A stretch of DNA of 64,000 nucleotides from a virus. The stretch is from IMG/VR virus record IMGVR_UViG_3300031787_000029, positions 1 to 64,000 of that record; one strand, 5' to 3'. This document shows positions 1 to 64,000 of this stretch, one piece after another. Position numbers and translations under genes: made by a program. The notes below the pieces were generated by a model. That model did not search any database. It was not told where the DNA came from and saw only the letters and a program-made list of their open reading frames with translations. Numbering within the stretch: the stretch's first letter is position 1; each line of letters starts with the position of its first letter.

Positions 1-312
1 GATGAGTCAATAACCTCAGTCCTTCCAGAGGGAGAAGTTCCTATTCAACAAAATGAAAATGCTGATAAATCTCCAAGTTCTAATATCCGTAAAGAATGGA
101 GTAAATTTTATAACTTTGTGAAAGGTGGAAATGATAGTATGAATAAACTTCGTAAAGAAACGATGTTTATTAATATGTTGGAATCTTTTCACCCAGGAGA
201 GGCTGAGGTATTATGTCTTGTAAAAGATAAAAAACTTCAAACTAAATATAATATCACCAAAGAACTTGTATCTGAGGCGTACCCTGATATTACATGGGGG
301 AATCGTTCTTGA
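1..312 (+). CDS. DUF6433-type cyanophage protein, C-terminal part (5' end outside window)
   Basis: The frame is open from base 1 to the TGA at 310-312, so the gene starts upstream of the window. The visible 103 residues contain a basic helix followed by an ESFHPGEAEVLCLVKDKKL-like block. That block matches the C-terminal end of a small protein found in most T4-like cyanophages (DUF6433 as I remember it). Function unknown. It abuts the next gene by one base, suggesting co-transcription. Confidence 0.6.
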   Translation, partial: DESITSVLPEGEVPIQQNENADKSPSSNIRKEWSKFYNFVKGGNDSMNKLRKETMFINMLESFHPGEAEVLCLVKDKKLQTKYNITKELVSEAYPDITWGNRS

Positions 313-313
313 T

Positions 314-571
314 ATGTCAGTGAATATTATTCATGGAAATTGTGATCCCGTTCTTGCAAAAAATCGTGATCTGCCCAGGAACTCATATCTAGTTACTTAT
401 GGTATAGATGATGATGTCCAGTATGATGTAGTTCAAGCTGGATCACAAGTTGATATTTTTAATTATTATTGGGATAAGTACAGAGATGTGAGAGGTATTA
501 AATGGACGGACGGAACGATCAATCCAAAGATGTGGAACTATCAACCACCAGAGAAGAAAAAGAAAAAGTAA
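314..571 (+). CDS. Conserved cyanophage hypothetical protein, 85 aa
   Basis: The start is taken at ATG 314, just after the preceding stop, rather than the longer in-frame ATG at 266 that would overlap the upstream gene. The protein begins MSVNIIHGNCDPVLAKNRDL and ends in a run of lysines. It has no signal peptide or membrane segment. The sequence style is that of conserved cyanomyovirus proteins, but I know no function. Confidence 0.6.
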   Translation: MSVNIIHGNCDPVLAKNRDLPRNSYLVTYGIDDDVQYDVVQAGSQVDIFNYYWDKYRDVRGIKWTDGTINPKMWNYQPPEKKKKK

Positions 572-744
572 TTTCTGGTGATTTAAATATTCAAATGAAC
601 CTTGATCAAATCAAGGAAGTGAAAAAACAGTATAAAAAAATTAAAAGGTATATGCGATCTTCTATTTACACTGTAGCCATGATGGACGGAAGAGAACAAA
701 TCGTAAGTCGTTTACTAAAGGATCAGGAGGACAATCCTACTTAA
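502..744 (+). CDS. Small basic helical protein, 80 aa
   Basis: Overlaps the upstream gene by 70 bases and ends one base before speD. Its central part (QIKEVKKQYKKIKRYMRSS) is strongly basic and helical. An internal ATG near 595 would give a shorter product without the long overlap. I kept the longer form because the extra residues are charged and in character. No function recognised. Confidence 0.5.
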   Translation: MDGRNDQSKDVELSTTREEKEKVISGDLNIQMNLDQIKEVKKQYKKIKRYMRSSIYTVAMMDGREQIVSRLLKDQEDNPT

Positions 745-1071
745 ATGGGAAAGCACTATCTTCTTAACTTGTTTGGATGCTCATTCGCTCACTTGAACGA
801 TGAGCATTTTCTTATGGATCTCTTAGAAAATGCAGCAGCTGCAAGTGGAGCAACTGTATGTCAAACTATCTTTAAAAAATTTGATCCACAAGGAGTAACT
901 GTACTCTGTTTATTATCTGAGAGTCATATAAGTATTCATACTTGGCCGGAAGATGGTAAAGCCGCATGTGATGTTTATACATGTGGAGATTGTAATCCAA
1001 AAATAGGATGTGATATAATAATTGCACAACTAAATGCAACAAATCACACACTAAGTTATATTGAGCGTTAA
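745..1071 (+). CDS. speD: S-adenosylmethionine decarboxylase proenzyme (SpeD)
   Basis: A pyruvoyl enzyme that decarboxylates S-adenosylmethionine to give the aminopropyl donor for spermidine. The 108-residue protein carries the diagnostic self-cleavage motif SESHISIHTWPE (about residues 58-69), where cleavage before Ser60 makes the pyruvoyl group. The conserved Cys80 is in the VYTCG block. Its length fits the small bacterial/archaeal class (about 110-130). speD is a known cyanophage auxiliary metabolic gene; polyamines may help condense phage DNA or sustain the host. It directly follows a small conserved gene, and a late-type box lies just downstream. Confidence 0.92.
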   Translation: MGKHYLLNLFGCSFAHLNDEHFLMDLLENAAAASGATVCQTIFKKFDPQGVTVLCLLSESHISIHTWPEDGKAACDVYTCGDCNPKIGCDIIIAQLNATNHTLSYIER

Positions 1072-1079
1072 CTAAATAC
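1072..1079 (+). promoter_or_regulatory. T4-like late promoter box (CTAAATAC)
   Basis: The octamer overlaps the end of speD and lies 20 bases before the next start codon (1099). It fits the TATAAATA-type -10 box used by T4-like late sigma factors. The assignment is by motif and position only. Confidence 0.4.
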
Positions 1080-1098
1080 ACTATATCTGGAGAAGTAT

Positions 1099-1416
1099 AT
1101 GCTCTCTACTCAATACCGTCTTCGCCTAGAAGCAATCTGTGAACGAATTGCAAAAGGTGAATCTGTAGAGCTAAGTGATATGATATGGGCAGAAAAATTA
1201 TCTAAGTCTAACAGAAGTGCAGCAACAATTTTAAGACAAGCAAGACGACGTGCTGCTAATCCCAATATGCAAGAAGGTGATATGGATGACTTTATGAATC
1301 AACTAGATTTAGGTGATCCAGATCCTTCAAATCATAGAACAGGATTCAATAGTGTAGATGATATAATCGACTTCTTTTCTGGTGATAAACCAGATGATTG
1401 GAGACAAAGAGATTAA
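1099..1416 (+). CDS. Conserved cyanophage hypothetical protein, 105 aa
   Basis: Helical N-terminus with a basic patch (ILRQARRRAANPN) and an acidic C-terminus (MDDFMNQLDLGDPDP..). An RBS-like GGAGAAG lies about 7 bases before the ATG. It is preceded by a late box and followed by the promoter at 1441, so it ends a transcription unit. No domain recognised; the basic/acidic split is often seen in nucleic-acid-associated phage proteins. Confidence 0.6.
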   Translation: MLSTQYRLRLEAICERIAKGESVELSDMIWAEKLSKSNRSAATILRQARRRAANPNMQEGDMDDFMNQLDLGDPDPSNHRTGFNSVDDIIDFFSGDKPDDWRQRD

Positions 1417-1440
1417 TTGTAACAAATAATACAAAATAAC

Positions 1441-1470
1441 TTGCATAGATAGTATGAATAGAGGTATAAT
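1441..1470 (+). promoter_or_regulatory. Sigma70-type promoter (TTGCAT-18-TATAAT)
   Basis: A perfect TATAAT (1465-1470) sits 18 bp after TTGCAT (1441-1446), 21 bp before the start of the next small gene. It is likely an early promoter for the cluster of tiny genes to about 2272, which ends at a terminator. Confidence 0.6.
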
Positions 1471-1490
1471 AATCCTCTAACGTTCATCCT

Positions 1491-1691
1491 ATGACTAAGG
1501 CACTTTTGCTTTTGGCATGGGTTCCACTTCTTTCTGTTTCTACGCCACAACCAAAGTCATTTCCTGTGAGTATAAGTTGTGACGCAGCGTGGGAACTAAT
1601 GGACATCGTTAAAAACGACGATGTAGTTATTCAAAGAGTAGAAGACCGATTGCTATTAGAACTCCGAAAGGATGTTGTCAATAAGTGCTAA
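1491..1691 (+). CDS. Small exported protein, 66 aa
   Basis: Starts with a signal-peptide-like stretch (MTKALLLLAWVPLLSVS) followed by a short polar domain with two cysteines. It would be secreted or membrane-anchored in the host. It is the first gene after the promoter at 1441. Function unknown. Confidence 0.55.
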   Translation: MTKALLLLAWVPLLSVSTPQPKSFPVSISCDAAWELMDIVKNDDVVIQRVEDRLLLELRKDVVNKC

Positions 1692-1738
1692 AACTGAATA
1701 GGACGGAAGTAAGCCGACTCGGAACGGATCGTTCATCT

Positions 1739-1894
1739 ATGGAAGCATTCCTTTTAACTTGTCTTCAGGCCAATTTTATTATTGGGAGGGTAATTACCCA
1801 TCCAAAATTGGACGCTCAACAAAGAAATGATATAGTTTGGGAGGTTAAACAAGTAACTAAAAAAGGTTGCTTTATAGACGCAAAAGCCGACTGA
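1739..1894 (+). CDS. Small hypothetical protein, 51 aa
   Basis: Begins MEAFLLTCLQANFIIGRV, a hydrophobic N-terminus that could be a short membrane or signal segment, followed by a charged helix. The frame stays open back to a GTG at 1685 that overlaps the previous stop, so a longer 69-residue form with an N-terminal extension is possible. Function unknown. Confidence 0.5.
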   Translation: MEAFLLTCLQANFIIGRVITHPKLDAQQRNDIVWEVKQVTKKGCFIDAKAD

Positions 1895-1932
1895 AGGAAC
1901 GCTCTTTAGCCTCAAAATTAAGGAGAACCCTA

Positions 1933-2091
1933 ATGTCTAAAGTCGTTTATAGAGGGTGTCAGTACGACACTGAAGATGCAAAGAAAGAGTATGTGTCTTG
2001 GTATAACAAAACACACGCTCCTGCTCATCCACAAAATACATATCGTGGAGTAGCGTATCGTCCATGCAAAAACATGGAGGTGCAGAAGTGA
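1933..2091 (+). CDS. DUF4278-like small protein, 52 aa
   Basis: Contains the YRGxxY pattern twice (VVYRGCQYD near the N-terminus and TYRGVAYRP near the C-terminus), typical of the short cyanobacterial and cyanophage DUF4278 family. Preceded by an AAGGAGAA ribosome-binding site. The longer in-frame start upstream is rejected because it would overlap the previous gene. Molecular function unknown. Confidence 0.6.
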   Translation: MSKVVYRGCQYDTEDAKKEYVSWYNKTHAPAHPQNTYRGVAYRPCKNMEVQK

Positions 2092-2186
2092 AAAAACTTA
2101 ACTTCCTACAACTCATTAAAGAACAAAAACAAAAACAAGATCGTCGTTATCAAGCTCAACTTGCACAATTAGTAGGGGCAAAATGA
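2088..2186 (+). CDS. Tiny basic Gln/Lys-rich peptide, 32 aa
   Basis: A GTG start overlaps the previous stop (GTGA), the usual coupling in this genome. The product is a highly charged helix (KEQKQKQDRRYQAQLAQL). Too short for domain recognition. Supported mainly by tight overlaps at both ends. Confidence 0.4.
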   Translation: MKKLNFLQLIKEQKQKQDRRYQAQLAQLVGAK

Positions 2187-2272
2187 TGGCACAAATCATC
2201 ATATCGTCTACTGCTGCAATTGCTTTAACTACGATAATGTTATCCTTGTATATTCAATGGATTTATAAGTAA
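2183..2272 (+). CDS. Tiny single-pass membrane peptide, 29 aa
   Basis: Overlaps the previous stop (ATGA) and encodes one continuous hydrophobic helix, IIISSTAAIALTTIMLSLY, with a short charged tail. It ends just before a strong terminator. It resembles the tiny membrane peptides common in cyanophages; role unknown. Confidence 0.4.
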   Translation: MMAQIIISSTAAIALTTIMLSLYIQWIYK

Positions 2273-2280
2273 ATTATTGA

Positions 2281-2305
2281 GGAGGGTTGATCCCCTCCTT
2301 TTTTT
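2281..2305 (+). terminator. Rho-independent terminator
   Basis: GGAGGG-TTGAT-CCCCTCC stem-loop followed directly by seven T residues. It ends the small-gene operon that starts at the promoter near 1441. Confidence 0.85.
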
Positions 2306-2336
2306 ATGGTAAAATGGATGAGAGAACTATTATTCC

Positions 2337-2504
2337 ATGGATAAAGAAAGACTAAAATTAATCGTAAGAAATTTGGAATCACTTGTAGATGCACTTAAAT
2401 CTGAAGTTTATTCGGATCCAGATTCTTACAAACAACCAAAAGAAAACCTGAATCATATCAGTGATTATGATGAGGTTTTTGACGACGATGGATACCCAGA
2501 TTGA
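2337..2504 (+). CDS. Small acidic hypothetical protein, 55 aa
   Basis: ATG after the terminator at 2305; ends nine bases before thyX. Short helical N-terminus, then an acidic tail (DYDEVFDDDGYPD). Such thyX-adjacent acidic peptides are common in cyanophages. Function unknown. Confidence 0.5.
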   Translation: MDKERLKLIVRNLESLVDALKSEVYSDPDSYKQPKENLNHISDYDEVFDDDGYPD

Positions 2505-2513
2505 GGAATTGAA

Positions 2514-3146
2514 ATGACTGTAAAACTTATTTCGGTAACGCCTGATGCAGAAAAAACAATGGCGTATGTTGCACGAGTTAGTAATCCTGCGAATCAAGAC
2601 AACGAAAACTATGCCAAGTTGCTTGCTTATTGTATTAAGCATAATCATTGGTCTGTTTTTGAACAGTCTTTTATGACTCTTGAAATTGAAACGAATCGTG
2701 GTATCGCAGCCCAAATCCTTCGACACCGTTCGTTTACATATCAAGAATTTTCACAACGTTATGCAGATTCTTCTTTGTTGAGTGACTATATTCCTGTTCC
2801 AGATCTTCGTCGTCAAGATACCAAGAATCGTCAGAACTCAATTGATGATATTCCAGACTATGAGAAACTGACTCTTCAAAGTAAGATTCAAGAACACTTC
2901 GCACAATCAATGCAACTTTATAAACAACTTCTTTCTCATGGTGTTGCAAAGGAGTGTGCTCGTTTTGTTCTTCCCTTGGCTACACCTACACGTATCTACA
3001 TGTCTGGCTCTTGCCGTAGTTGGATTCATTATATCAATCTGCGTTCTGAAAATGGAACTCAAAAAGAACACATGGATATTGCCTTGGCTTGCAAAGAAGT
3101 CTTTAAAGAACAGTTCCCTTCAGTGGCTGAAGCACTGGAATGGTAA
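2514..3146 (+). CDS. thyX: FAD-dependent thymidylate synthase ThyX
   Basis: Makes dTMP from dUMP using FAD and methylenetetrahydrofolate, feeding nucleotide supply for phage replication. The ThyX signature RHRxxTxxExSxRY is complete (RHRSFTYQEFSQRY, residues 70-83), and the C-terminal LP.A..T......R.W.H block is visible (LPLATPTRIYMSGSCRSW). Length 210 fits the family. Preceded by a GAGGAATTGAA ribosome-binding region. T4 itself uses the unrelated ThyA-type enzyme (td); ThyX is typical of cyanophages. Confidence 0.95.
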   Translation: MTVKLISVTPDAEKTMAYVARVSNPANQDNENYAKLLAYCIKHNHWSVFEQSFMTLEIETNRGIAAQILRHRSFTYQEFSQRYADSSLLSDYIPVPDLRRQDTKNRQNSIDDIPDYEKLTLQSKIQEHFAQSMQLYKQLLSHGVAKECARFVLPLATPTRIYMSGSCRSWIHYINLRSENGTQKEHMDIALACKEVFKEQFPSVAEALEW

Positions 3147-3179
3147 CTATATAAAATTGCCCCTATAGGAGGTATAATC

Positions 3180-3362
3180 ATGTACTATCAAACACAAGCC
3201 CTATCCAAAGACAATGGTTGGACAACATGCACAATTGTAGACAATTCAAATAAAGATAAGTGGATTGTAGAATATAATGAAGATGGAAACATGGTTAAAA
3301 AGGAAATAAATCCAGAAGAAATTCATAGTTTAGATTATTCAATTATGGAGTTGAGCCAATAA
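3180..3362 (+). CDS. Small hypothetical protein, 60 aa
   Basis: Preceded by an excellent TAGGAGGT ribosome-binding site. Polar, beta-rich-looking protein with no cysteine cluster or membrane segment. Lies between thyX and the first glycosyltransferase, one base from the latter. Function unknown. Confidence 0.55.
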   Translation: MYYQTQALSKDNGWTTCTIVDNSNKDKWIVEYNEDGNMVKKEINPEEIHSLDYSIMELSQ

Positions 3363-3363
3363 A

Positions 3364-4506
3364 ATGTCTGTATCTATTATATGTGCCTGTAAAAATAGGT
3401 TGAATGCTCTTAAAATTTCTTTGAGTTCTTGGTTGTTATTTGACGAAGTAAAAGAAATTATTATTGTTGATTGGAGTTCTGATCAACCTATTCATCATTT
3501 AGCTTCTTTGAGTTCTAGAATCAAAGTCATTAGAGTTAATAATGAAGAATATTTCAATCAATCGCAACCATTAAATCTTGCAGCTAGATTTGCAACACAA
3601 GAAAATATACTCAAATTAGATTGTGATCATATCCTAAATCCTTATTATAATTTTTTTAATATCCATAGTTTCGGTCGAAAAGGTATTTTTTATACTGGAA
3701 TTAATGATAAAGTTGATGATCCTTGTGTGCATCCTCTTTGGGGAATTCTTTATGTTAGAAAAGAAGACTTTATTAACGTAAATGGATTTAATGAAAAGAT
3801 GGGTAAATATTATGCTGTTGAAGATGATGAATTAGTAATGCGCCTAAGAACCTTTGGATTGGAAGCGTTACCAATTCATTTAAAAGTTCTTTCTGCTATC
3901 CATATTCCACATCCAGATAGGGTTAGGGTAGAAAATTTTGAAGGATATGAAGAGTCTTCAGAAAAATTTGATGAGAATGCATTTGAGATCTATCAAGAAA
4001 CTACTGGTAAAGAACATCCTCAAGGTATGTTAGGTTTGTTAGATCCATCTGTTCAATTAGTAAAATATTCTCATTTGGCTAGAGAACATAAAGAGAAAAA
4101 CATGCATGAGTTTGGAGTTAAAAACTTTATTAATAATCCAAACGTTAAAAGACATATAGATGATAGGAAAGGCTATTATCGATATAAATTATTTGACTGG
4201 AAAACTAAAGAAGTTCTCCCTGGTGTCTTTTTAGCTAAGAAAAAAGAACTTTATAAACCAGAAGAGTTGGAAGAACTGAATAACAAAATCGAATTAGAAG
4301 TTGATGTTGCTTTTGAAAAAGAAAAACTTCATGAACTTCAAAATTTAGAGGAAGAAACTTTTTCTGAGTTGGAAAGACTTATGGAAGAGATTCAGTGTGA
4401 TGATGAAGAAGAAGTTCAAGATAACTCTGAAGAAGTAGAAAATGTAGAAGAAGAACTACATGATGTCGAACAGATTTTAAAGAAAATTGAGCCTACAAAT
4501 ATCTAA
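3364..4506 (+). CDS. GT-A family glycosyltransferase with acidic coiled-coil tail
   Basis: Nucleotide-sugar-dependent glycosyltransferase. The N-terminal 250 residues show the GT2-type order: SVSIICACKNR start strand, VDWSSD, a metal-binding DxD-type motif (KLDCDHILNPYYNFF, about 85-99), a PLWG acceptor loop and the catalytic-type EDDELVMRL (about 153). The galactosyltransferase-like 7C pattern (GG/NGFNEKMGxYxxxEDDE) is present. Residues about 300-380 form an extremely Glu-rich coiled coil lacking in its downstream paralogue. Likely targets are phage DNA, virion protein or host surface glycans; the sequence does not say which. Confidence 0.8.
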   Translation: MSVSIICACKNRLNALKISLSSWLLFDEVKEIIIVDWSSDQPIHHLASLSSRIKVIRVNNEEYFNQSQPLNLAARFATQENILKLDCDHILNPYYNFFNIHSFGRKGIFYTGINDKVDDPCVHPLWGILYVRKEDFINVNGFNEKMGKYYAVEDDELVMRLRTFGLEALPIHLKVLSAIHIPHPDRVRVENFEGYEESSEKFDENAFEIYQETTGKEHPQGMLGLLDPSVQLVKYSHLAREHKEKNMHEFGVKNFINNPNVKRHIDDRKGYYRYKLFDWKTKEVLPGVFLAKKKELYKPEELEELNNKIELEVDVAFEKEKLHELQNLEEETFSELERLMEEIQCDDEEEVQDNSEEVENVEEELHDVEQILKKIEPTNI

Positions 4507-4515
4507 AAGTTAAAA

Positions 4516-5319
4516 ATGAGTGTGTCGGTAATTTCTGCTTGCATGAATAGGGTAGATCCTCTTAGTGTATCCATAAATTCTTGGGTTTTATTTGATGAAA
4601 TTGATGAAATTGTATTCGTAGACTGGAGTTCTGATAAGTCTTCAGATCATCTCTTGAAGATTAGTGAGAAAATAAAAAGAGTTTATGTTCCAGATCAAAA
4701 ATACTTTAACAAAACTCAGTCATTAAATCTCGCATTTAGCTTGACTAAAGGAGATAATATATTAAACTTAGATTCGGATACAATTTTGAATCCATACTAT
4801 AATTTTTTCAAACAATATGAAGTAGATGATACATGTTTTGTAAGTGGAATGTATAATCCACCACATCCATGTTATAGACCTCTATGGGGAACTTTATATG
4901 TTACTAGAAAAAACTACCAAAAAATTGGTGGGTATAATGAAAATATGGGAGAGTTTGTAGCTTGGGAAGACGATGAAATTGTAAATAGACTTCTCTTATG
5001 TGGATTAAAACATAAAAAAATACGACACACACATCAAACAGCTTTTACTCTTTCACATGACAATAAAAAGAGAATAGAAAATTTTGAGGCATATCACACC
5101 AATCAACAAATTAAAGAAGATCTTGAAAGTCTTTTGGTGAAAAAATCTAGAGATGTTGATTCTTATATCGACTATGCAATATTATCTCACCATACTGTAC
5201 TTAATATGAAAAAGTACAAAAGATATAAAGGAGATGACTTTTATGTTGATCCTGTGGTAAAATGGAATGTAGAACAAGTAGATAATCAAAACTACATTGC
5301 TCGAAAAATAACCCAATAA
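4516..5319 (+). CDS. GT-A family glycosyltransferase (tandem paralogue)
   Basis: 267 residues, clearly homologous to the gene just upstream. It shares the SVSVISACMNR start, VDWSSDKS, a DxD motif in NLDSDTILNPYYNFF, PLWGTLYV and WEDDEIVNRL. It lacks the Glu-rich tail. The nine-base gap suggests co-expression of the pair. The two may add successive sugars or act as a heterodimer; this is inference. Confidence 0.8.
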   Translation: MSVSVISACMNRVDPLSVSINSWVLFDEIDEIVFVDWSSDKSSDHLLKISEKIKRVYVPDQKYFNKTQSLNLAFSLTKGDNILNLDSDTILNPYYNFFKQYEVDDTCFVSGMYNPPHPCYRPLWGTLYVTRKNYQKIGGYNENMGEFVAWEDDEIVNRLLLCGLKHKKIRHTHQTAFTLSHDNKKRIENFEAYHTNQQIKEDLESLLVKKSRDVDSYIDYAILSHHTVLNMKKYKRYKGDDFYVDPVVKWNVEQVDNQNYIARKITQ

Positions 5320-5323
5320 ATAA
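5316..5323 (+). promoter_or_regulatory. T4-like late promoter box (ATAAATAA)
   Basis: Overlaps the end of the second glycosyltransferase, 22 bases before the ATG at 5345. Fits the late-promoter octamer seen elsewhere in this window. Confidence 0.4.
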
Positions 5324-5344
5324 ACTCATAGTCATTATTATCTT

Positions 5345-5587
5345 ATGCCCACATATCCTGTAATCAATCTTGAAACTGGCGAAACTCAAGAACTCGTAAT
5401 GTCTGTGAAAGACTATGAACAATGGAGGAAGGACAATCCTAATTGGGACAAAGATTGGTCTCAAGGATGTGCTTCTGTCGGTGAAGTCGGTGAGTGGAAA
5501 GATAAACTGATCTCCAGAAATCCAGGCTGGAATGATGTTCTCCACAAAGCCTCAAAAGCACCTGGTTCTACTGTAAAAAAACTCTAA
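5345..5587 (+). CDS. Conserved cyanophage protein upstream of phoH, 80 aa
   Basis: Begins MPTYPVINLETGETQELVMS and contains NPNWDKDWSQGC. The start resembles FmdB-type small proteins, but the paired CxxC cysteines of that family are absent. It immediately precedes phoH (no gap), as in other cyanophages. Function unknown. Confidence 0.6.
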   Translation: MPTYPVINLETGETQELVMSVKDYEQWRKDNPNWDKDWSQGCASVGEVGEWKDKLISRNPGWNDVLHKASKAPGSTVKKL

Positions 5588-6346
5588 ATGGCAAGATCAA
5601 GAAAATCATCAACTGGCAACATTGGAGTCGGAATGAGTGCCAAACAAATGAGGCGCAAAAAGCCCATTAATTCGGATTTGATGGTGGACATTTCTCCACT
5701 AACTGACAATCAAAAATTATTCTTTGATGAATATAAAAAAGGAAAGAATGTTTTTGCCTATGGTGCTGCTGGTACTGGTAAAACATTTGTAGGATTGTAC
5801 CTTGCTCTTAGAGACGTTCTTGATGAAAGAACTCCTTATGAAAAAGTTTACATTGTAAGATCTCTTGTTGCTACTCGTGAAATTGGTTTCCTTCCAGGAG
5901 ACCATGAAGATAAGTCTAGTCTTTATCAAATTCCTTATAAGAACATGTGTAAGTACATGTTTGAACTTCCATCAGATGCAGACTTTGAAATGCTCTATGG
6001 TAATCTGAAAGCTCAAGAAACAATTTCATTCTGGTCTACAAGTTTTATTCGTGGTACTACTCTTGATAATGCAATTGTCCTTGTAGATGAAATGCAAAAC
6101 TTGAACTTCCATGAATTAGATAGTATAATTACTCGTATTGGTGAAAATAGTAGGATTGTTTTTTGTGGTGACGCAACTCAATCTGACTTAATTAAAACCA
6201 ATGAAAGAAATGGAATTATTGATTTCATGAAAATTATTCGTGCAATGACATATGATTTCTCAATGGTTGAATTTGGAGTTGATGATATTGTTCGTTCTGG
6301 ACTAGTCAAAAACTACATTGTTACTAAATTGGCTCTAGGTATGTAA
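5588..6346 (+). CDS. phoH: PhoH-like ATPase
   Basis: P-loop NTPase of the PhoH family. Walker A AYGAAGTGKT lies at about residues 57-66 and Walker B AIVLVDEMQN at about 162-171, followed by a TRIGENSRIVFCGDATQSD sensor-like block, the standard PhoH order. The N-terminal 30 residues are basic and low-complexity. At 252 residues it is a single PhoH domain without KH or PIN partners. PhoH is nearly universal in marine phages; its RNA- or DNA-related role in infection is not established. The stop overlaps the exonuclease start. Confidence 0.93.
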   Translation: MARSRKSSTGNIGVGMSAKQMRRKKPINSDLMVDISPLTDNQKLFFDEYKKGKNVFAYGAAGTGKTFVGLYLALRDVLDERTPYEKVYIVRSLVATREIGFLPGDHEDKSSLYQIPYKNMCKYMFELPSDADFEMLYGNLKAQETISFWSTSFIRGTTLDNAIVLVDEMQNLNFHELDSIITRIGENSRIVFCGDATQSDLIKTNERNGIIDFMKIIRAMTYDFSMVEFGVDDIVRSGLVKNYIVTKLALGM

Positions 6347-7023
6347 TGTTCGTTCATTTAGATTATTTAAAAGAAGAAGTTGATTTACAAGCAGAAATGA
6401 TTGAAGGGACTCGTTTTTACAGAGTCCCTTCTGGTAAATTATATCCTTCAATCACTTCCGTAACTAGTTTTTACGGAAGACAAAAATTCATTGATTGGCG
6501 TAAGAAAGTTGGTGAAGAAGAAGCCAATAAGATCACTAAGGTTGCAACAGATCGAGGAACAAAATTTCATGACATTGTTGAAAAGTATTTGTTGAATGAA
6601 GACATTGACAAATACAATCCTCTTCCTGTAACGAAGTTTCTATTTCTTGCGGCAAAACCTTATCTTGATCGTATAAATAATATACATGCTTTGGAAAAGT
6701 CGCTCTATAGTGACTATTTCGGACTTGCGGGCAGAGTTGATTGTATCGCAGAGTACGAAGGGGAGCTCGCAGTTATTGACTTCAAGACTTCAAAGAAAAT
6801 AAAACCAGAAGAATGGATTGAAAATTATTTTGTCCAGGAAACAGCATATGCTTGCATGTATTATGAAATGACTGGTATTCCAGTTAAAAAATTGATTACA
6901 ATTATGGTCGCTGACAATGGAGAATGTTTTGTCTATGAAAAAAGAAACAAGGATCACTATATTAAACTTCTTACCAAATACATCCGAGAGTTCGTCACTC
7001 ACAAAACAGAAACCTATGTATAA
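6346..7023 (+). CDS. PD-(D/E)XK exonuclease, RecB/Cas4-like
   Basis: 225-residue nuclease. Visible motifs, in order: GTKFHDIVE (His75/Glu80), GRVDCIAEY (Asp132), VIDFKTSK (Asp145-x-Lys147) and QETAYACMYYEMTG (Gln164, Tyr168). This is the motif set of the Cas4/RecB exonuclease fold. It lacks a Cas4-type cysteine cluster for an iron-sulfur site. Position between phoH and the gp33-gp59-gp32 block points to recombination or replication-end processing. Confidence 0.85.
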   Translation: MFVHLDYLKEEVDLQAEMIEGTRFYRVPSGKLYPSITSVTSFYGRQKFIDWRKKVGEEEANKITKVATDRGTKFHDIVEKYLLNEDIDKYNPLPVTKFLFLAAKPYLDRINNIHALEKSLYSDYFGLAGRVDCIAEYEGELAVIDFKTSKKIKPEEWIENYFVQETAYACMYYEMTGIPVKKLITIMVADNGECFVYEKRNKDHYIKLLTKYIREFVTHKTETYV

Positions 7024-7279
7024 CAATACTGAACAAGTAGACTCACTAATAAAAGAAAAGTTTCTTTGTCAGTCAAAGTTTGCACAGGATATCGAGTATC
7101 TTGTAATGACATCTAAAATTAATTACATAGAGGCTATTGTAACCTATTGTGAAGAAAATGGAATTGAATTTGAATCGATATCAAAGTTAATTTCTAAACC
7201 ACTAAAAGAAAAATTAAGAAACGAAGCAACCCAACTTAATTTTCTTAAAAAAACAAGTCGTGCTAAATTAGTATTCTGA
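7016..7279 (+). CDS. 33: gp33-like late-transcription co-activator
   Basis: 87 residues, helical, starting at ATG 7016 inside the end of the exonuclease gene. In T4, gp33 bridges RNA polymerase and the sliding clamp to activate late transcription. The sequence contains the conserved stretch KINYIEAIVTYCEENGIE, and the C-terminus is basic-hydrophobic. The neighbours (exonuclease, gp59, gp32) reproduce the T4 order 33-59-32. The call leans on both sequence style and synteny. T4 gp33 is somewhat longer (112). Confidence 0.8.
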   Translation: MYNNTEQVDSLIKEKFLCQSKFAQDIEYLVMTSKINYIEAIVTYCEENGIEFESISKLISKPLKEKLRNEATQLNFLKKTSRAKLVF

Positions 7280-7869
7280 TGACGCCAATAGAGGTATATA
7301 AAACATACCTGGCATTCAAGAATCATTTCACTAAACCAAACTACGATTATTTTCAATATTGCGGAAAGTCCAGGGCTTCAACAGAGTCCTTTAACAAAAG
7401 GAAAGATCGTTACTTCTTTGAACGTATGTCTCGTCAGAAATCTGATGACGAGATCCGTCAATACTTCTTGGCTAATTTTGTAGAATGTGATGATCCTTCT
7501 AAACTCTGGATCGGTGAAATTATTGAGTCAGGTGAAAAAAATTACACCAACTGGTTAAAAAGATCACAAAGTCTTTCTTATCTCTTCAAAACTGAGGCTG
7601 AAGTGTTTCTACATAAAGATTCTTTTGATTCATTATTTGAGATTAAAGGTTCATCTCACCCAGATATTCTTAAAAAATATCTACAAAACGCAATATCCAT
7701 AGAAACTTTCGTTATAATGGATATAATCCTAAATTTTTCTAAAAAATTTGATAAAAAACTACTAGATCCTGTGTGGGAATCCGTCAGTTTGCGTATAAAA
7801 AAATACAAGTCTTTCCTAAATATTGATAAGGAAAAGTACACACAGACACTAAAGGAGATTGTATTGTGA
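7279..7869 (+). CDS. 59: gp59-like loader of replicative helicase gp41
   Basis: 196 residues beginning MTPIEVYKTYLAFKNHF, the characteristic gp59 opening, and containing KRKDRYFFERMSRQ. The product loads the gp41 helicase onto gp32-coated forks. It is slightly shorter than T4 gp59 (217). The start shares its A with the gp33 stop (TGATG), and the next gene overlaps its stop, implying translational coupling. Confidence 0.88.
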   Translation: MTPIEVYKTYLAFKNHFTKPNYDYFQYCGKSRASTESFNKRKDRYFFERMSRQKSDDEIRQYFLANFVECDDPSKLWIGEIIESGEKNYTNWLKRSQSLSYLFKTEAEVFLHKDSFDSLFEIKGSSHPDILKKYLQNAISIETFVIMDIILNFSKKFDKKLLDPVWESVSLRIKKYKSFLNIDKEKYTQTLKEIVL

Positions 7870-8198
7870 GTGGATTTTTTCAATCCGAAATTGTAAGAGA
7901 ATCCATCAAAGAGATGGAAGAACTTCAACAACGTATTATTAGAGAAACCTTTAAAGCTCCCATGATGAATAGGGAAGAAAAGAAGGAACATGTAGAACTG
8001 ATGAGAACTTTTCTAGAGAAACAGAAGAATTTATACTTTCGTCTCTCACTTTCTGATGACCCAGAAGCACTAGAAATGAAACAAAGAATTGAAGAAGCTG
8101 CAGAGTTTCTTGGGTTTAATGGTAATAATGTCAATGAGTTATTTTCTGAAATGGAAAATACTCTAGAAAGACTAGATAAAATTGCAGAAATAGAATAA
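7866..8198 (+). CDS. DUF1825 family protein
   Basis: 110 residues, mostly helical, starting SGFFQSEIVRESIKEMEEL and containing NREEKKEHVELMRTFLEKQK. This matches the DUF1825 family, otherwise found in cyanobacteria. A GTG start overlaps the gp59 stop. Role unknown; its place in the replication block and restriction to cyanobacteria and their phages suggest a host-derived factor. Confidence 0.75.
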   Translation: MSGFFQSEIVRESIKEMEELQQRIIRETFKAPMMNREEKKEHVELMRTFLEKQKNLYFRLSLSDDPEALEMKQRIEEAAEFLGFNGNNVNELFSEMENTLERLDKIAEIE

Positions 8199-8199
8199 C

Positions 8200-8469
8200 A
8201 TGTCCTACCACTACAAAATCACCTCCGCATATTGTTATCACAATGGTGAGATTGTAGACATGTATTTCATCAATGGAATTCCTTTTACATTTGATGATAT
8301 TCCTTTAATTATGCAACAAGATCCTTATATTCAAATGGAAGCTGAAGATAATTATTCATACACATCTGAAGATATGTATAGGTGGTCTAATTATCTGATT
8401 GATGAACTATGTCATCCACTTCTTTTCGAGGTGGCTCTAGAAAATCCAGAAGAAATGCCTAAAGACTAA
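8200..8469 (+). CDS. Hypothetical protein, 89 aa
   Basis: Acidic, Tyr-rich protein (begins MSYHYKITSAYCYHNGE) with no membrane segment. One base separates it from the DUF1825 gene, and its stop overlaps the next start. No family recognised. Confidence 0.55.
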   Translation: MSYHYKITSAYCYHNGEIVDMYFINGIPFTFDDIPLIMQQDPYIQMEAEDNYSYTSEDMYRWSNYLIDELCHPLLFEVALENPEEMPKD

Positions 8470-9041
8470 TGAAGACTTTCAAACAATTCTGCACAGAAGC
8501 TTATCAAGTACAAGAACTATTTGGATTTGGTCAAAAACCAAAACCCAAACCAAATAAACAAGTTCTTGCTTATAAAAACTATCAACCAGGAGTACTTGAT
8601 AAATCAACAGGAAAATTTACTCAAAGAGCTCATACTGGTGATGAACAAAAGAGATATGGATGGAAACCAGTGAATGTAAGTTCATATAGTAAGGCAGATA
8701 CTCCTGGATCACTAACCGCTAGTGGACATAAGTTTGATGACAAACAAAAATTAGTTGCAGTTCCTTATGCATCTAAAACTAGTTCCAAACCATCTACACC
8801 ATTTGGAACTAAACTTCACATGACTAGAGCTCCTGGAGTTACACCCGTTGCAAAAACTTCTGTCCAAGACACTGGAAATTTTGGGCCTGCAGGAGATTAC
8901 AATAAGAAAACTAGTTATGATCTTTCTCTTTCGACTGCAAGAGATGTGGTTGGAAAACCAAATATTACTGCACAACAGTTTGGTAAACAAAAAGTTTACG
9001 TTCGTAATGAACCTCAAACGAAACCAACCAAGAAAAAATAA
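8469..9041 (+). CDS. 3D-domain-like protein with capsid-targeting-like N-terminus
   Basis: 190 residues. The N-terminus MKTFKQFCTEA closely resembles the T4 capsid-targeting sequence (MKTYQEFIAEA) of internal head proteins. Residues about 95-165 look like a 3D domain (named for three Asp), with VAVPYASK, PFGTKLHMTR, VQDTGNFGPAG and SYDLSLSTARD. 3D domains occur in lytic transglycosylases and resuscitation-factor-like wall proteins. The C-terminus is basic. It may be a packaged or ejected wall-active protein. The family call is moderate; the packaging idea is inference. Confidence 0.6.
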   Translation: MKTFKQFCTEAYQVQELFGFGQKPKPKPNKQVLAYKNYQPGVLDKSTGKFTQRAHTGDEQKRYGWKPVNVSSYSKADTPGSLTASGHKFDDKQKLVAVPYASKTSSKPSTPFGTKLHMTRAPGVTPVAKTSVQDTGNFGPAGDYNKKTSYDLSLSTARDVVGKPNITAQQFGKQKVYVRNEPQTKPTKKK

Positions 9042-9054
9042 TTCTAGATGGGGC

Positions 9055-9083
9055 TTGACATCCCCAGTTCACTGCGGTAAACT
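9055..9083 (+). promoter_or_regulatory. Sigma70-type promoter for gp32 (TTGACA-17-TAAACT)
   Basis: Consensus -35 TTGACA (9055-9060), a 17-bp spacer and TAAACT (9078-9083), followed by a 44-nt leader to the gp32 ATG at 9128. An independent strong promoter suits a protein needed in large amounts. Confidence 0.75.
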
Positions 9084-9127
9084 AAAGTCGTCCCAAAGGC
9101 CAAATACACTCAATACGGAGAATACAA

Positions 9128-10057
9128 ATGTCTTTTGCTGATCTCAAGAAACAGTCCCGCGCTGGTTCGCTGACTGAAAAACTGATCAAACAAGTTGAAA
9201 AACTGAATAGTGGAGAAGGTGGATCTGATGAACGTTTCTGGAAACCTGAAGTAGACAAAGCCGGAAATGGTTATGCAGTTATCCGATTCCTCCCCGCACC
9301 CGAAGGATGTGAACTTCCTTGGGCCCAAGTATGGAGTCATGCTTTCCAAGGTCCTGGTGGTTGGTACATCGAAAACTCTCTGACAACTCTGGGACAAAAA
9401 GATCCTGTGTCTGAACACAATCGTGTTCTGTGGAACTCTGGATCTGATCGTGATAAGGAGATTGCTCGGAAACAAAAACGCAAACTCTCTTATTACGCCA
9501 ACATCTATGTGGTGAGTGATCCTGCACACCCTGAGAACGAAGGTCGTGTATTCCTTTATAAATTCGGTAAGAAAATCTTTGACAAGATTACCGAAGCGAT
9601 GCAACCACAGTTTGCAGATGAGGAAGCTATTAATCCTTTCGACTTCTGGGCTGGTGCTAACTTCAAACTGAAGATCCGTAAGGTCGAAGGTTACTGGAAC
9701 TATGATAAGTCTGAGTTTGATCGTCCTTCTGCACTTTCGGATGATGATGACAAACTGGAACGCATCTACAAGAACCTGAACGATCTCAATGAGTTCAGTG
9801 ACGCAAAGAACTTCAAGTCCTATGAAGAACTGAAGAAGCGCCTAGACTACACTCTGGGGGTTCGTGGTGTCCCTAAGAATCAAGACCCTGAAGTAGTTGC
9901 AGAAGAAGAAGAGTGGGAAGCCGAACGTCGTGGAGAACCTTCTCCTAAGCGGTCTACTCCTTCCTTTGAAATCTCTAAACCAGTGTCTCGTGATGAGGAA
10001 GATGATGAAGATGCAGATGATGCTCTGAGTTACTTTCAAAAACTAGCTGAGAGCTGA
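9128..10057 (+). CDS. 32: Single-stranded DNA-binding protein gp32
   Basis: 309 residues with the gp32 plan: basic N-terminal cooperativity segment (FADLKKQSRAGSLTEKL), OB-fold core (VIRFLPAPEG, GGWYIENSL, LSYYANIYVVSDP, RVFLYKFGKKIFDKI) and an acidic C-terminal tail (DEEDDEDADD) for partner proteins. It coats ssDNA in replication, recombination and repair. The cysteines that bind zinc in T4 gp32 are not seen in the matching region (about 70-105). Own promoter upstream and shared terminator downstream. Confidence 0.95.
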   Translation: MSFADLKKQSRAGSLTEKLIKQVEKLNSGEGGSDERFWKPEVDKAGNGYAVIRFLPAPEGCELPWAQVWSHAFQGPGGWYIENSLTTLGQKDPVSEHNRVLWNSGSDRDKEIARKQKRKLSYYANIYVVSDPAHPENEGRVFLYKFGKKIFDKITEAMQPQFADEEAINPFDFWAGANFKLKIRKVEGYWNYDKSEFDRPSALSDDDDKLERIYKNLNDLNEFSDAKNFKSYEELKKRLDYTLGVRGVPKNQDPEVVAEEEEWEAERRGEPSPKRSTPSFEISKPVSRDEEDDEDADDALSYFQKLAES

Positions 10058-10077
10058 AAAATAGTCCGAAAAAAATT

Positions 10078-10108
10078 CCCTGGCTTTTTTGGAAGCCAGG
10101 GTTTTTTT
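10078..10108. terminator. Bidirectional rho-independent terminator between gp32 and gp53
   Basis: Stem CCCTGGCTT / AAGCCAGGG with a short loop, followed by seven T on the plus strand and preceded by an A-run (AAAAAAATT) that serves as a T-run on the minus strand. It separates convergent gp32 (plus) and gp53 (minus). Confidence 0.88.
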
Positions 10109-12431
10109 ATACTCCAGTAAATTTAGGATTATAAGTTCTCTTTAATTTAGATGAAACTACGTTTTCAGAATCTTTATTATACTTCATAATTTTCTTTAGA
10201 TCATCAATAATAGTAGAAATATATGATGGTTTTGGTACAATAATTAAAGTTTTTTCTTCGTTTAATCTTAATTCATATTCCAAATTCGTTATCGGTTTGG
10301 AAATACCACTACCATTTACACTAATTATATTCAATCCATCTAAGAATTGGAATGGTCTTGTGATTTGTTCTTGCCATGCGGTTCCATTCCATTTCCAAAT
10401 TTTGTTATTTTGAGTGTAAGTTTCGTCAACTTCTACATTGAGAACCTGTTCTGGTGATATATCAAAAGTTATTGACGGAGGGTTATCATAATTTTCTCCT
10501 GGAGAAGTAATTGTAATTGCTGATATTTTTCCATCAACTACTGAAGCAATTCCTGTTGCTCTTGAATAAGTTGGTGCTTGAGCAATCGTGACCGTAGGTG
10601 CGATAGTATAACCGAATCCAGCATTAGTAATATTGACAGACAATACAGATCCATCAACTACTGTAGCCGTTGCCGTTGCATTTACTGCTGGATATGGAGC
10701 ACCAATCGTTACCGATGGGGCTGTCGTGTATCCAAATCCAACTTCGGAAATAGTAATGGAATTAAGAGATCCATTAACTAAGTTTGCGGTTCCTTTAGCT
10801 CTGACTTTTATGGAATATTCAAATATAGAATCTCCAGACCCACCAGATACCAATAAGTGTTCTACATCTGAACTTATAAATGCATCGGATGGATTTGGAA
10901 TTCTATCTCCAACATATAGGAAACTACTGAATGTTAAGGTTGTTAAGTCCCAGGAATTTAAATTAAATTCATATACTGTGGAGTTTGATAGTCCAGTTGC
11001 ATACATTTTATTTCCACCATTCAAGAAAGAAAATCCAATAATCTCATTGTCTCCTGTTGGTGTTTCTATATTATATGAGGCTACGAAAGATTTCGTTGTA
11101 ACGTTCCATGCCGATGATAATGTATATTCTTCAATGGAATCTGGGGAGTCCATGTTTAATGAATACATCCTAGAACCATCAGACTTGAATCTAACACCAC
11201 CAGGAGCTGTCAATGAAGTTTGATTTACATATGTTGCTGTGGATATTGACCATGGTGTGGATAAATTATAAGCAGCAACAAAGAAATTACCACTAAGTCC
11301 ACCAGTAACAAACATTTTAGTTCCATCTGGACTAAATTCTATTCCAGTACAATAACCGAATACTGCACTAACATCTAATTCATAAGATAAAGAAAGAGTT
11401 GTAATATTCCAAGCTGTAGACAACGTAAATTCTTTAATTAGATTTGATCCTATAGTGCTTGCAGTATAGACTTTATATCCATCAGATTTTACATACATCC
11501 CTTCTATTTGATTTCCAACAGAAACTGGAGATTGTTCTCTGTAGATGGTATTTGAGATAAAGTTTTGTGGTAAACTGAAGGATACTGATGGGGGAGTTAA
11601 TCCATATCCACATCCAGAATTAGTAATTTCTACACTTACTACTGTACCTCCAGTGAATTCTGTTTGACCTAGAGAACTAACTCCTACTGCTTGGATTGAA
11701 GTTGGAGCCGTTGAAATGGATACTACAGGTACAGATTTATATCCAAATCCAGAAGTTAATGATGTAACAGAAGATACCCTAAAACTTTGAATTCCAACAG
11801 ATGCTGACGCTGAACTTGTGATGGTGGGCTCTGAGAAGGTTAGTTTTGGTACTTGTTTATAACCAAAACCTTCTTCTATAATATCAATTTCTGTAACTCC
11901 ACCACTTTCTATAATGCATGAAGTAATTGCAACAACAGGATTTAAATAAATCGGAGGAAATGTGATTCCAGGAGGAGTTTCTGTGATTGTTTCATATTCT
12001 GGAGCATTATAAAATGTTTCATCTACAATTAAATCTTTTGGAAGTACAACTCTATTAAATGAATCTCTTAATTCTATAGTTTCATAGTGATGTATCTCCT
12101 GTAATGCATCTTCAGTTCCATATTTACTGATTAAATAGTTATTAAACTCATTTACAGTTAATGGCCACTGATCGTAGTAATTGATAATATTATTTGAAAC
12201 TAAGATAACCCAATCAAGACCTGCATCTCCATATAGTTTTTCTGCTATTTGATCTGGTCTCTCTCCTTCAACAATAGTATAATATTCAAATCCAGCAAAA
12301 ACTGATATTAAATCTTCTCTTACTTTTACTCTTCTGAATATATTTTTTGCTAAAGTTGTTTCATCATTAGATTTCGTATTTGGAAATCTATTTACATATT
12401 CAACGTTTGGTAGTTCTGTAAAGTATGCCAT
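10107..12431 (-). CDS. 53: Baseplate wedge protein gp53 with long C-terminal extension
   Basis: 774 residues; T4 gp53 has about 196. The N-terminal 110 residues carry gp53 features (FTELPNVEYVNRFPNTKS start; YTIVEGERPDQIAEKLYGD; DWVILVSNNIINYYDQWPL). Next come repeats of the GFGYKxxPxVxIS type, then about 250 residues of propeller-like repeats (SPDGTKMFVTG, YNLSTPWSIST, FKSDGSRMYSLN), then more GFGYTxAPTVTI repeats. The last part (about 660-774) resembles the usual gp53 C-terminus (EYELRLNEEKTLIIVPKP). It joins wedge to wedge at the baseplate rim; the insertion may bind glycans. Confidence 0.85.
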   Translation of the reverse strand: MAYFTELPNVEYVNRFPNTKSNDETTLAKNIFRRVKVREDLISVFAGFEYYTIVEGERPDQIAEKLYGDAGLDWVILVSNNIINYYDQWPLTVNEFNNYLISKYGTEDALQEIHHYETIELRDSFNRVVLPKDLIVDETFYNAPEYETITETPPGITFPPIYLNPVVAITSCIIESGGVTEIDIIEEGFGYKQVPKLTFSEPTITSSASASVGIQSFRVSSVTSLTSGFGYKSVPVVSISTAPTSIQAVGVSSLGQTEFTGGTVVSVEITNSGCGYGLTPPSVSFSLPQNFISNTIYREQSPVSVGNQIEGMYVKSDGYKVYTASTIGSNLIKEFTLSTAWNITTLSLSYELDVSAVFGYCTGIEFSPDGTKMFVTGGLSGNFFVAAYNLSTPWSISTATYVNQTSLTAPGGVRFKSDGSRMYSLNMDSPDSIEEYTLSSAWNVTTKSFVASYNIETPTGDNEIIGFSFLNGGNKMYATGLSNSTVYEFNLNSWDLTTLTFSSFLYVGDRIPNPSDAFISSDVEHLLVSGGSGDSIFEYSIKVRAKGTANLVNGSLNSITISEVGFGYTTAPSVTIGAPYPAVNATATATVVDGSVLSVNITNAGFGYTIAPTVTIAQAPTYSRATGIASVVDGKISAITITSPGENYDNPPSITFDISPEQVLNVEVDETYTQNNKIWKWNGTAWQEQITRPFQFLDGLNIISVNGSGISKPITNLEYELRLNEEKTLIIVPKPSYISTIIDDLKKIMKYNKDSENVVSSKLKRTYNPKFTGV

Positions 12432-12432
12432 A

Positions 12433-13917
12433 TTAGTAACCTACTGCGTCGTTAGCAACTGGAGAAAGATCTGTTCTTTGTGAGTTGACTGTATCTTGAT
12501 AATCGACATCATAAATTGGTTCAAGTTCTGCGAATTGTAGGGTTATTCTTGTAGAAACTGGTTGACCTTCATCATATGCAACCCAGAAACCATCTGGGGT
12601 ATAATCTGTTTGCATAGAAACCAACGCACAAGTCTTAAATCTACTGATTGCTTTATTTTCTCCAGTTGTTGTTTTAAATTCCAATTTGAATACATTTGGA
12701 GTTTTAAGAAAATAAGATGCTCCTCCTGCACCTCTACCAGATCTCTTTTTTGGTGACATTCCTTGTTTAAAGAATCTGAGTATTCTCCTAATCATCATCG
12801 CTTCATCTCTACTTCTTGCTGTTAGTCTATAACTAACACCAAAAGATCTTAATTGGGGTCCGTTGAATAACAACTCTAAATTATTATTTGGAACAATTCC
12901 TGCACCTCTAGCCAATATTGTTTCTATTTCAGTTCCAAATTGAGCCATTTGAAGAAGTTTTTGAACACCAATGGTTCCCATTAAACCTCTCCCTTCTGCT
13001 GTGGCACTTGCTTCGTTAAGGAGTTTACCATAAGCAAGTGTTTGACCTCCTGCGGATGCTCCAGATCCTGCTCCACCAGCAACACTGCCGCCCATCTTAC
13101 TACTAATAAAAGCACCCAACCCAGCGCCAACTAAACCTGCTGCTGCATATTGTCCTGGATTTTTTATGACATCTGCCATCATTCCAGCACTAATATTATT
13201 CATTTGATCTGGACCCCATCCAACATCCTTGGTTTCGGAGATACTAGAAGGCATAGGAAAAGTTACAGTTCCTATAACTTTTTCTGGTCTAAAATCACTA
13301 CCTCTCTGTAAACCATTTTGAATAATACTTGAAAAGTCTCCATTTAGAAGTTGATCTCCAGCTGGAGCAGCATACTCAAATTGACTTATAAAGAGAGTAT
13401 CCTGTTTCCTGGAATTCATATCAATTGGATACTTCAATCCTTTGAAAAGTAATTTAGCTTCATTTCCAGCTCCATAGTCTTGATTTGCTATTTCTCTTAT
13501 AGCTTCACTTGGGTTTATTAGTGCTCCAAATGCTGCTCCTATGTTTCCCGGACTTGTAGAATTACTCGAAACACTTTGACTTGGAGTTGATGTACTTTGA
13601 CCCGGAGGTTGTCCTTGATTCTGTTGTTGGGCCCAAGCAGGTAGAACTAAACCAGCAGAAGTTCCACCTAAAGCCCTAAACGAAGTTCTTACAGAAGTTT
13701 GAATATTTTCGTGTATTGTTTGTTGTTCTTGTGAAGATATTGATAAAGAATTGACACTAGAAGAATTCCATTTACCATCCGTATAAATCGCTGGTGTCCC
13801 AGTGGCAGCATTTTGTTGAATGAGTTGTACTTCACCAGTACGTTTATTGTACTGTAAATTATAATTTACAGAATTTTTTGTAAAGTATGGTACTGGTGAA
13901 ATATTTTGATATGTCAC
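12433..13917 (-). CDS. 48: Baseplate tail-tube cap protein gp48
   Basis: 494 residues (T4 gp48 364). The C-terminal third shows the gp48/tube-fold signature LELLFNGPQLRSFGVSYRL, RSRDEAMMIRRILRFFKQG and MQTDYTPDGFWVAYDEG. It caps the baseplate and starts tail-tube growth. The N-terminal half contains a Gln/Ser/Pro linker and a glycine-rich segment (about 255-290). One base from gp53 and adjoining the next gene. Confidence 0.85.
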   Translation of the reverse strand: MTYQNISPVPYFTKNSVNYNLQYNKRTGEVQLIQQNAATGTPAIYTDGKWNSSSVNSLSISSQEQQTIHENIQTSVRTSFRALGGTSAGLVLPAWAQQQNQGQPPGQSTSTPSQSVSSNSTSPGNIGAAFGALINPSEAIREIANQDYGAGNEAKLLFKGLKYPIDMNSRKQDTLFISQFEYAAPAGDQLLNGDFSSIIQNGLQRGSDFRPEKVIGTVTFPMPSSISETKDVGWGPDQMNNISAGMMADVIKNPGQYAAAGLVGAGLGAFISSKMGGSVAGGAGSGASAGGQTLAYGKLLNEASATAEGRGLMGTIGVQKLLQMAQFGTEIETILARGAGIVPNNNLELLFNGPQLRSFGVSYRLTARSRDEAMMIRRILRFFKQGMSPKKRSGRGAGGASYFLKTPNVFKLEFKTTTGENKAISRFKTCALVSMQTDYTPDGFWVAYDEGQPVSTRITLQFAELEPIYDVDYQDTVNSQRTDLSPVANDAVGY

Positions 13918-14445
13918 TTAAGGTTTACTCCAAGCTTTGTGATTTGGAAATGGTTGACCCCTTGTATCAACAAATTTTTCAGTTGGTAATATTGAAACGG
14001 AGGGCCAATCCTTTTCAGGAACTCTCAAAAATCCCCCTCCAACTCCAGAAAAAAAGTAACGATGAATGCTATTACGAGGTACACTTACGGTATCTGAATT
14101 ATTTATTAGGCTTTTTGCTATTCCTTCCCTATATTGCCTATTAATATAATGCAAATTTATTCCAATGAAATAATTTTTACTGTAACTTACTTCAGTAACA
14201 TACGTCAATGGTTGAGTATCAAAAAATTTAAGTCCAGGAGTAGATGCTCCGTAGATAAAAAAATACATCTTACCAACTTCTATACCTCCTGTATCCATTT
14301 CATTAATATTAAATTGATCCAGTTCACCAAGATACTGTCTTAGTTGTCCAGTATACCAATCATTTTTTACATTTTTTCCTTTGGTTTTTTTAATGAGATC
14401 GTATCCAAAACCTTTTCCAGGTTCGAACGTGCCATCGAAACTCAT
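13918..14445 (-). CDS. Conserved virion-module protein, 175 aa
   Basis: Lies between gp48 and gp4 with a four-base overlap to gp4. Contains VGKMYFFIYGASTPGLKFFD and FIGINLHYINRQYREG, patterns recurrent in cyanophage and other T4-like phage proteins. Likely a virion or head-completion component by location. I cannot assign a T4 gene number. Confidence 0.6.
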   Translation of the reverse strand: MSFDGTFEPGKGFGYDLIKKTKGKNVKNDWYTGQLRQYLGELDQFNINEMDTGGIEVGKMYFFIYGASTPGLKFFDTQPLTYVTEVSYSKNYFIGINLHYINRQYREGIAKSLINNSDTVSVPRNSIHRYFFSGVGGGFLRVPEKDWPSVSILPTEKFVDTRGQPFPNHKAWSKP

Positions 14446-14879
14446 ATTCCTAAATCCTCCTCAGTCATGATTCGGAACTCATAATTACGATCTGCACAGA
14501 ACTCTTTAGCTGCTTTCCATTTTGCTTGGTTTTTTACCCAAGTTTGAACTTTATATGCCCAAGATTTTGTCCTTCTTTTTGGATTTTGTTCTGGCATGTC
14601 TACTTCTTTTTTGGGTTTTATTTCTATAACTACTGTTCGTGTATTTCCACTCTTATCTTTATACTTTACAAAAAAATCTGGAAAATATCTATGAACTTTA
14701 CCATCAAGAGGGCAAAGATATGGAATCCAGAATTCTTCAGATTGCCATTGATTTACATTTTCATTTAAGTCACAATAACGCATGAATTTTCTTTCCCACA
14801 AAGAACGATAAACAATATTTGTGGGATCACCTTTATACTTTTTTGGATTTTCTGGACGATATTTTCCTTTATAACTCAT
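14442..14879 (-). CDS. 4: Head completion protein gp4 (gp50/65 locus)
   Basis: Start chosen at the ATG at 14877-14879 (MSYKGKYRPENPKKYKGDP). The frame is open further upstream, but that would run through the late promoter. The 145-residue protein shows the endonuclease-like head-completion pattern SLWERKFMRYCD, PYLCPLDGKVHRYFPDFFVKY, VIEIKPKKE and a basic C-terminal half. gp4 finishes DNA-filled heads before tail joining. As in T4, it lies close to gp53. Confidence 0.88.
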   Translation of the reverse strand: MSYKGKYRPENPKKYKGDPTNIVYRSLWERKFMRYCDLNENVNQWQSEEFWIPYLCPLDGKVHRYFPDFFVKYKDKSGNTRTVVIEIKPKKEVDMPEQNPKRRTKSWAYKVQTWVKNQAKWKAAKEFCADRNYEFRIMTEEDLGI

Positions 14880-14904
14880 ATACATACTATAGATCCTTAA
14901 GAAA

Positions 14905-14912
14905 TATTTATA
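14905..14912 (-). promoter_or_regulatory. T4 late promoter, minus strand (TATAAATA)
   Basis: A perfect TATAAATA on the minus strand, 26 bases before the gp4 start. It is the obvious late promoter for the gp4-unknown-gp48-gp53 operon and lies just before the divergent gene on the plus strand. Confidence 0.8.
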
Positions 14913-14913
14913 G

Positions 14914-15855
14914 ATGGCTGAGCCATTTAGGCCTGATTTCCCAGGTAATCCATATAGAGTTGATCCCATCTATCTTAGGATGACTCTACCAAGAAACACT
15001 AGAGATAGTAGAAGTTCTCTTCCTAGTGTTCAAGATCTTTTTGGTGAATTATCAGTTACTAGTCAATTTAAGATCACTCTTTGGTTTGGAGAAAACGTAT
15101 CTACCGTTGAGTCGGACTCAAATTTAAATTCTTGGTTAGTTTCTTGTGGGATTTTTGACAAGAGTTTAAGTTCACTTCAATATGAATTCATGTGTCATAA
15201 TGCTATTCTTCCAGGTTCAACCTTATCCACTTTAGAAGAATCTGGAAGTAGACAAGGAGTTATGGAAAGATTTCCAATAATGAGACAATTTCCAGAACTT
15301 ACTTTAGATTTTTATGTTGATGCGGATTATGGAGTTATTCGTTTATTTGAAGAGTGGATTAATTTTATAAATCCTCTTCATACTGTAAACGGTAAATCTA
15401 TCAGAGGATCTTCCAGAGGAAGTACAAGTGATGAAGTAAGTTTTGATGATGAAAATTTCTATAGAATGAGGTATCCGAACACCTATAAAAGAAAAATATC
15501 AATAACTAAATTTGAGAGAAATGTACAGTTTGATAGCTATGGGAATCTTTTAGAGTCCCCATCAATGTTAACGTATCAGTTTTTAAATGCTTTTCCAGTG
15601 AATTTAACTGCATTACCAGTTTCTTATGAAGGAAGTACAGTAACAAAGACAAGTGTTACTTTTAACTATGATCGATATGTTGTCTTAAAACACAATGGAA
15701 CTGGATCACCTGACTATGAACAAAAAGTAACTTCTAGTGGTCAACAAATATTGTCTGCTACAAATAACGGTAGTGGAAGTCAATCCGGACAATCTATTCA
15801 AAATTCTACCAATAATTTACCAACTCCAACAGGTAATACAAGATCTACTACATAA
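14914..15855 (+). CDS. 54: Tail-tube-fold baseplate protein (gp54-like initiator)
   Basis: 313 residues, close to T4 gp54 (320). Visible tube-fold features: PELTLDFYVDADYGVIRLFE, YPNTYKRKISITKFERN, LNAFPVNLTALPVSYEGS and VTFNYDRYVVL, as in gp19/gp54-type proteins. gp54 sits on gp48 and nucleates tube polymerisation. The C-terminal 60 residues are Ser/Asn/Gln-rich and low-complexity. Divergent from gp4. The exact choice gp54 versus another gp19-fold protein is by length and context. Confidence 0.7.
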   Translation: MAEPFRPDFPGNPYRVDPIYLRMTLPRNTRDSRSSLPSVQDLFGELSVTSQFKITLWFGENVSTVESDSNLNSWLVSCGIFDKSLSSLQYEFMCHNAILPGSTLSTLEESGSRQGVMERFPIMRQFPELTLDFYVDADYGVIRLFEEWINFINPLHTVNGKSIRGSSRGSTSDEVSFDDENFYRMRYPNTYKRKISITKFERNVQFDSYGNLLESPSMLTYQFLNAFPVNLTALPVSYEGSTVTKTSVTFNYDRYVVLKHNGTGSPDYEQKVTSSGQQILSATNNGSGSQSGQSIQNSTNNLPTPTGNTRSTT

Positions 15856-15861
15856 CCCGCA

Positions 15862-15869
15862 CTAAATAA
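15862..15869 (+). promoter_or_regulatory. T4-like late promoter box (CTAAATAA)
   Basis: Lies 24 bases before the gp26 ATG. Same octamer type and spacing as the other late boxes; probably drives the long hub operon. Confidence 0.5.
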
Positions 15870-15893
15870 TTTTATCTGAATTTATAATATTCA

Positions 15894-16622
15894 ATGCCAT
15901 TACCAAAGATTTCTACACCAACTTATGAACTTGAGTTGCCTTCTACTGGAAAATCTATAAAATATAGACCATTCCTCGTTAAAGAAGAAAAAATTCTTAT
16001 CTTAGCTCTTGAAAGTCAAGATATTAAACAAATCACACTTGCTATTAAACAAGTACTAAAAGATTGTATTATAACAAAAGGAATTAAAATAGAAGATCTA
16101 CCTTCTTTCGATATTGAATACATTTTCTTAAATGTTCGTGGAAAATCTGTTGGAGAGGCCATAGATCTGGTTGTAACTTGTTCCGATGATGGTACTACAG
16201 AAGTCCCAGTTAAAGTGTACGTTGATGAAATCAATGTACAAAAAGACTCTGAACATACTTCGGAAATTAAACTAGATGATGATATTGTTGTAAAAATGAA
16301 ATATCCATCACTAGATCAATTCATTAAAAATAACTTTGATTTCAGTGTACAAGAATCTGCAAGTACAATTGATAAGTCTTTTGATATTATTTCATCTTGT
16401 ATTGAAGCTATTTTTACTGCAGAAGAATCTTGGGCTGCTTCAGATTGTACGAAGAAAGAACTTGTTGAGTTTATAGAGAGTATGAATTCATCTCAGTTTA
16501 AGAAAATTGAACAGTTTTTTGAGACAATGCCTAAATTATCTCATACTTTTACTGTAAAAAATCCGAAGACTGGAGTAGAAAATACGGTTACGTTGGAGGG
16601 TTTAACCAGTTTTTTCGGTTGA
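15894..16622 (+). CDS. 26: Baseplate hub protein gp26-like
   Basis: 242 residues beginning MPLPKISTPTYELELPSTGK, with KYRPFLVKEEKILILALES, the signature of the T4-type baseplate protein family that includes gp26. The C-terminal ends FETMPKLSHTFTVKNPKTG and LEGLTSFFG are also characteristic. It belongs to the central hub assembly pathway. Followed by an overlapping small gene. Confidence 0.8.
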   Translation: MPLPKISTPTYELELPSTGKSIKYRPFLVKEEKILILALESQDIKQITLAIKQVLKDCIITKGIKIEDLPSFDIEYIFLNVRGKSVGEAIDLVVTCSDDGTTEVPVKVYVDEINVQKDSEHTSEIKLDDDIVVKMKYPSLDQFIKNNFDFSVQESASTIDKSFDIISSCIEAIFTAEESWAASDCTKKELVEFIESMNSSQFKKIEQFFETMPKLSHTFTVKNPKTGVENTVTLEGLTSFFG

Positions 16623-16624
16623 CA

Positions 16625-16810
16625 ATGGCTCACATTGATTTGGAAGCCTATTATCGTATTAATTTTGCTCTCATGCAGTTCCATAAATACTCTTTGACTG
16701 AGGTTGAAAATTTAATGCCTTGGGAAAGAGATATCTATCTTGCCCTATTGAAACAACATATTGAAGAAGAAAACTTAAAGGCACAACAGGCGGCAAATCG
16801 TGGCAATTAA
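16625..16810 (+). CDS. 51: gp51-like baseplate hub assembly protein
   Basis: 61 residues after the gp26 gene, start ATG 16625. Sequence FALMQFHKYSLTEVENLMPWERDIYLALLK matches the short helical protein that follows gp26 in cyanophages and is generally annotated gp51. It is much shorter than T4 gp51 (249), so the equivalence is loose. WERD..L..L is a pattern seen in many tail assembly chaperones. Confidence 0.55.
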   Translation: MAHIDLEAYYRINFALMQFHKYSLTEVENLMPWERDIYLALLKQHIEEENLKAQQAANRGN

Positions 16811-18563
16811 ATCACCACTAAATCCAGGAGTTATTGCTAGAGAACGTAGAGTTACACCAGAAGCAGTTCAGAACTTTATTTCTGGTGGTTCTCCTCTTGG
16901 ATCTTCTGTGGTTGCTAGTGCTGCTAACAAAATTGTAGGATTTCAAAGAGGAACTGCTGGAGTTGCTCCACAAGTTCCAGATCTTGGTTCGATCATTAAT
17001 ACTTTATCATCAAATATTTTAAACAATGTTGAGAATAGAGTACAAGCAATAACTCAAAATGTAAATCAGATTGTTCAAAAAACTGTAGGAGATTTACAAA
17101 ATAGATTTATTTCTAAAACAGATTCTATTGATGCAAACGCTCCGAATAAAATTTTATCCAATTTCTTGAGTTTATATGATAAAGCAATTGGATATATAAG
17201 ATTTTTTGCAAATCCAAATAATATAAAAAGTCTAAATGAAAGTTTAGTAGAACTCAGGAAAGTATTCGATGAAACTTTCAAAGTCGCTAAAAGCATTCGT
17301 CAAACAATTATAAGAATAGTCGATCAACTTTCCAATCTACCTACAGCTAATGCAGGAGGTGGTGGAATAGATTTGGATGTTAAAGTTCCAGGCCCACCAT
17401 TAAAAAGAGCGGGAAACACTGGAATATTAAGGTCTATGAGAAGACGCCCTGGATTAATGTTGGGTGGTGCTGCTCTTGCTGGTGCAGGCACTGGAGCAAT
17501 GGTGACCAATGCTCTTCAAGACGTTGGCGGTGGAGTTCAACCTCAGTTAATGGGAGAAACTGGTGAAGGATTATCTGGACCATTACTAGACAAGTTTAAT
17601 GCAATATTAGATAGATTTTCTGCTGTTCTAAAGTCATTATCAACGAGACCATCAAAACAACAACCTGGAGGAGGAAAATCCACATCTACACAAGCGAAAG
17701 ATGGAGCTCGAGGAGCTACAGGAGCACCTGGAGCACCTGGTGTTTCTGGATCACCTGGTGTTACTACGACTGGAGAAAAGGGGGTATTAGATCTTATTGC
17801 TTCAGTCGAACAAGGTCCGGAAGGATATGATAGTTTTAATACAAGTGCAGGAAAAACTCCCGGTAAGGCTACAGAGCAAACGATTGGGTGGTTGGCTAAA
17901 AACGCACGAGGAGCAATTGGTAGATATCAACAAATGCCCCAATATCTATTGGAAAGAGCGCAAAGAGCTGGATTCAATGCAAATACAAAATTTACACCAG
18001 AAGTTCAAGATGCAATAACACTAAACGAATTAAGATCAAGTCATGGAATAAATGAGTTTTTATCCGGTAAAATATCAGAAGAACAATTTTTACAAAAACT
18101 TGCTCCAACATGGAGAGGATTGCCTCAGGGAAAAATTAATGCTGCAAAACTAGGCGGAACAGCAGATTTAACATATCAAGATCAATATTCTGGAAGAAAT
18201 CTTGCTGGCAAAACATATGCAACTACTATTTCCGAATTGAGAAATATTAGATCAGGTGGTAATAAACCAGTCGCATCAACTCAACAACGAAATAAACCGG
18301 CAGTTGTTGCCGCTCCAGCACAACAACAAATGCAACAACAATCTGCACAACAGGTTGCACAAGTTCCTGTAACACAATCGCAACCACAAGTAAATATTCT
18401 TCCTTTGCAAGGTGGAGGTGGAAATCAACAAGGAACCGCAAAACCACCTCAAGCACCTATAACAGGCATTAGAGGAGAAACTGTTCCAATGTTACCCACC
18501 ACAAATCCTGATAATTTCCTTACATTATATTCTAAAATGGTTTACAACATCGTTGACGGATAA
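16800..18563 (+). CDS. Tail hub protein with collagen-like linker and lambda-R-like lytic transglycosylase domain
   Basis: 587 residues from a GTG overlapping the previous gene. The N-terminal 290 residues are helical with a Gly/Ala hydrophobic stretch (LMLGGAALAGAGTGAMV, about 218-236). Residues about 302-325 are collagen-like Gly-X-Y (ARGATGAPGAPG). Residues about 330-447 resemble the lambda R/GH104 transglycosylase: ARGAIGRYQQMPQYLLE, KFTPEVQDAITLNELR, FLSGKISEEQF and LAPTWRGLPQG. The C-terminus is Gln-rich. It probably opens peptidoglycan during entry, replacing the lysozyme domain that T4 carries in gp5. Confidence 0.7.
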   Translation: MAIKSPLNPGVIARERRVTPEAVQNFISGGSPLGSSVVASAANKIVGFQRGTAGVAPQVPDLGSIINTLSSNILNNVENRVQAITQNVNQIVQKTVGDLQNRFISKTDSIDANAPNKILSNFLSLYDKAIGYIRFFANPNNIKSLNESLVELRKVFDETFKVAKSIRQTIIRIVDQLSNLPTANAGGGGIDLDVKVPGPPLKRAGNTGILRSMRRRPGLMLGGAALAGAGTGAMVTNALQDVGGGVQPQLMGETGEGLSGPLLDKFNAILDRFSAVLKSLSTRPSKQQPGGGKSTSTQAKDGARGATGAPGAPGVSGSPGVTTTGEKGVLDLIASVEQGPEGYDSFNTSAGKTPGKATEQTIGWLAKNARGAIGRYQQMPQYLLERAQRAGFNANTKFTPEVQDAITLNELRSSHGINEFLSGKISEEQFLQKLAPTWRGLPQGKINAAKLGGTADLTYQDQYSGRNLAGKTYATTISELRNIRSGGNKPVASTQQRNKPAVVAAPAQQQMQQQSAQQVAQVPVTQSQPQVNILPLQGGGGNQQGTAKPPQAPITGIRGETVPMLPTTNPDNFLTLYSKMVYNIVDG

Positions 18564-20428
18564 TGGCTAAAGGAATCTCTTCAATGCTGCTGAATGCAGC
18601 AAACAATATTGTAAGTACAAATAGATCCACTTCACAAATGAAGAGGTCTCAAACTACCTATCAAGATTTTGTTCGTTTCATGCAACTGGAAACGAATAAT
18701 TTAAAGGCAATAAAATTTAATCAAAGAAAACTTAAGAAAGCTTTAGGAGCAAATGTAGCTGTAAGTTTTGGAAGTGCCGGTAACTTATTGAGTGGTCTTG
18801 CAAGTGGGGCTTTAGATGCTGCATCTTTTGTTGGAGATTTCTTCGGAAAAAAAGATGGTAAATCAAAATTACCAAAACCAAATAGTAAAGCAGGAAGACC
18901 ATTACAATCTGGTACAAAAATAAAAATACCAGGTGTTAGAGCATTAGGTGTTTTGACACCACTTTTGGCTGGACTTGATTTTGCTCAGGGGATTTCTCAA
19001 GGAGAATCGACTGGAAAGGCTGCTGCAGGTGCTGCTGGATCTGCAGCTGGAGGAATTGCTGGTGCAGCCGCAGGTGGAGCTTTAGCAGGTGCTATAACAT
19101 CTGGAATGATTGGACAAGGTTTAGTTCCTATTCCTGGATTGGGATTTGTTTTAGGTGCTGCTGTAGGTGGATTAGGGGCTTTTGCTGGTGGATATTTTGC
19201 AGATAGAGCTTATGAAGCTACAGAAAAAAATGCAAAACAAAAAATAGAATCAAAACTTAAAATACAAGAGGCAAAACAAAAAGAAGCAGCTGCAGCCGCT
19301 GCTAAATTATCTTTACCAGAAGTTTTAGATAAGTTTGAAAGGGTAGTATTTCAATTTGAAAGAGTTTCTTATAATTTACAATTATCAGAGGTCACTGATA
19401 CTCCAACAGGATATGATGAAGAGTTAGATCCGGAAGAATTGCCGCCTCCAACGGATGAATCTACTGGTGGACCAGTTCAGTACGGATCTGGTAATGCGGA
19501 ATTTGGAGAAACGGGAAACGTAAGAAATTCTACTGGTTGGGTTCATGGACATTTCCAGGGAGAAACTGTTTCTGAAGTCGTGAATGATACTACAACAGTG
19601 GTAAAAGCATTATTAAAACAAGGATCTCCAGTATATTTAAATCCAGGAATTGATTTGTTACCATCAAAACAATATAGTGATTCGGAATTGAGAAATTATG
19701 TTGATGCCGCAAGAAGATCGCATACTCATAGCGGTAGTGGAAAATCAATTGATGTATTTGTAAGAAAAGGAACCAAAGTACCTGTTCCTTTGAGTAATAT
19801 AGGTCCAACTGGAAAAGATTTTGGTGGTTATGGAAGGGGAGGACTTGGTGGATATATTCAGGGAACAAGAACTTGGATTGGCCATTTAGCTCCAAATTCC
19901 AAACCCGGTCTTGCACAAACAAAAGGGGAAATAAAACCAAAAGGAAAAGAATCTGGAGAGATGCAAGATCTTGTCCCCAATCCAAATATGATGAATAAAA
20001 CCTCGACAGACCAAACTACTATCCAAAGGCAATCACAAGTAATGAGTCAGAGGTTTATCAAACCATCCACTCAATCTTCATCTAATAATTTAATCCAAGC
20101 GCAAACAAATGTTTTTCCGCAAGAAAAACTAACTCAAATGAAATATGATGAAAATAATATTTCTAAAGTACAGGACTCGATGATACAACCAACATCTACA
20201 CAATTGGTTGTAATACCTCAACAAATCCAACAATATCCATCTTATAATATGCCACAATCATCAGTAACTTTGATTCCTATACTTTCTGGAAATGGTAATC
20301 AAAAACCTGTCGTTATTTCTACGCCAAATGGAGGTTCTCAAACAGTAGTAGTGTCTGGGCCAAGTGAAGGTCAAGTGTTAAATAGTTTATATAAGAACAT
20401 ACTTCTAACATCTCTATCAGCCACATAA
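18563..20428 (+). CDS. Tail hub protein with M23-peptidase-like domain
   Basis: 621 residues; its ATG overlaps the preceding stop. Residues about 130-215 form a Gly/Ala hydrophobic region (AAGGIAGAAAGGALAGAI). Residues about 326-445 look like an M23-type domain: HTHSGSGKSIDVFV, RKGTKVPVPLSNIG, FGGYGRGGLGGYI and TWIGHLAP. The spacing is not the classical HxxxD, so it may be degenerate or another fold. The C-terminus is Gln/Ser-rich. It could be a hub or tape-measure component carrying a wall-binding domain. Confidence 0.55.
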   Translation: MAKGISSMLLNAANNIVSTNRSTSQMKRSQTTYQDFVRFMQLETNNLKAIKFNQRKLKKALGANVAVSFGSAGNLLSGLASGALDAASFVGDFFGKKDGKSKLPKPNSKAGRPLQSGTKIKIPGVRALGVLTPLLAGLDFAQGISQGESTGKAAAGAAGSAAGGIAGAAAGGALAGAITSGMIGQGLVPIPGLGFVLGAAVGGLGAFAGGYFADRAYEATEKNAKQKIESKLKIQEAKQKEAAAAAAKLSLPEVLDKFERVVFQFERVSYNLQLSEVTDTPTGYDEELDPEELPPPTDESTGGPVQYGSGNAEFGETGNVRNSTGWVHGHFQGETVSEVVNDTTTVVKALLKQGSPVYLNPGIDLLPSKQYSDSELRNYVDAARRSHTHSGSGKSIDVFVRKGTKVPVPLSNIGPTGKDFGGYGRGGLGGYIQGTRTWIGHLAPNSKPGLAQTKGEIKPKGKESGEMQDLVPNPNMMNKTSTDQTTIQRQSQVMSQRFIKPSTQSSSNNLIQAQTNVFPQEKLTQMKYDENNISKVQDSMIQPTSTQLVVIPQQIQQYPSYNMPQSSVTLIPILSGNGNQKPVVISTPNGGSQTVVVSGPSEGQVLNSLYKNILLTSLSAT

Positions 20429-20431
20429 ATT

Positions 20432-21709
20432 ATGTCAGTAGCAGTAGGTAGTTTAAGATTTAATGCGGTTGAGTTAATAGCTTTAAATGATACTAAAAGA
20501 ATTGATTTAACTAATAGTGTTGTTTTTATCGATTACTTTGAGGATATTCTTTCGCCATGCGTGACGATGAATATGCAAATAGCCACAGGAAACTCTATTT
20601 TCAACACCTTACCAATACGTGGTGGAGAAAAGGTAGTTTTTGATATATCTACTGCGACTGGTAATTTTACGTTAGATGGTGATTATGGAATGTATGTCTA
20701 CAAAGTCAGTGGTTATGCTTCTGACGGACAAAAAGAAATGTTTACATTACATCTAGTTTCTAGAGAAGGACTGACAAACGAAACTTCAAGATGTCAAAAG
20801 AAATATGAAAAGTTACCTATAAATGAACATGTAACTTCTATATTAGATGAAGTATTAACTACAAAAAAATATGAATCATCTAATATTGAAAGAACTTCAA
20901 ATTCGTATAGTTTTATTGGTAATCAGAAAAAACCTTTTCATATTTTAACTTGGTTAGGTCCAAAGGGAATTCCTTCAACCGGATCTTCAGGAACTAGTGG
21001 AGAACTAGCCAAAGGAGTTGCTGGATTTCTTTTTTATGAAACAAAAGACGGATTTAATTTTAAAAGTATCGATAAATTAGTTTCTGCAACCACAAGTGGA
21101 GCTGAAGATTCCTCTGTAATAACTTATACTTATAATAATGTTATTCAAGAAAATTCTATTCAAAATAATTTTACAATCTTAGATTATGCTTTGGAAAAAA
21201 ATATTGATTTAATGAAATCTCTTCGAGTTGGAATGTACGCAAATAAAACTTATTTTTATGATTTGTACACAAATAAGTTAGATATCTATGCATACTATCT
21301 AAAAAATGAAATTCGTAGTAAACTAGGTACTCAAGATGATCTTGTGATACCGAGTGGATTTGAAGAATCTTTTTCCCGAATTCTAGTTAGAACAAGTGAT
21401 AAAGGTACTTTAGACCCAAATGATATTGCAGGTAGTTCTGGAAGAGACAATGCTGACATGGCTAAATCTTTTTCCAGATATAACTTGCTCTTTACTCAAT
21501 CGCTAAATATGGTAGTGCCATGTAACGTTAATCTTCGTGCAGGTGGGGTTGTGAAAGCTCAATTTCCAAAAGTTGAATCATCACAACAAACAAGTCTCGA
21601 TGAAGAACAAAGTGGTAAATACTTAATTAAAGAATTGAGACATCATTTTGAAGGCAACAACATGGTCACCTCTCTAAAATTAGTTAGAGATTCTTACGGA
21701 TTGTATTAA
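20432..21709 (+). CDS. 27: Baseplate central hub protein, gp27-like
   Basis: 425 residues (T4 gp27 391). Features: SVVFIDYFEDILSPCVTMNM, IRGGEKVVFDI, GYMVYKVSGYAS-like strand pair and FHLVSREGLTNETSR-type segment, then QKKPFHILTWLGPKGIP, the pattern of hub barrels that form the gp27 trimer torus. It mounts gp5. The neighbouring gp5 supports the call. Ends seven bases before CP12. Confidence 0.7.
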   Translation: MSVAVGSLRFNAVELIALNDTKRIDLTNSVVFIDYFEDILSPCVTMNMQIATGNSIFNTLPIRGGEKVVFDISTATGNFTLDGDYGMYVYKVSGYASDGQKEMFTLHLVSREGLTNETSRCQKKYEKLPINEHVTSILDEVLTTKKYESSNIERTSNSYSFIGNQKKPFHILTWLGPKGIPSTGSSGTSGELAKGVAGFLFYETKDGFNFKSIDKLVSATTSGAEDSSVITYTYNNVIQENSIQNNFTILDYALEKNIDLMKSLRVGMYANKTYFYDLYTNKLDIYAYYLKNEIRSKLGTQDDLVIPSGFEESFSRILVRTSDKGTLDPNDIAGSSGRDNADMAKSFSRYNLLFTQSLNMVVPCNVNLRAGGVVKAQFPKVESSQQTSLDEEQSGKYLIKELRHHFEGNNMVTSLKLVRDSYGLY

Positions 21710-21715
21710 ATTACC

Positions 21716-21928
21716 ATGGAAAACATAGATGCACATATTGCCAAGGATAAAGCTCTCCTTGACGACCCACTAATTTCTGCACAATCACGCAGACATACAG
21801 AAGAAGAATTAGAAGCTCTTGAAGCTTATAAAATGAATCATCCAGAAGATAGTCATGACCCAACTCCATTAGAGTTGTTCTGTGATTCTAATCCAAATGC
21901 TCTAGAATGTAGAATTTACGATGATTGA
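21716..21928 (+). CDS. cp12: CP12-like Calvin-cycle inhibitor
   Basis: 70 residues. The C-terminal LELFCDSNPNALECRIYDD is the CP12 GAPDH-binding end, with its Cys pair spaced C-x8-C (Cys56, Cys65) and closing CRIYDD. The mid-region EEELEALEAY resembles the PRK-side motif but lacks the canonical AWD and the N-terminal Cys pair. CP12 locks GAPDH and phosphoribulokinase together; phage copies are thought to shut carbon fixation and push flux to the pentose phosphate path. It sits inside the hub operon and overlaps gp5, so it is likely expressed late. Confidence 0.8.
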   Translation: MENIDAHIAKDKALLDDPLISAQSRRHTEEELEALEAYKMNHPEDSHDPTPLELFCDSNPNALECRIYDD

Positions 21929-24164
21929 AGAATCTTTACTTAAATCTAACTTTATCGGAAAAGATGGTTTCGTTTGGTGGATCGGCCAAGTTGCCGATCC
22001 GAAAGTTTGGCGTACCGAAAAGTCCAGAGTAGATGAAAGTAAAGATACAAGTTGGGCATATAGATGTAAAGTACGAATAATAGGGTATCACAGTTTTGAT
22101 GCAAATATTTTACCCGATGAAGATCTACCTTGGGCTCATATTTTAACCAGTGCTTCAGAAGGATCTCCAGGACAAGGTAGTTTTGGTAAAACTCATATGA
22201 TAGTGGGAGGAGAATCTGTTTTAGGATTCTTCTTAGATGGCGAAGAAGGTCAACAACCAGTTGTTGTATCTTGTTTTTATAGATCAAAAGCAGTAGAAAA
22301 CGCAAAAGAACCTGGACCTTTTAAACCTTTCACTGGGATGCAAGGTAATTTAAAGGCCAGTGCAACAAGAATAAAAGCTCCTGCAACTGGAGTCATAAAA
22401 GAAGCCGAAAAAAATACAGTTGAAAGTGGATCAGCAATAAAATTTTCACAAAATCCAGAATTTGGAATAGGAGATTCTGGATTAGATTTATCCCCTAATT
22501 TTAATCCACTTACGCCAGATACAGGAAATTCATCAGGAAGTTTTAGAAAAATACCTGGTGCATCTTCTGACGAACTTTTTTACAAGGATGTAGGAAATCT
22601 TGCATTTTTAAAGGCTTTTAATGATGCAGGAGAAGTGTCTGGATCTAACGGATGTTTGACAAATGTATTAGCTAATATTACTAGTGCTTTACAGGGATTC
22701 ATTGGATTTGTGAATGGTTTAGAAAAGACTATTTTTGGATTCATAGACCCAATAAGAAATAAAATTGTAGATATAGGTTCACAAATAAAATCAGTCGCAA
22801 GATTGATAGCATCTCTTATGAAATTCATCATAAATGGGATGCGTGACAATATAATAAAGTTAACAGGGTGTTTATTTAGAGCTTTTTCGATAACAATACC
22901 ACTTCCTCAGTGGTTAAGACTATCCGAAGCAGCTAAAAGAATTTTAGATATAATTTTTTGTATCTTTGAAAAATTATTTGGACCAATAGAAAATTTTATT
23001 GCTGGATTACTGTCAGGACTAATCGGAAAAACTCCAAATATTCCAAGATGTGCTGCAGAAGAACTTACTGCTTCTCTTATTTCCAAACTTATGGAAATGG
23101 TCGATGACAGTTTAGCTACAGTTCTTTCTGGTTTGGATTGGTTAGTTGGTGGAGTAGGTGAAATCACAGGATATTTAAAAACTGCAGCTCAAGAAATTTC
23201 TCAACTACTTAGTTTCTTAAACTGTGATGGACTTCTATGCCAAACTCCTGGAACATGGGATCCATTTAAAGGAGTAAAGTTCCCAGAGACTGATGAGTGG
23301 GCAAAAGTAGTTGGTAATATAGATTTACTAGGTGGTTATGGTGGTGAAGTCAATGATTGGATAGGTTTACTGTCATCGTTTGGATCTGCAGACACTCCAT
23401 TCAAAGATTGTAGAAACAAAGCATTAAATCCAAAGAATCAAAAAGATCTTCCACCCATACCACCAGGTACATTATTCTATAAGTGTATTCCACCAGAAGT
23501 AATTATAAATGGTGATGGAACAGGTGCAAAAGCAATACCTGTTATAGAACCTACATCTGGTTCTATTTTAACAGTAAAAGTTCTAGAAGCTGGTAAAGGA
23601 TATAGTAGACCACCTTCTATTTCGATTCTTGATAACAGTAATTATGGATCTGGTGCTGAAGCAAAATCAACCATCAAAAATGGACAAATAGAATCAATTT
23701 ACATTGTAAAATCTGGATCTGGATATTGTTTAACAGATCTTCAATCGGCAATTGTAAATGTAGGAGTAGACACCACTAGTGTAGGTTCTGGAACTGGAAT
23801 AGGTGCAACTAGTTCTGTTGGTGTTGGTACAACCAGTTCTGCTGGAATTTCTACCGTACCTGTTGGAATTATAACCTCTTTAGTAGTAGAATCTCCAGGA
23901 TTTGGATATACTTCTGGTGATACTATCTTAGTCGGTAGTTGCGTTTATAGTCCTATTTTAACTACTAATGGTTCAATAATAGGTATAAACTCAGTTTCAT
24001 ATTGTTCTCAACAATTCAAAATTGTTCCACCAGTGACCATAAATACAACTACTGGGGTTGGTGCTGAAGTATATCCAGTATTACAATATATTCCACAATA
24101 TATTGTCAATAATCAACCTACAACTGGTATAGGTTCAATCACAGAAGTAGTAGAGTGCGTATGA
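21921..24164 (+). CDS. 5: Baseplate hub/needle protein gp5 (OB-fold, no lysozyme)
   Basis: 747 residues. The N-terminal 130 residues are the gp5 OB-fold: FIGKDGFVWWIGQVADP, CKVRIIGYH, EDLPWAHILTSASEG and GGESVLGFFLDGEEGQQPVV. No T4-lysozyme motif is seen. The middle (about 230-420) is helical and hydrophobic, and residues about 530-747 hold GKGYSRPPSISI / GFGYTSGDTI beta repeats like those in gp53. It forms the trimeric hub tip on gp27. It overlaps cp12 and the spike-like gene. Confidence 0.8.
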   Translation: MIEESLLKSNFIGKDGFVWWIGQVADPKVWRTEKSRVDESKDTSWAYRCKVRIIGYHSFDANILPDEDLPWAHILTSASEGSPGQGSFGKTHMIVGGESVLGFFLDGEEGQQPVVVSCFYRSKAVENAKEPGPFKPFTGMQGNLKASATRIKAPATGVIKEAEKNTVESGSAIKFSQNPEFGIGDSGLDLSPNFNPLTPDTGNSSGSFRKIPGASSDELFYKDVGNLAFLKAFNDAGEVSGSNGCLTNVLANITSALQGFIGFVNGLEKTIFGFIDPIRNKIVDIGSQIKSVARLIASLMKFIINGMRDNIIKLTGCLFRAFSITIPLPQWLRLSEAAKRILDIIFCIFEKLFGPIENFIAGLLSGLIGKTPNIPRCAAEELTASLISKLMEMVDDSLATVLSGLDWLVGGVGEITGYLKTAAQEISQLLSFLNCDGLLCQTPGTWDPFKGVKFPETDEWAKVVGNIDLLGGYGGEVNDWIGLLSSFGSADTPFKDCRNKALNPKNQKDLPPIPPGTLFYKCIPPEVIINGDGTGAKAIPVIEPTSGSILTVKVLEAGKGYSRPPSISILDNSNYGSGAEAKSTIKNGQIESIYIVKSGSGYCLTDLQSAIVNVGVDTTSVGSGTGIGATSSVGVGTTSSAGISTVPVGIITSLVVESPGFGYTSGDTILVGSCVYSPILTTNGSIIGINSVSYCSQQFKIVPPVTINTTTGVGAEVYPVLQYIPQYIVNNQPTTGIGSITEVVECV

Positions 24165-24718
24165 CGGATCAACCAAAAGAGTATTATGAAAAAAGACCCG
24201 GATTTGAAATAAAATCTGGAGTTCCTGATGGTGCAGGTAGAACGATAGATTATTCTGTAATAACTGATAAAGCACAAGGATTTCAATATTCTACTGATGG
24301 TACTAAATTTGATCTGACAAATAAAACATCATATGAATTGTGCGGTGAAGATTGTCAACCTAAAGAACCTGCTAAAATAATTCGTGCAAAGAATGGAGAT
24401 ATAATTATTGAGGCAATGTCTGGGGAAATTGTCTTGCGTGGAAAAAATATAAGAATAGAAGCAATAGATGGAAAAGGTGAAGTTACTGTAACTTCTACTA
24501 GTCAAATTGCTTTAAATAGTCCCATTCAAAGTTTTAAATCCACAAATTCAAATTCAGTATCAACAAATAACCATACAGTGGCTGGTAATGTTGTTGAAGA
24601 TACAGCTGGAGTAGTTAAATCTAGTAGTGTAGCTACAGATGCAACTCAAGGAAGTTTTCTTGGATCATTAATGAAAGTGATTGAAAAATTCAAAAAATGG
24701 TTAGAGTGCGCTCCATAA
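24161..24718 (+). CDS. gp5 C-terminal beta-helix-like spike protein
   Basis: 185 residues from ATG 24161, overlapping the gp5 stop (ATGA). Short alternating strand repeats (NGDIIIEAMSGEIVLRGKN, IRIEAIDGKGEVTVTSTS) resemble the intertwined beta-helix of the gp5 C-terminal needle. This suggests the needle is a separate polypeptide here. The C-terminus is a short amphipathic helix with Cys. Call by repeat pattern and position. Confidence 0.6.
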   Translation: MTDQPKEYYEKRPGFEIKSGVPDGAGRTIDYSVITDKAQGFQYSTDGTKFDLTNKTSYELCGEDCQPKEPAKIIRAKNGDIIIEAMSGEIVLRGKNIRIEAIDGKGEVTVTSTSQIALNSPIQSFKSTNSNSVSTNNHTVAGNVVEDTAGVVKSSSVATDATQGSFLGSLMKVIEKFKKWLECAP

Positions 24719-24724
24719 GAAAAA

Positions 24725-25573
24725 ATGACAAACTCTATCAAACACATAGGTGATAAACTAGTAGTAGGTGAGTTAGATGTTTCATTCCTTGATGTGGGAT
24801 CAAGGTTGTTACCAGGAACATCCGTATTGAATGGTCCAGTTTATATTGGTTTAGTTGCTAGTGCAGTTATTCCAAGAGCAAACTGCATGATGGGCCCTGG
24901 TATAACTTCACCAAAAACATTAGAAGTTGTTGGTGTTTCCGACATTATTGGAATTACAAACGTCACTGGCGTCGTGAATAGATTTGCATTTACTACTGCA
25001 AAAGGTGCTACAATAAAGTTAGGAGTAAGTATAAAAAAAGCTTTAGGTGCTAGTTTAGGATTAAGTACAAAAGCAGCAAAACAACTAACGCACGGAAAGA
25101 AAATTTGTAGTGCAGGAATCGTAACTCCAAGCATTAAGGCCGGATTAGGAAAATTTGTAACTTGTAAAGCAGATCTAGGTGTATTCAAAGCAGTTGCAGC
25201 ACCATTTAAAAAATTTGATATACCCCATCCATCAAAACCTGGATATAGACTTACTCACACCTGTATCGAAGGTCCAGAGATAGGGGTATATTATAGAGGA
25301 AAATTAAAAGATTCTAATGTTATAGAATTACCAGATTATTGGAAGAATTTAATAGATCCAGAAACTATCACTGTACATTTAACACCACATACTTTTCATC
25401 AAGAACTCTATGTAAAAGATATTCAATGGGGTTCTAGAATCAATATAATAAATAATTCTGGTGGAAACATTGACTGCAGTTATATTGTTTATGCAGAAAG
25501 AATTGATGTAGAAAAATTAGTAGTTGAATACGAAGAAAAAAAATCAGATTTTTGTCCAGAAAAAAATAATTAA
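24725..25573 (+). CDS. Virion structural protein, 282 aa
   Basis: The N-terminal half is beta-rich and Gly/Ala-rich. The C-terminal domain begins PHPSKPGYRLTHTCIEGPE and continues IGVYYRGKL and IELPDYWKNLI, a pattern at the ends of many phage tail and bacterial surface proteins. Located in the baseplate operon, so probably a tail component. Exact role unknown. Confidence 0.6.
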   Translation: MTNSIKHIGDKLVVGELDVSFLDVGSRLLPGTSVLNGPVYIGLVASAVIPRANCMMGPGITSPKTLEVVGVSDIIGITNVTGVVNRFAFTTAKGATIKLGVSIKKALGASLGLSTKAAKQLTHGKKICSAGIVTPSIKAGLGKFVTCKADLGVFKAVAAPFKKFDIPHPSKPGYRLTHTCIEGPEIGVYYRGKLKDSNVIELPDYWKNLIDPETITVHLTPHTFHQELYVKDIQWGSRINIINNSGGNIDCSYIVYAERIDVEKLVVEYEEKKSDFCPEKNN

Positions 25574-25575
25574 TT

Positions 25576-27216
25576 ATGAGTTTATCAACCCATTTTAGAG
25601 CAGAACTAGAAGAGGAAATTGAAATTCTAGAGAATCAAAAGGATGCTATCCGAAGTGAAGTAACTTTACTAGATACCCAGCTGGATAGATATGATGTTAT
25701 AATAGAAAATATTGATAGAGATTTAGTGCCATTAATTAATGAAATTAATGTTGGTATCAATTCTGTAAAAAACGCATATGATAATAGGGTCTCTATAGGA
25801 TGCAAAAATGATCTAAGTTGGGAAGTCGTCAAACAAACTAAAGTTAGATTTGGAATAACTGAATATAATTCTGTAACATATGAAGTTAAAAAGAATTCAG
25901 ACGTATCCGAAACTACCAATTATTATGGAGTAAAGTTCTACAGAAAACCACAAAATAAAGACTATGGATCTAATGTAATAGGAGAATTCACTGGAACAAT
26001 TAGTTTGGGTTCAACAAGTTTAGCAGTAATAAGCATAGGCGGAACATCGGGTATATTAGTCGGAGACACAATCGTAGATAACATTGATGATCCAGTAATA
26101 TTTTCAAGTGGAAATCTACCAACAGTTGTTGGATTTGATACTACTTCAGAAATCGGAATCAATACAACTATCAGTGGTTCAATATCTGTTGGATCTACTA
26201 TTCTGGCTTTTACTGGAACAGGAAGCACGATTGGTATTAATACTGGAGATGCAATAGGACTTGAGTATATTTTACCAGAAAACACAACCGTTGTTGGATT
26301 TAGTACTGGATCAATTACTTCAGAAATTTGGGTTGGTGGATCTGGATTTATAACAACTTCTGTAGTTGTTCCTAGTTTAGTTTTAAGTGACTCTGCTGTT
26401 GGAAATACAACTAGTGGAATATTTAAAGTTGGCGTTGTATCGGAATTTTCTTCAATATTATTAAGTACAAGTCCAACAGCATCTGTAACTGGACAACTTT
26501 TTACAGCAATAAGAAATACTGAAATAGGCAGTTCTGTTTTCAATGAAGAGACAAATCCCATAGATCCAGTATCAATTGATTTAATGGATTTGAACAAAGC
26601 TGGACTTGGACATAAGGTAGTTTTAGTAAACAATGGAAGTCCGATTGGACCATTCCAATGGCATGAAGTCAGAGAAGATCGTGAACCAGATTGTGGAGCA
26701 AGTTTCGCTCTTTACTATCCAGGAAACGAATCATGGCCAAGTATCTCAACATTTACATATAATCCTAGCACTGGTGCATTAATTTCAGTAGCAACTACAT
26801 ATGCGTCAATAGGAGCTAGAGTAACTATTGGAGTGGGAACATTAAGTTCTAATGGTATAGGAACTATAACAAGTAAACCTGCTCGTTTTAATGGTACTGT
26901 TCCATCTGCTGGAGTATGTGCTTCATATTCAAGTAGTATTACATCCTATGAAAGTTCTCTGACAACCATTATTAATAGAAATGTTCCGAAAATTACGGAA
27001 CTTATTTCTAAATCCTCCATCTTAAGAAGACTTAGAGATAAAAAAGAAAGTGCTGCATTTTCTCTTTCTCAGGCATATGACTTTGTGGTTTCGGAAATAC
27101 AACAAGCCACTTCTGATCTAAACAATCTTAGGGTTGAAGATTTTAGTAAATATGATCCTGACAATTACAAACCAACGAGAAGGTCCACTGCAGTTGGTAT
27201 TGCGTCCGCAATTTAA
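25576..27216 (+). CDS. Structural protein with N-terminal coiled coil and beta repeats
   Basis: 546 residues. Residues 1-75 form a coiled coil (EEEIEILENQKDAIRSEV). A beta-rich Ser/Thr/Gly/Ile region follows with two related repeats around ISLGSTSLAVISIGGTSG and ISVGSTILAFTGTGSTIG. A second coiled coil closes the protein. It is the last gene of the hub operon. Likely a virion component; no T4 counterpart recognised. Confidence 0.55.
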   Translation: MSLSTHFRAELEEEIEILENQKDAIRSEVTLLDTQLDRYDVIIENIDRDLVPLINEINVGINSVKNAYDNRVSIGCKNDLSWEVVKQTKVRFGITEYNSVTYEVKKNSDVSETTNYYGVKFYRKPQNKDYGSNVIGEFTGTISLGSTSLAVISIGGTSGILVGDTIVDNIDDPVIFSSGNLPTVVGFDTTSEIGINTTISGSISVGSTILAFTGTGSTIGINTGDAIGLEYILPENTTVVGFSTGSITSEIWVGGSGFITTSVVVPSLVLSDSAVGNTTSGIFKVGVVSEFSSILLSTSPTASVTGQLFTAIRNTEIGSSVFNEETNPIDPVSIDLMDLNKAGLGHKVVLVNNGSPIGPFQWHEVREDREPDCGASFALYYPGNESWPSISTFTYNPSTGALISVATTYASIGARVTIGVGTLSSNGIGTITSKPARFNGTVPSAGVCASYSSSITSYESSLTTIINRNVPKITELISKSSILRRLRDKKESAAFSLSQAYDFVVSEIQQATSDLNNLRVEDFSKYDPDNYKPTRRSTAVGIASAI

Positions 27217-27286
27217 ACTGGCACACACCTCCACCCAACCGCAAATTTCTGTGGTATGATATTGGAGTACAACAAAATTACTCTAA

Positions 27287-27463
27287 ATGCAAATTGATCG
27301 TGATGTCTTGAAGTCCCTTCAAGAACTACAAGAAGATGTTGCCGCAGCCTTTACAGATGAAAACTTTCCAATTAGTGGTGAAGTTTACTGGACTGCTGTA
27401 GAGTGTCTTGCAACTGCAAAACTTGCAGAACTTCGTGGCGAATTGATTGCAGATGAAGTATAA
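27287..27463 (+). CDS. Small acidic protein, 58 aa
   Basis: Begins MQIDRDVLKSLQELQEDVAA; helical and acidic (ends ELRGELIADEV). A TATGAT about 27 bases upstream could be a -10 element. First gene of the aminotransferase/radical-SAM group and overlaps the next gene by 11 bases. No family recognised. Confidence 0.5.
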   Translation: MQIDRDVLKSLQELQEDVAAAFTDENFPISGEVYWTAVECLATAKLAELRGELIADEV

Positions 27464-27611
27464 GGTCGATTATAAAAAACCAAAGAAAAAAGGTTACAGT
27501 AATCAGAGTGTGATTTTCTTTAATATTGAAGATGCTATCAGGTGGGAAAATCATGTAAAAGAAAACTGTTGTATAAATGTAGAAGTAATTCCGATTTTAA
27601 ATGATGTTTGA
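27453..27611 (+). CDS. Small basic protein, 52 aa
   Basis: MKYKVDYKKPKKKGYSNQSV start, then a hydrophobic/acidic segment with a Cys-Cys pair (ENCCINVEVIPIL). It overlaps the genes on both sides. It could be an independent small protein or a partner of the enzymes downstream; nothing in it proves either. Confidence 0.5.
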   Translation: MKYKVDYKKPKKKGYSNQSVIFFNIEDAIRWENHVKENCCINVEVIPILNDV

Positions 27612-28503
27612 GAGAGTAGACTGGACACTGAAAAAAGAGTCAAATAACAAATTAGATTTGTCGAATAATGTTTGTTTTGACTCAATTTTGCAAAATCAAA
27701 TTGCAGGTCTTTTTCGCAATAAGGGTCCAGTCTGCAATCAATATGCAGATGAAGGGGTGGTTTATGACATTCTTTCAGAATATTATGAAATTTCTTCCAG
27801 ACAAATTGCAATAGGACTTGGATTGGGAGAGTTGATACCAAGAATCTTTCAACTCTATAGAGACAGAAAGTTCTCTATTATTACTCCCACATGGATGATG
27901 GCTACAGGATTCTGTGAGATTTACAATATCAATTATGTGGAGGGAATTGATACCTCTGCTGACGTATTGTATATTGCGAATCCTAATGGAATGACAGGGG
28001 AATATACACATCCAGACAAGATACGAGAGCTATTTTCTCAATTTGAATTAGTAATCATTGATGAAGCCTACGCAGAGTTTTGTGTGGAAATTGATTGTTC
28101 TCTAATTTCTTCCGCAATAACTCTTGATAATGTGATCGTATGTAAAACCTTGAGTAAAAGTCTTGCTTTACCTGGACTTAGATTTGGATATTGTTTTTCT
28201 AATGAAAAAACGATTTATGAGATCCAAAAAGTAAGACCTTCTGGTGTATGTAATACTATCATTCCTAGTATTGGAATAGAACTTTTTGAACTAATTCCTC
28301 AACATGTAAAAAGGATGTTAGACTGTAGAACGTATATCCAACGTAAATATGATTGTGTTCCATCGCACTCTAATTTTGTTTTGTTGAAGAACAAAGAAAA
28401 GTTTTTAGATTTTGTAAAATATAAAACTATCAATGGTCTACATAGAATGTCCCTTTTAGATTACAGTTCTTTTAGATATTATGAAGAGATTTCAAACCTT
28501 TGA
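27601..28503 (+). CDS. PLP-dependent aminotransferase, HisC-like (class I/II)
   Basis: 300 residues of the fold-type I aminotransferase family nearest to histidinol-phosphate aminotransferase and CobD. Seen: substrate loop ANPNGMTGEY (126-135), PLP-binding IIDEAYAEF (Asp154, Tyr157) and the PLP-lysine motif KTLSKSLALPGLRFGY (Lys186, Arg194). HisC's terminal RITIG-like Arg region is poorly kept (GLHRMSLLDYSS), and the protein is about 50 residues short of HisC. Histidine synthesis is therefore unlikely. ATG 27601 and 27604 are both possible starts. The end overlaps the radical-SAM gene by 23 bases, suggesting one pathway. Confidence 0.85.
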   Translation: MMFERVDWTLKKESNNKLDLSNNVCFDSILQNQIAGLFRNKGPVCNQYADEGVVYDILSEYYEISSRQIAIGLGLGELIPRIFQLYRDRKFSIITPTWMMATGFCEIYNINYVEGIDTSADVLYIANPNGMTGEYTHPDKIRELFSQFELVIIDEAYAEFCVEIDCSLISSAITLDNVIVCKTLSKSLALPGLRFGYCFSNEKTIYEIQKVRPSGVCNTIIPSIGIELFELIPQHVKRMLDCRTYIQRKYDCVPSHSNFVLLKNKEKFLDFVKYKTINGLHRMSLLDYSSFRYYEEISNL

Positions 28504-29227
28504 TGGAACAAGTGGAAAAGATTTAATTAATTCTACACTTAAAAGCATAGAACTAAATATAACCACTACATGTAATCGATCTTGTTCTTTTTGTCCACAT
28601 TCATGGGGATTCAAAAAAGAAGATACAAGGGAGAAATTTGTTTCATTGGATATCGTAGATAGATTTATTGAATGGTTATCAGACTATGATAATCAAATTA
28701 CGTTATGTGGTCTTGGTGAGCCCACTATGCACCCACAGATTAATGATATCCTTGATAAATTCCAAAAACTAAACAACAAAATTATTCTTGTAACTAATGG
28801 ATATAAACTAAAAGATGTTGTAAATCATTTGGGTAAAATTCGTGCAAGGGTAAGTCTATATGAAACTATGGATTTGCCGAATATTGATTGTGATATTTTG
28901 GATTACACAAATCAAGGAGAAAATGAATACTTCAATAATAGAAGTTATGGTGAAGGGATAACTAAATCATGTTATCTTCCATCATATAAAATGGTAGTAG
29001 ATACCAATGGTGGAATTTTACCTTGTGACAATAACTGGCAAGAAATTTTATACCTTGCCAATATCCAGGAGGACACATTAGAGTATGCATGGTTGGAAAA
29101 ATTCGGACCATTCAGACTAAACTGTTCCAAAGATAGAAAGTTGAATGATTACTGCAAGTCTTGTAATGCACATGGAACTCTCTATGGGGAAAGTGAAATG
29201 AGGCTCTTGACAACTGACCAAATCTGA
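28481..29227 (+). CDS. Radical SAM enzyme with SPASM/twitch-like C-terminus
   Basis: 248 residues. The cluster-binding CxxxCxxC is CNRSCSFC (Cys31, 35, 38). It is followed by CGLGEPTMHP (SAM-binding GGE-type region) and LVTNGYKL. The C-terminal part has MVVDTNGGILPCDNNW and DYCKSC, the cysteine pattern of SPASM or twitch auxiliary clusters. Such enzymes modify peptides, sugars or cofactors by radical chemistry. It overlaps the aminotransferase gene. Substrate unknown. Confidence 0.85.
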   Translation: MKRFQTFDGTSGKDLINSTLKSIELNITTTCNRSCSFCPHSWGFKKEDTREKFVSLDIVDRFIEWLSDYDNQITLCGLGEPTMHPQINDILDKFQKLNNKIILVTNGYKLKDVVNHLGKIRARVSLYETMDLPNIDCDILDYTNQGENEYFNNRSYGEGITKSCYLPSYKMVVDTNGGILPCDNNWQEILYLANIQEDTLEYAWLEKFGPFRLNCSKDRKLNDYCKSCNAHGTLYGESEMRLLTTDQI

Positions 29228-29230
29228 ACT

Positions 29231-29443
29231 ATGATGCATATGTACAAAATCAATTATGAATCCTTGAAGGAAGTTCCAGTAAAAACAACTCCAAAAAATG
29301 TACAAGAAGCCAATGAAGCTTTATTTCATGCACGAATGACTATTCCTGCCGCTGCTAAACACTGTGGAATGACCACCAAAGAAATGAAGTTGACATTTCA
29401 CGAGTTTCTGAAGTATAATCCTCCTATCTACAAACAAGAGTAG
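29231..29443 (+). CDS. Conserved cyanophage helical protein, 70 aa
   Basis: Core sequence NVQEANEALFHARMTIPAAA and CGMTTKEMKLTF looks like a small helix-turn-helix-type fold (MTIPAAAKHCGMTTKEMK reads like a recognition helix pair). It follows the radical-SAM gene by three bases and precedes tRNA-Leu. Possible DNA-binding protein; unproven. Confidence 0.55.
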   Translation: MMHMYKINYESLKEVPVKTTPKNVQEANEALFHARMTIPAAAKHCGMTTKEMKLTFHEFLKYNPPIYKQE

Positions 29444-29453
29444 AACTTTTCTT

Positions 29454-29537
29454 GGGAGCGTGGCGGAAGTGGTAGACGCACCGGACTTAAAATCCGTTGG
29501 GAGCAATCCCGTGAGAGTTCAAGTCTCTCCGTTCCTA
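29454..29537 (+). tRNA. tRNA-Leu (anticodon UAA)
   Basis: 84-nt class II tRNA. Acceptor GGGAGCG pairs with CGTTCCT, D-arm GGCGGAAGTGGTAGACGC, anticodon loop CTTAAAA (TAA), long variable arm TGGGAGCAATCCCG, T-arm GAGAG-TTCAAGT-CTCTC, discriminator A. CCA is not encoded. Reads UUA codons, common in this AT-rich phage. Confidence 0.93.
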
Positions 29538-29542
29538 CTTTA

Positions 29543-29550
29543 ATAAATAA
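29543..29550 (+). promoter_or_regulatory. T4-like late promoter box (ATAAATAA)
   Basis: Lies between tRNA-Leu and the cpeT-like gene, 19 bases before its ATG. Motif and position only. Confidence 0.4.
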
Positions 29551-29568
29551 ATCAAAATATTTCTGATC

Positions 29569-30048
29569 ATGACTATTAAAGCTAAGTTCATTTCATATTT
29601 TGAAGGTTACTTTAACAATCAAAAACAAGCTTTCCACATGCCCAGAGAGTTTGCACTTATTGAAGTAAATCATACTAAAATTTCTGCAAATAAATTTAGA
29701 GTAACTCAAAAGTATATCATTGATCAACATCCATATAGACAATCAATTATTGAAGTAACTCAAAAAGACGGAAAAATCATCTTAAAATCATATAGAGATA
29801 CAGAAGATCAACCTTATTTGAGTGGATGTGATGTAGAATTTGAATATAATGAAGAAAAGGATGAGTTTCATGGACAAAACACTTGTAAAGAGTGTTTCAT
29901 TGAAAAAAATGGTAAAAACACATATCTAGTTACTGAAGCTTATCTCGGAAAAGATTACTATACAGTAATTGATAAAGGATATGATCCCGAAACAGATTCT
30001 CAAGTTTGGGGTTCATATCACGGACATTTCCTATTTGATAGGAAATAA
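29569..30048 (+). CDS. cpeT: CpeT/CpcT-type phycobiliprotein lyase
   Basis: 159 residues with the T-type lyase pattern: YFEGYFNNQKQAFHMP, RVTQKYIIDQHPYRQSI, YLSGCDVEFEY, FHGQNTCKECFIEKNG and DPETDSQVWGSYHG. T-type lyases attach or handle bilins for phycoerythrin or phycocyanin. cpeT is a known cyanophage auxiliary gene. Length is near the family norm (about 150-200). It is flanked by two tRNA genes. It implies a host with phycobiliproteins. Confidence 0.85.
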   Translation: MTIKAKFISYFEGYFNNQKQAFHMPREFALIEVNHTKISANKFRVTQKYIIDQHPYRQSIIEVTQKDGKIILKSYRDTEDQPYLSGCDVEFEYNEEKDEFHGQNTCKECFIEKNGKNTYLVTEAYLGKDYYTVIDKGYDPETDSQVWGSYHGHFLFDRK

Positions 30049-30069
30049 TCGGAGAAATCCGATTTTTAC

Positions 30070-30143
30070 GCCTTCGTAGCTCAGTTGGATAGAGCAGGGC
30101 TTTTGTAAAGCTCAGGTCGCAAGTTCAAGTCTTGTCGGGGGCT
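30070..30143 (+). tRNA. tRNA-Thr (anticodon UGU)
   Basis: 74-nt cloverleaf. Acceptor GCCTTCG pairs with CGGGGGC (two G-U pairs), D-arm TAGCTCAGTTGGATAGAGCA, anticodon stem GGGCT/AGCTC with loop TTTGTAA (TGT), T-arm GCAAG-TTCAAGT-CTTGT. Discriminator T, CCA not encoded. Confidence 0.92.
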
Positions 30144-30163
30144 TTGAGTTAATAAAAACTTAA

Positions 30164-30334
30164 ATGTCTTTACTATCACAAAAAGATAGGGAAATCACTA
30201 TCGCCGCATTGGAAAACTACCTAATGAAACTGAGGTTAGAATCTCAGTTTGATGATTCTAAAATTACAGAAACAAACTCTCTTTTAAATTGGATTAAATT
30301 AGACTACCAAAAGAATAATTTATCAGGAAACTAA
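30164..30334 (+). CDS. Small helical protein, 56 aa
   Basis: MSLLSQKDREITIAALENYL start; helical, mixed charge, no cysteines. Lies between tRNA-Thr and the Mom-like gene. No family recognised. Confidence 0.5.
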   Translation: MSLLSQKDREITIAALENYLMKLRLESQFDDSKITETNSLLNWIKLDYQKNNLSGN

Positions 30335-30358
30335 AACAAAATAAGTAAAAATACTTAG

Positions 30359-30970
30359 ATGAAATCGGATTTTTATATAGATAGAGTTAGTAAAGATGAA
30401 ATTAAAGATCTTCTTTATACTCATCATTACTTAAAAGATGAATCCAAAGATTTCAAATCTGGGTATAACTATGGACTTTTCAAGCATCCAGACTGGGAAT
30501 GCCCTCTTAGACTTGGCGGGTGCCTTGGTGCTTGCGTTTTTACTGGTCTCCCAGTTCCAGAAATAGCAGTAGGAGCATTTGGATTAGATCGTAATGAACA
30601 ACAAGGAATCTTTGAACTCTCCAGACTTTGCATCGAACCTAGTACGCAGTCATGCGAATATAACATCACTTCTTGGTTTGTGTCACGAGCGATTAGACAA
30701 CTTCGGAAAGATACTGAAGTTAAAGCGATCATCTCTTACGCTGATAACAGTCACCATGTTGGTACAATCTATCGCGCTTGCAACTTTAAGTATTACGGTC
30801 TCACGGATAGAAAAAAAGATTTCTATTATTCAGACGGAACTAAACACTCTCGTGGAAAAGTAAAAGGACAAGAGGGTGAATGGAAAAATCGAAGCCAAAA
30901 ACACAGATATGTAATGATCTTTAATAAAGAGTTGAACGATAAACTTGCCTGGAAAGAAGTAAAGTGGTAA
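30359..30970 (+). CDS. Mom-like adenine-modification protein (GNAT fold)
   Basis: 203 residues resembling the Mu Mom family, which converts adenine in phage DNA to a carbamoylmethyl form that blocks restriction. Seen: YTHHYLK near the N-terminus (about 20-26), FELSRLCIEP (85-94), SWFVSRAIRQLRK and SYADNSHHVGTIYRACNF (126-143), the GNAT-like core shared with Mom. It ends before a strong terminator. Substrate and chemistry in this phage are inferred from the family only. Confidence 0.75.
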   Translation: MKSDFYIDRVSKDEIKDLLYTHHYLKDESKDFKSGYNYGLFKHPDWECPLRLGGCLGACVFTGLPVPEIAVGAFGLDRNEQQGIFELSRLCIEPSTQSCEYNITSWFVSRAIRQLRKDTEVKAIISYADNSHHVGTIYRACNFKYYGLTDRKKDFYYSDGTKHSRGKVKGQEGEWKNRSQKHRYVMIFNKELNDKLAWKEVKW

Positions 30971-31020
30971 TATATACTTGGTGATACTAACACCGTGACA
31001 AATCCCTTCCGTGTGACTTC

Positions 31021-31049
31021 AAAACCTCCTCTTTTTGGGGAGGTTTTTT
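31021..31049 (+). terminator. Rho-independent terminator
   Basis: AAAACCTCC / GGAGGTTTTTT hairpin ending in a T-run, between the Mom-like gene and the fibre gene. Confidence 0.88.
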
Positions 31050-31054
31050 AGTGT

Positions 31055-31062
31055 CTAAATAT
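31055..31062 (+). promoter_or_regulatory. T4-like late promoter box (CTAAATAT)
   Basis: Directly after the terminator and 34 bases before the fibre gene ATG. Probably drives the fibre/adhesin operon. Confidence 0.5.
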
Positions 31063-31096
31063 AAAAAGAATAGATTTGTCACTGTAGGATAACGCA

Positions 31097-34000
31097 ATGC
31101 CCCTAAGTAGATTAGAGAATTTCCTCAAAAATGCTGAAGGTAATATTCTTTATGTAAACCCAGCAGACTTCGATGCTACAGATAGTTTTGAAAATAGAGG
31201 TAACTCGTTAACCAGACCCTTCAGAACAATTCAAAGAGCATTAATTGAAGCGGCAAGATTTTCATACAGAGAAGGAAGAAATAACGATAAAATTGACACT
31301 ACGACTATCTTAGTTTATCCAGGAACTCACTATATTGATAATAGACCTGGACATTCTATTCAAAATGTAAGTGGATCAGCTGTATTTAAAAAATTAGTAA
31401 ACGGTGCGTGGACTACTTCTGGTGCTACCTTAACGGAATTTGATGAAAATTCAAACTTTGATATCTTTGATGAAGATAATGATTTATACAAATATAACTC
31501 GGTAGAAGGCGGTACTATTTTACCAAGAGGAACATCAATCGTTGGATTAGACCTCCGTAAAACTAAAATTCGTCCATTATATGTACCAGATCCATATAAC
31601 GATAATATTGCAAACTCCGCTATTTTCCGAGTAACTGGTACTTGTTACTTCACTGCTTTTACCATATTCGATGCTGATCCTTCAAGAGTCGCTTATAGGG
31701 ATTCCACAACAGCAAAAGTAAATCCAAATTTCTCTCACCATAAGTTAACTTGTTTTGAATATGCTGATGGTGTTAATAAAGTAATCCTTGACTCAAATAC
31801 TACGGGTCTAACTGACCTTGAAATGTATTATTATAAAATTACTTATGCCTTTGGTGATACATCTGGTAGAGGTTTACCCAACTTCCCAGTAGCTACTGGA
31901 ACTGATTTTGAACCTTCTATTGATGAATATAGAATCGTTGGAGATCTTAGATCCGATGCTATTGGTATTACAAGCATAAAAGCAGGAGATGGTGTAGTCG
32001 CTACCAAGACTATTTCGGTTAAAACTTCAGAGTCTCATGGATTGTTTAAAGATACCCCAGTGCTAATTGCGGGTATTACTACGAACTTAGAGTCATATAA
32101 TGGATCTTTCTTCGTAGCTGATGTATTAAGTGATACTGAATTTACCTATGTTTCTCCATCACAACCAACAGATCCACTACCAGATGTTGCTACATTTGTA
32201 AACTCATCAGTAATTGTAGAGTCTGATAGTACATCTTCGGCTTCTCCATATATCTTCTCATGTACGTTGAGATCCGTTTATGGTATGAACGGTCTTCATG
32301 CAGATGGATCAAAAGCAACTGGATTTAAATCCATGTTGACTGCACAATTTACTGGAATTTCTCTACAAAAAGATGATAATGCATTTATACTTTATGATCC
32401 AGAAACTGGAATTTATAATGACAATTCCACTGTAGCTGATAATGAAAAACCACTACACATAAATTCCAGAGCAATTTATAAGCCTAGTTACGAAAACGTA
32501 CACATGAAGGCATCTAACAATGCCATTATTCAGTGCGTATCTATTTTTGCTATTGGTTATGCAAAACATTTCGTTTCCGAGTCTGGTGGAGACCAGTCCA
32601 TTACAAACTCAAACTCAAACTTTGGTGCAATTTCCCTAGAGTCTTCTGGATTTAGAGGAGAATCTTTTGACAGAGATGATGTAGGATACATCACACACGT
32701 TATTCCACCAAGAGAACCTGCTCCAAGAACTTCAGCAGTTACTTGGTTACCTCTTGACGCACTAAAAATTGTCTCTGCTGCAACAACAAGTAGATTATAC
32801 ATTGCAAATTACAAATCTGCAGATATTCCACCACCAAGCCAAATTGACAGTTATAAGGTAGGTGGAAAAAGAGGAGAAGAGTTATACTTCTCTACAATTA
32901 TTGGTATAGCTCAGAGTACATTCTCTTCTCCAGTATTGATGCAAGTTCCTTCTGGAATTAGTACATCGGCTGAAAAGATCTATACCGTTGGTAGATCAGC
33001 AGGTATTAATAGTATTTCATCAAATATTATTACTCTTACCTCAAATCACCAGTTATTTAATGGAGAAAAAGTAAGAATTTATAGTGATACAGGAGAACTC
33101 CCATCAAACGTACAAAATAATAAAATTTATTATGCATTAACTAATGGTGTAGCATCTAATCAAATTAAACTCTCATCTACATTAAATGATGCCAACTCTG
33201 GAAATAATATTACTGGAATTTCAAATGGAGGGGGAGTAATAACTATTCTAAGTACTGTTTCTGATAAAAATCCAGGAGATGCAGGACACCCAATTCAATA
33301 TGATACAACTGAAAGACAGTGGTATGTACAAAGTTCCCCAACAACTTCAACTAATAAAATTTACGATGCAATTGTAGGAATCGGAACTAGTGTTCTTGGA
33401 GAAGTTACAGGTGCATGTTACATCTTAAGAAGAGTAGACAATAGAGGTATTGATGAAAGAATTTATAGATTACGTTACGTAATTCCAAAAGAATATCTTA
33501 ATGCTAGACCACCAACAGATGGATTTATTCTTCAGGAAACAAAATCAGCTGGTATTGGAAGTGCTTCGTTTGTAAGTTCAAACGTAGAAGATCCCACACA
33601 ACTAAAAAATCCAAAGATAATACTAGATGCATCATACCTATCAGGAACCGCAACAATCAAAACAGAGTTACCACATAACTTAGTTGCTGGGGACCTAGTA
33701 AAAATAACCAATGTTGTAAGTAGTAATAATACAACTGGTTCTAATGAAATACCATACAATGGTAGTTTTATAGTCAATGAAGTTCTAGGTCCAAGAGAAT
33801 TTAATTATATTGGATTAACAAGTAGTCCAGGAACGTTCTTAAATCAGACAAACCAAAGAACCACACAACAACAAATTGAAGCTCTACCTACAGTACAAAG
33901 AGAAAAATACAAAGAAAGTATTTTCATCTATAGAAGTACAGAAATTAAAAAACATATTCCAGGTTCTGATGGCCAGGATGGAATTTATAACTTAACAGCG

Positions 34001-37000
34001 ATTTGTGGAAGTATTAGACCAGAAACCTCTGTTGGATTTGGTTTAAGTGAGAAAAGGTTCAATCAAGACGTAAGAAATTTATATCCACAACAAGATAGAG
34101 ATAATTTCAATTCAGATCCACTACCATCTACAAGTTTTGCAGATCTCGATCCACTAGGAAAAATTAGTACTAATGATAAGAGACTCTCAATTACCAAAGA
34201 AGCTCTAAACATTTTCCTTGAAAATAATAGAATAGGATATGCAATTACCGGTGCAACTGTAAGTGGAGTTGGTAATACTACAATTACATTATATACAAAT
34301 GTTGAACATGGTTTAAACCAGATTAAATCTTTATCATTGATTAATCCTGGGGCAGGATATAATAATAGTGCTGGTGTTACTAGTACAATATACTCTGCTG
34401 ACTTAGTTAATGGTAGTATAAATGGCGAAGGTGCATCCGTAAAAGCAAACATCTCAGTAGGTAATACTATTACTAGTATTTCATTAGTAAATGGTGGTTG
34501 TGCTTATGGTGTTGGAAATACCATGACCATATCAGCTTCTCCTGCTGGTTCCCCAACAACATCTGCCGTAGTACAAGTAACAGAAATATTTGATAACGTC
34601 GGTGATACCTTAGAACTGTCTGGATTTGTTAATCCTGCATATAATGGAATTTTTAGAATTTTATCTGTACCAAATTCCAGATCTGTTCAAATTTTAAATA
34701 CTGGATTAGGAACAGATTCAAGTGCTGCAGCATACAGACAAAGAACAGACTCCAGATATCCAATAGCCACATTAGTTTCCAATGGGGTCGGTATAACCAC
34801 TATATCATACACTAAAGAAACTGGTATAGCGACAGTAACATGTTTAAGTGCTCATGGACTCATTCCAGGAAATACTTTCAAACTGGTTGGAACAGGAAGT
34901 ACATTCTTCAGTGAAAAATTCTTTGTAAATGAATCTGTTGGCATTAATACATTTAATTTTAGTGCAGGAATTTCCACAATTTCTCATACTACTTCTTCAA
35001 GTGGAATGACCGTACACAAATATGGAATTTCTGCTAATGCAAGGGCTTTAGGAGCTGGTGAGGAGAATTTAGGTGGAAGAGGATCATACATTTATGCAGG
35101 AATTACTACAACTCTAAGTGGAAATATTAGTAATACTACGACGACATTATCTCTAACATCTGCAAATGGATTCAAAAAGGGTGATTATATTTTAATCAAC
35201 TCCGAAATTTTAAGAATTACTTCAGATCCAGTAGGAAATTCAATCACCGTATCTAGAGGACAATTCTCTACTTCAGTTTCATCTGCACTTTCTGGATCTT
35301 CTGTTAGAAAGATCCGTGTCTTGCCTATGGAAATTCGCAGACACTCTATTCTTCGTGCATCTGGCCATACTTTTGAATATCTTGGATATGGTCCAGGTAA
35401 CTATTCAACAGGTTTACCTGTAAAACAGAATCGTGTGTTGAGTGAGGATGAGGTTCTAATCTCACAAGCAAGAGAACAAGATGGTGGTACTGTCGTTTAC
35501 ACTGGAATGAACGATAGAGGAGAGTTCTATTCTGGTGCAACTAAAATTAATGGTGCAACAGGAGAAGAAACTGTTATTGAGGCTCCTATTGTTACATTTT
35601 TTGGAGAAGATGAGACCGACACTGACGTTAATAATAAACTCAGTGGAGTTTTTGATGATTTAGTTGTAAAAGAAAGAATTACTATTGAAGGTGGTGAAAA
35701 CAATAACCAAACATCACAGTTCTATGGTCCTGTAAACTTTGGACAAAAAGTTACTTGTGCTTCAGAAGATGGACTTGAGACAAGAGATCTATTTGTAAAG
35801 GGTATCGCATCACAACCAAAACTCATAACTGTTGGACTTGCAACTCCTACAGATCCTAAGAAACCTGGTGATATTTCACTCCTAGCAACTCCAACTCCAT
35901 CTGGATACATTGGACATGTTTATGCTGATGGAGATTGGCGTCGTTGGGGATTAATTTCTCAACAAAAAGATAGAAACTTCTTAAAATTTGATCAAATTGG
36001 TGTAGGATCAAGTGAAGGAGTATACAACTTTACTGATGCTGCAGAAGTTAATGGTACTTTGAAGGTTAAGAATCTTTATGTGGGTGGTGCGGTTACGTTT
36101 GCATCCAATCAGGCATTCACAGCTGTTACCTATGAAGACATTACTGTTACAAATCAAATTAACTATGCAGGAACTGGATCATCAACTTATACAATCAGAC
36201 ATCCAGATGCTACATCTATTGCACAATTCCAAAACATAGAAGTTACTGGAACTGCTGCAACATTTACAACTGCAAGAGTAAGACTAGAGAATTCTCTAAA
36301 TTCCGTTTTTGCTGGAGTATCTACTTTTGCTGGAACGGTTGAAATAGGAAATCTTGTATGTAGTGCAGGAATTCTAACTGTATTTGAATTAAGAGGAAAT
36401 CAGATCGGTATTGATACAATAACTGTAAGAAACAATGCTTTCATAACATCAGGTATTGTAACTAACTTATATACGAATGTTTCTTCTGCAACCAGTTTCT
36501 TCGGATATGTGGGTGTTATTACATCTCTAACTGGTCTTGCATGTACATTCACAAATGTTAATGGTACAAATGGATTCCTTAGTGGTCTTCGTGCAACTTC
36601 ATCATTTGCAACACCAAATGCTTTCGTTAATGTTGGAGTAACCACAACACTTTCCGGAACAAGTTTAACTTATACCAGATCTTCAATTGGTTTAGCTACC
36701 ATCACGAACTTAAATTCTACTGACTGGATTGGAGCTCCAACTGCTTATATAAATTCAGGACTTGTAACTGCGATTACCGCAAATTATATTGGCGGTGGTT
36801 TAGGTGGAAATCCACTATCTATTTCAGTCAATAGTGGTGTTATCACATCTCTAACTGGAACCGCAGCAACATTCACAAGTGTAAGAGCATCTTCTAGTTT
36901 AGTTTCTAATGATCTGGTATCATCTCCAGTAGGTGTTATTACAGCATTAAGTGGAGATAGAGCAAACTATACTGGTATTGTTACTGCACAAAGGTACGAA

Positions 37001-37678
37001 TCAACAGTTGCAACTGGAGCTCCACCAATAGTTGTTGCTTCAACTACAAAAGTAACTAATCTGAACGCAGATTTACTGGATGGTTTAGATGAATCAACAT
37101 TCTTAAGAAGAACAAATGATGTATGGCATACCAGTCAAGATGGTGATAATAGATTCTATTTCACAACAGACGGAAAAACTTTATATGGATCTGCAAATGG
37201 ACATGAGTTTAGAAACAGTTCAGATTCTGCTAGTTTCATCATAAACAATGATGGAACAGTAAACTTTAGTTCAACTGCAGTATTATCTTCTAATGGAATA
37301 ACTGCTACAACAAACGCTCTTGTTGATAAGGTCATTTTAAAGAACTATGCAGAAAGACTCGTAAATGTTGGAAATACTGGTAGTGCTACAACACTAAATC
37401 TTGCCGATGGTAATTTCTTCGCTGCAACATTAAATGCTAACTGTACTTTCACTTTCTCTTTAGGAGTTAATAACGCTTCTGCAACGAGTTTCACATTATT
37501 ATTAACAAATGATGGTACTTCAGGTAGATCAATTGTATGGCCTGCCAGTGTTAAGTGGCCAAACTCAACCGTTCCAACAAGAACCACATCAGCAAATCGT
37601 TCGGATGTTTATACGTTCTTCACTACTAATGGAGGTGCAAACTGGTATGGTGCCTTAGCACTATATAATTATGCATAA
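31097..37678 (+). CDS. Giant tail fibre/virion structural protein, 2193 aa
   Basis: The N-terminus (LYVNPADFDATDSF, FRTIQRALIEAARFSY, ILVYPGTHYI) is the conserved start of a cyanophage structural protein with a beta-helix-like fold. Long beta-rich Gly/Ser/Thr segments follow, including GAGYNNSAG-type repeats near 1090. Residues about 1680-1960 hold many short repeats of the GVITSLTGTAATFT kind, typical of fibrous shafts. LNADLLDGLDEST is at about 1990. The last 110 residues resemble a fibre end domain (NRSDVYTFFTTNGGANWYG). It is probably a long fibre or baseplate-attached fibre. Confidence 0.75.
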   Translation: MPLSRLENFLKNAEGNILYVNPADFDATDSFENRGNSLTRPFRTIQRALIEAARFSYREGRNNDKIDTTTILVYPGTHYIDNRPGHSIQNVSGSAVFKKLVNGAWTTSGATLTEFDENSNFDIFDEDNDLYKYNSVEGGTILPRGTSIVGLDLRKTKIRPLYVPDPYNDNIANSAIFRVTGTCYFTAFTIFDADPSRVAYRDSTTAKVNPNFSHHKLTCFEYADGVNKVILDSNTTGLTDLEMYYYKITYAFGDTSGRGLPNFPVATGTDFEPSIDEYRIVGDLRSDAIGITSIKAGDGVVATKTISVKTSESHGLFKDTPVLIAGITTNLESYNGSFFVADVLSDTEFTYVSPSQPTDPLPDVATFVNSSVIVESDSTSSASPYIFSCTLRSVYGMNGLHADGSKATGFKSMLTAQFTGISLQKDDNAFILYDPETGIYNDNSTVADNEKPLHINSRAIYKPSYENVHMKASNNAIIQCVSIFAIGYAKHFVSESGGDQSITNSNSNFGAISLESSGFRGESFDRDDVGYITHVIPPREPAPRTSAVTWLPLDALKIVSAATTSRLYIANYKSADIPPPSQIDSYKVGGKRGEELYFSTIIGIAQSTFSSPVLMQVPSGISTSAEKIYTVGRSAGINSISSNIITLTSNHQLFNGEKVRIYSDTGELPSNVQNNKIYYALTNGVASNQIKLSSTLNDANSGNNITGISNGGGVITILSTVSDKNPGDAGHPIQYDTTERQWYVQSSPTTSTNKIYDAIVGIGTSVLGEVTGACYILRRVDNRGIDERIYRLRYVIPKEYLNARPPTDGFILQETKSAGIGSASFVSSNVEDPTQLKNPKIILDASYLSGTATIKTELPHNLVAGDLVKITNVVSSNNTTGSNEIPYNGSFIVNEVLGPREFNYIGLTSSPGTFLNQTNQRTTQQQIEALPTVQREKYKESIFIYRSTEIKKHIPGSDGQDGIYNLTAICGSIRPETSVGFGLSEKRFNQDVRNLYPQQDRDNFNSDPLPSTSFADLDPLGKISTNDKRLSITKEALNIFLENNRIGYAITGATVSGVGNTTITLYTNVEHGLNQIKSLSLINPGAGYNNSAGVTSTIYSADLVNGSINGEGASVKANISVGNTITSISLVNGGCAYGVGNTMTISASPAGSPTTSAVVQVTEIFDNVGDTLELSGFVNPAYNGIFRILSVPNSRSVQILNTGLGTDSSAAAYRQRTDSRYPIATLVSNGVGITTISYTKETGIATVTCLSAHGLIPGNTFKLVGTGSTFFSEKFFVNESVGINTFNFSAGISTISHTTSSSGMTVHKYGISANARALGAGEENLGGRGSYIYAGITTTLSGNISNTTTTLSLTSANGFKKGDYILINSEILRITSDPVGNSITVSRGQFSTSVSSALSGSSVRKIRVLPMEIRRHSILRASGHTFEYLGYGPGNYSTGLPVKQNRVLSEDEVLISQAREQDGGTVVYTGMNDRGEFYSGATKINGATGEETVIEAPIVTFFGEDETDTDVNNKLSGVFDDLVVKERITIEGGENNNQTSQFYGPVNFGQKVTCASEDGLETRDLFVKGIASQPKLITVGLATPTDPKKPGDISLLATPTPSGYIGHVYADGDWRRWGLISQQKDRNFLKFDQIGVGSSEGVYNFTDAAEVNGTLKVKNLYVGGAVTFASNQAFTAVTYEDITVTNQINYAGTGSSTYTIRHPDATSIAQFQNIEVTGTAATFTTARVRLENSLNSVFAGVSTFAGTVEIGNLVCSAGILTVFELRGNQIGIDTITVRNNAFITSGIVTNLYTNVSSATSFFGYVGVITSLTGLACTFTNVNGTNGFLSGLRATSSFATPNAFVNVGVTTTLSGTSLTYTRSSIGLATITNLNSTDWIGAPTAYINSGLVTAITANYIGGGLGGNPLSISVNSGVITSLTGTAATFTSVRASSSLVSNDLVSSPVGVITALSGDRANYTGIVTAQRYESTVATGAPPIVVASTTKVTNLNADLLDGLDESTFLRRTNDVWHTSQDGDNRFYFTTDGKTLYGSANGHEFRNSSDSASFIINNDGTVNFSSTAVLSSNGITATTNALVDKVILKNYAERLVNVGNTGSATTLNLADGNFFAATLNANCTFTFSLGVNNASATSFTLLLTNDGTSGRSIVWPASVKWPNSTVPTRTTSANRSDVYTFFTTNGGANWYGALALYNYA

Positions 37679-37687
37679 TTGATCTAA

Positions 37688-38281
37688 ATGATGGATATTA
37701 AATACTTAGATTTTATAGGGATGTACTCAGAAGTATATCCCGATGGATTTTGCAATCATGTAATTAATGAATTTGAAAAGTTAATAACTGCAGGACATTG
37801 TGGAAATCGTCAAGATAATGAAGGAGTGACAAAAACAAAAAAAGAAGATGTCTATTCTTTTTTAAACCTAAAAAATCACTTATTAAAACCCTTTAATGGT
37901 GTCCCAGTTGTCGATATTTTTTTTGAAGGTTTGCAAAAATGTTATGAAAGTTACACTGACCAATTTGACATTTTAAAAGGCATAAGTCTTAAATGTACTG
38001 CTATAAAAATTCAAAAAACAGTTCCAGGTGCAGGTTATCATGTTTGGCATTGTGAACAGGGAAGCGATCTTGGCGCTGACAGATGTTTGGTTTATTCGTT
38101 ATATCTAAATGACATAGATGGTGCTGGGGAAACGGAATTCTTATATCAAAAACTAAGAATTGAACCAAAAGAAAATTGTATGATTATATGGCCAGCAGCA
38201 TATACTCATACACATCGAGGAAATGTTGTTCATGGCAATAAATCCAAATATATAATAACAGGTTGGTTTTATTTGGATTAA
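37688..38281 (+). CDS. 2OG-Fe(II) oxygenase-like protein
   Basis: 197 residues. The double-stranded beta-helix pattern is visible in GYHVWHCEQGSD (putative metal-binding His/Glu), VYSLYLNDIDGAGETEFLY, IEPKENCMIIWPAAYTHTHRG (distal His) and KYIITGWFYLD. The usual HxD may be H-x-E here, so metal-site identity is uncertain. It lies between the giant fibre and the glycine-rich adhesin, so hydroxylation of tail proteins is plausible. Confidence 0.65.
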   Translation: MMDIKYLDFIGMYSEVYPDGFCNHVINEFEKLITAGHCGNRQDNEGVTKTKKEDVYSFLNLKNHLLKPFNGVPVVDIFFEGLQKCYESYTDQFDILKGISLKCTAIKIQKTVPGAGYHVWHCEQGSDLGADRCLVYSLYLNDIDGAGETEFLYQKLRIEPKENCMIIWPAAYTHTHRGNVVHGNKSKYIITGWFYLD

Positions 38282-38285
38282 AAAG

Positions 38286-39404
38286 ATGCCTATAACCAGA
38301 GACATTTTCAGAGCAACAATGGAAGGTGGTGGAAGTGTAACTTTCATTGCTCCTGACACTTCAAATTTTGAAACTACCTGGACAACACCTGCGAAAATTT
38401 CAAAAGTTTCTGTTGAAGGTGAAGGTGGTGTTGGAAATCCAGGTGGTGAAGGAATTGCTGGATCTGGAGGAAATGCTGGTGTAGGTAATGATGGAAACGC
38501 AGGCCGCTGCGGTGGTGGCGGAGGTGGTGGTGGTGCATGTTCAACCGCAGGAGATTTTAGAACCCAAGATGGTGCCTCAGGAAATCCCGGTACTTTTCCT
38601 GGAGGAGGTGGAGGTGCTGGAGGAGCAAAACGAGCTTCACTAAGTTACGGTACTTCCCCTAGACCCTCAGCAACTGCCACTGCAGGTTCTTCTGGTGGTG
38701 GCGGTACAAATGGAAATCCAGGCACTACTACTTCTGCAGGTTCTGGTGGTTCTGGTGGTTTTGGTCCTAGTGGTAACCCAGGAAGAGCTAGTACTGTTTT
38801 TGGAATATCCTTTCCAGGGGGAGCTGGAGGTTCTGGTGGATCCGGAAATAATGGTACTCCAGGAACTAATGGTGGGGCTGGTACTGGTGGAGCCGGTGGT
38901 TCTGGTGGTGGCGGCGGCGGAGCTGGAAGTATTAATGCTGGAACATTTACTTCGGCTAGTGGAAATACTAGTTTCGGTGGTCCTGGTGGATTGGGAGCAG
39001 GAGACATATTTCCCGTAGTTTCATCCAGAACAGGAAATCCTGGAGGCAGTGGACCCGGAAGAACGGGTACAGGTTCTGCGACTGGTGGAGGAGGTGGAGG
39101 AGGCGGCTTCGCGGCCGACGGTCAACGTGGCGGCGATGGTGGTTCAGGTGGATCAGTAACCCCACCAACAAATGCTCCACAGATCAAATCTGCTGGCGGT
39201 GGAGGAGGTGGAGGAGGTGCTTCAAATCCAGGTAATGCAGGATTTGATGGTGATTTTGGAAATCCAGGAGATTCTAATCCCGGTAATGATGGAAGTCCAG
39301 CAAATCCAACTACTGCAAGTGATATTGCAGTTACCCCTCTAACTAATTATCCAGTTTCTGTTGCTGCTGGTGGATACATAACAATCACTTGGGGTTCCCA
39401 ATAA
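38286..39404 (+). CDS. Glycine-rich tail adhesin (gp38-like polyglycine sandwich)
   Basis: 372 residues, dominated by Gly. A short N-terminal beta domain (FETTWTTPAKISKVSVEGEG) leads into glycine-rich motifs (GGGGGGGGACS, SGGSGGFGPSGNPG, GGAGGSGGSG) broken by Asn-Pro-Gly units. This is the composition of T2/S16-type gp38 adhesins, whose polyglycine-II sandwich carries receptor-binding loops. It sits directly after the fibre and an oxygenase. It is the likely host-range determinant; the non-glycine loops would be variable. Confidence 0.75.
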   Translation: MPITRDIFRATMEGGGSVTFIAPDTSNFETTWTTPAKISKVSVEGEGGVGNPGGEGIAGSGGNAGVGNDGNAGRCGGGGGGGGACSTAGDFRTQDGASGNPGTFPGGGGGAGGAKRASLSYGTSPRPSATATAGSSGGGGTNGNPGTTTSAGSGGSGGFGPSGNPGRASTVFGISFPGGAGGSGGSGNNGTPGTNGGAGTGGAGGSGGGGGGAGSINAGTFTSASGNTSFGGPGGLGAGDIFPVVSSRTGNPGGSGPGRTGTGSATGGGGGGGGFAADGQRGGDGGSGGSVTPPTNAPQIKSAGGGGGGGGASNPGNAGFDGDFGNPGDSNPGNDGSPANPTTASDIAVTPLTNYPVSVAAGGYITITWGSQ

Positions 39405-39408
39405 ATAG
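39401..39408 (+). promoter_or_regulatory. T4-like late promoter box (ATAAATAG)
   Basis: Overlaps the adhesin stop codon, 22 bases before the next ATG. Confidence 0.4.
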
Positions 39409-39430
39409 AAGTACTTACTGAAAATTAATT

Positions 39431-39883
39431 ATGGCACCTAAGAAAACATCAAAAACAAGACAGAAAATCCATCAACTTTATGAAGAAAACGAACTCGCAA
39501 ATTTAGAGTCAAATAGAAATAGAGCGAGATCATTTTCAGTAGGAACAACCACTGGTGGAATCTTAGAAATAAGTATGAGAGGTGACTATTCTCATCTTTG
39601 GTATATACTCCAACCTGTAGAAGCTGTAGAGATAATTAACCAATTGGCAGCTGCAACTGGATTAGAAGTTGCGATGAGACCCAGACAAGATTTTGCCACT
39701 TGGAGAGGATGGGACACCGATACTCCAAATGGTGCTTTTTGGGTGGGAGCTGCTGCTTGGCAACTAAAGGAAGAAGATAGACTTAAAATAGAGGAAACGA
39801 AAATGAAAAATATAAAATCAATTGAACCAGTAAATGAAAATGATGAAGTAAAAGAAGAAAGTGAAGTAAATGACGAAGAATGA
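39431..39883 (+). CDS. Conserved cyanophage structural-module protein, 150 aa
   Basis: Begins with a basic helix (MAPKKTSKTRQKIHQLYEEN), then a beta/alpha core (GDYSHLWYILQPVEAVEII, FWVGAAAWQ) and an acidic C-terminal tail. This arrangement recurs near cyanophage tail genes. It overlaps the next gene by 14 bases. Function unknown. Confidence 0.6.
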   Translation: MAPKKTSKTRQKIHQLYEENELANLESNRNRARSFSVGTTTGGILEISMRGDYSHLWYILQPVEAVEIINQLAAATGLEVAMRPRQDFATWRGWDTDTPNGAFWVGAAAWQLKEEDRLKIEETKMKNIKSIEPVNENDEVKEESEVNDEE

Positions 39884-40427
39884 TTTTTATGTTTTAGTAG
39901 ATACTAATACGAAACAAATAATAAGTAAATTAGAACCACTCCCAGAATACTGGAAAAATATAGCTGGCCTAACCAATTTTTCTGAAGAAGAATTAAAGGA
40001 CTTAAGTTGGAGTGGGAATCCAGGTTTAGGATGGATTAAAATAACTTCAGAATTATTGGAAGACTATAGTTCATCTCCAGAAAATTTAACTCTGAATAAA
40101 AATCATTTTAAACAAATTATTTCCGATCATTTTGAATTAAAAAAGGAAATAGGTGTTACTTATAAAAATATAAGGTGTCCTGTTAATAAAACTACTATTT
40201 TTGATTTAAATATTAAAAATTTACAAGCCGATCAAAGTCCAGAAAAAACATTTGTTTATAAGATAATAAACGATTATTATTCATTCCGTGCAGAAGAAAT
40301 AAAAGAATTGTGTGATCTTATAAATCAACATGATATTGAATTATCACTATCAGAAATGAACATTTTTAAAGAAATTGAATCTTGTTCGACAGTACACGAG
40401 CTATCTAAAATTAATTATGATCTCTGA
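39870..40427 (+). CDS. Tail-fibre-module hypothetical protein, 185 aa
   Basis: Begins FYVLVDTNTKQIISKLEPLPEY-style (first 20 residues polar/hydrophobic), with GNPGLGWIKI, then a helical C-terminal half. The start resembles fibre-assembly chaperones or fibre-associated proteins, but identity is not established. The end overlaps the next gene by 11 bases. Confidence 0.5.
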   Translation: MTKNDFYVLVDTNTKQIISKLEPLPEYWKNIAGLTNFSEEELKDLSWSGNPGLGWIKITSELLEDYSSSPENLTLNKNHFKQIISDHFELKKEIGVTYKNIRCPVNKTTIFDLNIKNLQADQSPEKTFVYKIINDYYSFRAEEIKELCDLINQHDIELSLSEMNIFKEIESCSTVHELSKINYDL

Positions 40428-41088
40428 CTTTTTTTCATATAAAAATTCTTTAGATGATATCTATCAATTCCAAGTATTATCTAACGGATCAACTAGTGGA
40501 TATTGGTATTTAAATCCTAAAGAGACTGTAAGTTATTCAACAGAAGATAATATCTTTGGTCCTGAAGAAATAAGGGCAATTATCTTTATTTCAAAAAAAC
40601 TAAAAAAACAATATGGAACTGTTGGATCCGACGAAAAAGAAATTGTTATTAAGAAAATAAGAACATCTTCAATATGTTGGATGCCAATGAACTGCAATAC
40701 AGATTGGATCTATAGAAGATTGACTGATTATGTCATTAATCACAACAAGACATATTTTGATTTTGATTTAACAAAAATAGAATCTTTACAATTTACAGAA
40801 TATAGAGGAGAAGAAACTGGACATTATTCCAAACATGTAGATCCAATGTTTTGGAATATACCAGAAGATCGAAAATTGAGTTTCGTAGTTCAACTATCCG
40901 ATCCTTCAACATATGAGGGAGGTGATTTATTATTATATTCTGGTATTTCTTCTGAACCAATAAAGATTGAAAAAAAGATAGGTAAAATAGTATTCTTTCC
41001 TTCCAATGTTTTACACGAAGTAACTCCAGTAACTAAAGGAACTCGACATACTCTAGTGGGTTGGGTTCATGGTCCCAAATTGAGGTAA
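40417..41088 (+). CDS. Prolyl-4-hydroxylase-like 2OG-Fe(II) oxygenase
   Basis: 223 residues from ATG 40417. The P4H-type core is clear: EYRGEETGHYSKHVDPMFW contains the HxD (His-Val-Asp), then LSFVVQLSDPSTYEGGDLLL, then KIVFFPSNVLHEVTPV with the distal His, and KGTRHTLVGWVHG with the 2OG-binding Arg. Known members hydroxylate proline or other protein side chains. Its position one gene cluster from a Gly/Pro-rich adhesin makes virion proteins candidate substrates. Confidence 0.85.
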   Translation: MISDFFSYKNSLDDIYQFQVLSNGSTSGYWYLNPKETVSYSTEDNIFGPEEIRAIIFISKKLKKQYGTVGSDEKEIVIKKIRTSSICWMPMNCNTDWIYRRLTDYVINHNKTYFDFDLTKIESLQFTEYRGEETGHYSKHVDPMFWNIPEDRKLSFVVQLSDPSTYEGGDLLLYSGISSEPIKIEKKIGKIVFFPSNVLHEVTPVTKGTRHTLVGWVHGPKLR

Positions 41089-41094
41089 TTTTCA

Positions 41095-41673
41095 ATGAGT
41101 TTTAGTAAAAATGGTTATTATATTATAGAAAATTTTCTTAATCATGATTTTTTAAAATTTATAGAACAATATTTTTATACAAGAATTAAATCTGGATTCA
41201 ATGTCACCTATGGTGATGATCAAGCTCCAGGTAGTTGTTCATTTTATGGTGACCCTCTGATAGATACCATATTAGAAAATTCTAAAGAACATCTTTCTAA
41301 AGTAACAAATAAAATTTTGTTACCAACCTATAGTTACACAAGATTTTATGGTAAAGATGATGAACTTATAATTCATAGAGATAGGCCATCATGTGAAATA
41401 TCCGCTACACTATCACTAGCAATTCCCAATGGAGAAGAAATATCTCCAATTTACTTTAGTGAAAATGAAGATAAAAGTAATGCTGCAGAGATATTACTAA
41501 AACCAGGAGATTTATGTCTTTATAGAGGATGTGATTTATATCACTGGAGAGAACCATTCACTCAAAGATGGTATTTACAATCTTTCTTACATTATGTCGA
41601 TGCAGAAGGGCCACATGCAAAAAACATTTATGACGGTAGACCCTACTTAGGGTGTCCTCCCAAAAAAGACTAA
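41095..41673 (+). CDS. 2OG-Fe(II) oxygenase-like protein
   Basis: 192 residues. YYIIENFLNHDFLKF at the start is typical of this family. TRFYGKDDELIIHRDRPSCE carries HxD (His-Arg-Asp), SATLSLAIPNG follows, and KPGDLCLYRGCDLYHWREPF has the distal His. The tail RPYLGCPPKKD is unusual. Six bases after the P4H-like gene, so the two are probably co-expressed. Substrate unknown. Confidence 0.75.
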   Translation: MSFSKNGYYIIENFLNHDFLKFIEQYFYTRIKSGFNVTYGDDQAPGSCSFYGDPLIDTILENSKEHLSKVTNKILLPTYSYTRFYGKDDELIIHRDRPSCEISATLSLAIPNGEEISPIYFSENEDKSNAAEILLKPGDLCLYRGCDLYHWREPFTQRWYLQSFLHYVDAEGPHAKNIYDGRPYLGCPPKKD

Positions 41674-41677
41674 ATAA
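41670..41677 (+). promoter_or_regulatory. T4-like late promoter box (CTAAATAA)
   Basis: Overlaps the stop of the oxygenase gene, 28 bases before the next ATG (41706). Confidence 0.4.
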
Positions 41678-41705
41678 AGTGTCTGAGTTATTTTACCATT
41701 TAAAC

Positions 41706-41885
41706 ATGACCGAAGAAAAATCACAAAATATTGACGAAATGATTGCTGAGATCACCAAACAAATCGAAGATCTCAGAGAAGAACTGATTGAAACAGAAAG
41801 AACGTTCAATCTTAAAAAAGAACAGTTCATTAAACTTCAAGGAGCTCTAGAAGCTTTTGAAGTAGTAAAGACTAATAATCTTTGA
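41706..41885 (+). CDS. Coiled-coil protein, 59 aa
   Basis: Start at ATG 41706, 32 bases after the oxygenase stop. The whole product is one acidic coiled coil (EEMIAEITKQIEDLREEL-like heptads). Followed by a terminator. Function unknown; possibly a small structural or chaperone protein. Confidence 0.55.
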   Translation: MTEEKSQNIDEMIAEITKQIEDLREELIETERTFNLKKEQFIKLQGALEAFEVVKTNNL

Positions 41886-41917
41886 AACTGCACAGAGTTA
41901 TTATAACCGCAATTGAA

Positions 41918-41949
41918 GGGGCTAGTCAACATTGACAATAGCCCCTTTT
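41918..41949 (+). terminator. Rho-independent terminator
   Basis: GGGGCTA / TAGCCCC stem with a 14-nt loop (itself holding a small GTCAA/TTGAC pair), followed by TTTT. Confidence 0.82.
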
Positions 41950-41971
41950 ATTTTGTATAATTATTGGATTT

Positions 41972-42250
41972 ATGGACGAAAAAAAATTACCAGAATTAAT
42001 TGATGAAAATCAATATCCAGACTTTTGGGAACAAATAAAATCTTTTCAAGAGTTTGCTAAAGATGTGGGTCAAGGTGCTGCGTCTGGAAATGGATTTTTA
42101 GCGTCTAAAGAATTACAAGAAAAAAGAATTGAAATTTGTAATGAATGTCCAGATTACAACAAAGATCAAAAAAGATGTTACAAATGTGGATGTTTTATGG
42201 AACATAAGATAAAATTTGCAAATGTAAAATGTCCAGCATCTAAGTGGTAA
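41972..42250 (+). CDS. Zinc-ribbon-like protein, 92 aa
   Basis: The helical N-terminus is followed by a four-cysteine knuckle plus one more Cys: ICNECPDY, CYKCGCFM and VKCPASKW. This short phage family has unknown function and often follows tail genes. Two bases before the asparagine synthetase gene. Confidence 0.65.
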   Translation: MDEKKLPELIDENQYPDFWEQIKSFQEFAKDVGQGAASGNGFLASKELQEKRIEICNECPDYNKDQKRCYKCGCFMEHKIKFANVKCPASKW

Positions 42251-42251
42251 C

Positions 42252-43883
42252 ATGTGTGGTTTTGGTCTGGTATTATGTAAAAGAGATAAAATTGACTATG
42301 AGTTGATTCGTATTGCAGAAGATGATCTAGGTCTTCGTGGCCCATCTTCTGCGACTCACTATTTGAGTGAACAGGTTTATATGTATCAGTCAGTTCTTGC
42401 GATACAAACTGAACCTAAACATGAAAAGTCAATTGCAAATCTACCAATAAATTACAAAGTTACGTTGTATAACGGTGAGATTTATGATGAGACAAAATAC
42501 TCCAATGACACAGATTACATTAAAAAAGAAGAGTTAGAAAAAATTCTACTCAACTGCGACGGAATGTTTTCTGTTGCGAATGTGGAAAAACATGGATCGT
42601 ATTTCAACGTTGATGTTTATAGAGATGTGATTGGTGAAAAGAGGTGTTTTTACTACGATTCTCCTAGACTGTTTATCATATCCTCAACTCCATCTTTTAT
42701 TAAGGATGTGTTGGAAAAATATGGAGTTCCAATTAGAGTTAATAAAGTTGCTTTAAAAGATTACTTTTTAACAAGACATTACATCTCAAATTCCACTTCA
42801 ATTGAAGGAATTTATCAAGTACCGCCAGGCCATAAATTAACTTACAATAAACATTTAACTGTAGAAAGAGTTTGGTCTGGAAGAGATTATTTAAACACCG
42901 ATCTAATATTTGAACTCAAGAATAAAAGTCAGCATGATTACACATTACAGGTAAATGAGTTATTGTTAAAAACTTTGCAAAAGATGCAAAAGTCTGTCCT
43001 TCCACATGTAAAGGTGTATTCAGTAGTTTCTGGTGGTGTCGATTCTTCTATTGTTACTCATTTTTTAGAACAGGCTGGAGTGAATGTTGAACGTGCAATT
43101 ACTCTGACATTTAACCAAAAGGATCCTGTAGCTTTATCATCAAATAGACTATTCAAGAATCTTTCGTCTTTACAACTACAGAGAAACATTGATATTGATG
43201 AGTATTATGAATCTTACTTGGAATGTTTAAAGTTATGTTGTTCTCCGATTCCATCCCATGATTTCGCTTCTGCAAATATCATGTTTAGTATGGTCGAACC
43301 TGGATCAATACTTTATGGAGGAGAAGGTGCGGATGAATTGTTTTTGGGATACAAATATTACGAAAGTTCAAATAAATCCCAATATACACTACCGATCAGA
43401 AATAATTTTATTCTCTCATTTGAGAAAGAAATTGAAGAGGATTTTAATTATGTGAAAGACTTTTTTAAAAATCATGGATTTTCAGAAAGAGATTCTTCTA
43501 TCAAAGCTTGTTCTTATGTAGATTTCTTTCATCAGATGCCTAATGCAACATTAATGTCAACAGATCTTATTGGATCAAGTCATGGTATTGAGTGTAGGAC
43601 TCCCTTTACTCGTAAAGATATAGTAACTTTTGCTTTAAATTCTCCAGTTTCTTTACTTCTTGGTAAATCATCTTTAGTTAAACTATTTGAAACTTGCTTT
43701 AACACAGTTCCGTTTGAAAAACGAGGTTTCTGTGGACATCCTAACGAGATGTTAAGGTACTTGCCTAACGGGCTCTGCAAGTCTTATAGTACTTTTGGTA
43801 CGGATAGGTTTGAATCCTCTGACAGAGATATTGCATGGAAGTATATCAATACTGAATTTTTCTTAAATAATGTAGCTGGATAA
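42252..43883 (+). CDS. asnB: Glutamine-hydrolysing asparagine synthetase (AsnB-like)
   Basis: 543 residues. Starts MCGFG, giving the N-terminal nucleophile Cys for the class II glutaminase. LYNGEIYD (glutamine site) and GLRGP are seen. The ATP-pyrophosphatase motif SVVSGGVDSSIV is at about residue 255-266, followed by GGEGADELFLGY and the ECRTPF block. These are the AsnB landmarks, in order. Product may be asparagine or another amidated compound, since related enzymes amidate sugars or peptides in surface-polysaccharide and secondary pathways. Unusual company: tail fibre genes upstream, small early genes downstream. Confidence 0.9.
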   Translation: MCGFGLVLCKRDKIDYELIRIAEDDLGLRGPSSATHYLSEQVYMYQSVLAIQTEPKHEKSIANLPINYKVTLYNGEIYDETKYSNDTDYIKKEELEKILLNCDGMFSVANVEKHGSYFNVDVYRDVIGEKRCFYYDSPRLFIISSTPSFIKDVLEKYGVPIRVNKVALKDYFLTRHYISNSTSIEGIYQVPPGHKLTYNKHLTVERVWSGRDYLNTDLIFELKNKSQHDYTLQVNELLLKTLQKMQKSVLPHVKVYSVVSGGVDSSIVTHFLEQAGVNVERAITLTFNQKDPVALSSNRLFKNLSSLQLQRNIDIDEYYESYLECLKLCCSPIPSHDFASANIMFSMVEPGSILYGGEGADELFLGYKYYESSNKSQYTLPIRNNFILSFEKEIEEDFNYVKDFFKNHGFSERDSSIKACSYVDFFHQMPNATLMSTDLIGSSHGIECRTPFTRKDIVTFALNSPVSLLLGKSSLVKLFETCFNTVPFEKRGFCGHPNEMLRYLPNGLCKSYSTFGTDRFESSDRDIAWKYINTEFFLNNVAG

Positions 43884-43888
43884 GTAAC

Positions 43889-44290
43889 ATGGGGATGTTT
43901 GACTATTTCAGATCATCATACGATCTTGGTAAAGAATTTACGAATGTAGTATGTCAAACCAAGGATATTGAAGATGGTTATGGTGGCACAATGACCGATT
44001 ACTGGTTAGATCCCTCGGGAAAGTTGTGGTATCCAAGTTATAGTGGTTGTTATACGATGGAAATCTTTGAAGAAGATCATCCAAAGTATGATCCAAAACG
44101 TAAATGGATGAACTTTGAATGGGTTCGCACTGGCAGTCGTGGTAAAGTAATTCTGTGTTATATTACCAAATATATTGAAGTGTATCCAGAAAATTGGAAA
44201 GGTGAGTGGGAAGACTGGCCAAGAATGAGATTACACTTTAAGTATGGAATCATACAAGATTTCGAAAATGTCACAGGGAAATACAAATGA
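43889..44290 (+). CDS. Conserved cyanophage protein, 133 aa
   Basis: Begins MGMFDYFRSSYDLGKEF (ATG at 43895 is an alternative start). Aromatic-rich, with DYWLDPSGKLWYPSYSG and a beta-rich core. Such proteins are frequent in cyanophage small-gene regions. Four-base overlap with the next gene. Function unknown. Confidence 0.6.
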   Translation: MGMFDYFRSSYDLGKEFTNVVCQTKDIEDGYGGTMTDYWLDPSGKLWYPSYSGCYTMEIFEEDHPKYDPKRKWMNFEWVRTGSRGKVILCYITKYIEVYPENWKGEWEDWPRMRLHFKYGIIQDFENVTGKYK

Positions 44291-44667
44291 AATACCTACT
44301 TTTCTTACTACTACTTACTCCAACGCAAGTGTATTCACAACAAGTAAACGATTATCAAACTTGTACAAAGTATCGTGAAGTTTACACTCCTGGTTACTAT
44401 GATAGATATGGTAATTATGTACAAGGAAATGTTTCTACTCAGTCATACCAAGTCCCTTGCGGAAATGGACCCGTCAATTATCAGCCACGTAGAGTTGATA
44501 ATTATGGGAACAATTATTATCGCCGCGGTTACTGTAATCCTACTCAGGCGACCCTAGGCGCACTTCTAGGGGGTGGTGTGGGTGCTGCACTATCTAGAGG
44601 TGATGGACGTTGGTGGGCGATCCCTGTAGGCGCTGCCGTAGGTGGTACAATTTTTGGATGTAACTAA
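44287..44667 (+). CDS. Exported protein with glycine-zipper C-terminus, 126 aa
   Basis: Signal peptide MKYLLFLLLLTPTQVYSQ with likely cleavage after YS. A Tyr/Asn-rich middle (YYDRYGNYVQ, NYGNNYYRRG) is followed by a glycine-zipper segment LGALLGGGVGAALSRG and IPVGAAVGGTIFG. It resembles outer-membrane 2TM glycine-zipper lipoprotein-type proteins but has no lipobox. Probably acts in the host envelope. Confidence 0.65.
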   Translation: MKYLLFLLLLTPTQVYSQQVNDYQTCTKYREVYTPGYYDRYGNYVQGNVSTQSYQVPCGNGPVNYQPRRVDNYGNNYYRRGYCNPTQATLGALLGGGVGAALSRGDGRWWAIPVGAAVGGTIFGCN

Positions 44668-44669
44668 AA

Positions 44670-44942
44670 ATGAATTTAATTAATTTTAAACACCGTGAAG
44701 ACTTTGGACACGAATGGTATGTTCAGGTTCTAAATGCAAAAGGTTGGAGTTTGCTTCAAGCATCTGTAAGTTGGAATGATTATCCTGGATGGCCTTACAT
44801 CAAGATTAGTTCTGGAACTGGTTCTACTTTGAGTATTATGTTCTGGGCATATAAGTTTGGTTTTGATATTGGTATTATTGAACGCACTTGGAAGTGGGAT
44901 TACTTAGAGGAACTAGATGAAAACGAAACTGAACTGGATTGA
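44670..44942 (+). CDS. Small hypothetical protein, 90 aa
   Basis: Trp-rich globular protein (FGHEWYVQVLNAKGWSLLQ; WNDYPGWPYIK) with an acidic end. First gene of the small-gene array; overlaps the next by 26 bases. Unknown function. Confidence 0.5.
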   Translation: MNLINFKHREDFGHEWYVQVLNAKGWSLLQASVSWNDYPGWPYIKISSGTGSTLSIMFWAYKFGFDIGIIERTWKWDYLEELDENETELD

Positions 44943-45255
44943 GTATTATTTCGGTCACTGCTTCCAGACTGGTTGGAGGGAGATGTGGAACAACTTCAAG
45001 ATGTGGAGAGACCTCATTAGTGGAAATTATAAAGACTATGCCCTACTTTCAACTGATGACCCTTATGAAGAATGTTATCAATGGTTCTGGTGTAGTATCA
45101 ATATGGATGAAACTTATCCCAAAGAGTTTTTAGAATACTTGATGGAAATGTGTGATCGTATTGATCGTGGAGAAGAGAAATTGATTCCGTTGACTGAAGA
45201 TTTTATGGATGATTTGAAAAAAATGTTAGAAGAATCTAATGAAGAGGACACTTGA
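44917..45255 (+). CDS. Small hypothetical protein, 112 aa
   Basis: Aromatic N-terminal half (EMWNNFKMWRDLISG) and acidic helical C-terminus. Its end coincides with the first copy of the repeated element at 45246. Unknown function. Confidence 0.5.
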   Translation: MKTKLNWIEYYFGHCFQTGWREMWNNFKMWRDLISGNYKDYALLSTDDPYEECYQWFWCSINMDETYPKEFLEYLMEMCDRIDRGEEKLIPLTEDFMDDLKKMLEESNEEDT

Positions 45256-45262
45256 GGAACTG
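45246..45262 (+). repeat. Repeated element, copy 1 (diverged)
   Basis: Sequence ggacacttgaggaactg, one mismatch from two longer copies near 48875 and 49284. Here GGACA can pair with the TGTCC just downstream. It overlaps the end of the 112-aa gene and precedes the promoter at 45274. Confidence 0.65.
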
Positions 45263-45273
45263 TCCATCGACCC

Positions 45274-45302
45274 TTGACTTTTACAACCAGAATCTTTATA
45301 GT
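45274..45302 (+). promoter_or_regulatory. Sigma70-type promoter (TTGACT-17-TATAGT)
   Basis: -35 TTGACT (45274-45279), 17-bp spacer, -10 TATAGT (45297-45302), 23 bases before the ATG at 45325. Probably the early promoter for the small-gene array downstream. Confidence 0.7.
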
Positions 45303-45324
45303 ATGAATATACAAATCTAGATCA

Positions 45325-45882
45325 ATGACTTACAAAGCAACACTGAAAGTTCACTTTGATACTGAATGGACTCCTAGTTATGGTGGGTCTGGAATCTATG
45401 ATGATGAAACTCTTCCAGAGGAACATTATACCTTTGAGATTCCTTGTCATGACATCAATACCATTCAACTGTTCCGTTTCTTTGGAAATATTGCCCGAAC
45501 AATGGGGCACTGTGAACAAGGTATTATGAAAGGAGCTTGTTCACTTGCATTTAATGATATGCGTGGTGAAGAAGAAATGCGTAAGGTTGCTGAAGAGTTT
45601 GATATGAAACTTGCAGAAGATTATGCAAAAGAGTTTCGTAAGTTGGAAGATGAAATTTATGATCTGAAAGCTAAACTTTCTCGTCTCGAACAACCTGAGA
45701 ATTCTCAATATACTGATGAAGAAATGGCAGCCATTACTCATCAGGAATGGAAAGGTCTTGTTCCTGGTAGCAATTCTGCTGTGATGAAGGGATGTAAGTG
45801 TCCTGTAATGGATAACGAAGAGATGCCTGAAGATCGTAAATGGGTAAATGGCGACTGCCCTCTACATGGTAAACAAAAATGA
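45325..45882 (+). CDS. Hypothetical protein with Cys-rich C-terminus, 185 aa
   Basis: The beta-rich start (MTYKATLKVHFDTEWTPSYG) is followed by a helical region and a C-terminal knuckle GCKCPVMDNEE...GDCPLHG that could hold zinc. First gene after the promoter; ATGA overlap with the next gene. Confidence 0.55.
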   Translation: MTYKATLKVHFDTEWTPSYGGSGIYDDETLPEEHYTFEIPCHDINTIQLFRFFGNIARTMGHCEQGIMKGACSLAFNDMRGEEEMRKVAEEFDMKLAEDYAKEFRKLEDEIYDLKAKLSRLEQPENSQYTDEEMAAITHQEWKGLVPGSNSAVMKGCKCPVMDNEEMPEDRKWVNGDCPLHGKQK

Positions 45883-46064
45883 AACCTAACTTTCGTAAAG
45901 TCCTTAGTATGGCCCTTGAAGAAGGTGTCAGGTATGGATACAATCGTGCCCACAAACATGTAGAGAATCCACACGAAGATGCAGTGGTTGATCTAGTGGT
46001 TGAGGGTGCAATGAACTCTATCTACGAATGGTTTGAATTTGAGGAGAATCATGTCTCTGATTGA
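45879..46064 (+). CDS. Conserved cyanophage protein, 61 aa
   Basis: Helical; contains EEGVRYGYNRAHKHVENP, a pattern familiar from many cyanophage and other phage small proteins. Overlaps neighbours on both sides. Function unknown. Confidence 0.6.
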   Translation: MKPNFRKVLSMALEEGVRYGYNRAHKHVENPHEDAVVDLVVEGAMNSIYEWFEFEENHVSD

Positions 46065-46398
46065 CACAATTAATCATTTCATTCAAGACCAAGAAGGACA
46101 TCTTCAGTGTCTTGAATGGGATATTCGTGAAGAAACTAATCAAGAAGAACCACAACTTGATTGGTATTGTGAAGAGTATGACCTGTGTAAAGAACGCATA
46201 GAACATCTACAACAAATCAAATCTGAACTTGCTCGTCTTCAACGCTATGATGATGAACTTTCATCTGTAATGCCTGAGGACTACAAAGATTGGTGGCAGA
46301 ACTCTAAGGAAGAGTGGCCTGAGGTTGCTAAAGGTTCTATTGAGAATCTACGTGAACGTGAAGAACTTGCTTGGAAACAACTGGAGGCACAACAATGA
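46051..46398 (+). CDS. Helical protein, 115 aa (IREET paralogue family)
   Basis: Start at ATG 46051 after a GAGGAGAAT ribosome-binding site within the preceding gene. Its first half (SLIDTINHFIQDQEGHLQ, LEWDIREETN) is related to the 64-residue protein at 50906, marking an internal duplication. Function unknown. Confidence 0.55.
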   Translation: MSLIDTINHFIQDQEGHLQCLEWDIREETNQEEPQLDWYCEEYDLCKERIEHLQQIKSELARLQRYDDELSSVMPEDYKDWWQNSKEEWPEVAKGSIENLREREELAWKQLEAQQ

Positions 46399-46745
46399 GC
46401 GGCGGACACTTTAATGATTGTGGTTACGATTACTACAAGGTAGCACAGTTTGCTGATGAGTTGGAAGTAGAAATCCAAAACAACAACAAAAAACTGGATG
46501 AATATGAGTATGCTCCCAATTTTTCACCAGAAACTATCAAGTATTTGAGGAAGCAACTTCGTCAGATGCGTAAGGTAGCAGAGATCATGAGGCATATTGA
46601 TTATCTGTATTCTGGTGATCATGGTGAAGATAGTTTTATGCATCGTGTAAAAGAAGTAGAGAAACACTGGGAGGAGATTGAAGAGATAGTTACACGCATG
46701 GATAATCATCCAGATGGATGGAATGAAACTGGAGACGGTGTGTGA
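46395..46745 (+). CDS. Conserved helical protein, 116 aa
   Basis: Start ATG 46395 (ATGA overlap) giving MSGGHFNDCGYDYYKVAQF. A protein starting MSGGHF with the same tyrosine/aspartate pattern is widespread in phages. Helical core; unknown role. Confidence 0.6.
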   Translation: MSGGHFNDCGYDYYKVAQFADELEVEIQNNNKKLDEYEYAPNFSPETIKYLRKQLRQMRKVAEIMRHIDYLYSGDHGEDSFMHRVKEVEKHWEEIEEIVTRMDNHPDGWNETGDGV

Positions 46746-46864
46746 AACTTCCATATGTGCTAAAATCGTGGTATTATCACATCACAGGATACTGGGAGAA
46801 GAAACTACCACATCTGCCTGGTGCTAATTCTAAACAATTTTGGAACATTATTAACGGTAATTGA
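46742..46864 (+). CDS. Tiny basic protein, 40 aa
   Basis: GTG start overlapping the previous stop (GTGA). Aromatic and basic (VLKSWYYHITGYWEKKL). Two bases before the next ATG. Supported by packing alone. Confidence 0.35.
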   Translation: MKLPYVLKSWYYHITGYWEKKLPHLPGANSKQFWNIINGN

Positions 46865-46866
46865 TT

Positions 46867-47052
46867 ATGGTTGAGAAAGTAAAGTTTGTAACGGTCACTC
46901 GTGTGATTGATGACCGCAAAGGTATTCATTACCTGGATGCTATTGATGAGAATGGTATCCACTGGACTGCTGAATTGGATAACAAACAAGAGAAATGGTT
47001 AGTATATACTAAACTATGGACTAGAGATCCTCAACATCCTTACGATTTATGA
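46867..47052 (+). CDS. Small beta-rich protein, 61 aa
   Basis: Start ATG 46867 (an in-frame TTG six bases upstream is less likely). Alternating strands (VKFVTVTRVIDDRKG, HYLDAIDENGIHWTAEL) suggest a small beta sheet. Unknown function. Confidence 0.5.
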   Translation: MVEKVKFVTVTRVIDDRKGIHYLDAIDENGIHWTAELDNKQEKWLVYTKLWTRDPQHPYDL

Positions 47053-47267
47053 AAAACTATCGTATCAAAAAAGTAACAGACGGACACTCAACCAGATATT
47101 ATCCACAACACAAAAGATATGGATTGTTTTGGTATAATCTATTTGTAGATGAATATAGGGATGGTGATTATTCTACATTTGAAGAAGCACAGTGGCACCT
47201 TTGCAACTATTTGAGAGAACCTGTGATAGAATATTTGTCCTTTGATTGTGATTGTGGAGAAAACTAA
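47049..47267 (+). CDS. Small aromatic protein, 72 aa
   Basis: Begins MKNYRIKKVTDGHSTRYYPQ. The FDCDCGEN end and EEAQWHLCNYL segment resemble the gene at 47586 (EEAQEAIRLLR), suggesting a small family that carries a query-like beta strand plus helix. ATGA overlap upstream. Confidence 0.5.
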   Translation: MKNYRIKKVTDGHSTRYYPQHKRYGLFWYNLFVDEYRDGDYSTFEEAQWHLCNYLREPVIEYLSFDCDCGEN

Positions 47268-47368
47268 TGACTGAATGTGTGTCTGACCCAAAAACTTGGA
47301 TTGATGTGGCTCAACTAGCAGTTTTTATGGTTCCTGTCTCCATTTTTCTTTGGAGAGTATCACAATAA
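47267..47368 (+). CDS. Tiny membrane peptide, 33 aa
   Basis: TAATG overlap with the previous stop and with the next start. One hydrophobic helix, VAQLAVFMVPVSIFLW, preceded by a polar N-terminus. Probable single-pass inner-membrane peptide. Confidence 0.45.
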   Translation: MTECVSDPKTWIDVAQLAVFMVPVSIFLWRVSQ

Positions 47369-47586
47369 TGACCGACCTAAAACTCTGTAAGGATTGTAAG
47401 CACTACAAGAAAGATTGGTTTGAGCATCTTACTGGTGGTGGAGACCGATTTGATATGTGCCTCAATCCAGTAGTGAGTGGCAATCTGGTGACTGGAAAAG
47501 TCAAAGGTGGTCGTTTTTGTGATATGATGAGATTGCCTTATGGTAGATGTGGTAATGAAGGTAAGTATTGGGAGGCACGGAAATAA
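47368..47586 (+). CDS. Cys-rich zinc-finger-like protein, 72 aa
   Basis: Start ATG 47368 (the upstream in-frame extension lies inside the membrane-peptide gene). Cysteines: LCKDCKHY, MCLNP, RFCDMMR and GRCGNEG, a likely zinc-binding set. Common type in phage small-gene regions. Confidence 0.6.
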   Translation: MTDLKLCKDCKHYKKDWFEHLTGGGDRFDMCLNPVVSGNLVTGKVKGGRFCDMMRLPYGRCGNEGKYWEARK

Positions 47587-47789
47587 TGAAAGTTTATGAT
47601 TACCGAATTGTAGAAGACCTCAATTTAAAAACTTTGAAACCTTATTTTTTCATTCAGTATTATCATCTTGCTGAAAAAAAATATATTCTTCACTCAGATG
47701 CTACATTCCAAACACTTCAAGAAGCACAAGAAGCAATACGACTACTGAGAAAATACAACGAACCTGTGTATCATTATGTTGAGGATTGA
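47586..47789 (+). CDS. Small protein, 67 aa
   Basis: Start ATG 47586 overlapping the previous stop (TAATG). Beta-rich N-terminus then helix (TLQEAQEAIRLLRKYNEP). Related in layout to the gene at 47049. Unknown function. Confidence 0.5.
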   Translation: MKVYDYRIVEDLNLKTLKPYFFIQYYHLAEKKYILHSDATFQTLQEAQEAIRLLRKYNEPVYHYVED

Positions 47790-47790
47790 A

Positions 47791-47964
47791 ATGATTGAAA
47801 CTAAACCAATTACGAACAGAAGACCAACAAAAGAAGATGCTAATGGATTTGGGTTAGTTCAGTATTATCGTAATGATTTTGGTGTATGGGGATATGATTA
47901 CTGGTATAATGTAAGAACCGATGGTTGGGCACACACATCAAATTGGAGACCTCAAAATGATTGA
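47791..47964 (+). CDS. Small aromatic protein, 57 aa
   Basis: Start ATG 47791 preceded by GAGGATT; a longer in-frame start at 47776 would overlap the upstream gene. Trp/Tyr-rich (FGVWGYDYWYNVRTDGW). Unknown function. Confidence 0.45.
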   Translation: MIETKPITNRRPTKEDANGFGLVQYYRNDFGVWGYDYWYNVRTDGWAHTSNWRPQND

Positions 47965-48127
47965 AATTACCAAAAACTACAAACTCACACTCACAGAAGA
48001 CCAAGCACGACAACTCCATTCTATGCTAAAAGCTAATAAGGAACTATTGGATATTGGGTCTGGGTATGACGAACTGCGACCACTTTATCGGGAACTAAAA
48101 GAACTCTTTGATAATGGGATACGATGA
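47957..48127 (+). CDS. Small helical protein, 56 aa
   Basis: Start ATG 47957. Sequence KLTLTEDQARQLHSMLKANK then a second helix (LYRELKELFDNGIR), a helical hairpin. Overlaps both neighbours. Confidence 0.5.
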   Translation: MIEITKNYKLTLTEDQARQLHSMLKANKELLDIGSGYDELRPLYRELKELFDNGIR

Positions 48128-48300
48128 TTGAACCAACAGATACAGAAATCCTTGAGTTTCTACTCAATCAGTTCAAACCACATTCTCTTAAAATGAATGG
48201 TGAGAGTGATTGGGTGTTTATTAATAGTGGATTTCCTATGAATAGAGCAAAAGGTAAAAGTGCCCGTGATGCTGTGATTGCTGCTATGGAGGCAAAATGA
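48124..48300 (+). CDS. Small helical protein, 58 aa
   Basis: ATGA overlap with the gene before and after. Helix-strand-helix look (TEILEFLLNQFKPHSLKMNG; SARDAVIAAMEAK). Unknown function. Confidence 0.5.
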   Translation: MIEPTDTEILEFLLNQFKPHSLKMNGESDWVFINSGFPMNRAKGKSARDAVIAAMEAK

Positions 48301-48884
48301 CTGAAAGACTAAATCATAATCTTAATGTAGATACAATCAAAACAATTAAAGATGTGAAGAATATCTTTGATACTATGGAATTGGTTGCTTCTATGGATAA
48401 AGATAATCCAAAATATGAAGTCGCAAAGGAATACTTTACAATTCCTTATGTTCCACCTGAACTTAAATTACCAACACCACGCAAGAGTATTGAAGAAATC
48501 CAACAAGAACTGGATGAGAAGATTGATGCTCTCATAAAGGCAACAAAAGAAAAGTTTGATTGTTCCCAATATTTTGCTGGAAAAAGATATAACGAAAAGT
48601 TTGATAGGATTATTCAGGACTTTGAGTATGCGAAGGAACACGGAAGCTTTCCACAAAAACTTACTCTTGGTTACTCCAAGTTTGATTACTCCAATTTTGT
48701 TGTGACTGGTAGTTCTGTGGAATCCTCTTTTGTAATCAAACAGGGGAAAACCCACGAAGGTTATTATACGAATGGAAACCGTAGATATTTGAAGTATTAT
48801 ATGCCTGATAAACCGAATATGATTGTTCGTTTCTTTATGAAAACTTGTTTGGGCTTTGTGTGGGTTGATGAGAAGGACACTTGA
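48297..48884 (+). CDS. Hypothetical protein, 195 aa
   Basis: One of the longer proteins of the array. Helical N-terminal two-thirds (SIEEIQQELDEKIDALIKAT) and a basic, Tyr-rich C-terminal part (GYYTNGNRRYLKYYMPDKP). Its last codons run into the repeated element at 48875. Unknown function. Confidence 0.5.
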   Translation: MTERLNHNLNVDTIKTIKDVKNIFDTMELVASMDKDNPKYEVAKEYFTIPYVPPELKLPTPRKSIEEIQQELDEKIDALIKATKEKFDCSQYFAGKRYNEKFDRIIQDFEYAKEHGSFPQKLTLGYSKFDYSNFVVTGSSVESSFVIKQGKTHEGYYTNGNRRYLKYYMPDKPNMIVRFFMKTCLGFVWVDEKDT

Positions 48885-48931
48885 AGAACTGGCACAGGGA
48901 GACCCCACAAGGTCTCCTATTGGTCTATAAT
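48875..48931 (+). promoter_or_regulatory. Repeated element copy 2 with hairpin and TATAAT
   Basis: A 26-nt repeat starts at 48875 (ggacacttgaagaactgg, continuing cacaggga). It is followed by the hairpin GGAGACC-ccacaa-GGTCTCC (48898-48917) and then TATAATACTCTCATA from 48926. The next gene starts at 48954. Probably an end-of-operon plus promoter unit. No good -35 is seen at 17 bp, so the repeat may bind an activator. Confidence 0.6.
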
Positions 48932-48953
48932 ACTCTCATAAGCAACCAAACCG

Positions 48954-49283
48954 ATGATTGACCTCTCTCAACTGAATGTAGAACAACTCAAAGAACTTGA
49001 ACTTCAAATTCAGAAACATAAGGAACAACAGAAGACAAAGGATGCTCTGGAAAATCTACAAGGTTATAAAGTAACTTTTTATATTAGGTTTGACCCTGAA
49101 AAGCATAAGGATCACGATATGCTTACAAATAAAGGGAAACTTGACCCGAACATTTTTGCTGATTATCTGTGTGATAATCTTGTTACAGACCTGATTAGGG
49201 ATTTTGAATTGTATGGTTATGAGGATGTGAGTTATCCTAATGTGGAAGTAGCAACAAAACAAGAAATTGAAGAGAAGTTTTGA
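48954..49283 (+). CDS. Hypothetical protein, 109 aa
   Basis: Helical start (LSQLNVEQLKELELQIQKHK), then a beta-rich part (YKVTFYIRFDPEKHKDHD). Follows the promoter-like repeat at 48875 and ends exactly where the next copy begins. Unknown function. Confidence 0.5.
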   Translation: MIDLSQLNVEQLKELELQIQKHKEQQKTKDALENLQGYKVTFYIRFDPEKHKDHDMLTNKGKLDPNIFADYLCDNLVTDLIRDFELYGYEDVSYPNVEVATKQEIEEKF

Positions 49284-49340
49284 GGACACTTGAAGAACTG
49301 GCACAGGGACACTCCAAAGCCCCCTGTGATGCCTTATAAT
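49284..49340 (+). promoter_or_regulatory. Repeated element copy 3 with hairpin and TATAAT
   Basis: Same 26-nt repeat as at 48875 (identical as read), a CAGGG...CCCTG stem, then TATAATACTCTCATA from 49335. The distance from repeat to TATAAT equals that in copy 2. Next start codon at 49365. Confidence 0.6.
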
Positions 49341-49364
49341 ACTCTCATACACAAAGGAACTCCA

Positions 49365-49586
49365 ATGACTATTGAAATCACCAACCAAGTTCGTATTCAA
49401 CAATACGAAGATTTTTGGTATACAGTAGAAGACACTCACCTTGATGTGGGATGTGATGGTTGCACCATTTCTTATTGGGTATATGATGTTGAGAAAGGTG
49501 ATAAACGAGTACAACACATTTGTATGAATGAAGAACAAGCACTTGCTATTGCTGATGCCATCTACAAACTCTTCAAGAAGGACTGA
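49365..49586 (+). CDS. Small beta/alpha protein, 73 aa
   Basis: Start ATG 49365 downstream of the repeat/TATAAT unit; the longer open frame reaches into the repeat. Ends in helix EEQALAIADAIYKLFKKD. Beta-rich, cysteine pair GCDGC. Unknown function. Confidence 0.55.
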   Translation: MTIEITNQVRIQQYEDFWYTVEDTHLDVGCDGCTISYWVYDVEKGDKRVQHICMNEEQALAIADAIYKLFKKD

Positions 49587-49587
49587 G

Positions 49588-49782
49588 ATGATGACTGAAG
49601 AACAAATCCTACAACTTGCTGAAAATTATCTAACTTTTGAAAAGTGGAATGATATTTGTTGGAAGGCAGATACTCTACAACTTTTGAACTTTGCCCGAGC
49701 AATGTATGATGAAGGTTATGACTATGGATATGATGAAGGTTACAGTAATTGTTCTATTGATATGGGAGATGAGAATGTATGA
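49588..49782 (+). CDS. Small acidic protein, 64 aa (MTxEQIL family)
   Basis: ATG 49588 (or 49591). MTEEQILQLAENYLTF start and YDEGYDYGYDEGY tail. It is related to the 72-residue protein at 50018 (MTDAQILKLAKSCGF; GYDEGWE), so the pair is a local duplication. Confidence 0.5.
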   Translation: MMTEEQILQLAENYLTFEKWNDICWKADTLQLLNFARAMYDEGYDYGYDEGYSNCSIDMGDENV

Positions 49783-50018
49783 CTAAACTTTCTACACAAA
49801 CACAAGCAATCATAGATGCTGCCGATGAAGTATTTTCTCACGGAGGAACAATTAGAGAGGGTTTTGCTGCTTCTCTTCGTGTTCTTGCTGATAATGTTGC
49901 CCCTGAAAATTATGCCTGTTTTTCGGGGCATAGAGAATGGGATGAAGCACTTGAAACAAGAAATGAAAGTATTCGTGAGGCAATTTTAGATATTGCTACT
50001 GAATTGGAGCAAACCTGA
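49779..50018 (+). CDS. Helical protein, 79 aa (MTKLS family)
   Basis: MTKLSTQTQAIIDAADEVF then ASLRVLADNV and ILDIATELEQ. The same MTKLS...AxxxLRxL...I.DELE plan recurs at 51097, 53189 and 54063. This paralogue family is common in cyanophages. Function unknown. Confidence 0.55.
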   Translation: MTKLSTQTQAIIDAADEVFSHGGTIREGFAASLRVLADNVAPENYACFSGHREWDEALETRNESIREAILDIATELEQT

Positions 50019-50236
50019 TGACTGACGCACAAATCCTAAAACTTGCTAAATCCTGTGGGTTTGATACATTCGTGGGTGAAAAAGATGATGGGACAAACTC
50101 CGATTACTGGGAGTGTTGGGAACGACAACTCTTGAAGTTTGCTGCTCTAATCTACACAGAAGGCTTCAAAGTGGGTTATGATGAAGGTTGGGAAAGAAGT
50201 AATGTAAGCACCAAATGGAGTTCTGATGATGACTAA
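50018..50236 (+). CDS. Small acidic protein, 72 aa (MTxEQIL family)
   Basis: Paralogue of the protein at 49588: MTDAQILKLAKSCGFDTFVG, RQLLKFAALIYTEGF and GYDEGWE. TGATG-type coupling with neighbours. Unknown function. Confidence 0.5.
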   Translation: MTDAQILKLAKSCGFDTFVGEKDDGTNSDYWECWERQLLKFAALIYTEGFKVGYDEGWERSNVSTKWSSDDD

Positions 50237-50429
50237 ACTCACAGCACTTGATTTGATGGTAATTTCAGATACTTTGTATAGAACTCTTTCTATCGCAGGA
50301 TTTGAGGGAACTCTTGGTGGATATACAAAAGAAGCAAGAGAAAATGTTGCGAATAAGGTTCAAACAATTTTGAGTAATATGGAAGTAGAACTAACTGTGG
50401 AGAAAACTGATGCCCAAGATGACTTATGA
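50226..50429 (+). CDS. Small helical protein, 67 aa (MTKLTxLDL family)
   Basis: Two adjacent ATG codons (50226, 50229). MTKLTALDLMVISDTLYRTL, TKEARENVANKVQTI and MEVELTVEK are closely matched by the protein at 50730. Unknown function. Confidence 0.5.
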   Translation: MMTKLTALDLMVISDTLYRTLSIAGFEGTLGGYTKEARENVANKVQTILSNMEVELTVEKTDAQDDL

Positions 50430-50577
50430 AGAATGGTGTGAAAAAAATCCAATTGATTGGGATGAGATTGAAAAAAATGATAATCCAGATATGTTGATTA
50501 CTAAAACAGGTGTAGAAATGATGCATTATCACCTATACTTGTGGGAATGTAAAAAAGAAGAAGAAACAAATGACTGA
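50410..50577 (+). CDS. Small protein, 55 aa
   Basis: Overlaps both neighbours. MPKMTYEEWCEKNPIDWDE start, acidic, aromatic helix at the end (HYHLYLWECKKEEE). Unknown function. Confidence 0.45.
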   Translation: MPKMTYEEWCEKNPIDWDEIEKNDNPDMLITKTGVEMMHYHLYLWECKKEEETND

Positions 50578-50737
50578 CAAACAACCAACTTGGGATGGGA
50601 TTTACAAATCTCTTAATGTAGGTATTGTGAATGTTTATGAACTCACCGAACACTTGGATACACTCTACACTAAAATTTCTGAACTTGAAGCACGATTGGA
50701 TAAAGAGGAAGAATACCGACAGGAGCAAAATGACTAA
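50570..50737 (+). CDS. Small coiled-coil protein, 55 aa
   Basis: ATG overlaps the previous gene. The C-terminal half is a coiled coil (LYTKISELEARLDKEEEY). Ends inside the start of the next gene. Unknown function. Confidence 0.45.
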   Translation: MTDKQPTWDGIYKSLNVGIVNVYELTEHLDTLYTKISELEARLDKEEEYRQEQND

Positions 50738-50906
50738 ACTCACATCATTAGATTTATACATTCTCACCGATACTGTGCTACACTCCATAAGTCACGGTGA
50801 TTATTGGACTGGTTCTGCTACAAAAGAAGCACGGGATGGTGTCATCAAAAAACTTCAAATGATTATGAATGAAATGGAAGTAGAAGTATCTGTGGGAGAA
50901 AACTGA
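50730..50906 (+). CDS. Small helical protein, 58 aa (MTKLTxLDL family)
   Basis: Start ATG 50730. MTKLTSLDLYILTDTVLHSI, TKEARDGVIKKLQMI and MEVEVSVGEN make it a clear paralogue of the gene at 50226. The intervening two genes suggest duplication of a small block. Confidence 0.5.
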   Translation: MTKLTSLDLYILTDTVLHSISHGDYWTGSATKEARDGVIKKLQMIMNEMEVEVSVGEN

Positions 50907-51100
50907 TGACTTTACTTGAAACACTTGAATACTTTCTCACAGAAACCGCAGCAGATATGGATGGTTTGTCTTGGGAAATCCGTGAGGAAACTAACTTTGA
51001 GGACAACAACATAGACCATTTGACTGAATGTTATGATTTCAATAAACAACTTTATGATAATCTCAAACAAATCAAATCTATTATTGAGGAACTGAAATGA
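50906..51100 (+). CDS. Helical protein, 64 aa (IREET family)
   Basis: MTLLETLEYFLTETAADMDG, LSWEIREETNFED and QIKSIIEELK parallel the N-terminal half of the protein at 46051. Overlaps at both ends. Unknown function. Confidence 0.5.
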   Translation: MTLLETLEYFLTETAADMDGLSWEIREETNFEDNNIDHLTECYDFNKQLYDNLKQIKSIIEELK

Positions 51101-51333
51101 CTGACAAAAAAGAAGTAGCACAAACACTAAAAGATGCTGTAAAAACACTTTATCAGGATGAGAAGTGTGCCGAAATGGGTTGGGAAACAGATAAACCTAC
51201 TGTTATTATTGTTCTCCGTGAGTTAGTAGCAGAACTCCAATACTATCAGTTTTGTAGAGAGGAAGGTGTGGAAGATATGGTGCTTGATGCCCGTGCTATA
51301 CTTGATGTATGTGATGAATTGGAGAACCTGTGA
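51097..51333 (+). CDS. Helical protein, 78 aa (LREL family)
   Basis: Contains VIIVLRELVAELQYYQF and ends AILDVCDELENL, the C-terminal plan of the MTKLS family. N-terminus is diverged. ATGA overlap upstream. Confidence 0.5.
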   Translation: MTDKKEVAQTLKDAVKTLYQDEKCAEMGWETDKPTVIIVLRELVAELQYYQFCREEGVEDMVLDARAILDVCDELENL

Positions 51334-51509
51334 TGAGACATCAACACAACCTCAAACAAACTAAAATGTTGATTGATGCTGTTGAGCATTACATTTACAC
51401 TATCAAAGATGCTGCTCCTCAATATGCTGTGAAAGAATACCAAGAGTTGCTGAAAGAACTTGAAGAAGAGGAAGCTCTACTTGAAAGAACTATTAAGAGG
51501 GATTTGTAA
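51333..51509 (+). CDS. Small coiled-coil protein, 58 aa
   Basis: Start overlaps the previous stop (TGATG). Highly helical (YQELLKELEEEEALLERTI). Ends in the next start codon. Unknown function. Confidence 0.45.
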   Translation: MRHQHNLKQTKMLIDAVEHYIYTIKDAAPQYAVKEYQELLKELEEEEALLERTIKRDL

Positions 51510-52231
51510 TGACTAACCTTAAATTCACATCACCAAGTGGAGAAACTACCATAAAAGTTGAAGATACTGGTAGATTGGGAACAGTAGCACCTAAAACACA
51601 ACTACACATTCGCAAAATGGATGAACCAGTGAAATATGAAACTCCTATGACTGAAATTGAAGAACTGAAAGCACAAATCAAAGTGCTTGAAAAGAAGCTC
51701 TCATTCCTTGAAGAACTGGAAAAAACAAAATCACCAGTAGAAGAAGCATACAAAGATTGGTGGGGACAATATCCTAAATTAGAAACTGATTCCAAGTATG
51801 ATGTTATAAGGTGGCAAGGTTTCCAAGCAGGATATAATGCTGCTTATGAAGAAAAGGTAAGTGAAACCGCACAAGAACGAGGAGAACGAGTTCATAATGA
51901 AATGGAAGAAACTATCAAAATCCACGATGGTTATGGTGTAGTTGATTACAAACCAACTCCACAAACACCAGAACAAGTTGCTGATGGATTGAAAGAAGCA
52001 TTTAGAGAAGCAGTCAAACAAGGTGTAGTTTCATCTACTAAATCAAAAACACTCACAGACCTGATTTACGATTGGTGGGAAGATGTATTCACAACTCATA
52101 GTGATTGGGATATGGAAACTTCCATTGATAATTTGGTAGATGAAATTAGTTTGTGGTTGCCTACAGAACACGATACTAACAGTTATAAGTGGAATGAGTG
52201 TATCCGAATGATTAGAGAGAAACTACGATGA
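51509..52231 (+). CDS. Hypothetical protein, 240 aa
   Basis: N-terminal beta-rich segment, then a coiled coil (IEELKAQIKVLEKKLSFLEE), then an acidic helical C-terminal region with several Trp (YDWWEDVFTTHSDWD). The length suggests fusion of several of the small modules nearby. Unknown function. Confidence 0.5.
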   Translation: MTNLKFTSPSGETTIKVEDTGRLGTVAPKTQLHIRKMDEPVKYETPMTEIEELKAQIKVLEKKLSFLEELEKTKSPVEEAYKDWWGQYPKLETDSKYDVIRWQGFQAGYNAAYEEKVSETAQERGERVHNEMEETIKIHDGYGVVDYKPTPQTPEQVADGLKEAFREAVKQGVVSSTKSKTLTDLIYDWWEDVFTTHSDWDMETSIDNLVDEISLWLPTEHDTNSYKWNECIRMIREKLR

Positions 52232-52410
52232 CTGAAAGAAACTTCAAACAAGAGCTCGTTCACTCCTGTTACTATGATATGGAGAATGGATACGACAGCG
52301 AAACAATTGATTATGATTGTCTGATTGGTATTATCACTGAATTGTGTGATAGAATAGAGCAGTTGGAAAAGGACAACGAGCTCCTGAAATCTTATGCTTG
52401 GGAACAATGA
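52228..52410 (+). CDS. Small acidic protein, 60 aa
   Basis: Ends in a coiled coil (CDRIEQLEKDNELLKSYAW). ATGA overlaps at both ends. Unknown function. Confidence 0.5.
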   Translation: MTERNFKQELVHSCYYDMENGYDSETIDYDCLIGIITELCDRIEQLEKDNELLKSYAWEQ

Positions 52411-53192
52411 CTGAATACAATCTACCAGAAAAAGATGATGCTCCCTGGTTAAACACTACTTATGATGGATTTATGACCCACGAAGAAATGCTTGAAGTTG
52501 CCGCACAACGAGAAGCAGCAAATGAAGTGATTGTTGCTAAGGTATCTGAGGAAGACTATCAGAAAGTTCAGAAAGAAGTGGCAAACAAAAAAGCATGGGA
52601 AGCAGTAAAAAAACTGTATGATGAGAATGGTGATGCTCTCCAACAACTTGCTGATATCGAAAAGGAGGAACGAATGGATGCTGTGAGAACTGCTATTGCT
52701 GGTATTGATAAGTATTCTGATGCTCTCAAAGAACTTAATGAAACTGAAAAAGTAGAACTGCGAGCAGAGTTAGAAGCAAAGAAGAAAGAAAACTTTCAAC
52801 TGGTTGCTGATGCTTGTATGAAAGAATATGAGCAGAAGTATCATCGTGATGTATTCCCTGTGGATGAACACTGGGTTTATATGGTTTCTGAATACTTTGG
52901 CACAGGTGAAGGTCAAACCGTGTGTATTATGATGACACAGGCAAATCCTGGTCATCCTGAAGATTTTGAAACATCTACCAATAAGTATGTTGCTTGCACC
53001 ACTAAACAGTATCGTGCTGTGAGAGCATTCCATGAGCAGTTTGGCACTTGGCATCTTCATGGTCTCAGATTTCTCAGTAAAGAAGATTTCTTCAGCGAAT
53101 ATTCATACTACATTCCTCCAGCGATGATGAAACTCCTCAATAGAAGTTGCTTCAAAGACTTCTACACTCGTGTTCACTACAACTTCTCATGA
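52407..53192 (+). CDS. Hypothetical protein, 261 aa
   Basis: Start ATG 52407. A long Ala/Glu/Lys-rich coiled-coil N-terminal half (AAQREAANEVIVAKVSEEDY) is followed by a globular aromatic C-terminal domain (HWVYMVSEYFGTGEGQTVCI; WHLHGLRFLSKEDFF). The largest protein of the array; no family recognised. Confidence 0.5.
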   Translation: MTEYNLPEKDDAPWLNTTYDGFMTHEEMLEVAAQREAANEVIVAKVSEEDYQKVQKEVANKKAWEAVKKLYDENGDALQQLADIEKEERMDAVRTAIAGIDKYSDALKELNETEKVELRAELEAKKKENFQLVADACMKEYEQKYHRDVFPVDEHWVYMVSEYFGTGEGQTVCIMMTQANPGHPEDFETSTNKYVACTTKQYRAVRAFHEQFGTWHLHGLRFLSKEDFFSEYSYYIPPAMMKLLNRSCFKDFYTRVHYNFS

Positions 53193-53374
53193 CTAAACTT
53201 TCTCCAAAAGCAAAGGCAATTATGGATGTTTTTGATAATGAATATTATCATAAAGCAAAATTACGACAAGTTGCTATTGCTTCTACTCTTCGTGAGTTGA
53301 TTAAAGAACTCAAGTATATTGGTATTACTGAAAAGAACATTCTTGAAATTGTTGATGAACTGGAGGCATTATGA
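53189..53374 (+). CDS. Helical protein, 61 aa (MTKLS family)
   Basis: MTKLSPKAKAIMDVFDNEYY, IASTLRELIKELKY and ILEIVDELEAL. Clear member of the family at 49779. ATG overlaps the previous stop. Confidence 0.55.
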   Translation: MTKLSPKAKAIMDVFDNEYYHKAKLRQVAIASTLRELIKELKYIGITEKNILEIVDELEAL

Positions 53375-53574
53375 CTGATAAAGAGCTCTACAACCCTGAT
53401 GAGTTTCTACTGGATAACATCAAAGGGTATCACTATGAGGTGATGGATGAAGGACATCATGTGTGGATGGCTTTCTATTTTGAGAATGGTAACACAGGGC
53501 ACTTGAATGTCTTTCTGAATGATGGTAAGATTAACACACGTTATGAAGAGTGGGTGAATGACTTACAAACTTGA
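53371..53574 (+). CDS. Small protein, 67 aa
   Basis: Acidic N-terminus then beta-rich segment (HVWMAFYFENGNTGHLNVF). Overlaps on both sides (17 bases with the next gene). Unknown function. Confidence 0.45.
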   Translation: MTDKELYNPDEFLLDNIKGYHYEVMDEGHHVWMAFYFENGNTGHLNVFLNDGKINTRYEEWVNDLQT

Positions 53575-53863
53575 TGAAAACGCCAAAGCATTCTCTTATA
53601 CCAAAGAAGAATTGTTTGATTGCATTACCCGTATTGTTGCACACCCACACACTGCCATTACACATCACGATAAAACTCGTGCTATGGCAATATTTCTTAC
53701 GTTTGCCGATTATCTTGGAAACTATACTGAAAGCGACAACAACTTCGGTCATGTTATCTACGAATCAGATTCTACCGATTTTGAGGGACATGTTCTACAG
53801 TTGTTGGGTAAGAATAAGCCGATGGATTTTTATCAACCTGATGTTGATGAGTTACTGAAATGA
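53558..53863 (+). CDS. Hypothetical protein, 101 aa
   Basis: Helical with several His (RIVAHPHTAITHHDKTRAM) and an acidic end. The His cluster could bind metal, but no family is recognised. Confidence 0.5.
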   Translation: MTYKLDENAKAFSYTKEELFDCITRIVAHPHTAITHHDKTRAMAIFLTFADYLGNYTESDNNFGHVIYESDSTDFEGHVLQLLGKNKPMDFYQPDVDELLK

Positions 53864-54066
53864 AAGAGTGGTTTGAAGATGCTTGGTGGTCTTGGACTAA
53901 TTGTATTAACTTTCGACTCGTCAAGTATGGTGACGAGATAGATCGTTTTGCCTTCTTTGAAGAATTAAACAACGGTTGGTATCACATGTATATCTACCCT
54001 TATGATGACTGGTATCATCCGACTATCTCACAAGAACGAAAAAAGTTTTTAGGCCAAACACCATGA
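53860..54066 (+). CDS. Small Trp-rich protein, 68 aa
   Basis: MKEWFEDAWWSWTNCINFRL start; contains FFEELNNGWYHMYIYPYDDW. ATGA overlap before and after. Unknown function. Confidence 0.45.
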   Translation: MKEWFEDAWWSWTNCINFRLVKYGDEIDRFAFFEELNNGWYHMYIYPYDDWYHPTISQERKKFLGQTP

Positions 54067-54254
54067 CTACTAGAGCGTTACAAATCCTGGAATGTACGAT
54101 GGAACTTTCTATGCGTCCTAAAAGTGGCGATAGACAAAAGTTGATTGCTCGTGTAATTCGTGAGGTTGCTGATAGATTATGTACCGATTGGGGAGAACTT
54201 GAAGACCCTATTGAGATTTTGCGTGAAATTGCTGATGAGGTGGAGGCACTCTAA
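54063..54254 (+). CDS. Helical protein, 63 aa (LREx-DELEAL family)
   Basis: Contains LIARVIREVADRLCT and ends EILREIADEVEAL, matching the MTKLS family plan. ATGA overlap upstream, TAATG downstream. Confidence 0.5.
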   Translation: MTTRALQILECTMELSMRPKSGDRQKLIARVIREVADRLCTDWGELEDPIEILREIADEVEAL

Positions 54255-54412
54255 TGTTTGAAACTGAAACAACTTGGTGGTTTGAAAAACAAGACCGCAA
54301 AACTTGGTTACATCGTGCTCAATCAAAACTTGAAGAAGTTGTAGAACGACATGATGATGATATTGAACAAATTGAGAAAAGACTTCGTTATTTGGAGGAT
54401 AATTTATCGTGA
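54254..54412 (+). CDS. Small coiled-coil protein, 52 aa
   Basis: ATG 54254 overlaps the previous stop. Trp-rich start (MFETETTWWFEK) and coiled-coil end (DDIEQIEKRLRYLEDN). Unknown function. Confidence 0.4.
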   Translation: MFETETTWWFEKQDRKTWLHRAQSKLEEVVERHDDDIEQIEKRLRYLEDNLS

Positions 54413-54543
54413 CTGAAGAACAAAAAACACTTCTTGAAATGGTTGCAGAGGAACTCGGTGGAAAACTTTACACGGTTCTAGTGGCTGATAAGTACAAAGA
54501 ACACAAAGAAATTGTAATTAGATATGATGAACAAAAACGATAA
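54409..54543 (+). CDS. Small helical protein, 44 aa
   Basis: GTG start overlapping the previous stop (GTGA). MTEEQKTLLEMVAEELGGKL then a charged tail. It ends the strictly overlapping part of the array. Unknown function. Confidence 0.4.
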   Translation: MTEEQKTLLEMVAEELGGKLYTVLVADKYKEHKEIVIRYDEQKR

Positions 54544-54550
54544 GAACCTA

Positions 54551-54673
54551 GAAGTTAGACTTTATTATTCTTACAAATAAAAAGTTAGATGTTGCAAAAG
54601 TTTTCAAAATGTTACAAGACAAGTCAGCTTCAGATCCAAAATATGTTACAATGTTTAAGGAATGGAGATATTA
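54551..54673 (+). pseudogene. Possible gene remnant (no start codon)
   Basis: After a TAG at about 54548-54550 the frame reads KLDFIILTNKKLDVAKVFKM and on to KEWRY, ending at the TAA 54671-54673. It has protein-like composition but no ATG/GTG/TTG at its beginning. It may be the 3' remnant of a gene lost from the array, or chance. It breaks the otherwise continuous overlap pattern. Confidence 0.3.
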
Positions 54674-54676
54674 AGA

Positions 54677-54865
54677 ATGAATGTAACTGAATACAATGTA
54701 ACTGACTGGCAACTAACTCAAGATGAGTTTGCTGATGTGATTCATCTTGTAAAGAATGAAATGCAAAAACATTCTGATGATAAGTTCAAAGAACTTTATT
54801 ATGGTTTGATTGCAGGAAAACTATTAATTATGAAGAATGAAACGCAACCGTTCTCAAATAACTGA
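54677..54865 (+). CDS. Small protein, 62 aa
   Basis: Start ATG 54677; an in-frame ATG at 54662 would add five residues. Helical (QDEFADVIHLVKNEMQKHSD). Overlaps the next gene by 29 bases. Unknown function. Confidence 0.45.
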   Translation: MNVTEYNVTDWQLTQDEFADVIHLVKNEMQKHSDDKFKELYYGLIAGKLLIMKNETQPFSNN

Positions 54866-55007
54866 ATTTTATAAAGTTGGTTATATTCTAGACGAAGAAC
54901 AAAAATGGGCTTGTTATTTTGACTTTAATTGTGCTCAAGAAGCTATGATGAAGATGATTCGACTCGGTATAAATGTGACTGGAATGGAAACACAAATGAT
55001 GGTGTGA
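54837..55007 (+). CDS. Small basic protein, 56 aa
   Basis: MKRNRSQITEFYKVGYILDE start, then an aromatic/Cys segment and a Met-rich helix (AMMKMIRLG). Last gene before a 120-bp noncoding stretch. Unknown function. Confidence 0.45.
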   Translation: MKRNRSQITEFYKVGYILDEEQKWACYFDFNCAQEAMMKMIRLGINVTGMETQMMV

Positions 55008-55055
55008 CAGTCTGTTGGCTGTCCACTAACCACGCCGAAGGGGCTCAGATCTTGG

Positions 55056-55077
55056 TATCTTAGCCATGTTGAGACAC
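55056..55077 (+). repeat. Promoter-leader-like element shared with 58906
   Basis: tatcttagccatgttgagac matches tattctagctatgttgaaac at 58906 with a few substitutions. TATCTT and TATTCT are in the position of a -10 box. Each precedes a gene with early-type context. No convincing -35 is seen here. The rest of the gap 55008-55128 shows nothing recognisable. Confidence 0.4.
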
Positions 55078-55128
55078 GGATGTGGTCTTGACGCAACACA
55101 AACCCCTTTCAAGTAACTTCAAGACAAC

Positions 55129-55512
55129 ATGGCGACTCGTTCTCGCATTGGTGTTCAACTCAAGAATGGCTCTGTCCTTTCTGTGTATTGTCACTGGGAT
55201 GGCTATCCGGAGTGGAATGGTAAGAAACTGAAAGAATACTTCAACACTCGGCAGAAAGCTGCGGAATTGGTTGATGGTGGAGACATCAGTGCTCTGTGGA
55301 CTGATAAAGATTGGGATGGTAAAGAACAAGAGTTCGGTACTCTTTACTACGAAGGTCGTGGTGATGTAGACACTGAACCCAATTTGAGTGAATCTTTCCA
55401 AGACTTTATCAAGTCCGTGAATGATTCTTGGGCGGATTATGCTTACCTCTTTGCCGATGGTGAGTGGAAGTGTTATACTCCTAAAGGTAATGAAGAAAAA
55501 ATCCCTGCCTGA
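55129..55512 (+). CDS. Conserved phage protein, 127 aa (MATRSRIG family)
   Basis: Begins MATRSRIGVQLKNGSVLSVY and contains YCHWDGYPEWNGKKL. Proteins with this start and the CHWDGYP motif are widespread in cyanophages and other tailed phages. Cytosolic, mixed alpha/beta. Function unknown. Confidence 0.7.
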   Translation: MATRSRIGVQLKNGSVLSVYCHWDGYPEWNGKKLKEYFNTRQKAAELVDGGDISALWTDKDWDGKEQEFGTLYYEGRGDVDTEPNLSESFQDFIKSVNDSWADYAYLFADGEWKCYTPKGNEEKIPA

Positions 55513-55513
55513 T

Positions 55514-55651
55514 ATGGAAAACCTCATTCAAGTGAAGTATTACTTCAAGGAACATCCCAACACTACTCTCTCGGTGTTCCTTAAGACTAAAGAACAAGTT
55601 GAGGCTTTCAAGGCTAAACATCCCGACTATGTTTATGTGGAGGCTAAATGA
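55514..55651 (+). CDS. Small protein, 45 aa
   Basis: Start ATG 55514 just after the previous stop. Begins MENLIQVKYYFKEHPNTTLS and ends DYVYVEAK. ATGA overlap with the next gene. Confidence 0.45.
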   Translation: MENLIQVKYYFKEHPNTTLSVFLKTKEQVEAFKAKHPDYVYVEAK

Positions 55652-55788
55652 TTTACGTTGTTGAACTTTATGTTGGCGGCACTGTCTTCAAAGAAGAAGT
55701 GATTGCTACTAATCCTAAAGATGCCCGCGAAACTGCTCTTGCTCGTAATCCCAAAGCAAAAGTTGTTGGTGTTAACGTTAAATTCTGA
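55648..55788 (+). CDS. Small protein, 46 aa
   Basis: MIYVVELYVGGTVFKEEVIA then TNPKDARETALARNPKAKVV: a strand-helix-strand unit. ATGA overlap upstream. Unknown function. Confidence 0.45.
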   Translation: MIYVVELYVGGTVFKEEVIATNPKDARETALARNPKAKVVGVNVKF

Positions 55789-55796
55789 AAATTATT

Positions 55797-56204
55797 ATGA
55801 CTAAACAAAACGGATTTATTGACCCTGCTGTTGCTGCTATTGCTGTCGGTGTGGTTGTGATTGGTGGTCTCATCTTCATTGGTGGCCCACAATATAATGT
55901 GTGGCAACAATCTCTTGCTGGTAAGGCGGAACTGCAGAAAGCAGAATACACACGTCAGGTTGCTGTTCTTGAAGCACAAGCAAAGAAAGATAGTGCTCAA
56001 CAACTTGCTGATGCTGAAATCATTCGTGCTACTGGTGTTGCTAAAGCAAACCAAATCATCGGTGATAGTCTGAAAGATAACCGTGAGTATCTTCAGTACC
56101 TGTATATCACTGGTATTGAAGATGGTGCCAAGAATGGTAACGTGACCATCTATGTTCCCACCGAAGGTGGTATGCCAGTTCCTACTCTTCAAATGAATAA
56201 GTGA
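55797..56204 (+). CDS. Membrane-anchored coiled-coil protein, SPFH-tail-like, 135 aa
   Basis: N-terminal membrane helix AAIAVGVVVIGGLIFIGG (about 12-29), then an Ala/Glu/Gln-rich coiled coil (LEAQAKKDSAQQLADAEII; ATGVAKANQII) like the C-terminal part of band-7/prohibitin proteins. The SPFH domain itself is absent. It may act at the host membrane. Overlaps the next gene. Confidence 0.65.
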   Translation: MTKQNGFIDPAVAAIAVGVVVIGGLIFIGGPQYNVWQQSLAGKAELQKAEYTRQVAVLEAQAKKDSAQQLADAEIIRATGVAKANQIIGDSLKDNREYLQYLYITGIEDGAKNGNVTIYVPTEGGMPVPTLQMNK

Positions 56205-56590
56205 TGAAACATCTGTTGATTCTTGTGTCTCTGTTGGTAACTTCTCCTGCATTTGCACAAACAAAAGAAGTCACTAAACAGAAAGTATATCGTCCTTTTA
56301 CATACGAAACTGCATGTGCATTGGAAACTCCTCAAGAGTTTCAAGTAGATACATGTAAAGTTGTGGAAACTAGGGAGTCTACTGGTGCTCTTCGCACTCG
56401 TAATATCTTCTCTAATCGTTTCCGTCTTACCATCAAATCTCGTTTTGATAAAGAAAAGGGATTTGTAACTTGGGATTCTCACAATAAGTTTGAGTACAAG
56501 TTTGAATATAAAGTTGGTGGTGTAGATGGCCTTGGTGCCTGGTCTTATGTAATGCCAGGATTCTTACTTGAGAATGTCTCATGGGACTGA
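56204..56590 (+). CDS. Exported protein, 128 aa
   Basis: Signal peptide MKHLLILVSLLVTSPAFAQ with a textbook AFA-Q cleavage site. The mature part is beta-rich with two Cys (ACALETP, DTCKVVE) that could form a disulfide. Follows the membrane coiled-coil gene, so the two may both act in the host envelope. A GTG three bases upstream is an alternative start. Confidence 0.65.
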   Translation: MKHLLILVSLLVTSPAFAQTKEVTKQKVYRPFTYETACALETPQEFQVDTCKVVETRESTGALRTRNIFSNRFRLTIKSRFDKEKGFVTWDSHNKFEYKFEYKVGGVDGLGAWSYVMPGFLLENVSWD

Positions 56591-56608
56591 TAAGGATCTT
56601 TGATCAAT
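56591..56608 (+). repeat. Upstream promoter box, copy A
   Basis: taaggatctttgatcaat, one mismatch from the copy at 58858, and in each case just before a -35-like TTG. Contains the palindrome TGATCA. Confidence 0.5.
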
Positions 56609-56614
56609 CAGCCC

Positions 56615-56643
56615 TTGACTTTCTTCCGTTTTTTTCTTATTGT
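56615..56643 (+). promoter_or_regulatory. Sigma70-type promoter (TTGACT-17-TATTGT)
   Basis: -35 TTGACT (56615-56620), 17-bp spacer, TATTGT (56638-56643), 24 bases before the ATG at 56667. Preceded by the repeated taaggatct box. Confidence 0.65.
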
Positions 56644-56666
56644 ACTTTTGTTCAACTGATTCACAC

Positions 56667-56813
56667 ATGAACGACGATTTCAATTTTGATTCCTTTGATG
56701 AAGGTGATCTCTATGAATCCTTGATGGAATCTAATCCAGAAGATTGGCTTCCTGATGCTGGTATCCGAGAAGAGTTTGATTCTGAAACTCTTGCCCTTCT
56801 ACGGAACTTTTAG
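56667..56813 (+). CDS. Small acidic protein, 48 aa
   Basis: MNDDFNFDSFDEGDLYESLM; extremely acidic with Phe/Leu spaced through it, a composition seen in DNA-mimic or polymerase-binding phage peptides. First gene after the promoter. The DNA-mimic idea is speculation. Confidence 0.5.
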   Translation: MNDDFNFDSFDEGDLYESLMESNPEDWLPDAGIREEFDSETLALLRNF

Positions 56814-56844
56814 TATAATAAAATGGGTAAGTAGGTGAGTGTTA

Positions 56845-57351
56845 ATGAAGGTTGTTGAAAGACACCGATACGAAAACGGAGAAATCTTTGAGACTAGATC
56901 TCTGAGGTTTCTCCCTTTTTATTACTCGGAAGAGATTGCTGAATCTCTGATGAAGATCATTCGTAATCAACTTACACCTGACTTGCTGACTAAAAAGTAT
57001 CGCAAGGAGAATGAAACAAACCCAATGTACGGGCATTGTTATCATTCAACTCAAGCCCTATTTTATCTCATGGAACCTCACGATTTGATTCCAATGAGTG
57101 GAATAGATTACAGAGGTGATACACACTGGTGGTTGTATGATGACCGAGGAGTTATCTATGACACAACCGCAGATCAGTATTACTCTGTGGGACAAGTTCC
57201 CCCACATGCTGTTGGAAAGAAAACAGCTTGGTATGGTTGGAAACAACGACCACACCAAAGATCTCTCACTTTAATCATGAGAGTTCTTGATGCTTGTAAC
57301 ATTGAGTATTGTTACGAAACCATCAAACCTCAGACGGGGGGCTTGACATAG
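56845..57351 (+). CDS. Conserved phage protein, 168 aa
   Basis: Start ATG 56845. Core pattern: MYGHCYHSTQALFYLM, THWWLYDDRGVIYDTTADQY. The Cys-His start and HWW...D order resemble papain-like/NlpC-type or BtrH-like folds, but catalysis is unproven. This protein type recurs in cyanophages. Its 3' end overlaps the next promoter. Confidence 0.6.
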   Translation: MKVVERHRYENGEIFETRSLRFLPFYYSEEIAESLMKIIRNQLTPDLLTKKYRKENETNPMYGHCYHSTQALFYLMEPHDLIPMSGIDYRGDTHWWLYDDRGVIYDTTADQYYSVGQVPPHAVGKKTAWYGWKQRPHQRSLTLIMRVLDACNIEYCYETIKPQTGGLT

Positions 57352-57371
57352 TTCTTTGTCTGATCTATACT
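57343..57371 (+). promoter_or_regulatory. Sigma70-type promoter (TTGACA-17-TATACT)
   Basis: Near-consensus -35 and -10 with ideal 17-bp spacing, starting inside the end of the upstream gene. A 66-nt leader runs to the DUF262-HNH ATG at 57438. Probably a strong early promoter. Confidence 0.8.
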
Positions 57372-57437
57372 CAAAACATCAAAGACACGGACACAATCCC
57401 AACTCTTAATTGAGACGGTCAAAACTCCAAGTCCTAG

Positions 57438-58841
57438 ATGCAAACCTTACAAACAAAAACCATGAAAACTAACACCAAAACGTACACTCTGACTGTATCT
57501 CAACTGGCTTCTCTACAAAAGGACACCAAGATTTATCTTGATGAAGCCTTCCAGTCCAATACACGTTGGAATACTGCAATGAATCAAGCATACATTAAGT
57601 CTGTGCTTGAAGGTAAAGCAATTACCCCCATTACTTTAGGTAAAATCTCTGATCTTTTGAGTTCTATTGAACTTCATTATGGTCCTACTCATTCTGACTA
57701 TCAATTTTTTAGGGATCTTCTAGATCAAGATTTCATCTATATCACGATTGATGGAAATAATCGTGATAACTGCATCTGCAAGTTCCTGAACAATGAGTTT
57801 CCCCTCTCTGAAGGGAAATACTATATTGAACACAATAACATTGTGTACTTTGAAGCGACTAAGAACAACAAGTATTTCAAAGATCTAGATGCAGAAGTTC
57901 GCAACTACATTGAGAACATTTCTCTGAACACTCTTGTAGTTTTGCAATCTGATCGTAAGGGTCTTGCTGAACTGTTCAGTAACATTAATGAGGGTCTTCC
58001 CCTTAATAATCAAGAGAAACGCAACGCTACTCCTTGTCGTTTCGGTGCTCTTGTTAGGAATCTTGTTCAAAGTCACTTGAATGGATTTTCTATGTTGTAT
58101 AGTTCTAAGAACATCAATCGTCGTTATCCCGATGAATTGGTTGTGACAATTTCCACAATCGTTGCTCATGGGATAAAGAATCTGGATAAGAATACTCTAG
58201 ATGCTGCTTATGGTGATTCTACGGTTGAGGTTATTTCTTTCAACAAAACCGCAACTATTGTTGAACAACTTTCTAAGATTGTTGTCAACTATGGTGCTGC
58301 TGGATTTGATGTTGGTGGTAAGAAAAACTCTAACCTGATTGACTTTGCAATGTTGTTGAACTATCTCAACAATAACTCGATTGTCATCGAAGATTACGAA
58401 GCTTTCTACAACTGGTTCACTGAAAGTCAGGGAGAACGAATTGAAGATCCTACCATTCTCTACTATGGTAAAAAGGGTAATAATCCTCGTAGTTATGCTG
58501 GTCTTCTCCGTGGATCTTCTTCCAATTTCCTTCAAATCCGACTCAGTAAGTTGGTTGATTCCATCTCTTCTACACCAGACAACGTTCTGACCTTCCGTGA
58601 CAAAGATCGCAAGTATGATCCTAAGATTCGATTCTCTCTTTGGAAATCTCAGGGTGGGCGATGTGCATTGACTGGTGAACCTATTGATGCACGTCACATC
58701 TACGATGGATCTGTGACTCATATCGACCATAAAGATCCTTGGTCGAAAGGTGGACAAACTACAGTTGAAAATGCACAACTGGTATTTGCAAATGCAAATC
58801 TCCGTAAAGGTGCTCAACTCGTAGAAGTTCCCTCTCTTTGA
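57438..58841 (+). CDS. DUF262 + HNH endonuclease protein (GmrSD-like)
   Basis: 467 residues. The N-terminal region fits DUF262 (ParB/Srx-like NTPase): NTRWNTAMNQAYIKSVLEG with a following P-T-L, then ITIDGNNRDNCICKFLNN (about 101-118, the DGxxR motif). The helical middle contains NEGLPLNNQEKRNA. The C-terminal HNH: RCALTGEPIDARH, THIDHKDPWSKGGQTTVENAQ-type core (His-Asp-His about 428-431) and NLRKG. This is the GmrSD/SspE-type layout, in which an NTPase directs nuclease action on modified DNA. In a phage it could attack host or rival DNA. ATG 57462 is an alternative start. Confidence 0.75.
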   Translation: MQTLQTKTMKTNTKTYTLTVSQLASLQKDTKIYLDEAFQSNTRWNTAMNQAYIKSVLEGKAITPITLGKISDLLSSIELHYGPTHSDYQFFRDLLDQDFIYITIDGNNRDNCICKFLNNEFPLSEGKYYIEHNNIVYFEATKNNKYFKDLDAEVRNYIENISLNTLVVLQSDRKGLAELFSNINEGLPLNNQEKRNATPCRFGALVRNLVQSHLNGFSMLYSSKNINRRYPDELVVTISTIVAHGIKNLDKNTLDAAYGDSTVEVISFNKTATIVEQLSKIVVNYGAAGFDVGGKKNSNLIDFAMLLNYLNNNSIVIEDYEAFYNWFTESQGERIEDPTILYYGKKGNNPRSYAGLLRGSSSNFLQIRLSKLVDSISSTPDNVLTFRDKDRKYDPKIRFSLWKSQGGRCALTGEPIDARHIYDGSVTHIDHKDPWSKGGQTTVENAQLVFANANLRKGAQLVEVPSL

Positions 58842-58857
58842 GAACTTATCTAATCCA

Positions 58858-58875
58858 TAAGGATCTCTGATCAAT
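58858..58875 (+). repeat. Upstream promoter box, copy B
   Basis: taaggatctctgatcaat, near-copy of the box at 56591, here followed by the hairpin at 58878. Confidence 0.5.
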
Positions 58876-58877
58876 GG

Positions 58878-58911
58878 CCCTCTTGCCCCGCAACGGGTAA
58901 GAGGGTATTCT
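58878..58911 (+). promoter_or_regulatory. Hairpin with possible promoter (TTGCCC-17-TATTCT)
   Basis: CCCTCTTGCCC pairs with GGGTAAGAGGG (58878-58888 with 58895-58905). No T-run follows, so it is not a standard terminator. TTGCCC (58883) and TATTCT (58906) have 17-bp spacing. If this is the promoter, the transcript would start about 58918, after the first helicase ATG, favouring the internal ATG at 58934. It could also be a translational control hairpin. Confidence 0.4.
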
Positions 58912-58915
58912 AGCT

Positions 58916-59074
58916 ATGTTGAAACGCAATTCAATGAATCTCCGACCACACCAAGAACGTGCAGTTGAGGTAATGCAACTGCATAAAAAGGGTCAAATCA
59001 TTGTTCCCACTGGTGGTGGTAAAACAATGAAGATGATCAAAGACGCAATGATTCAATTCCAGGAACAGAAATGA
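58916..59074 (+). CDS. DEAD/DEAH-type helicase, N-terminal piece with Walker A (split gene)
   Basis: 52 residues: MNLRPHQERAVEVMQ (Q-motif-like RPHQ) and IIVPTGGGKT (28-37, Walker A), then a stop at 59072-59074. The rest of the helicase continues in the -1 frame from ATG 59071. Alternative start ATG 58934 gives MNLRPHQ as the N-terminus, as in related helicases. The two pieces overlap by four bases (ATGA), so they may be made as two coupled chains. Confidence 0.75.
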   Translation: MLKRNSMNLRPHQERAVEVMQLHKKGQIIVPTGGGKTMKMIKDAMIQFQEQK

Positions 59075-60180
59075 TCGAAATGCAATCACAAACTGAAAAA
59101 ACGATTGTTGTTGTTGCTCCTCGTATTCTTCTCGCAGAACAACTTTGTTCCGAGTTTCTGGAGTTTATCACCAACGCAAGTGTGATGCACGTTCACAGTG
59201 GTGAAACTCATCACTTTTCGACTACCAAACCCCAAGAGATTTCTAACTGGTGGGTGAATACTCGTGGTCACAAACTAATCTTCACCACTTACAACTCTCT
59301 GGAGAGGTTGCAACAATCTCGCATCAAGGTTGACACCATTTACTTTGACGAAGCTCACAACTCCGTCAAACGCAACTTCTTCCCTGCAACTGAATACTTC
59401 AGTCAGGAAGCTGACCGTTGTTACTTCTTCACTGCGACTCCCAAACATTCACTCGCAGTTGGTAAGCCTGGGATGAATGATGTAGAAGTTTATGGCCAAG
59501 TCATTTGTAATGTTCCTGCACCTGAACTTGTCGAAGGTGGTTACATCCTGCCTCCGAAAGTTATCGCAAAACAACTTCCGATGGTAAAGTCTGGTAAGAT
59601 TCCTGCAGATCGTGACTGTGAGAATCTGATTGAGACTCTGGATGAATGTGGTAAGGGTAAAGTGTTGATCTGTGCGAAAGCTACCAAACAGATCTCTGCA
59701 CTGATGTCTGAGACTGACTTCATTCAACAACTGCAAGATCGCGGATTCTCTTACCTCTACATCACCGCAAAGACTGGTGCAATTATTGATGGTAAGAAGG
59801 TGAATCGTGAGGTGTTCTTTGATACTCTCTCTGCATGGGGTAAGGATGACTCTAAGAAGTTCGTTGTTCTCCACCACTCCATCCTTTCTGAGGGTATCAA
59901 TGTGTCAGGTCTGGAAGGTGTCATCTTTATGCGTTCGATGGACTACATTGGTATCTCCCAAACCATCGGCCGTGTGATTCGGATGCACCATGATGATGCA
60001 GCTCGCATCCATAGTGGTGAACTTGTCCCTGGTGATGTTGACAACTATACCAAATCTTTCGGTCTAGTTGTTGTTCCTGTCTTCAACAAAGTTGGGATCT
60101 CTACTCACCAGAAGATCCAAGCTGTGGTGGATACGATCTTCCAAAAAGGAATGCCCGCTATTTCTGTCGTAAAACGATGA
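59071..60180 (+). CDS. DEAD/DEAH-type helicase, main piece lacking Walker A
   Basis: 369 residues with SF2 helicase motifs: VVVAPRILLAEQL (motif Ia), TIYFDEAHNS (motif II, DEAH 93-96), FFTATP (motif III), ILSEGINVSGLEGVIFM and SQTIGRVIRM (motif VI, about 296-305). Motif I is in the preceding short frame, so this chain alone could not bind ATP normally. The family is a UvsW/restriction-type helicase used by cyanophages. Overlaps the next gene (ATGATG). Confidence 0.85.
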   Translation: MIEMQSQTEKTIVVVAPRILLAEQLCSEFLEFITNASVMHVHSGETHHFSTTKPQEISNWWVNTRGHKLIFTTYNSLERLQQSRIKVDTIYFDEAHNSVKRNFFPATEYFSQEADRCYFFTATPKHSLAVGKPGMNDVEVYGQVICNVPAPELVEGGYILPPKVIAKQLPMVKSGKIPADRDCENLIETLDECGKGKVLICAKATKQISALMSETDFIQQLQDRGFSYLYITAKTGAIIDGKKVNREVFFDTLSAWGKDDSKKFVVLHHSILSEGINVSGLEGVIFMRSMDYIGISQTIGRVIRMHHDDAARIHSGELVPGDVDNYTKSFGLVVVPVFNKVGISTHQKIQAVVDTIFQKGMPAISVVKR

Positions 60181-60731
60181 TGGAAAAGTGGGAAGTCTAC
60201 GCTGAAGGCACCTTCAACAATATGAGGGCCAATGCACACAACTGGGAACGATCTTTCGATGACAAACGAAAGATCTCCCGTGATTTTTACTACGGGGTTT
60301 TTGATGCAGGAAATCCCAACCCTACGAACCTGATCAGTGAACAAGCTTTGGAGAATCAACTCTCCAAACAATACAGGCTAAATACTCTGGATCACTACCA
60401 CTCTCCACAATTTGTTGGTCGAATGATTATGGAGAATCGAGACAAATATCTAGAGGATTATGAAGAGTTCAAGAAGATCTTTCTGGTCTGCACACAACAA
60501 ATTGTTGTGACCAAAAAGGAGAATGAATCTCTGTCATTCTTGACTGCACCTGACAAAGAAGATTATAAGGTTCTTGTACCTACCAATCTCAAGTACAACC
60601 ATCTTGGTATCAGATTGTATCAGAGACAAGAGGGTAAAACTAGGTGGAAAAACTCCGATCCAATTGATTCCAACATTCTGGAGATTCCTGAAGATCTGTT
60701 AGAATATGAGAAAAAGTATCTAGTAACGTAA
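60177..60731 (+). CDS. Hypothetical protein, 184 aa, downstream of helicase
   Basis: Overlaps the helicase stop. Charged, with SPQFVGRMIMENRDKYLEDY and FKKIFLVCTQQIVVTKKENE. No motif of a known nuclease or methylase recognised. Tight coupling to the helicase suggests a shared function. Confidence 0.55.
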   Translation: MMEKWEVYAEGTFNNMRANAHNWERSFDDKRKISRDFYYGVFDAGNPNPTNLISEQALENQLSKQYRLNTLDHYHSPQFVGRMIMENRDKYLEDYEEFKKIFLVCTQQIVVTKKENESLSFLTAPDKEDYKVLVPTNLKYNHLGIRLYQRQEGKTRWKNSDPIDSNILEIPEDLLEYEKKYLVT

Positions 60732-61171
60732 TGAACTACAAGTTTATACCAGATAAGTACCAACTATGTAAAAATGTAACTTGGGAAGATGTAATCAATA
60801 AAATGGATGTGGAGATCTACAATCAATCACACAAATTGATTGTAGACTATGGAATCGCTCCAACAATTATCTTACATGAAGACTATTATCCAGGATCTAT
60901 TTCATCTGCATTTAACGAAGTCCAGCAAGATCTAAATATTGAAGTTCTTCACATTTATACTTCTCTTGGTAGAAATGCCAAGACTTTTGGTAGACATTGT
61001 GATACAATGGATGTAGTAATTGTTCAATCCATAGGGAGAATCTATTACGATTTTGATTGTGGATCTAGGGTAGAACTTAATCCAGGAGATGCACTCCACA
61101 TTCCGAAAGGAATCTATCATAACCCCATTGTTTTTGAACCTAGAGTTACCCTGAGCTTTTCTTGGACATGA
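60731..61171 (+). CDS. Cupin/JmjC-like oxygenase, 146 aa
   Basis: Single cupin barrel: VLHIYTSLGRNAKTFGRHCD with HxD (His-Cys-Asp), VVIVQSIGRIYYDFDCGS, ELNPGDALHIPKGIYHNP with the second His, and RVTLSFSW. This order matches cupin-type 2OG-Fe(II) oxygenases (ribosomal-oxygenase-like). Start overlaps the previous stop (TAATG). Substrate unknown. Confidence 0.65.
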   Translation: MNYKFIPDKYQLCKNVTWEDVINKMDVEIYNQSHKLIVDYGIAPTIILHEDYYPGSISSAFNEVQQDLNIEVLHIYTSLGRNAKTFGRHCDTMDVVIVQSIGRIYYDFDCGSRVELNPGDALHIPKGIYHNPIVFEPRVTLSFSWT

Positions 61172-61710
61172 CCGCAGACTATAATGATTACATGTTTTAT
61201 GCACCAATTTATCACTACGCAGTGAGAGATTGGAAGAATAAAAAAACTTCTTTGATGGAATTGTATAACAGGATTGATAGAAACTTAGAAAGAAAAGATG
61301 ATGACAGTGTGATTACAAATTATCATAAGGATTCACTTTCTATGATAGAAAGTATTTCCGAAATTTTTACTGATGAGATCAATTTGTTTTGTGGTAAAGT
61401 TCAATCTCGATTCAAATTAGCCTGTGCATGGTTTGAATTGACTGATAAACATGCTTATCACTCAATGCACAATCATGGATGTACGGGATACAGTTCGGTG
61501 TGTTACATCAAATACAATAGTGATGAACATAAACCCACACATTTTATGTCTCCTTTTCCAAACTTTTTAACTGGTCTTCAACTAACTTATACTCCAGAAG
61601 TTGATGAAGGCTCAATTATATTTTTTCCATCATATATCAGTCACTTTACTGAACCTAATTTGTCTGATGAGAATAGACTAATCGTATCTTTTAATCTACA
61701 ATCAGTTTGA
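61168..61710 (+). CDS. Putative 2OG-Fe(II) oxygenase (TIGR02466-like), 180 aa
   Basis: Start ATG 61168 (ATGA overlap). CAWFELTDKHAYHSMHNHG, SSVCYIKYNS, EGSIIFFPSYISHFTEPN and NRLIVSFNL follow the order of the phage TIGR02466 family, common in cyanophages. Proximal His in HNHG, distal His in ISHF, Arg in ENRLIVSF. Paired with the cupin oxygenase upstream. Substrate unknown. Confidence 0.75.
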   Translation: MTADYNDYMFYAPIYHYAVRDWKNKKTSLMELYNRIDRNLERKDDDSVITNYHKDSLSMIESISEIFTDEINLFCGKVQSRFKLACAWFELTDKHAYHSMHNHGCTGYSSVCYIKYNSDEHKPTHFMSPFPNFLTGLQLTYTPEVDEGSIIFFPSYISHFTEPNLSDENRLIVSFNLQSV

Positions 61711-61711
61711 G

Positions 61712-62101
61712 ATGATGTACCCCAACACAAGTATTCTTGATCCCGACAATGGCCCTACTGGATTTACCACTCCAGACTTCCAATTTGCTGCTATTCCATT
61801 TGGAAAAGAATACATGATCATTGCAGATGGCCAACAACTTGAAGTAGTCAAAACAAGACAACTTGCAGAGATTCGGCTTGAACAATTAAAAAACTCGCAT
61901 CGGACTCTGAAGAAGGGTACTAAGACCCCTGCACCACCAAAATCACAAAAAAAGGCGAAAACGTCTAGTGGCCGCAAGGGGTCTCAGGGACCAAAGCCAA
62001 AGGCCACCAAGGGTTCTACCAAGTCTCCTAAATCTAAGAGTGTGACAGTCAAGAAACCGTACACTCTTCATCCAAATCCATTGATGGATGCACTACTCTA
62101 G
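61712..62101 (+). CDS. Hypothetical protein with strongly basic C-terminus, 129 aa
   Basis: A small folded N-terminal domain (FQFAAIPFGKEYMIIADGQ) is followed by a Lys/Pro/Ser-rich tail (KSQKKAKTSSGRKGSQGPKP) resembling histone-H1-like or nucleic-acid-binding tails. ATG 61712 or 61715. Likely nucleic-acid-binding; function unknown. Confidence 0.55.
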   Translation: MMYPNTSILDPDNGPTGFTTPDFQFAAIPFGKEYMIIADGQQLEVVKTRQLAEIRLEQLKNSHRTLKKGTKTPAPPKSQKKAKTSSGRKGSQGPKPKATKGSTKSPKSKSVTVKKPYTLHPNPLMDALL

Positions 62102-62116
62102 CTATAGTTCAGAAAA

Positions 62117-62368
62117 ATGTCTATCGAAGAAAAACTCTTATCTTTGGGATTTGCATACAATGCAAAGGGGAATGTTCTATCAAAACGTGTCTTACGAAAA
62201 AGTCAAATCCCCATAGGTTGTTTCTTCAAATCCTTAGAAACTGGTGTTGAGTTTTACTCTCAAAATCCAGAAGATGATACTAAGTGGGATCATCTTATTA
62301 TGACAAGAGATTTTGAAGAAGTTCTACTTGACGAAACTGTTACTGCACAATCAATTCTTGAATTATGA
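62117..62368 (+). CDS. Hypothetical protein, 83 aa
   Basis: Small alpha/beta protein (SIEEKLLSLGFAYNAKGNVL; KSLETGVEFYSQNPEDD). Overlaps the next gene. Unknown function. Confidence 0.5.
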   Translation: MSIEEKLLSLGFAYNAKGNVLSKRVLRKSQIPIGCFFKSLETGVEFYSQNPEDDTKWDHLIMTRDFEEVLLDETVTAQSILEL

Positions 62369-62583
62369 CCACAAAAACTAAAATGAAACGAGTTTGTGTT
62401 ACTCCTCTCTCTAGTAAGGCTAAAAACCGATTCCATAACATTATGGATCAGTTTCATACCTGTACTGTTGAACAAGAGAAGACTATTGATGGAGTTCCAC
62501 ATTTGTTTCTAGTTTCGATGAATGGTCAATACTGTTTCTGGGTTCCGAATAAAGGTAACGAACACTGGAAAGTTGAAAAGTGA
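62365..62583 (+). CDS. Small basic protein, 72 aa
   Basis: MTTKTKMKRVCVTPLSSKAK start, then HTCTVEQEKTIDGVPHLFL and a Trp-rich end. ATGA overlap upstream. Unknown function. Confidence 0.5.
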   Translation: MTTKTKMKRVCVTPLSSKAKNRFHNIMDQFHTCTVEQEKTIDGVPHLFLVSMNGQYCFWVPNKGNEHWKVEK

Positions 62584-62864
62584 CAGTCGAACTTTTTCAT
62601 AAAGCTCCTAATGGTTATCATTATGAACAAGAAAAAGATTTCAAGAGAAATGTTACTGCTATCTGGTTACATCATCATAGGAAGTATGACTTTAATCTTG
62701 GAAAACCAGTTAAAACCATCTGGGGATTCTACAATACAAAAACCAGACAATTCCACGCACCAGTTAATAGTCAGACAGTGGGAAGTGTAGTTGAGATTGA
62801 AAATACTACCCCATATACGGCTATGCCTATCAAAATAACTCCACTTGAAGCTGCATTTGCATGA
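62580..62864 (+). CDS. Hypothetical protein, 94 aa
   Basis: GTG start overlapping the previous stop. Aromatic beta-rich protein (VTAIWLHHHRKYDFN; TIWGFYNTKTRQFH). Unknown function. Confidence 0.5.
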   Translation: MTVELFHKAPNGYHYEQEKDFKRNVTAIWLHHHRKYDFNLGKPVKTIWGFYNTKTRQFHAPVNSQTVGSVVEIENTTPYTAMPIKITPLEAAFA

Positions 62865-63037
62865 TTAAAAGTAAGAAAGAACTTATCAGGTATCTTGAAA
62901 ACTACCATGAATCGAGATGTAGTGATCTTGCATCTGAAGGTAGAGAAAAAGATGCAATGTCCATCTACAGTGAAATTATTGTAGATGAAGAAGATCCAGA
63001 TTCCTATTTGTTTATTTCCCTCCACAAAGTATTATGA
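62861..63037 (+). CDS. Small acidic protein, 58 aa
   Basis: ATGA overlaps at both ends. MIKSKKELIRYLENYHESRC and SEIIVDEEDPDSYLF. Unknown function. Confidence 0.45.
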   Translation: MIKSKKELIRYLENYHESRCSDLASEGREKDAMSIYSEIIVDEEDPDSYLFISLHKVL

Positions 63038-63429
63038 AGTACAAAGTTGATTGGACCTCTCCAACTCAGGGTGTTCGCTCTACTACAGTTGACGCACTGA
63101 CTTTGAACACGGCTCGAGAACAAGTTGAGTCAATGTATAGGGATCTTAAAGGATTCAAAGTAGTTTGCATTTCTCCTGTTTTCGAGAAAAAGGAATACGA
63201 AGAACCTGAGACTTACTCTACATCCAGTCAATCAGATAATCGTAGTTCTGATCCTGATGATTTTAATTTGAGTACGATTGTAGGAACTGCGGGCATTTGT
63301 ATTGGTGCATTTATCGCACTTATTGGGTTGTTTAGTCTTCCTTCTGGTATCATCGCTCTAGTTATTGGTGGACTCATTGGCTGGGGTGGTATGCAACTCG
63401 GCTTCTGGATTAGTGACAGAGGTTGGTGA
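63034..63429 (+). CDS. Two-TM membrane protein, 131 aa
   Basis: A cytosolic N-terminal domain (YKVDWTSPTQGVRSTTVDAL) and Ser/Asp-rich linker lead to a C-terminal hydrophobic hairpin: GICIGAFIALIGLFSLPSG and IIALVIGGLIGWGGMQLG. Probably inner-membrane. TGATG-coupled to the next gene. Confidence 0.6.
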   Translation: MKYKVDWTSPTQGVRSTTVDALTLNTAREQVESMYRDLKGFKVVCISPVFEKKEYEEPETYSTSSQSDNRSSDPDDFNLSTIVGTAGICIGAFIALIGLFSLPSGIIALVIGGLIGWGGMQLGFWISDRGW

Positions 63430-63809
63430 TGGATTACATTACTCCAACGCATCAAGAAATTCTTGACGTATTAAATAGAGTCAACATTCAAATCATTGTT
63501 GACAACCATCCTATCTGTGATAGTAAACAGTATGATGGCTTTGTTATGAGTACCAAAGATTCTCGTAATAGTTCTGATCGCACACAATTCTTGTTGTGTG
63601 TTGAGGCCATGCAACAGAACTATACTGATTGGATTGGAGAAGTGAATCGCACATTAGCTCATGAAGCTCTTCATGTAGCACAACTATGTAAATCTAAAGA
63701 TGGTTTATTTTATCCTCTTGGATTTAGGAATGATGTAGAAAAAGAAGCTTTTGCGGTTCAAGAACAACCGAGAGAAGTTCTTCGTATTCTCAAAAAGTAT
63801 TGTCTTTGA
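63429..63809 (+). CDS. Zinc-metallopeptidase-like protein (HEALH), 126 aa
   Basis: Start ATG 63429. RTLAHEALHVAQLCK contains the HExxH zinc-binding and catalytic motif. A later Glu (FAVQEQPREVL) may be a third ligand. This small HExxH protein recurs in cyanophages. Substrate unknown. Coupled to the membrane protein gene. Confidence 0.65.
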   Translation: MDYITPTHQEILDVLNRVNIQIIVDNHPICDSKQYDGFVMSTKDSRNSSDRTQFLLCVEAMQQNYTDWIGEVNRTLAHEALHVAQLCKSKDGLFYPLGFRNDVEKEAFAVQEQPREVLRILKKYCL

Positions 63810-63812
63810 CCA

Positions 63813-63841
63813 TTGACAAATACGGACAAAACCCTTACACT
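63813..63841 (+). promoter_or_regulatory. Sigma70-type promoter (TTGACA-17-TACACT)
   Basis: -35 TTGACA (63813-63818), 17-bp spacer, TACACT (63836-63841), 24 bases before the last ATG of the window. Confidence 0.65.
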
Positions 63842-63864
63842 ATAAAAGTAATTCACAACTTACA

Positions 63865-64000
63865 ATGACACAAAAATTTCTTTACATCGTTGATCATTAT
63901 GTTCCCTTTCCCTCTAGTGAGTATGGTGGGCTTTGGAATGTAGTTGCTACCGACGATGATGAATGTTTTGAGATGATTGTTGCTGAAGATGATGGCAATT
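63865..64000 (+). CDS. Small protein, N-terminal part (3' end outside window)
   Basis: ATG 63865 after a strong promoter; open to the window edge. MTQKFLYIVDHYVPFPSSEY then an acidic segment (VVATDDDECFEMIVAEDD). Too little to classify. Confidence 0.5.
   Translation, partial: MTQKFLYIVDHYVPFPSSEYGGLWNVVATDDDECFEMIVAEDDGN

Follow-up and report, generated by a model that had tools for sequence, protein, structure and literature searches.

A glycine-rich attachment-protein candidate and a prolyl-4-hydroxylase (P4H)-like enzyme are encoded side by side in a T4-like, cyanophage-type viral genome, in a gene cassette that recurs in uncultured viral contigs in two orders, which suggests possible chemical modification of this attachment-protein candidate by enzymes of the virus itself. 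The window, that is, the whole stretch of DNA analysed, comprises 64,000 nt (positions 1-64,000 of IMGVR_UViG_3300031787_000029). Immediately 3′ of the gene for a 2193-aa tail fibre (31097..37678, plus strand; phrog_529 tail fibre, E 0; phrog_4527, E 5.6e-195), it carries, all on the plus strand, OxA (37688..38281), a glycine-rich adhesin candidate (38286..39404), the conserved cassette protein g150 (39431..39883), the tail-fibre-assembly-like g185 (39870..40427), OxB (40417..41088), and OxC (41095..41673). That three oxygenase-like genes surround a glycine-rich ORF behind this fibre, as the original prediction noted, is confirmed, and the link is stronger than first put; the family name 2OG-Fe(II) oxygenase-like holds by Pfam for OxA and OxB and by motif alone for OxC. 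The interpretation of these enzymes as fibre- or adhesin-modifying oxygenases is partly supported. Tentatively, and with slightly less than even confidence, we propose that cassettes devoted to adhesin maturation are carried by many uncultured phages, and that in them as many as three different 2OG oxygenases, the P4H-type enzyme foremost, hydroxylate Gly-X-Y helices of a glycine-rich receptor-binding protein in a collagen-type maturation of the tail tip. A promoter scan gave 24 matches against a mean of 23.1, which is chance level. A Mom-like gene is also present in the window.

Profile searches and comparison of the predicted fold both relate OxA to P4Hs. OxA matches PF13640 (2OG-FeII_Oxy_3) at 37.8 bits, above the curated cut-off of 27 (E 3.8e-9), and phrog_61 at E 5.9e-40 in the PHROG profile search. 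Searched against the PDB at E 0.1, a profile of the OxA family finds seven distinct sequences, all seven of them P4Hs (best E 7e-9, 5hv0), three being near-identical bacterial sequences and 3gze a P4H by entry title only; a search with the single OxA sequence is weaker (best E 0.23). For the predicted structure (pLDDT 87.4), the best Foldseek match is 5c5t, the viral collagen prolyl hydroxylase (vCPH) of PBCV-1 (E 1.1e-9), and the best VIA-align match is the Pseudomonas putida P4H 4j25 (Z 19.6), with P4H, PHD2, and vCPH structures among the 50 entries listed giving Z 17.1-19.6 over 164-184 residues. H121, E123, H176, and K187 are invariant across 51 aligned sequences, so that the first metal motif of OxA is HxE, with Glu as the carboxylate, and not the HxD that known P4Hs carry; in HMMER alignments of OxA with P4Hs, this first motif falls out of register. 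We infer that the substrate of this predicted enzyme is a proline of the adhesin.

OxB reaches 63.1 bits against PF13640 (curated cut-off 27, E 5.1e-17), and it also matches phrog_61. The full HxD...H...R set foreseen at 40417 is present as H140, D142, H200, and R210, and is invariant in all 26 relatives located 3′ of g185. Its nearest solved relatives by sequence are the PKHD-type hydroxylase 3dkq (E 1.3e-9) and PiuC 9ghl (E 7.1e-7); P4H-type features are therefore more marked in OxA, directly ahead of the adhesin, than in the gene singled out at 40417. OxC has no Pfam match at E 0.1, and hence lies below the curated cut-off of PF13640, and it falls in phrog_2954 (labelled 'ferrochelatase', E 1.2e-46), so the designation '2OG-oxygenase-like' follows from its motif H94-x-D96 and H150 alone; among 61 relatives, H94 is kept in 58, and D96 and H150 in 57. 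No convincing solved relative of OxC was found by sequence (best E 0.64). The AlkB and Tet/JBP families are absent among the Pfam matches of OxA, OxB, and OxC at E 0.1. Since the profiles built for OxA (332 hits) and OxB (326 hits) have 324 hits in common, labelling a relative as A or B by profile is unsafe, and C alone is distinct.

The adhesin candidate is a protein of 372 aa with 33% Gly and 27 Pro, and its predicted richness in Pro-Gly units is borne out by 13 PG, including 8 NPG. Its 44 phased Gly-X-Y triplets lie in short, interrupted runs, GG being frequent, and Pro occurs among them five times at Y and once at X; as long unbroken Gly-X-Y is lacking, a collagen triple helix was rejected for this protein. 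Alignment and model show glycine-rich motifs with variable, low-confidence loops and conserved beta-strand ends, and this layout, together with the place of the gene near the fibre gene, makes an adhesin role a plausible candidate function. The model, of middling confidence, matches the cyanophage Pam3 fibre 7ypx best in VIA-align (Z 7.1, rmsd 2.7, 84 residues), and Gly_rich_2 (PF21722) matches 2 of 35 adhesin-family members (best E 0.0043), both weak matches, at a level described as common by the tool itself; Pfam gives no match for the window's own adhesin. The label 'gp38-like' has no fold match behind it, with no gp38 entry among the five Foldseek and five VIA rows listed for this model, a short list that excludes nothing. 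A collagen-like stretch had also been pointed out in a 'hub' protein (16800-18563): the stretch at 17706-17772, GATGAPGAPGVSGSPG, is real though short, and the protein gives weak matches only in Pfam and PHROG searches, which leaves the 'hub' label unsupported.

The two genes that follow the adhesin are likewise part of the conserved setting. The g150 family occurs in 30 of 31 well-flanked close loci; g150 has no PDB match at E 1, and its family has a single PHROG match, in 1 of 28 members (E 0.0052). For the g185 family, 18 of 27 members match phrog_10508 (tail fibre) and 7 have matches to families for tail fibre assembly, the window's g185 itself matching phrog_10508 only (E 0.0027). A tblastn search with the window's g150 and g185, at E 1e-3 and 1e-2, returned zero matches in 50,697 phage records.

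The position of proline within Gly-X-Y differs between protein sets. In 39 OxA-linked adhesins that were not picked for proline (loci L003-L058; at least 200 aa, more than 25% Gly, [ST]W-Q motif at the C terminus; reduced from 43 by deduplication, with adhesins of the same loci dropped if they lacked the motif or were cut by a contig end), Pro occurs 30 times at X and 282 times at Y in 1705 triplets, with Y exceeding X in 35 of the 39. The other glycine-rich ORFs of these loci (6 proteins) have 127 at X and 35 at Y in 1165 triplets, and in 101 viral proteins that are collagen-like but have no oxygenase nearby, the counts are 828 at X and 224 at Y in 6154. If every glycine-rich ORF next to an oxygenase in OxA-anchored loci is included (58, one of them a proline-rich fibre in L006), the bias shrinks to 262 at X and 633 at Y in 4245, and Asn precedes 399 of the 633 Y-position prolines. 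The four oxygenase-linked proteins of the Gly-X-Y-anchored set have 64 Pro at X and 10 at Y, and 39 poly-Gly-anchored proteins without a nearby oxygenase have 4 at X and 8 at Y in 408 phased triplets.

Both this proline pattern and the linkage of the cassette exceed chance. Across the contigs, the two gene orders account for 19 and 30 of the 56 loci listed, the 30 including three with the order O-C-G along with others that lack OxC or are truncated behind the adhesin. Of the close OxA relatives (at least 44% identity, 54 loci), 49 have a 1.5 kb flank, and all 49 are followed by a glycine-rich ORF no more than 3 kb downstream; near-identical loci remain in this count (at 90% identity, the 53 close OxA rows fall into 44 clusters). 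Among distant OxA relatives, the figure is 0 of 18. Scans anchored on the glycine-rich protein instead find a same-strand oxygenase nearby (1.5 kb on both sides) in 11 of 14 Asn-Pro-Gly-anchored, 6 of 23 poly-Gly-anchored, and 3 of 35 Gly-X-Y-anchored loci, so that 3 of the 14 Asn-Pro-Gly-anchored loci lack one; the first set differs from the other two at p 0.003 and 4e-6, with lineage uncontrolled. These samples consist of first or best matches rather than random draws (one scan took the best 80 of at least 600), were deduplicated by shared 6-mers, and, in one scan (at least 120 stretches), comprise 116 new loci yielding 115 proteins.

The association with Pro-Gly content itself is less uniform. 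From 114 glycine-rich ORFs, 83 (length at least 200 aa; Gly reaching 35% or more in a 150-aa window) entered both this comparison and the one of proline position, and for Pro-Gly content 28 of the 83, without an oxygenase and with a flank under 1.5 kb, were set aside; in the whole set, one of three cut-offs gives p 0.097, and when the poly-Gly-anchored set is taken by itself, Pro-Gly enrichment of its oxygenase-linked proteins is not significant (p 0.10). Cruder ORF calling weakened the link (16/23 versus 15/43 at a PG/P cut-off of 0.4), and with full flanks it reached p 0.05 at none of four cut-offs. Lineage may explain part of the association, since PF13640 has no match at all in 16 of the 20 records in which no oxygenase lies nearby. 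PF13640 is present in 31 of 50 records: 26 of 29 with an oxygenase nearby as judged by the profiles built here, 4 of 20 without, and L118, which was counted apart owing to its cut downstream flank; the three misses with a nearby oxygenase (L095, L180, and L105) each contain an HxD...H...R sequence. T4 gp23, taken as a lineage control, occurs in only 2 of 50 records, both large, and was uninformative. An apparent oxygenase/Pro-Gly-rich fusion at L450 was rejected, its upstream part resembling a reading frame that stays open by chance in DNA of high GC content.

A glycine-rich or collagen-like ORF lies near oxygenases in five of eight isolate stretches, none of the five with a Y-proline bias: in S-PM2, S-RSM4, and Mosig, the oxygenases are close to glycine-rich ORFs poor in Pro-Gly, and in P-SSM2 and S-CAM9 to collagen-like ORFs with Pro mainly at X. 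For S-CAM8, S-SCSM1, and P-SSM7, the stretch examined lacks an ORF of this kind; the OxA relative of S-CAM8 is located among replication genes, and two oxygenases of P-SSM7 adjoin a gene annotated denV. An NPGNPG-type DNA pattern had no match in seven isolate records. Run here on viral contigs, the suggested co-occurrence test speaks for a link of the oxygenases with proline-bearing glycine-rich adhesins. The eight isolate stretches bear in part on the outcome named as refuting, an equal frequency of oxygenases in phages that lack such adhesins, in that none of the five glycine-rich or collagen-like ORFs shows the Y-proline bias and three stretches have no such ORF.

In collagen, 4-hydroxyproline at Y stiffens the helix. 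With a little more than even confidence, we consider that OxA hydroxylates X-Pro-Gly of the adhesin, so that the cassette would both make and modify a receptor-binding tip protein, with OxB and OxC probably adding more. The glycine-rich protein would probably fold partly as extended Gly-X-Y helices of the polyproline/polyglycine-II type between its conserved beta-strand ends; OxA, drawing on host O2, Fe(II), and 2-oxoglutarate, would hydroxylate the Pro of X-Pro-Gly, chiefly of Asn-Pro-Gly, while the protein is being synthesised or shortly afterwards; OxB and OxC would probably hydroxylate further sites on this protein or on the fibre encoded next to it; and g185 may aid assembly of the tip. 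The hydroxyl groups might stiffen the extended helices or serve as a site for further modification. The most serious competing reading, which we judge unlikely though by no means negligible, keeps the adhesin or fibre as substrate but places the modification on Asn, Asp, Lys, or another residue, the proline bias then arising from Gly-X-Y helix packing. The frequency of Asn before Y prolines, the proline-poor glycine-rich fibre ORFs near isolate oxygenases, and the closer sequence relationship of OxB to PKHD/PiuC than to P4H would all suit such a target, whereas the restriction of OxA's PDB relatives by profile to P4Hs, and the scarcity of proline in the poly-Gly-anchored proteins without an oxygenase, speak for proline.

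The linkage might instead reflect hitchhiking, the fibre region collecting host-metabolism oxygenases and the adhesin being a neighbour through inherited synteny. Cyanophages can carry many oxygenase copies, nine in S-SZBM1, which the portion of PMC9146016 consulted treats as auxiliary metabolic genes, and the link counts ignore lineage; on a tree of 192 oxygenases, moreover, the state of having a neighbouring glycine-rich ORF switches 14 times, compared with an average of 54.7 when shuffled 100 times, so that the linkage is largely inherited. Yet at least 14 changes did occur, the set exists in two orders, close and distant OxA relatives divide completely, and proline position varies with linkage, all of which makes hitchhiking improbable. 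An action on DNA, through AlkB-like repair or base oxidation, appears very improbable: a repair role was proposed for cyanophage oxygenases near uvsX or uvsY (PMC2984593, PMC9146016, in the parts seen), and the S-CAM8 relative and the window's Mom-like gene would accord with it, but the cassette neighbours are fibre, adhesin, and assembly-like genes, and profile and predicted fold are those of prolyl hydroxylases without an AlkB or Tet/JBP Pfam match. DNA repair was therefore rejected as the main reading, as neighbours and fold favour a protein substrate.

Should adhesin hydroxylation by OxA be correct, phage receptor-binding proteins would be hydroxylated as collagen is, adding a protein modification to tail-tip design and tying infection, infectivity, or host range to O2 and iron. 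No report of phage fibre or adhesin hydroxylation was recognised among the open-access PubMed Central papers listed, in which, as far as the parts seen extend, cyanophage 2OG oxygenases were earlier guessed to serve DNA repair or metabolism (PMC2984593, PMC9146016), and viral use of prolyl 4-hydroxylase 'remains cryptic' (PMC9301287). The cassette offers a concrete candidate enzyme-substrate pair.

Several known systems resemble parts of this arrangement. In the gp38 adhesins of T2, S16, and PP01, glycine-rich motifs flank variable loops at the fibre tip, according to the portion of PMC12892980 available, which does not mention an oxygenase; the layout of these polyglycine-II adhesins is similar to that seen in the alignment and model of the window's adhesin family. 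The PHROG 61 marine-phage 2OG oxygenases, whose family both OxA and OxB match, resemble human EGLN3, and the part of the Phold paper seen (PMC12774648) describes an EGLN3-like fold with conserved iron ligands, giving neither an adhesin link nor a substrate. Bacterial P4Hs (P. putida 4j25/4iw3; B. anthracis 3itq and 5hv0) are close to OxA in predicted fold (4j25) and profile (5hv0), but EF-Tu is the partner or substrate given in their entry titles and, as far as seen, no adhesin is involved. Like OxA, the vCPH of PBCV-1 is a virus-encoded 2OG oxygenase, found by the OxA profile at E 8.3e-6, and the title of a 1999 paper cited by PMC9301287 announces evidence that viral proteins contain 4-hydroxyproline. 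However, vCPH belongs to a Chlorella virus rather than a phage and shares 17-20% identity with OxA in the Foldseek alignment, whereas OxA has the HxE motif and is located in a tail-tip cassette together with two further presumed oxygenases.

Judged from its predicted genes for a gp53-like wedge, tube cap, tail tube, single-stranded DNA-binding protein, hub/lysozyme and CpeT, the genome is T4-like and of cyanophage type; the window covers 64 kb of the 111,083 bases of the source IMG/VR record. A gene for a 2193-aa fibre (31097-37678, +) is followed by six co-directional genes that either lie 4 to 26 bases apart or overlap, by 11 and 14 bases. These encode the presumed 2OG oxygenase OxA (37688-38281, +), a glycine-rich adhesin candidate (38286-39404, +), the conserved cassette protein g150 (39431-39883, +), the tail-fibre-assembly-like protein g185 (39870-40427, +), and two further presumed oxygenases, OxB (40417-41088, +) and OxC (41095-41673, +). 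Relatives of g185 matched a tail fibre family (18/27) and tail fibre assembly families (7/27). Directly 5′ of the fibre gene lies a Mom-type DNA modification gene (30359-30970, +; Pfam Mom, E 1.3e-24), and overlapping genes for an aminotransferase and a radical SAM/SPASM protein occupy 27601-29227 (+), with a tRNA-Leu gene downstream. An asparagine-synthase-like gene (42252-43883, +) is found shortly 3′ of the cassette; the adhesins are Asn-rich, a coincidence perhaps due to chance.

Conservation applies to the gene content of the cassette and not to its order. OxA relatives were drawn from viral contigs as the best 80 of at least 600, comprising close (44% identity or more, n = 54) and distant (n = 26) members. 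Within this best 80, a glycine-rich ORF lay within 3 kb of OxA in 51/54 close relatives, the remaining three contigs stopping 2, 47 and 441 bases past OxA; given 1.5 kb of downstream sequence, such an ORF was downstream in 49/49 close and 0/18 distant relatives, and two of all 26 distant relatives carried one upstream. Where the downstream flank spanned 4 kb and the upstream flank 2 kb, close loci contained a glycine-rich ORF in 31/31 cases, g150 in 30/31, g185 in 31/31, OxC in 23/31 and another oxygenase in 30/31, and distant loci contained each of the first four in 0/8 and another oxygenase in 4/8. Across 56 OxA-anchored loci, one of which (L003) is near-identical to the window across the cassette region, the order Ox-Gly-g150-g185-Ox-OxC occurred in 19, oxygenases (Ox-Ox, Ox-Ox-OxC or Ox-OxC) upstream of Gly-g150-g185 in 30, including some loci ending after the adhesin, and another or incomplete order in seven. 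The second order is also present on a metagenome-assembled contig filed as Verrucomicrobiales. One contig (L009) carries two adhesin cassettes, each incomplete in profile-recognised genes. Among 50,697 phage records, g150 and g185 of the window had no match, and the best OxA match among those listed was at 39.5%.

Additional loci were anchored by DNA patterns blind to oxygenases, namely Asn-Pro-Gly, poly-Gly and Gly-X-Y (X and Y being the second and third triplet positions). Among those with 1.5 kb on each side, a same-strand oxygenase was nearby (within 2.5 kb, or 3 kb for Gly-X-Y) in 11/14, 6/23 and 3/35 loci, respectively (p 0.003 and 4e-6). The co-occurrence test proposed in the original prediction, applied to viral contigs, favoured a link. 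The fraction of Pro preceding Gly was greater in proteins next to oxygenases (p 2e-4, or 6e-5 with one protein per locus); share cut-offs of 0.3, 0.4 and 0.5 gave p 0.013, 0.097 and 0.015, the poly-Gly set alone p 0.10, and the Asn-Pro-Gly set alone p 0.035, with only four proteins on one side. On a tree of 192 oxygenases, a sample selected for linkage, the state of having an adjacent glycine-rich ORF switches at least 14 times (shuffle mean 54.7, 100 shuffles); linkage is largely inherited, yet reflects more than one event. Lineage remains a confounder: of the 20 records with no oxygenase nearby, 16 show no PF13640 match at all.

Isolates gave a mixed answer to the possibility that oxygenases occur equally without such adhesins: five of eight stretches held glycine-rich or collagen-like ORFs, none was found within the stretch examined in S-CAM8, S-SCSM1 and P-SSM7, and Y-proline bias was found in none of the five. 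S-CAM9 has a collagen-like fibre, one small gene and then two oxygenase genes; P-SSM2 (NC_006883 14000-34000) has several collagen-like Gly-Pro-X fibre-region genes at ~18.9-26.8 kb, followed at 27.7 kb by a piuC-type oxygenase. In S-RSM4 a dioxygenase immediately follows a fibre with a glycine-rich part, in Mosig an oxygenase array begins ~0.5 kb after a glycine-rich ORF, and in S-PM2 a 3.1-kb short-tail-fibre gene separates glycine-rich ORFs from the oxygenase. The OxA relative of S-CAM8 lies among replication genes.

Two of the three enzymes, OxA and OxB, score above the Pfam threshold for 2OG-FeII_Oxy_3. OxA residues H121-x-E123, H176 and K187 are invariant in 51 sequences with identity down to 35%, and the predicted HxD...H...R set of OxB was confirmed as H140-x-D142, H200 and R210, invariant in 26/26; by sequence, OxB is nearest to PKHD/PiuC-type hydroxylases. 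OxC, called by motif, matches no Pfam family and is a member of phrog_2954, whose name "ferrochelatase" in PHROGs and GenBank records appears doubtful because the HxD...H motif is kept in 57-58/61 relatives. In S-SCSM1 (L085 6643-8004), OxC-type and OxA-type domains are joined in one ORF, a fusion that hints that the two may act together. Against the PDB, a single OxA sequence reached only E 0.23, and the OxA profile matched, at E 0.1 or better, seven distinct sequences (best E 7e-9), all prolyl 4-hydroxylases (P4Hs), three of them near-identical bacterial ones. The AlphaFold2 model of OxA (pLDDT 87.4) was closest in Foldseek to the PBCV-1 viral collagen prolyl hydroxylase (E 1.1e-9), with PolD, whose title lacks the P4H name, also among the matches; in VIA-align the closest were P. 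putida P4H (Z 19.6), PHD2 (18.9) and algal P4H (18.2). Such a fold is by itself no proof of substrate.

Thirty-five aligned adhesin-family sequences conserve their ends and glycine tracts, with other segments varying in length. Confidence in the model of the candidate is uneven (mean pLDDT 73.8): three regions, which contain the beta strands along with the conserved glycine tracts, exceed 90, whereas loops drop below 50. The model resembles solved structures only weakly, with Z 7.1 over 84 residues for the cyanophage Pam3 fibre, 4.4 for the tail tip of phage Bxb1 and 3.7 for an ALK extracellular fragment. The description "gp38-like" refers to layout rather than fold, the candidate resembling gp38 in layout as presented in PMC12892980.

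Animal collagen P4H targets Pro at Y, preceding Gly. In the Gly-X-Y tracts of 39 OxA-linked adhesins, which carry the family's C-terminal motif and were selected blind to proline, Pro stood at Y 282 times and at X 30 times in 1705 triplets, with Y exceeding X in 35/39. Without a nearby oxygenase, 101 collagen-like viral proteins (Gly-X-Y pattern) had Pro at Y 224 times and at X 828 times in 6154 triplets, and 39 poly-Gly-anchored proteins had it 8 and 4 times in 408; with one, 13 poly-Gly-anchored proteins had 59 and 3 of 427 (7/13 tied), and four of the Gly-X-Y set 10 and 64. All 58 glycine-rich ORFs near an oxygenase in OxA-anchored loci, including near-duplicates and one proline-rich fibre, had 633 and 262 of 4245, Asn preceding 399 of the 633 Y-prolines, and six other glycine-rich ORFs in these loci had 35 and 127 of 1165. 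As originally predicted, a tail-region protein of 587 aa contains a short collagen-like stretch (17700-17780, +); its Pro residues stand at Y (GAPGAPGVSGSPG). The protein sets are of unlike structural type, and therefore part of the proline contrast may come from packing rather than chemistry. The oxygenases and the adhesin are likely to be functionally linked; proline in X-Pro-Gly is the likeliest target, favoured by a little over even chances, and residues other than proline come next, with perhaps one chance in a handful or slightly better.

Published accounts touch on parts of this system. Marine-phage PHROG 61 proteins are said to resemble EGLN3 (PMC12774648), cyanophage oxygenases are guessed to act in DNA repair (PMC2984593, PMC9146016), and viral P4H and tail-fibre collagen are named together, the use of the enzyme being called cryptic (PMC9301287); searches of open-access PubMed Central papers turned up neither a description of this cassette nor one of hydroxylated fibres. 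Virus-encoded protein modification of the prolyl-hydroxylase type is known; what would be new is its tie to a presumed phage receptor-binding protein.
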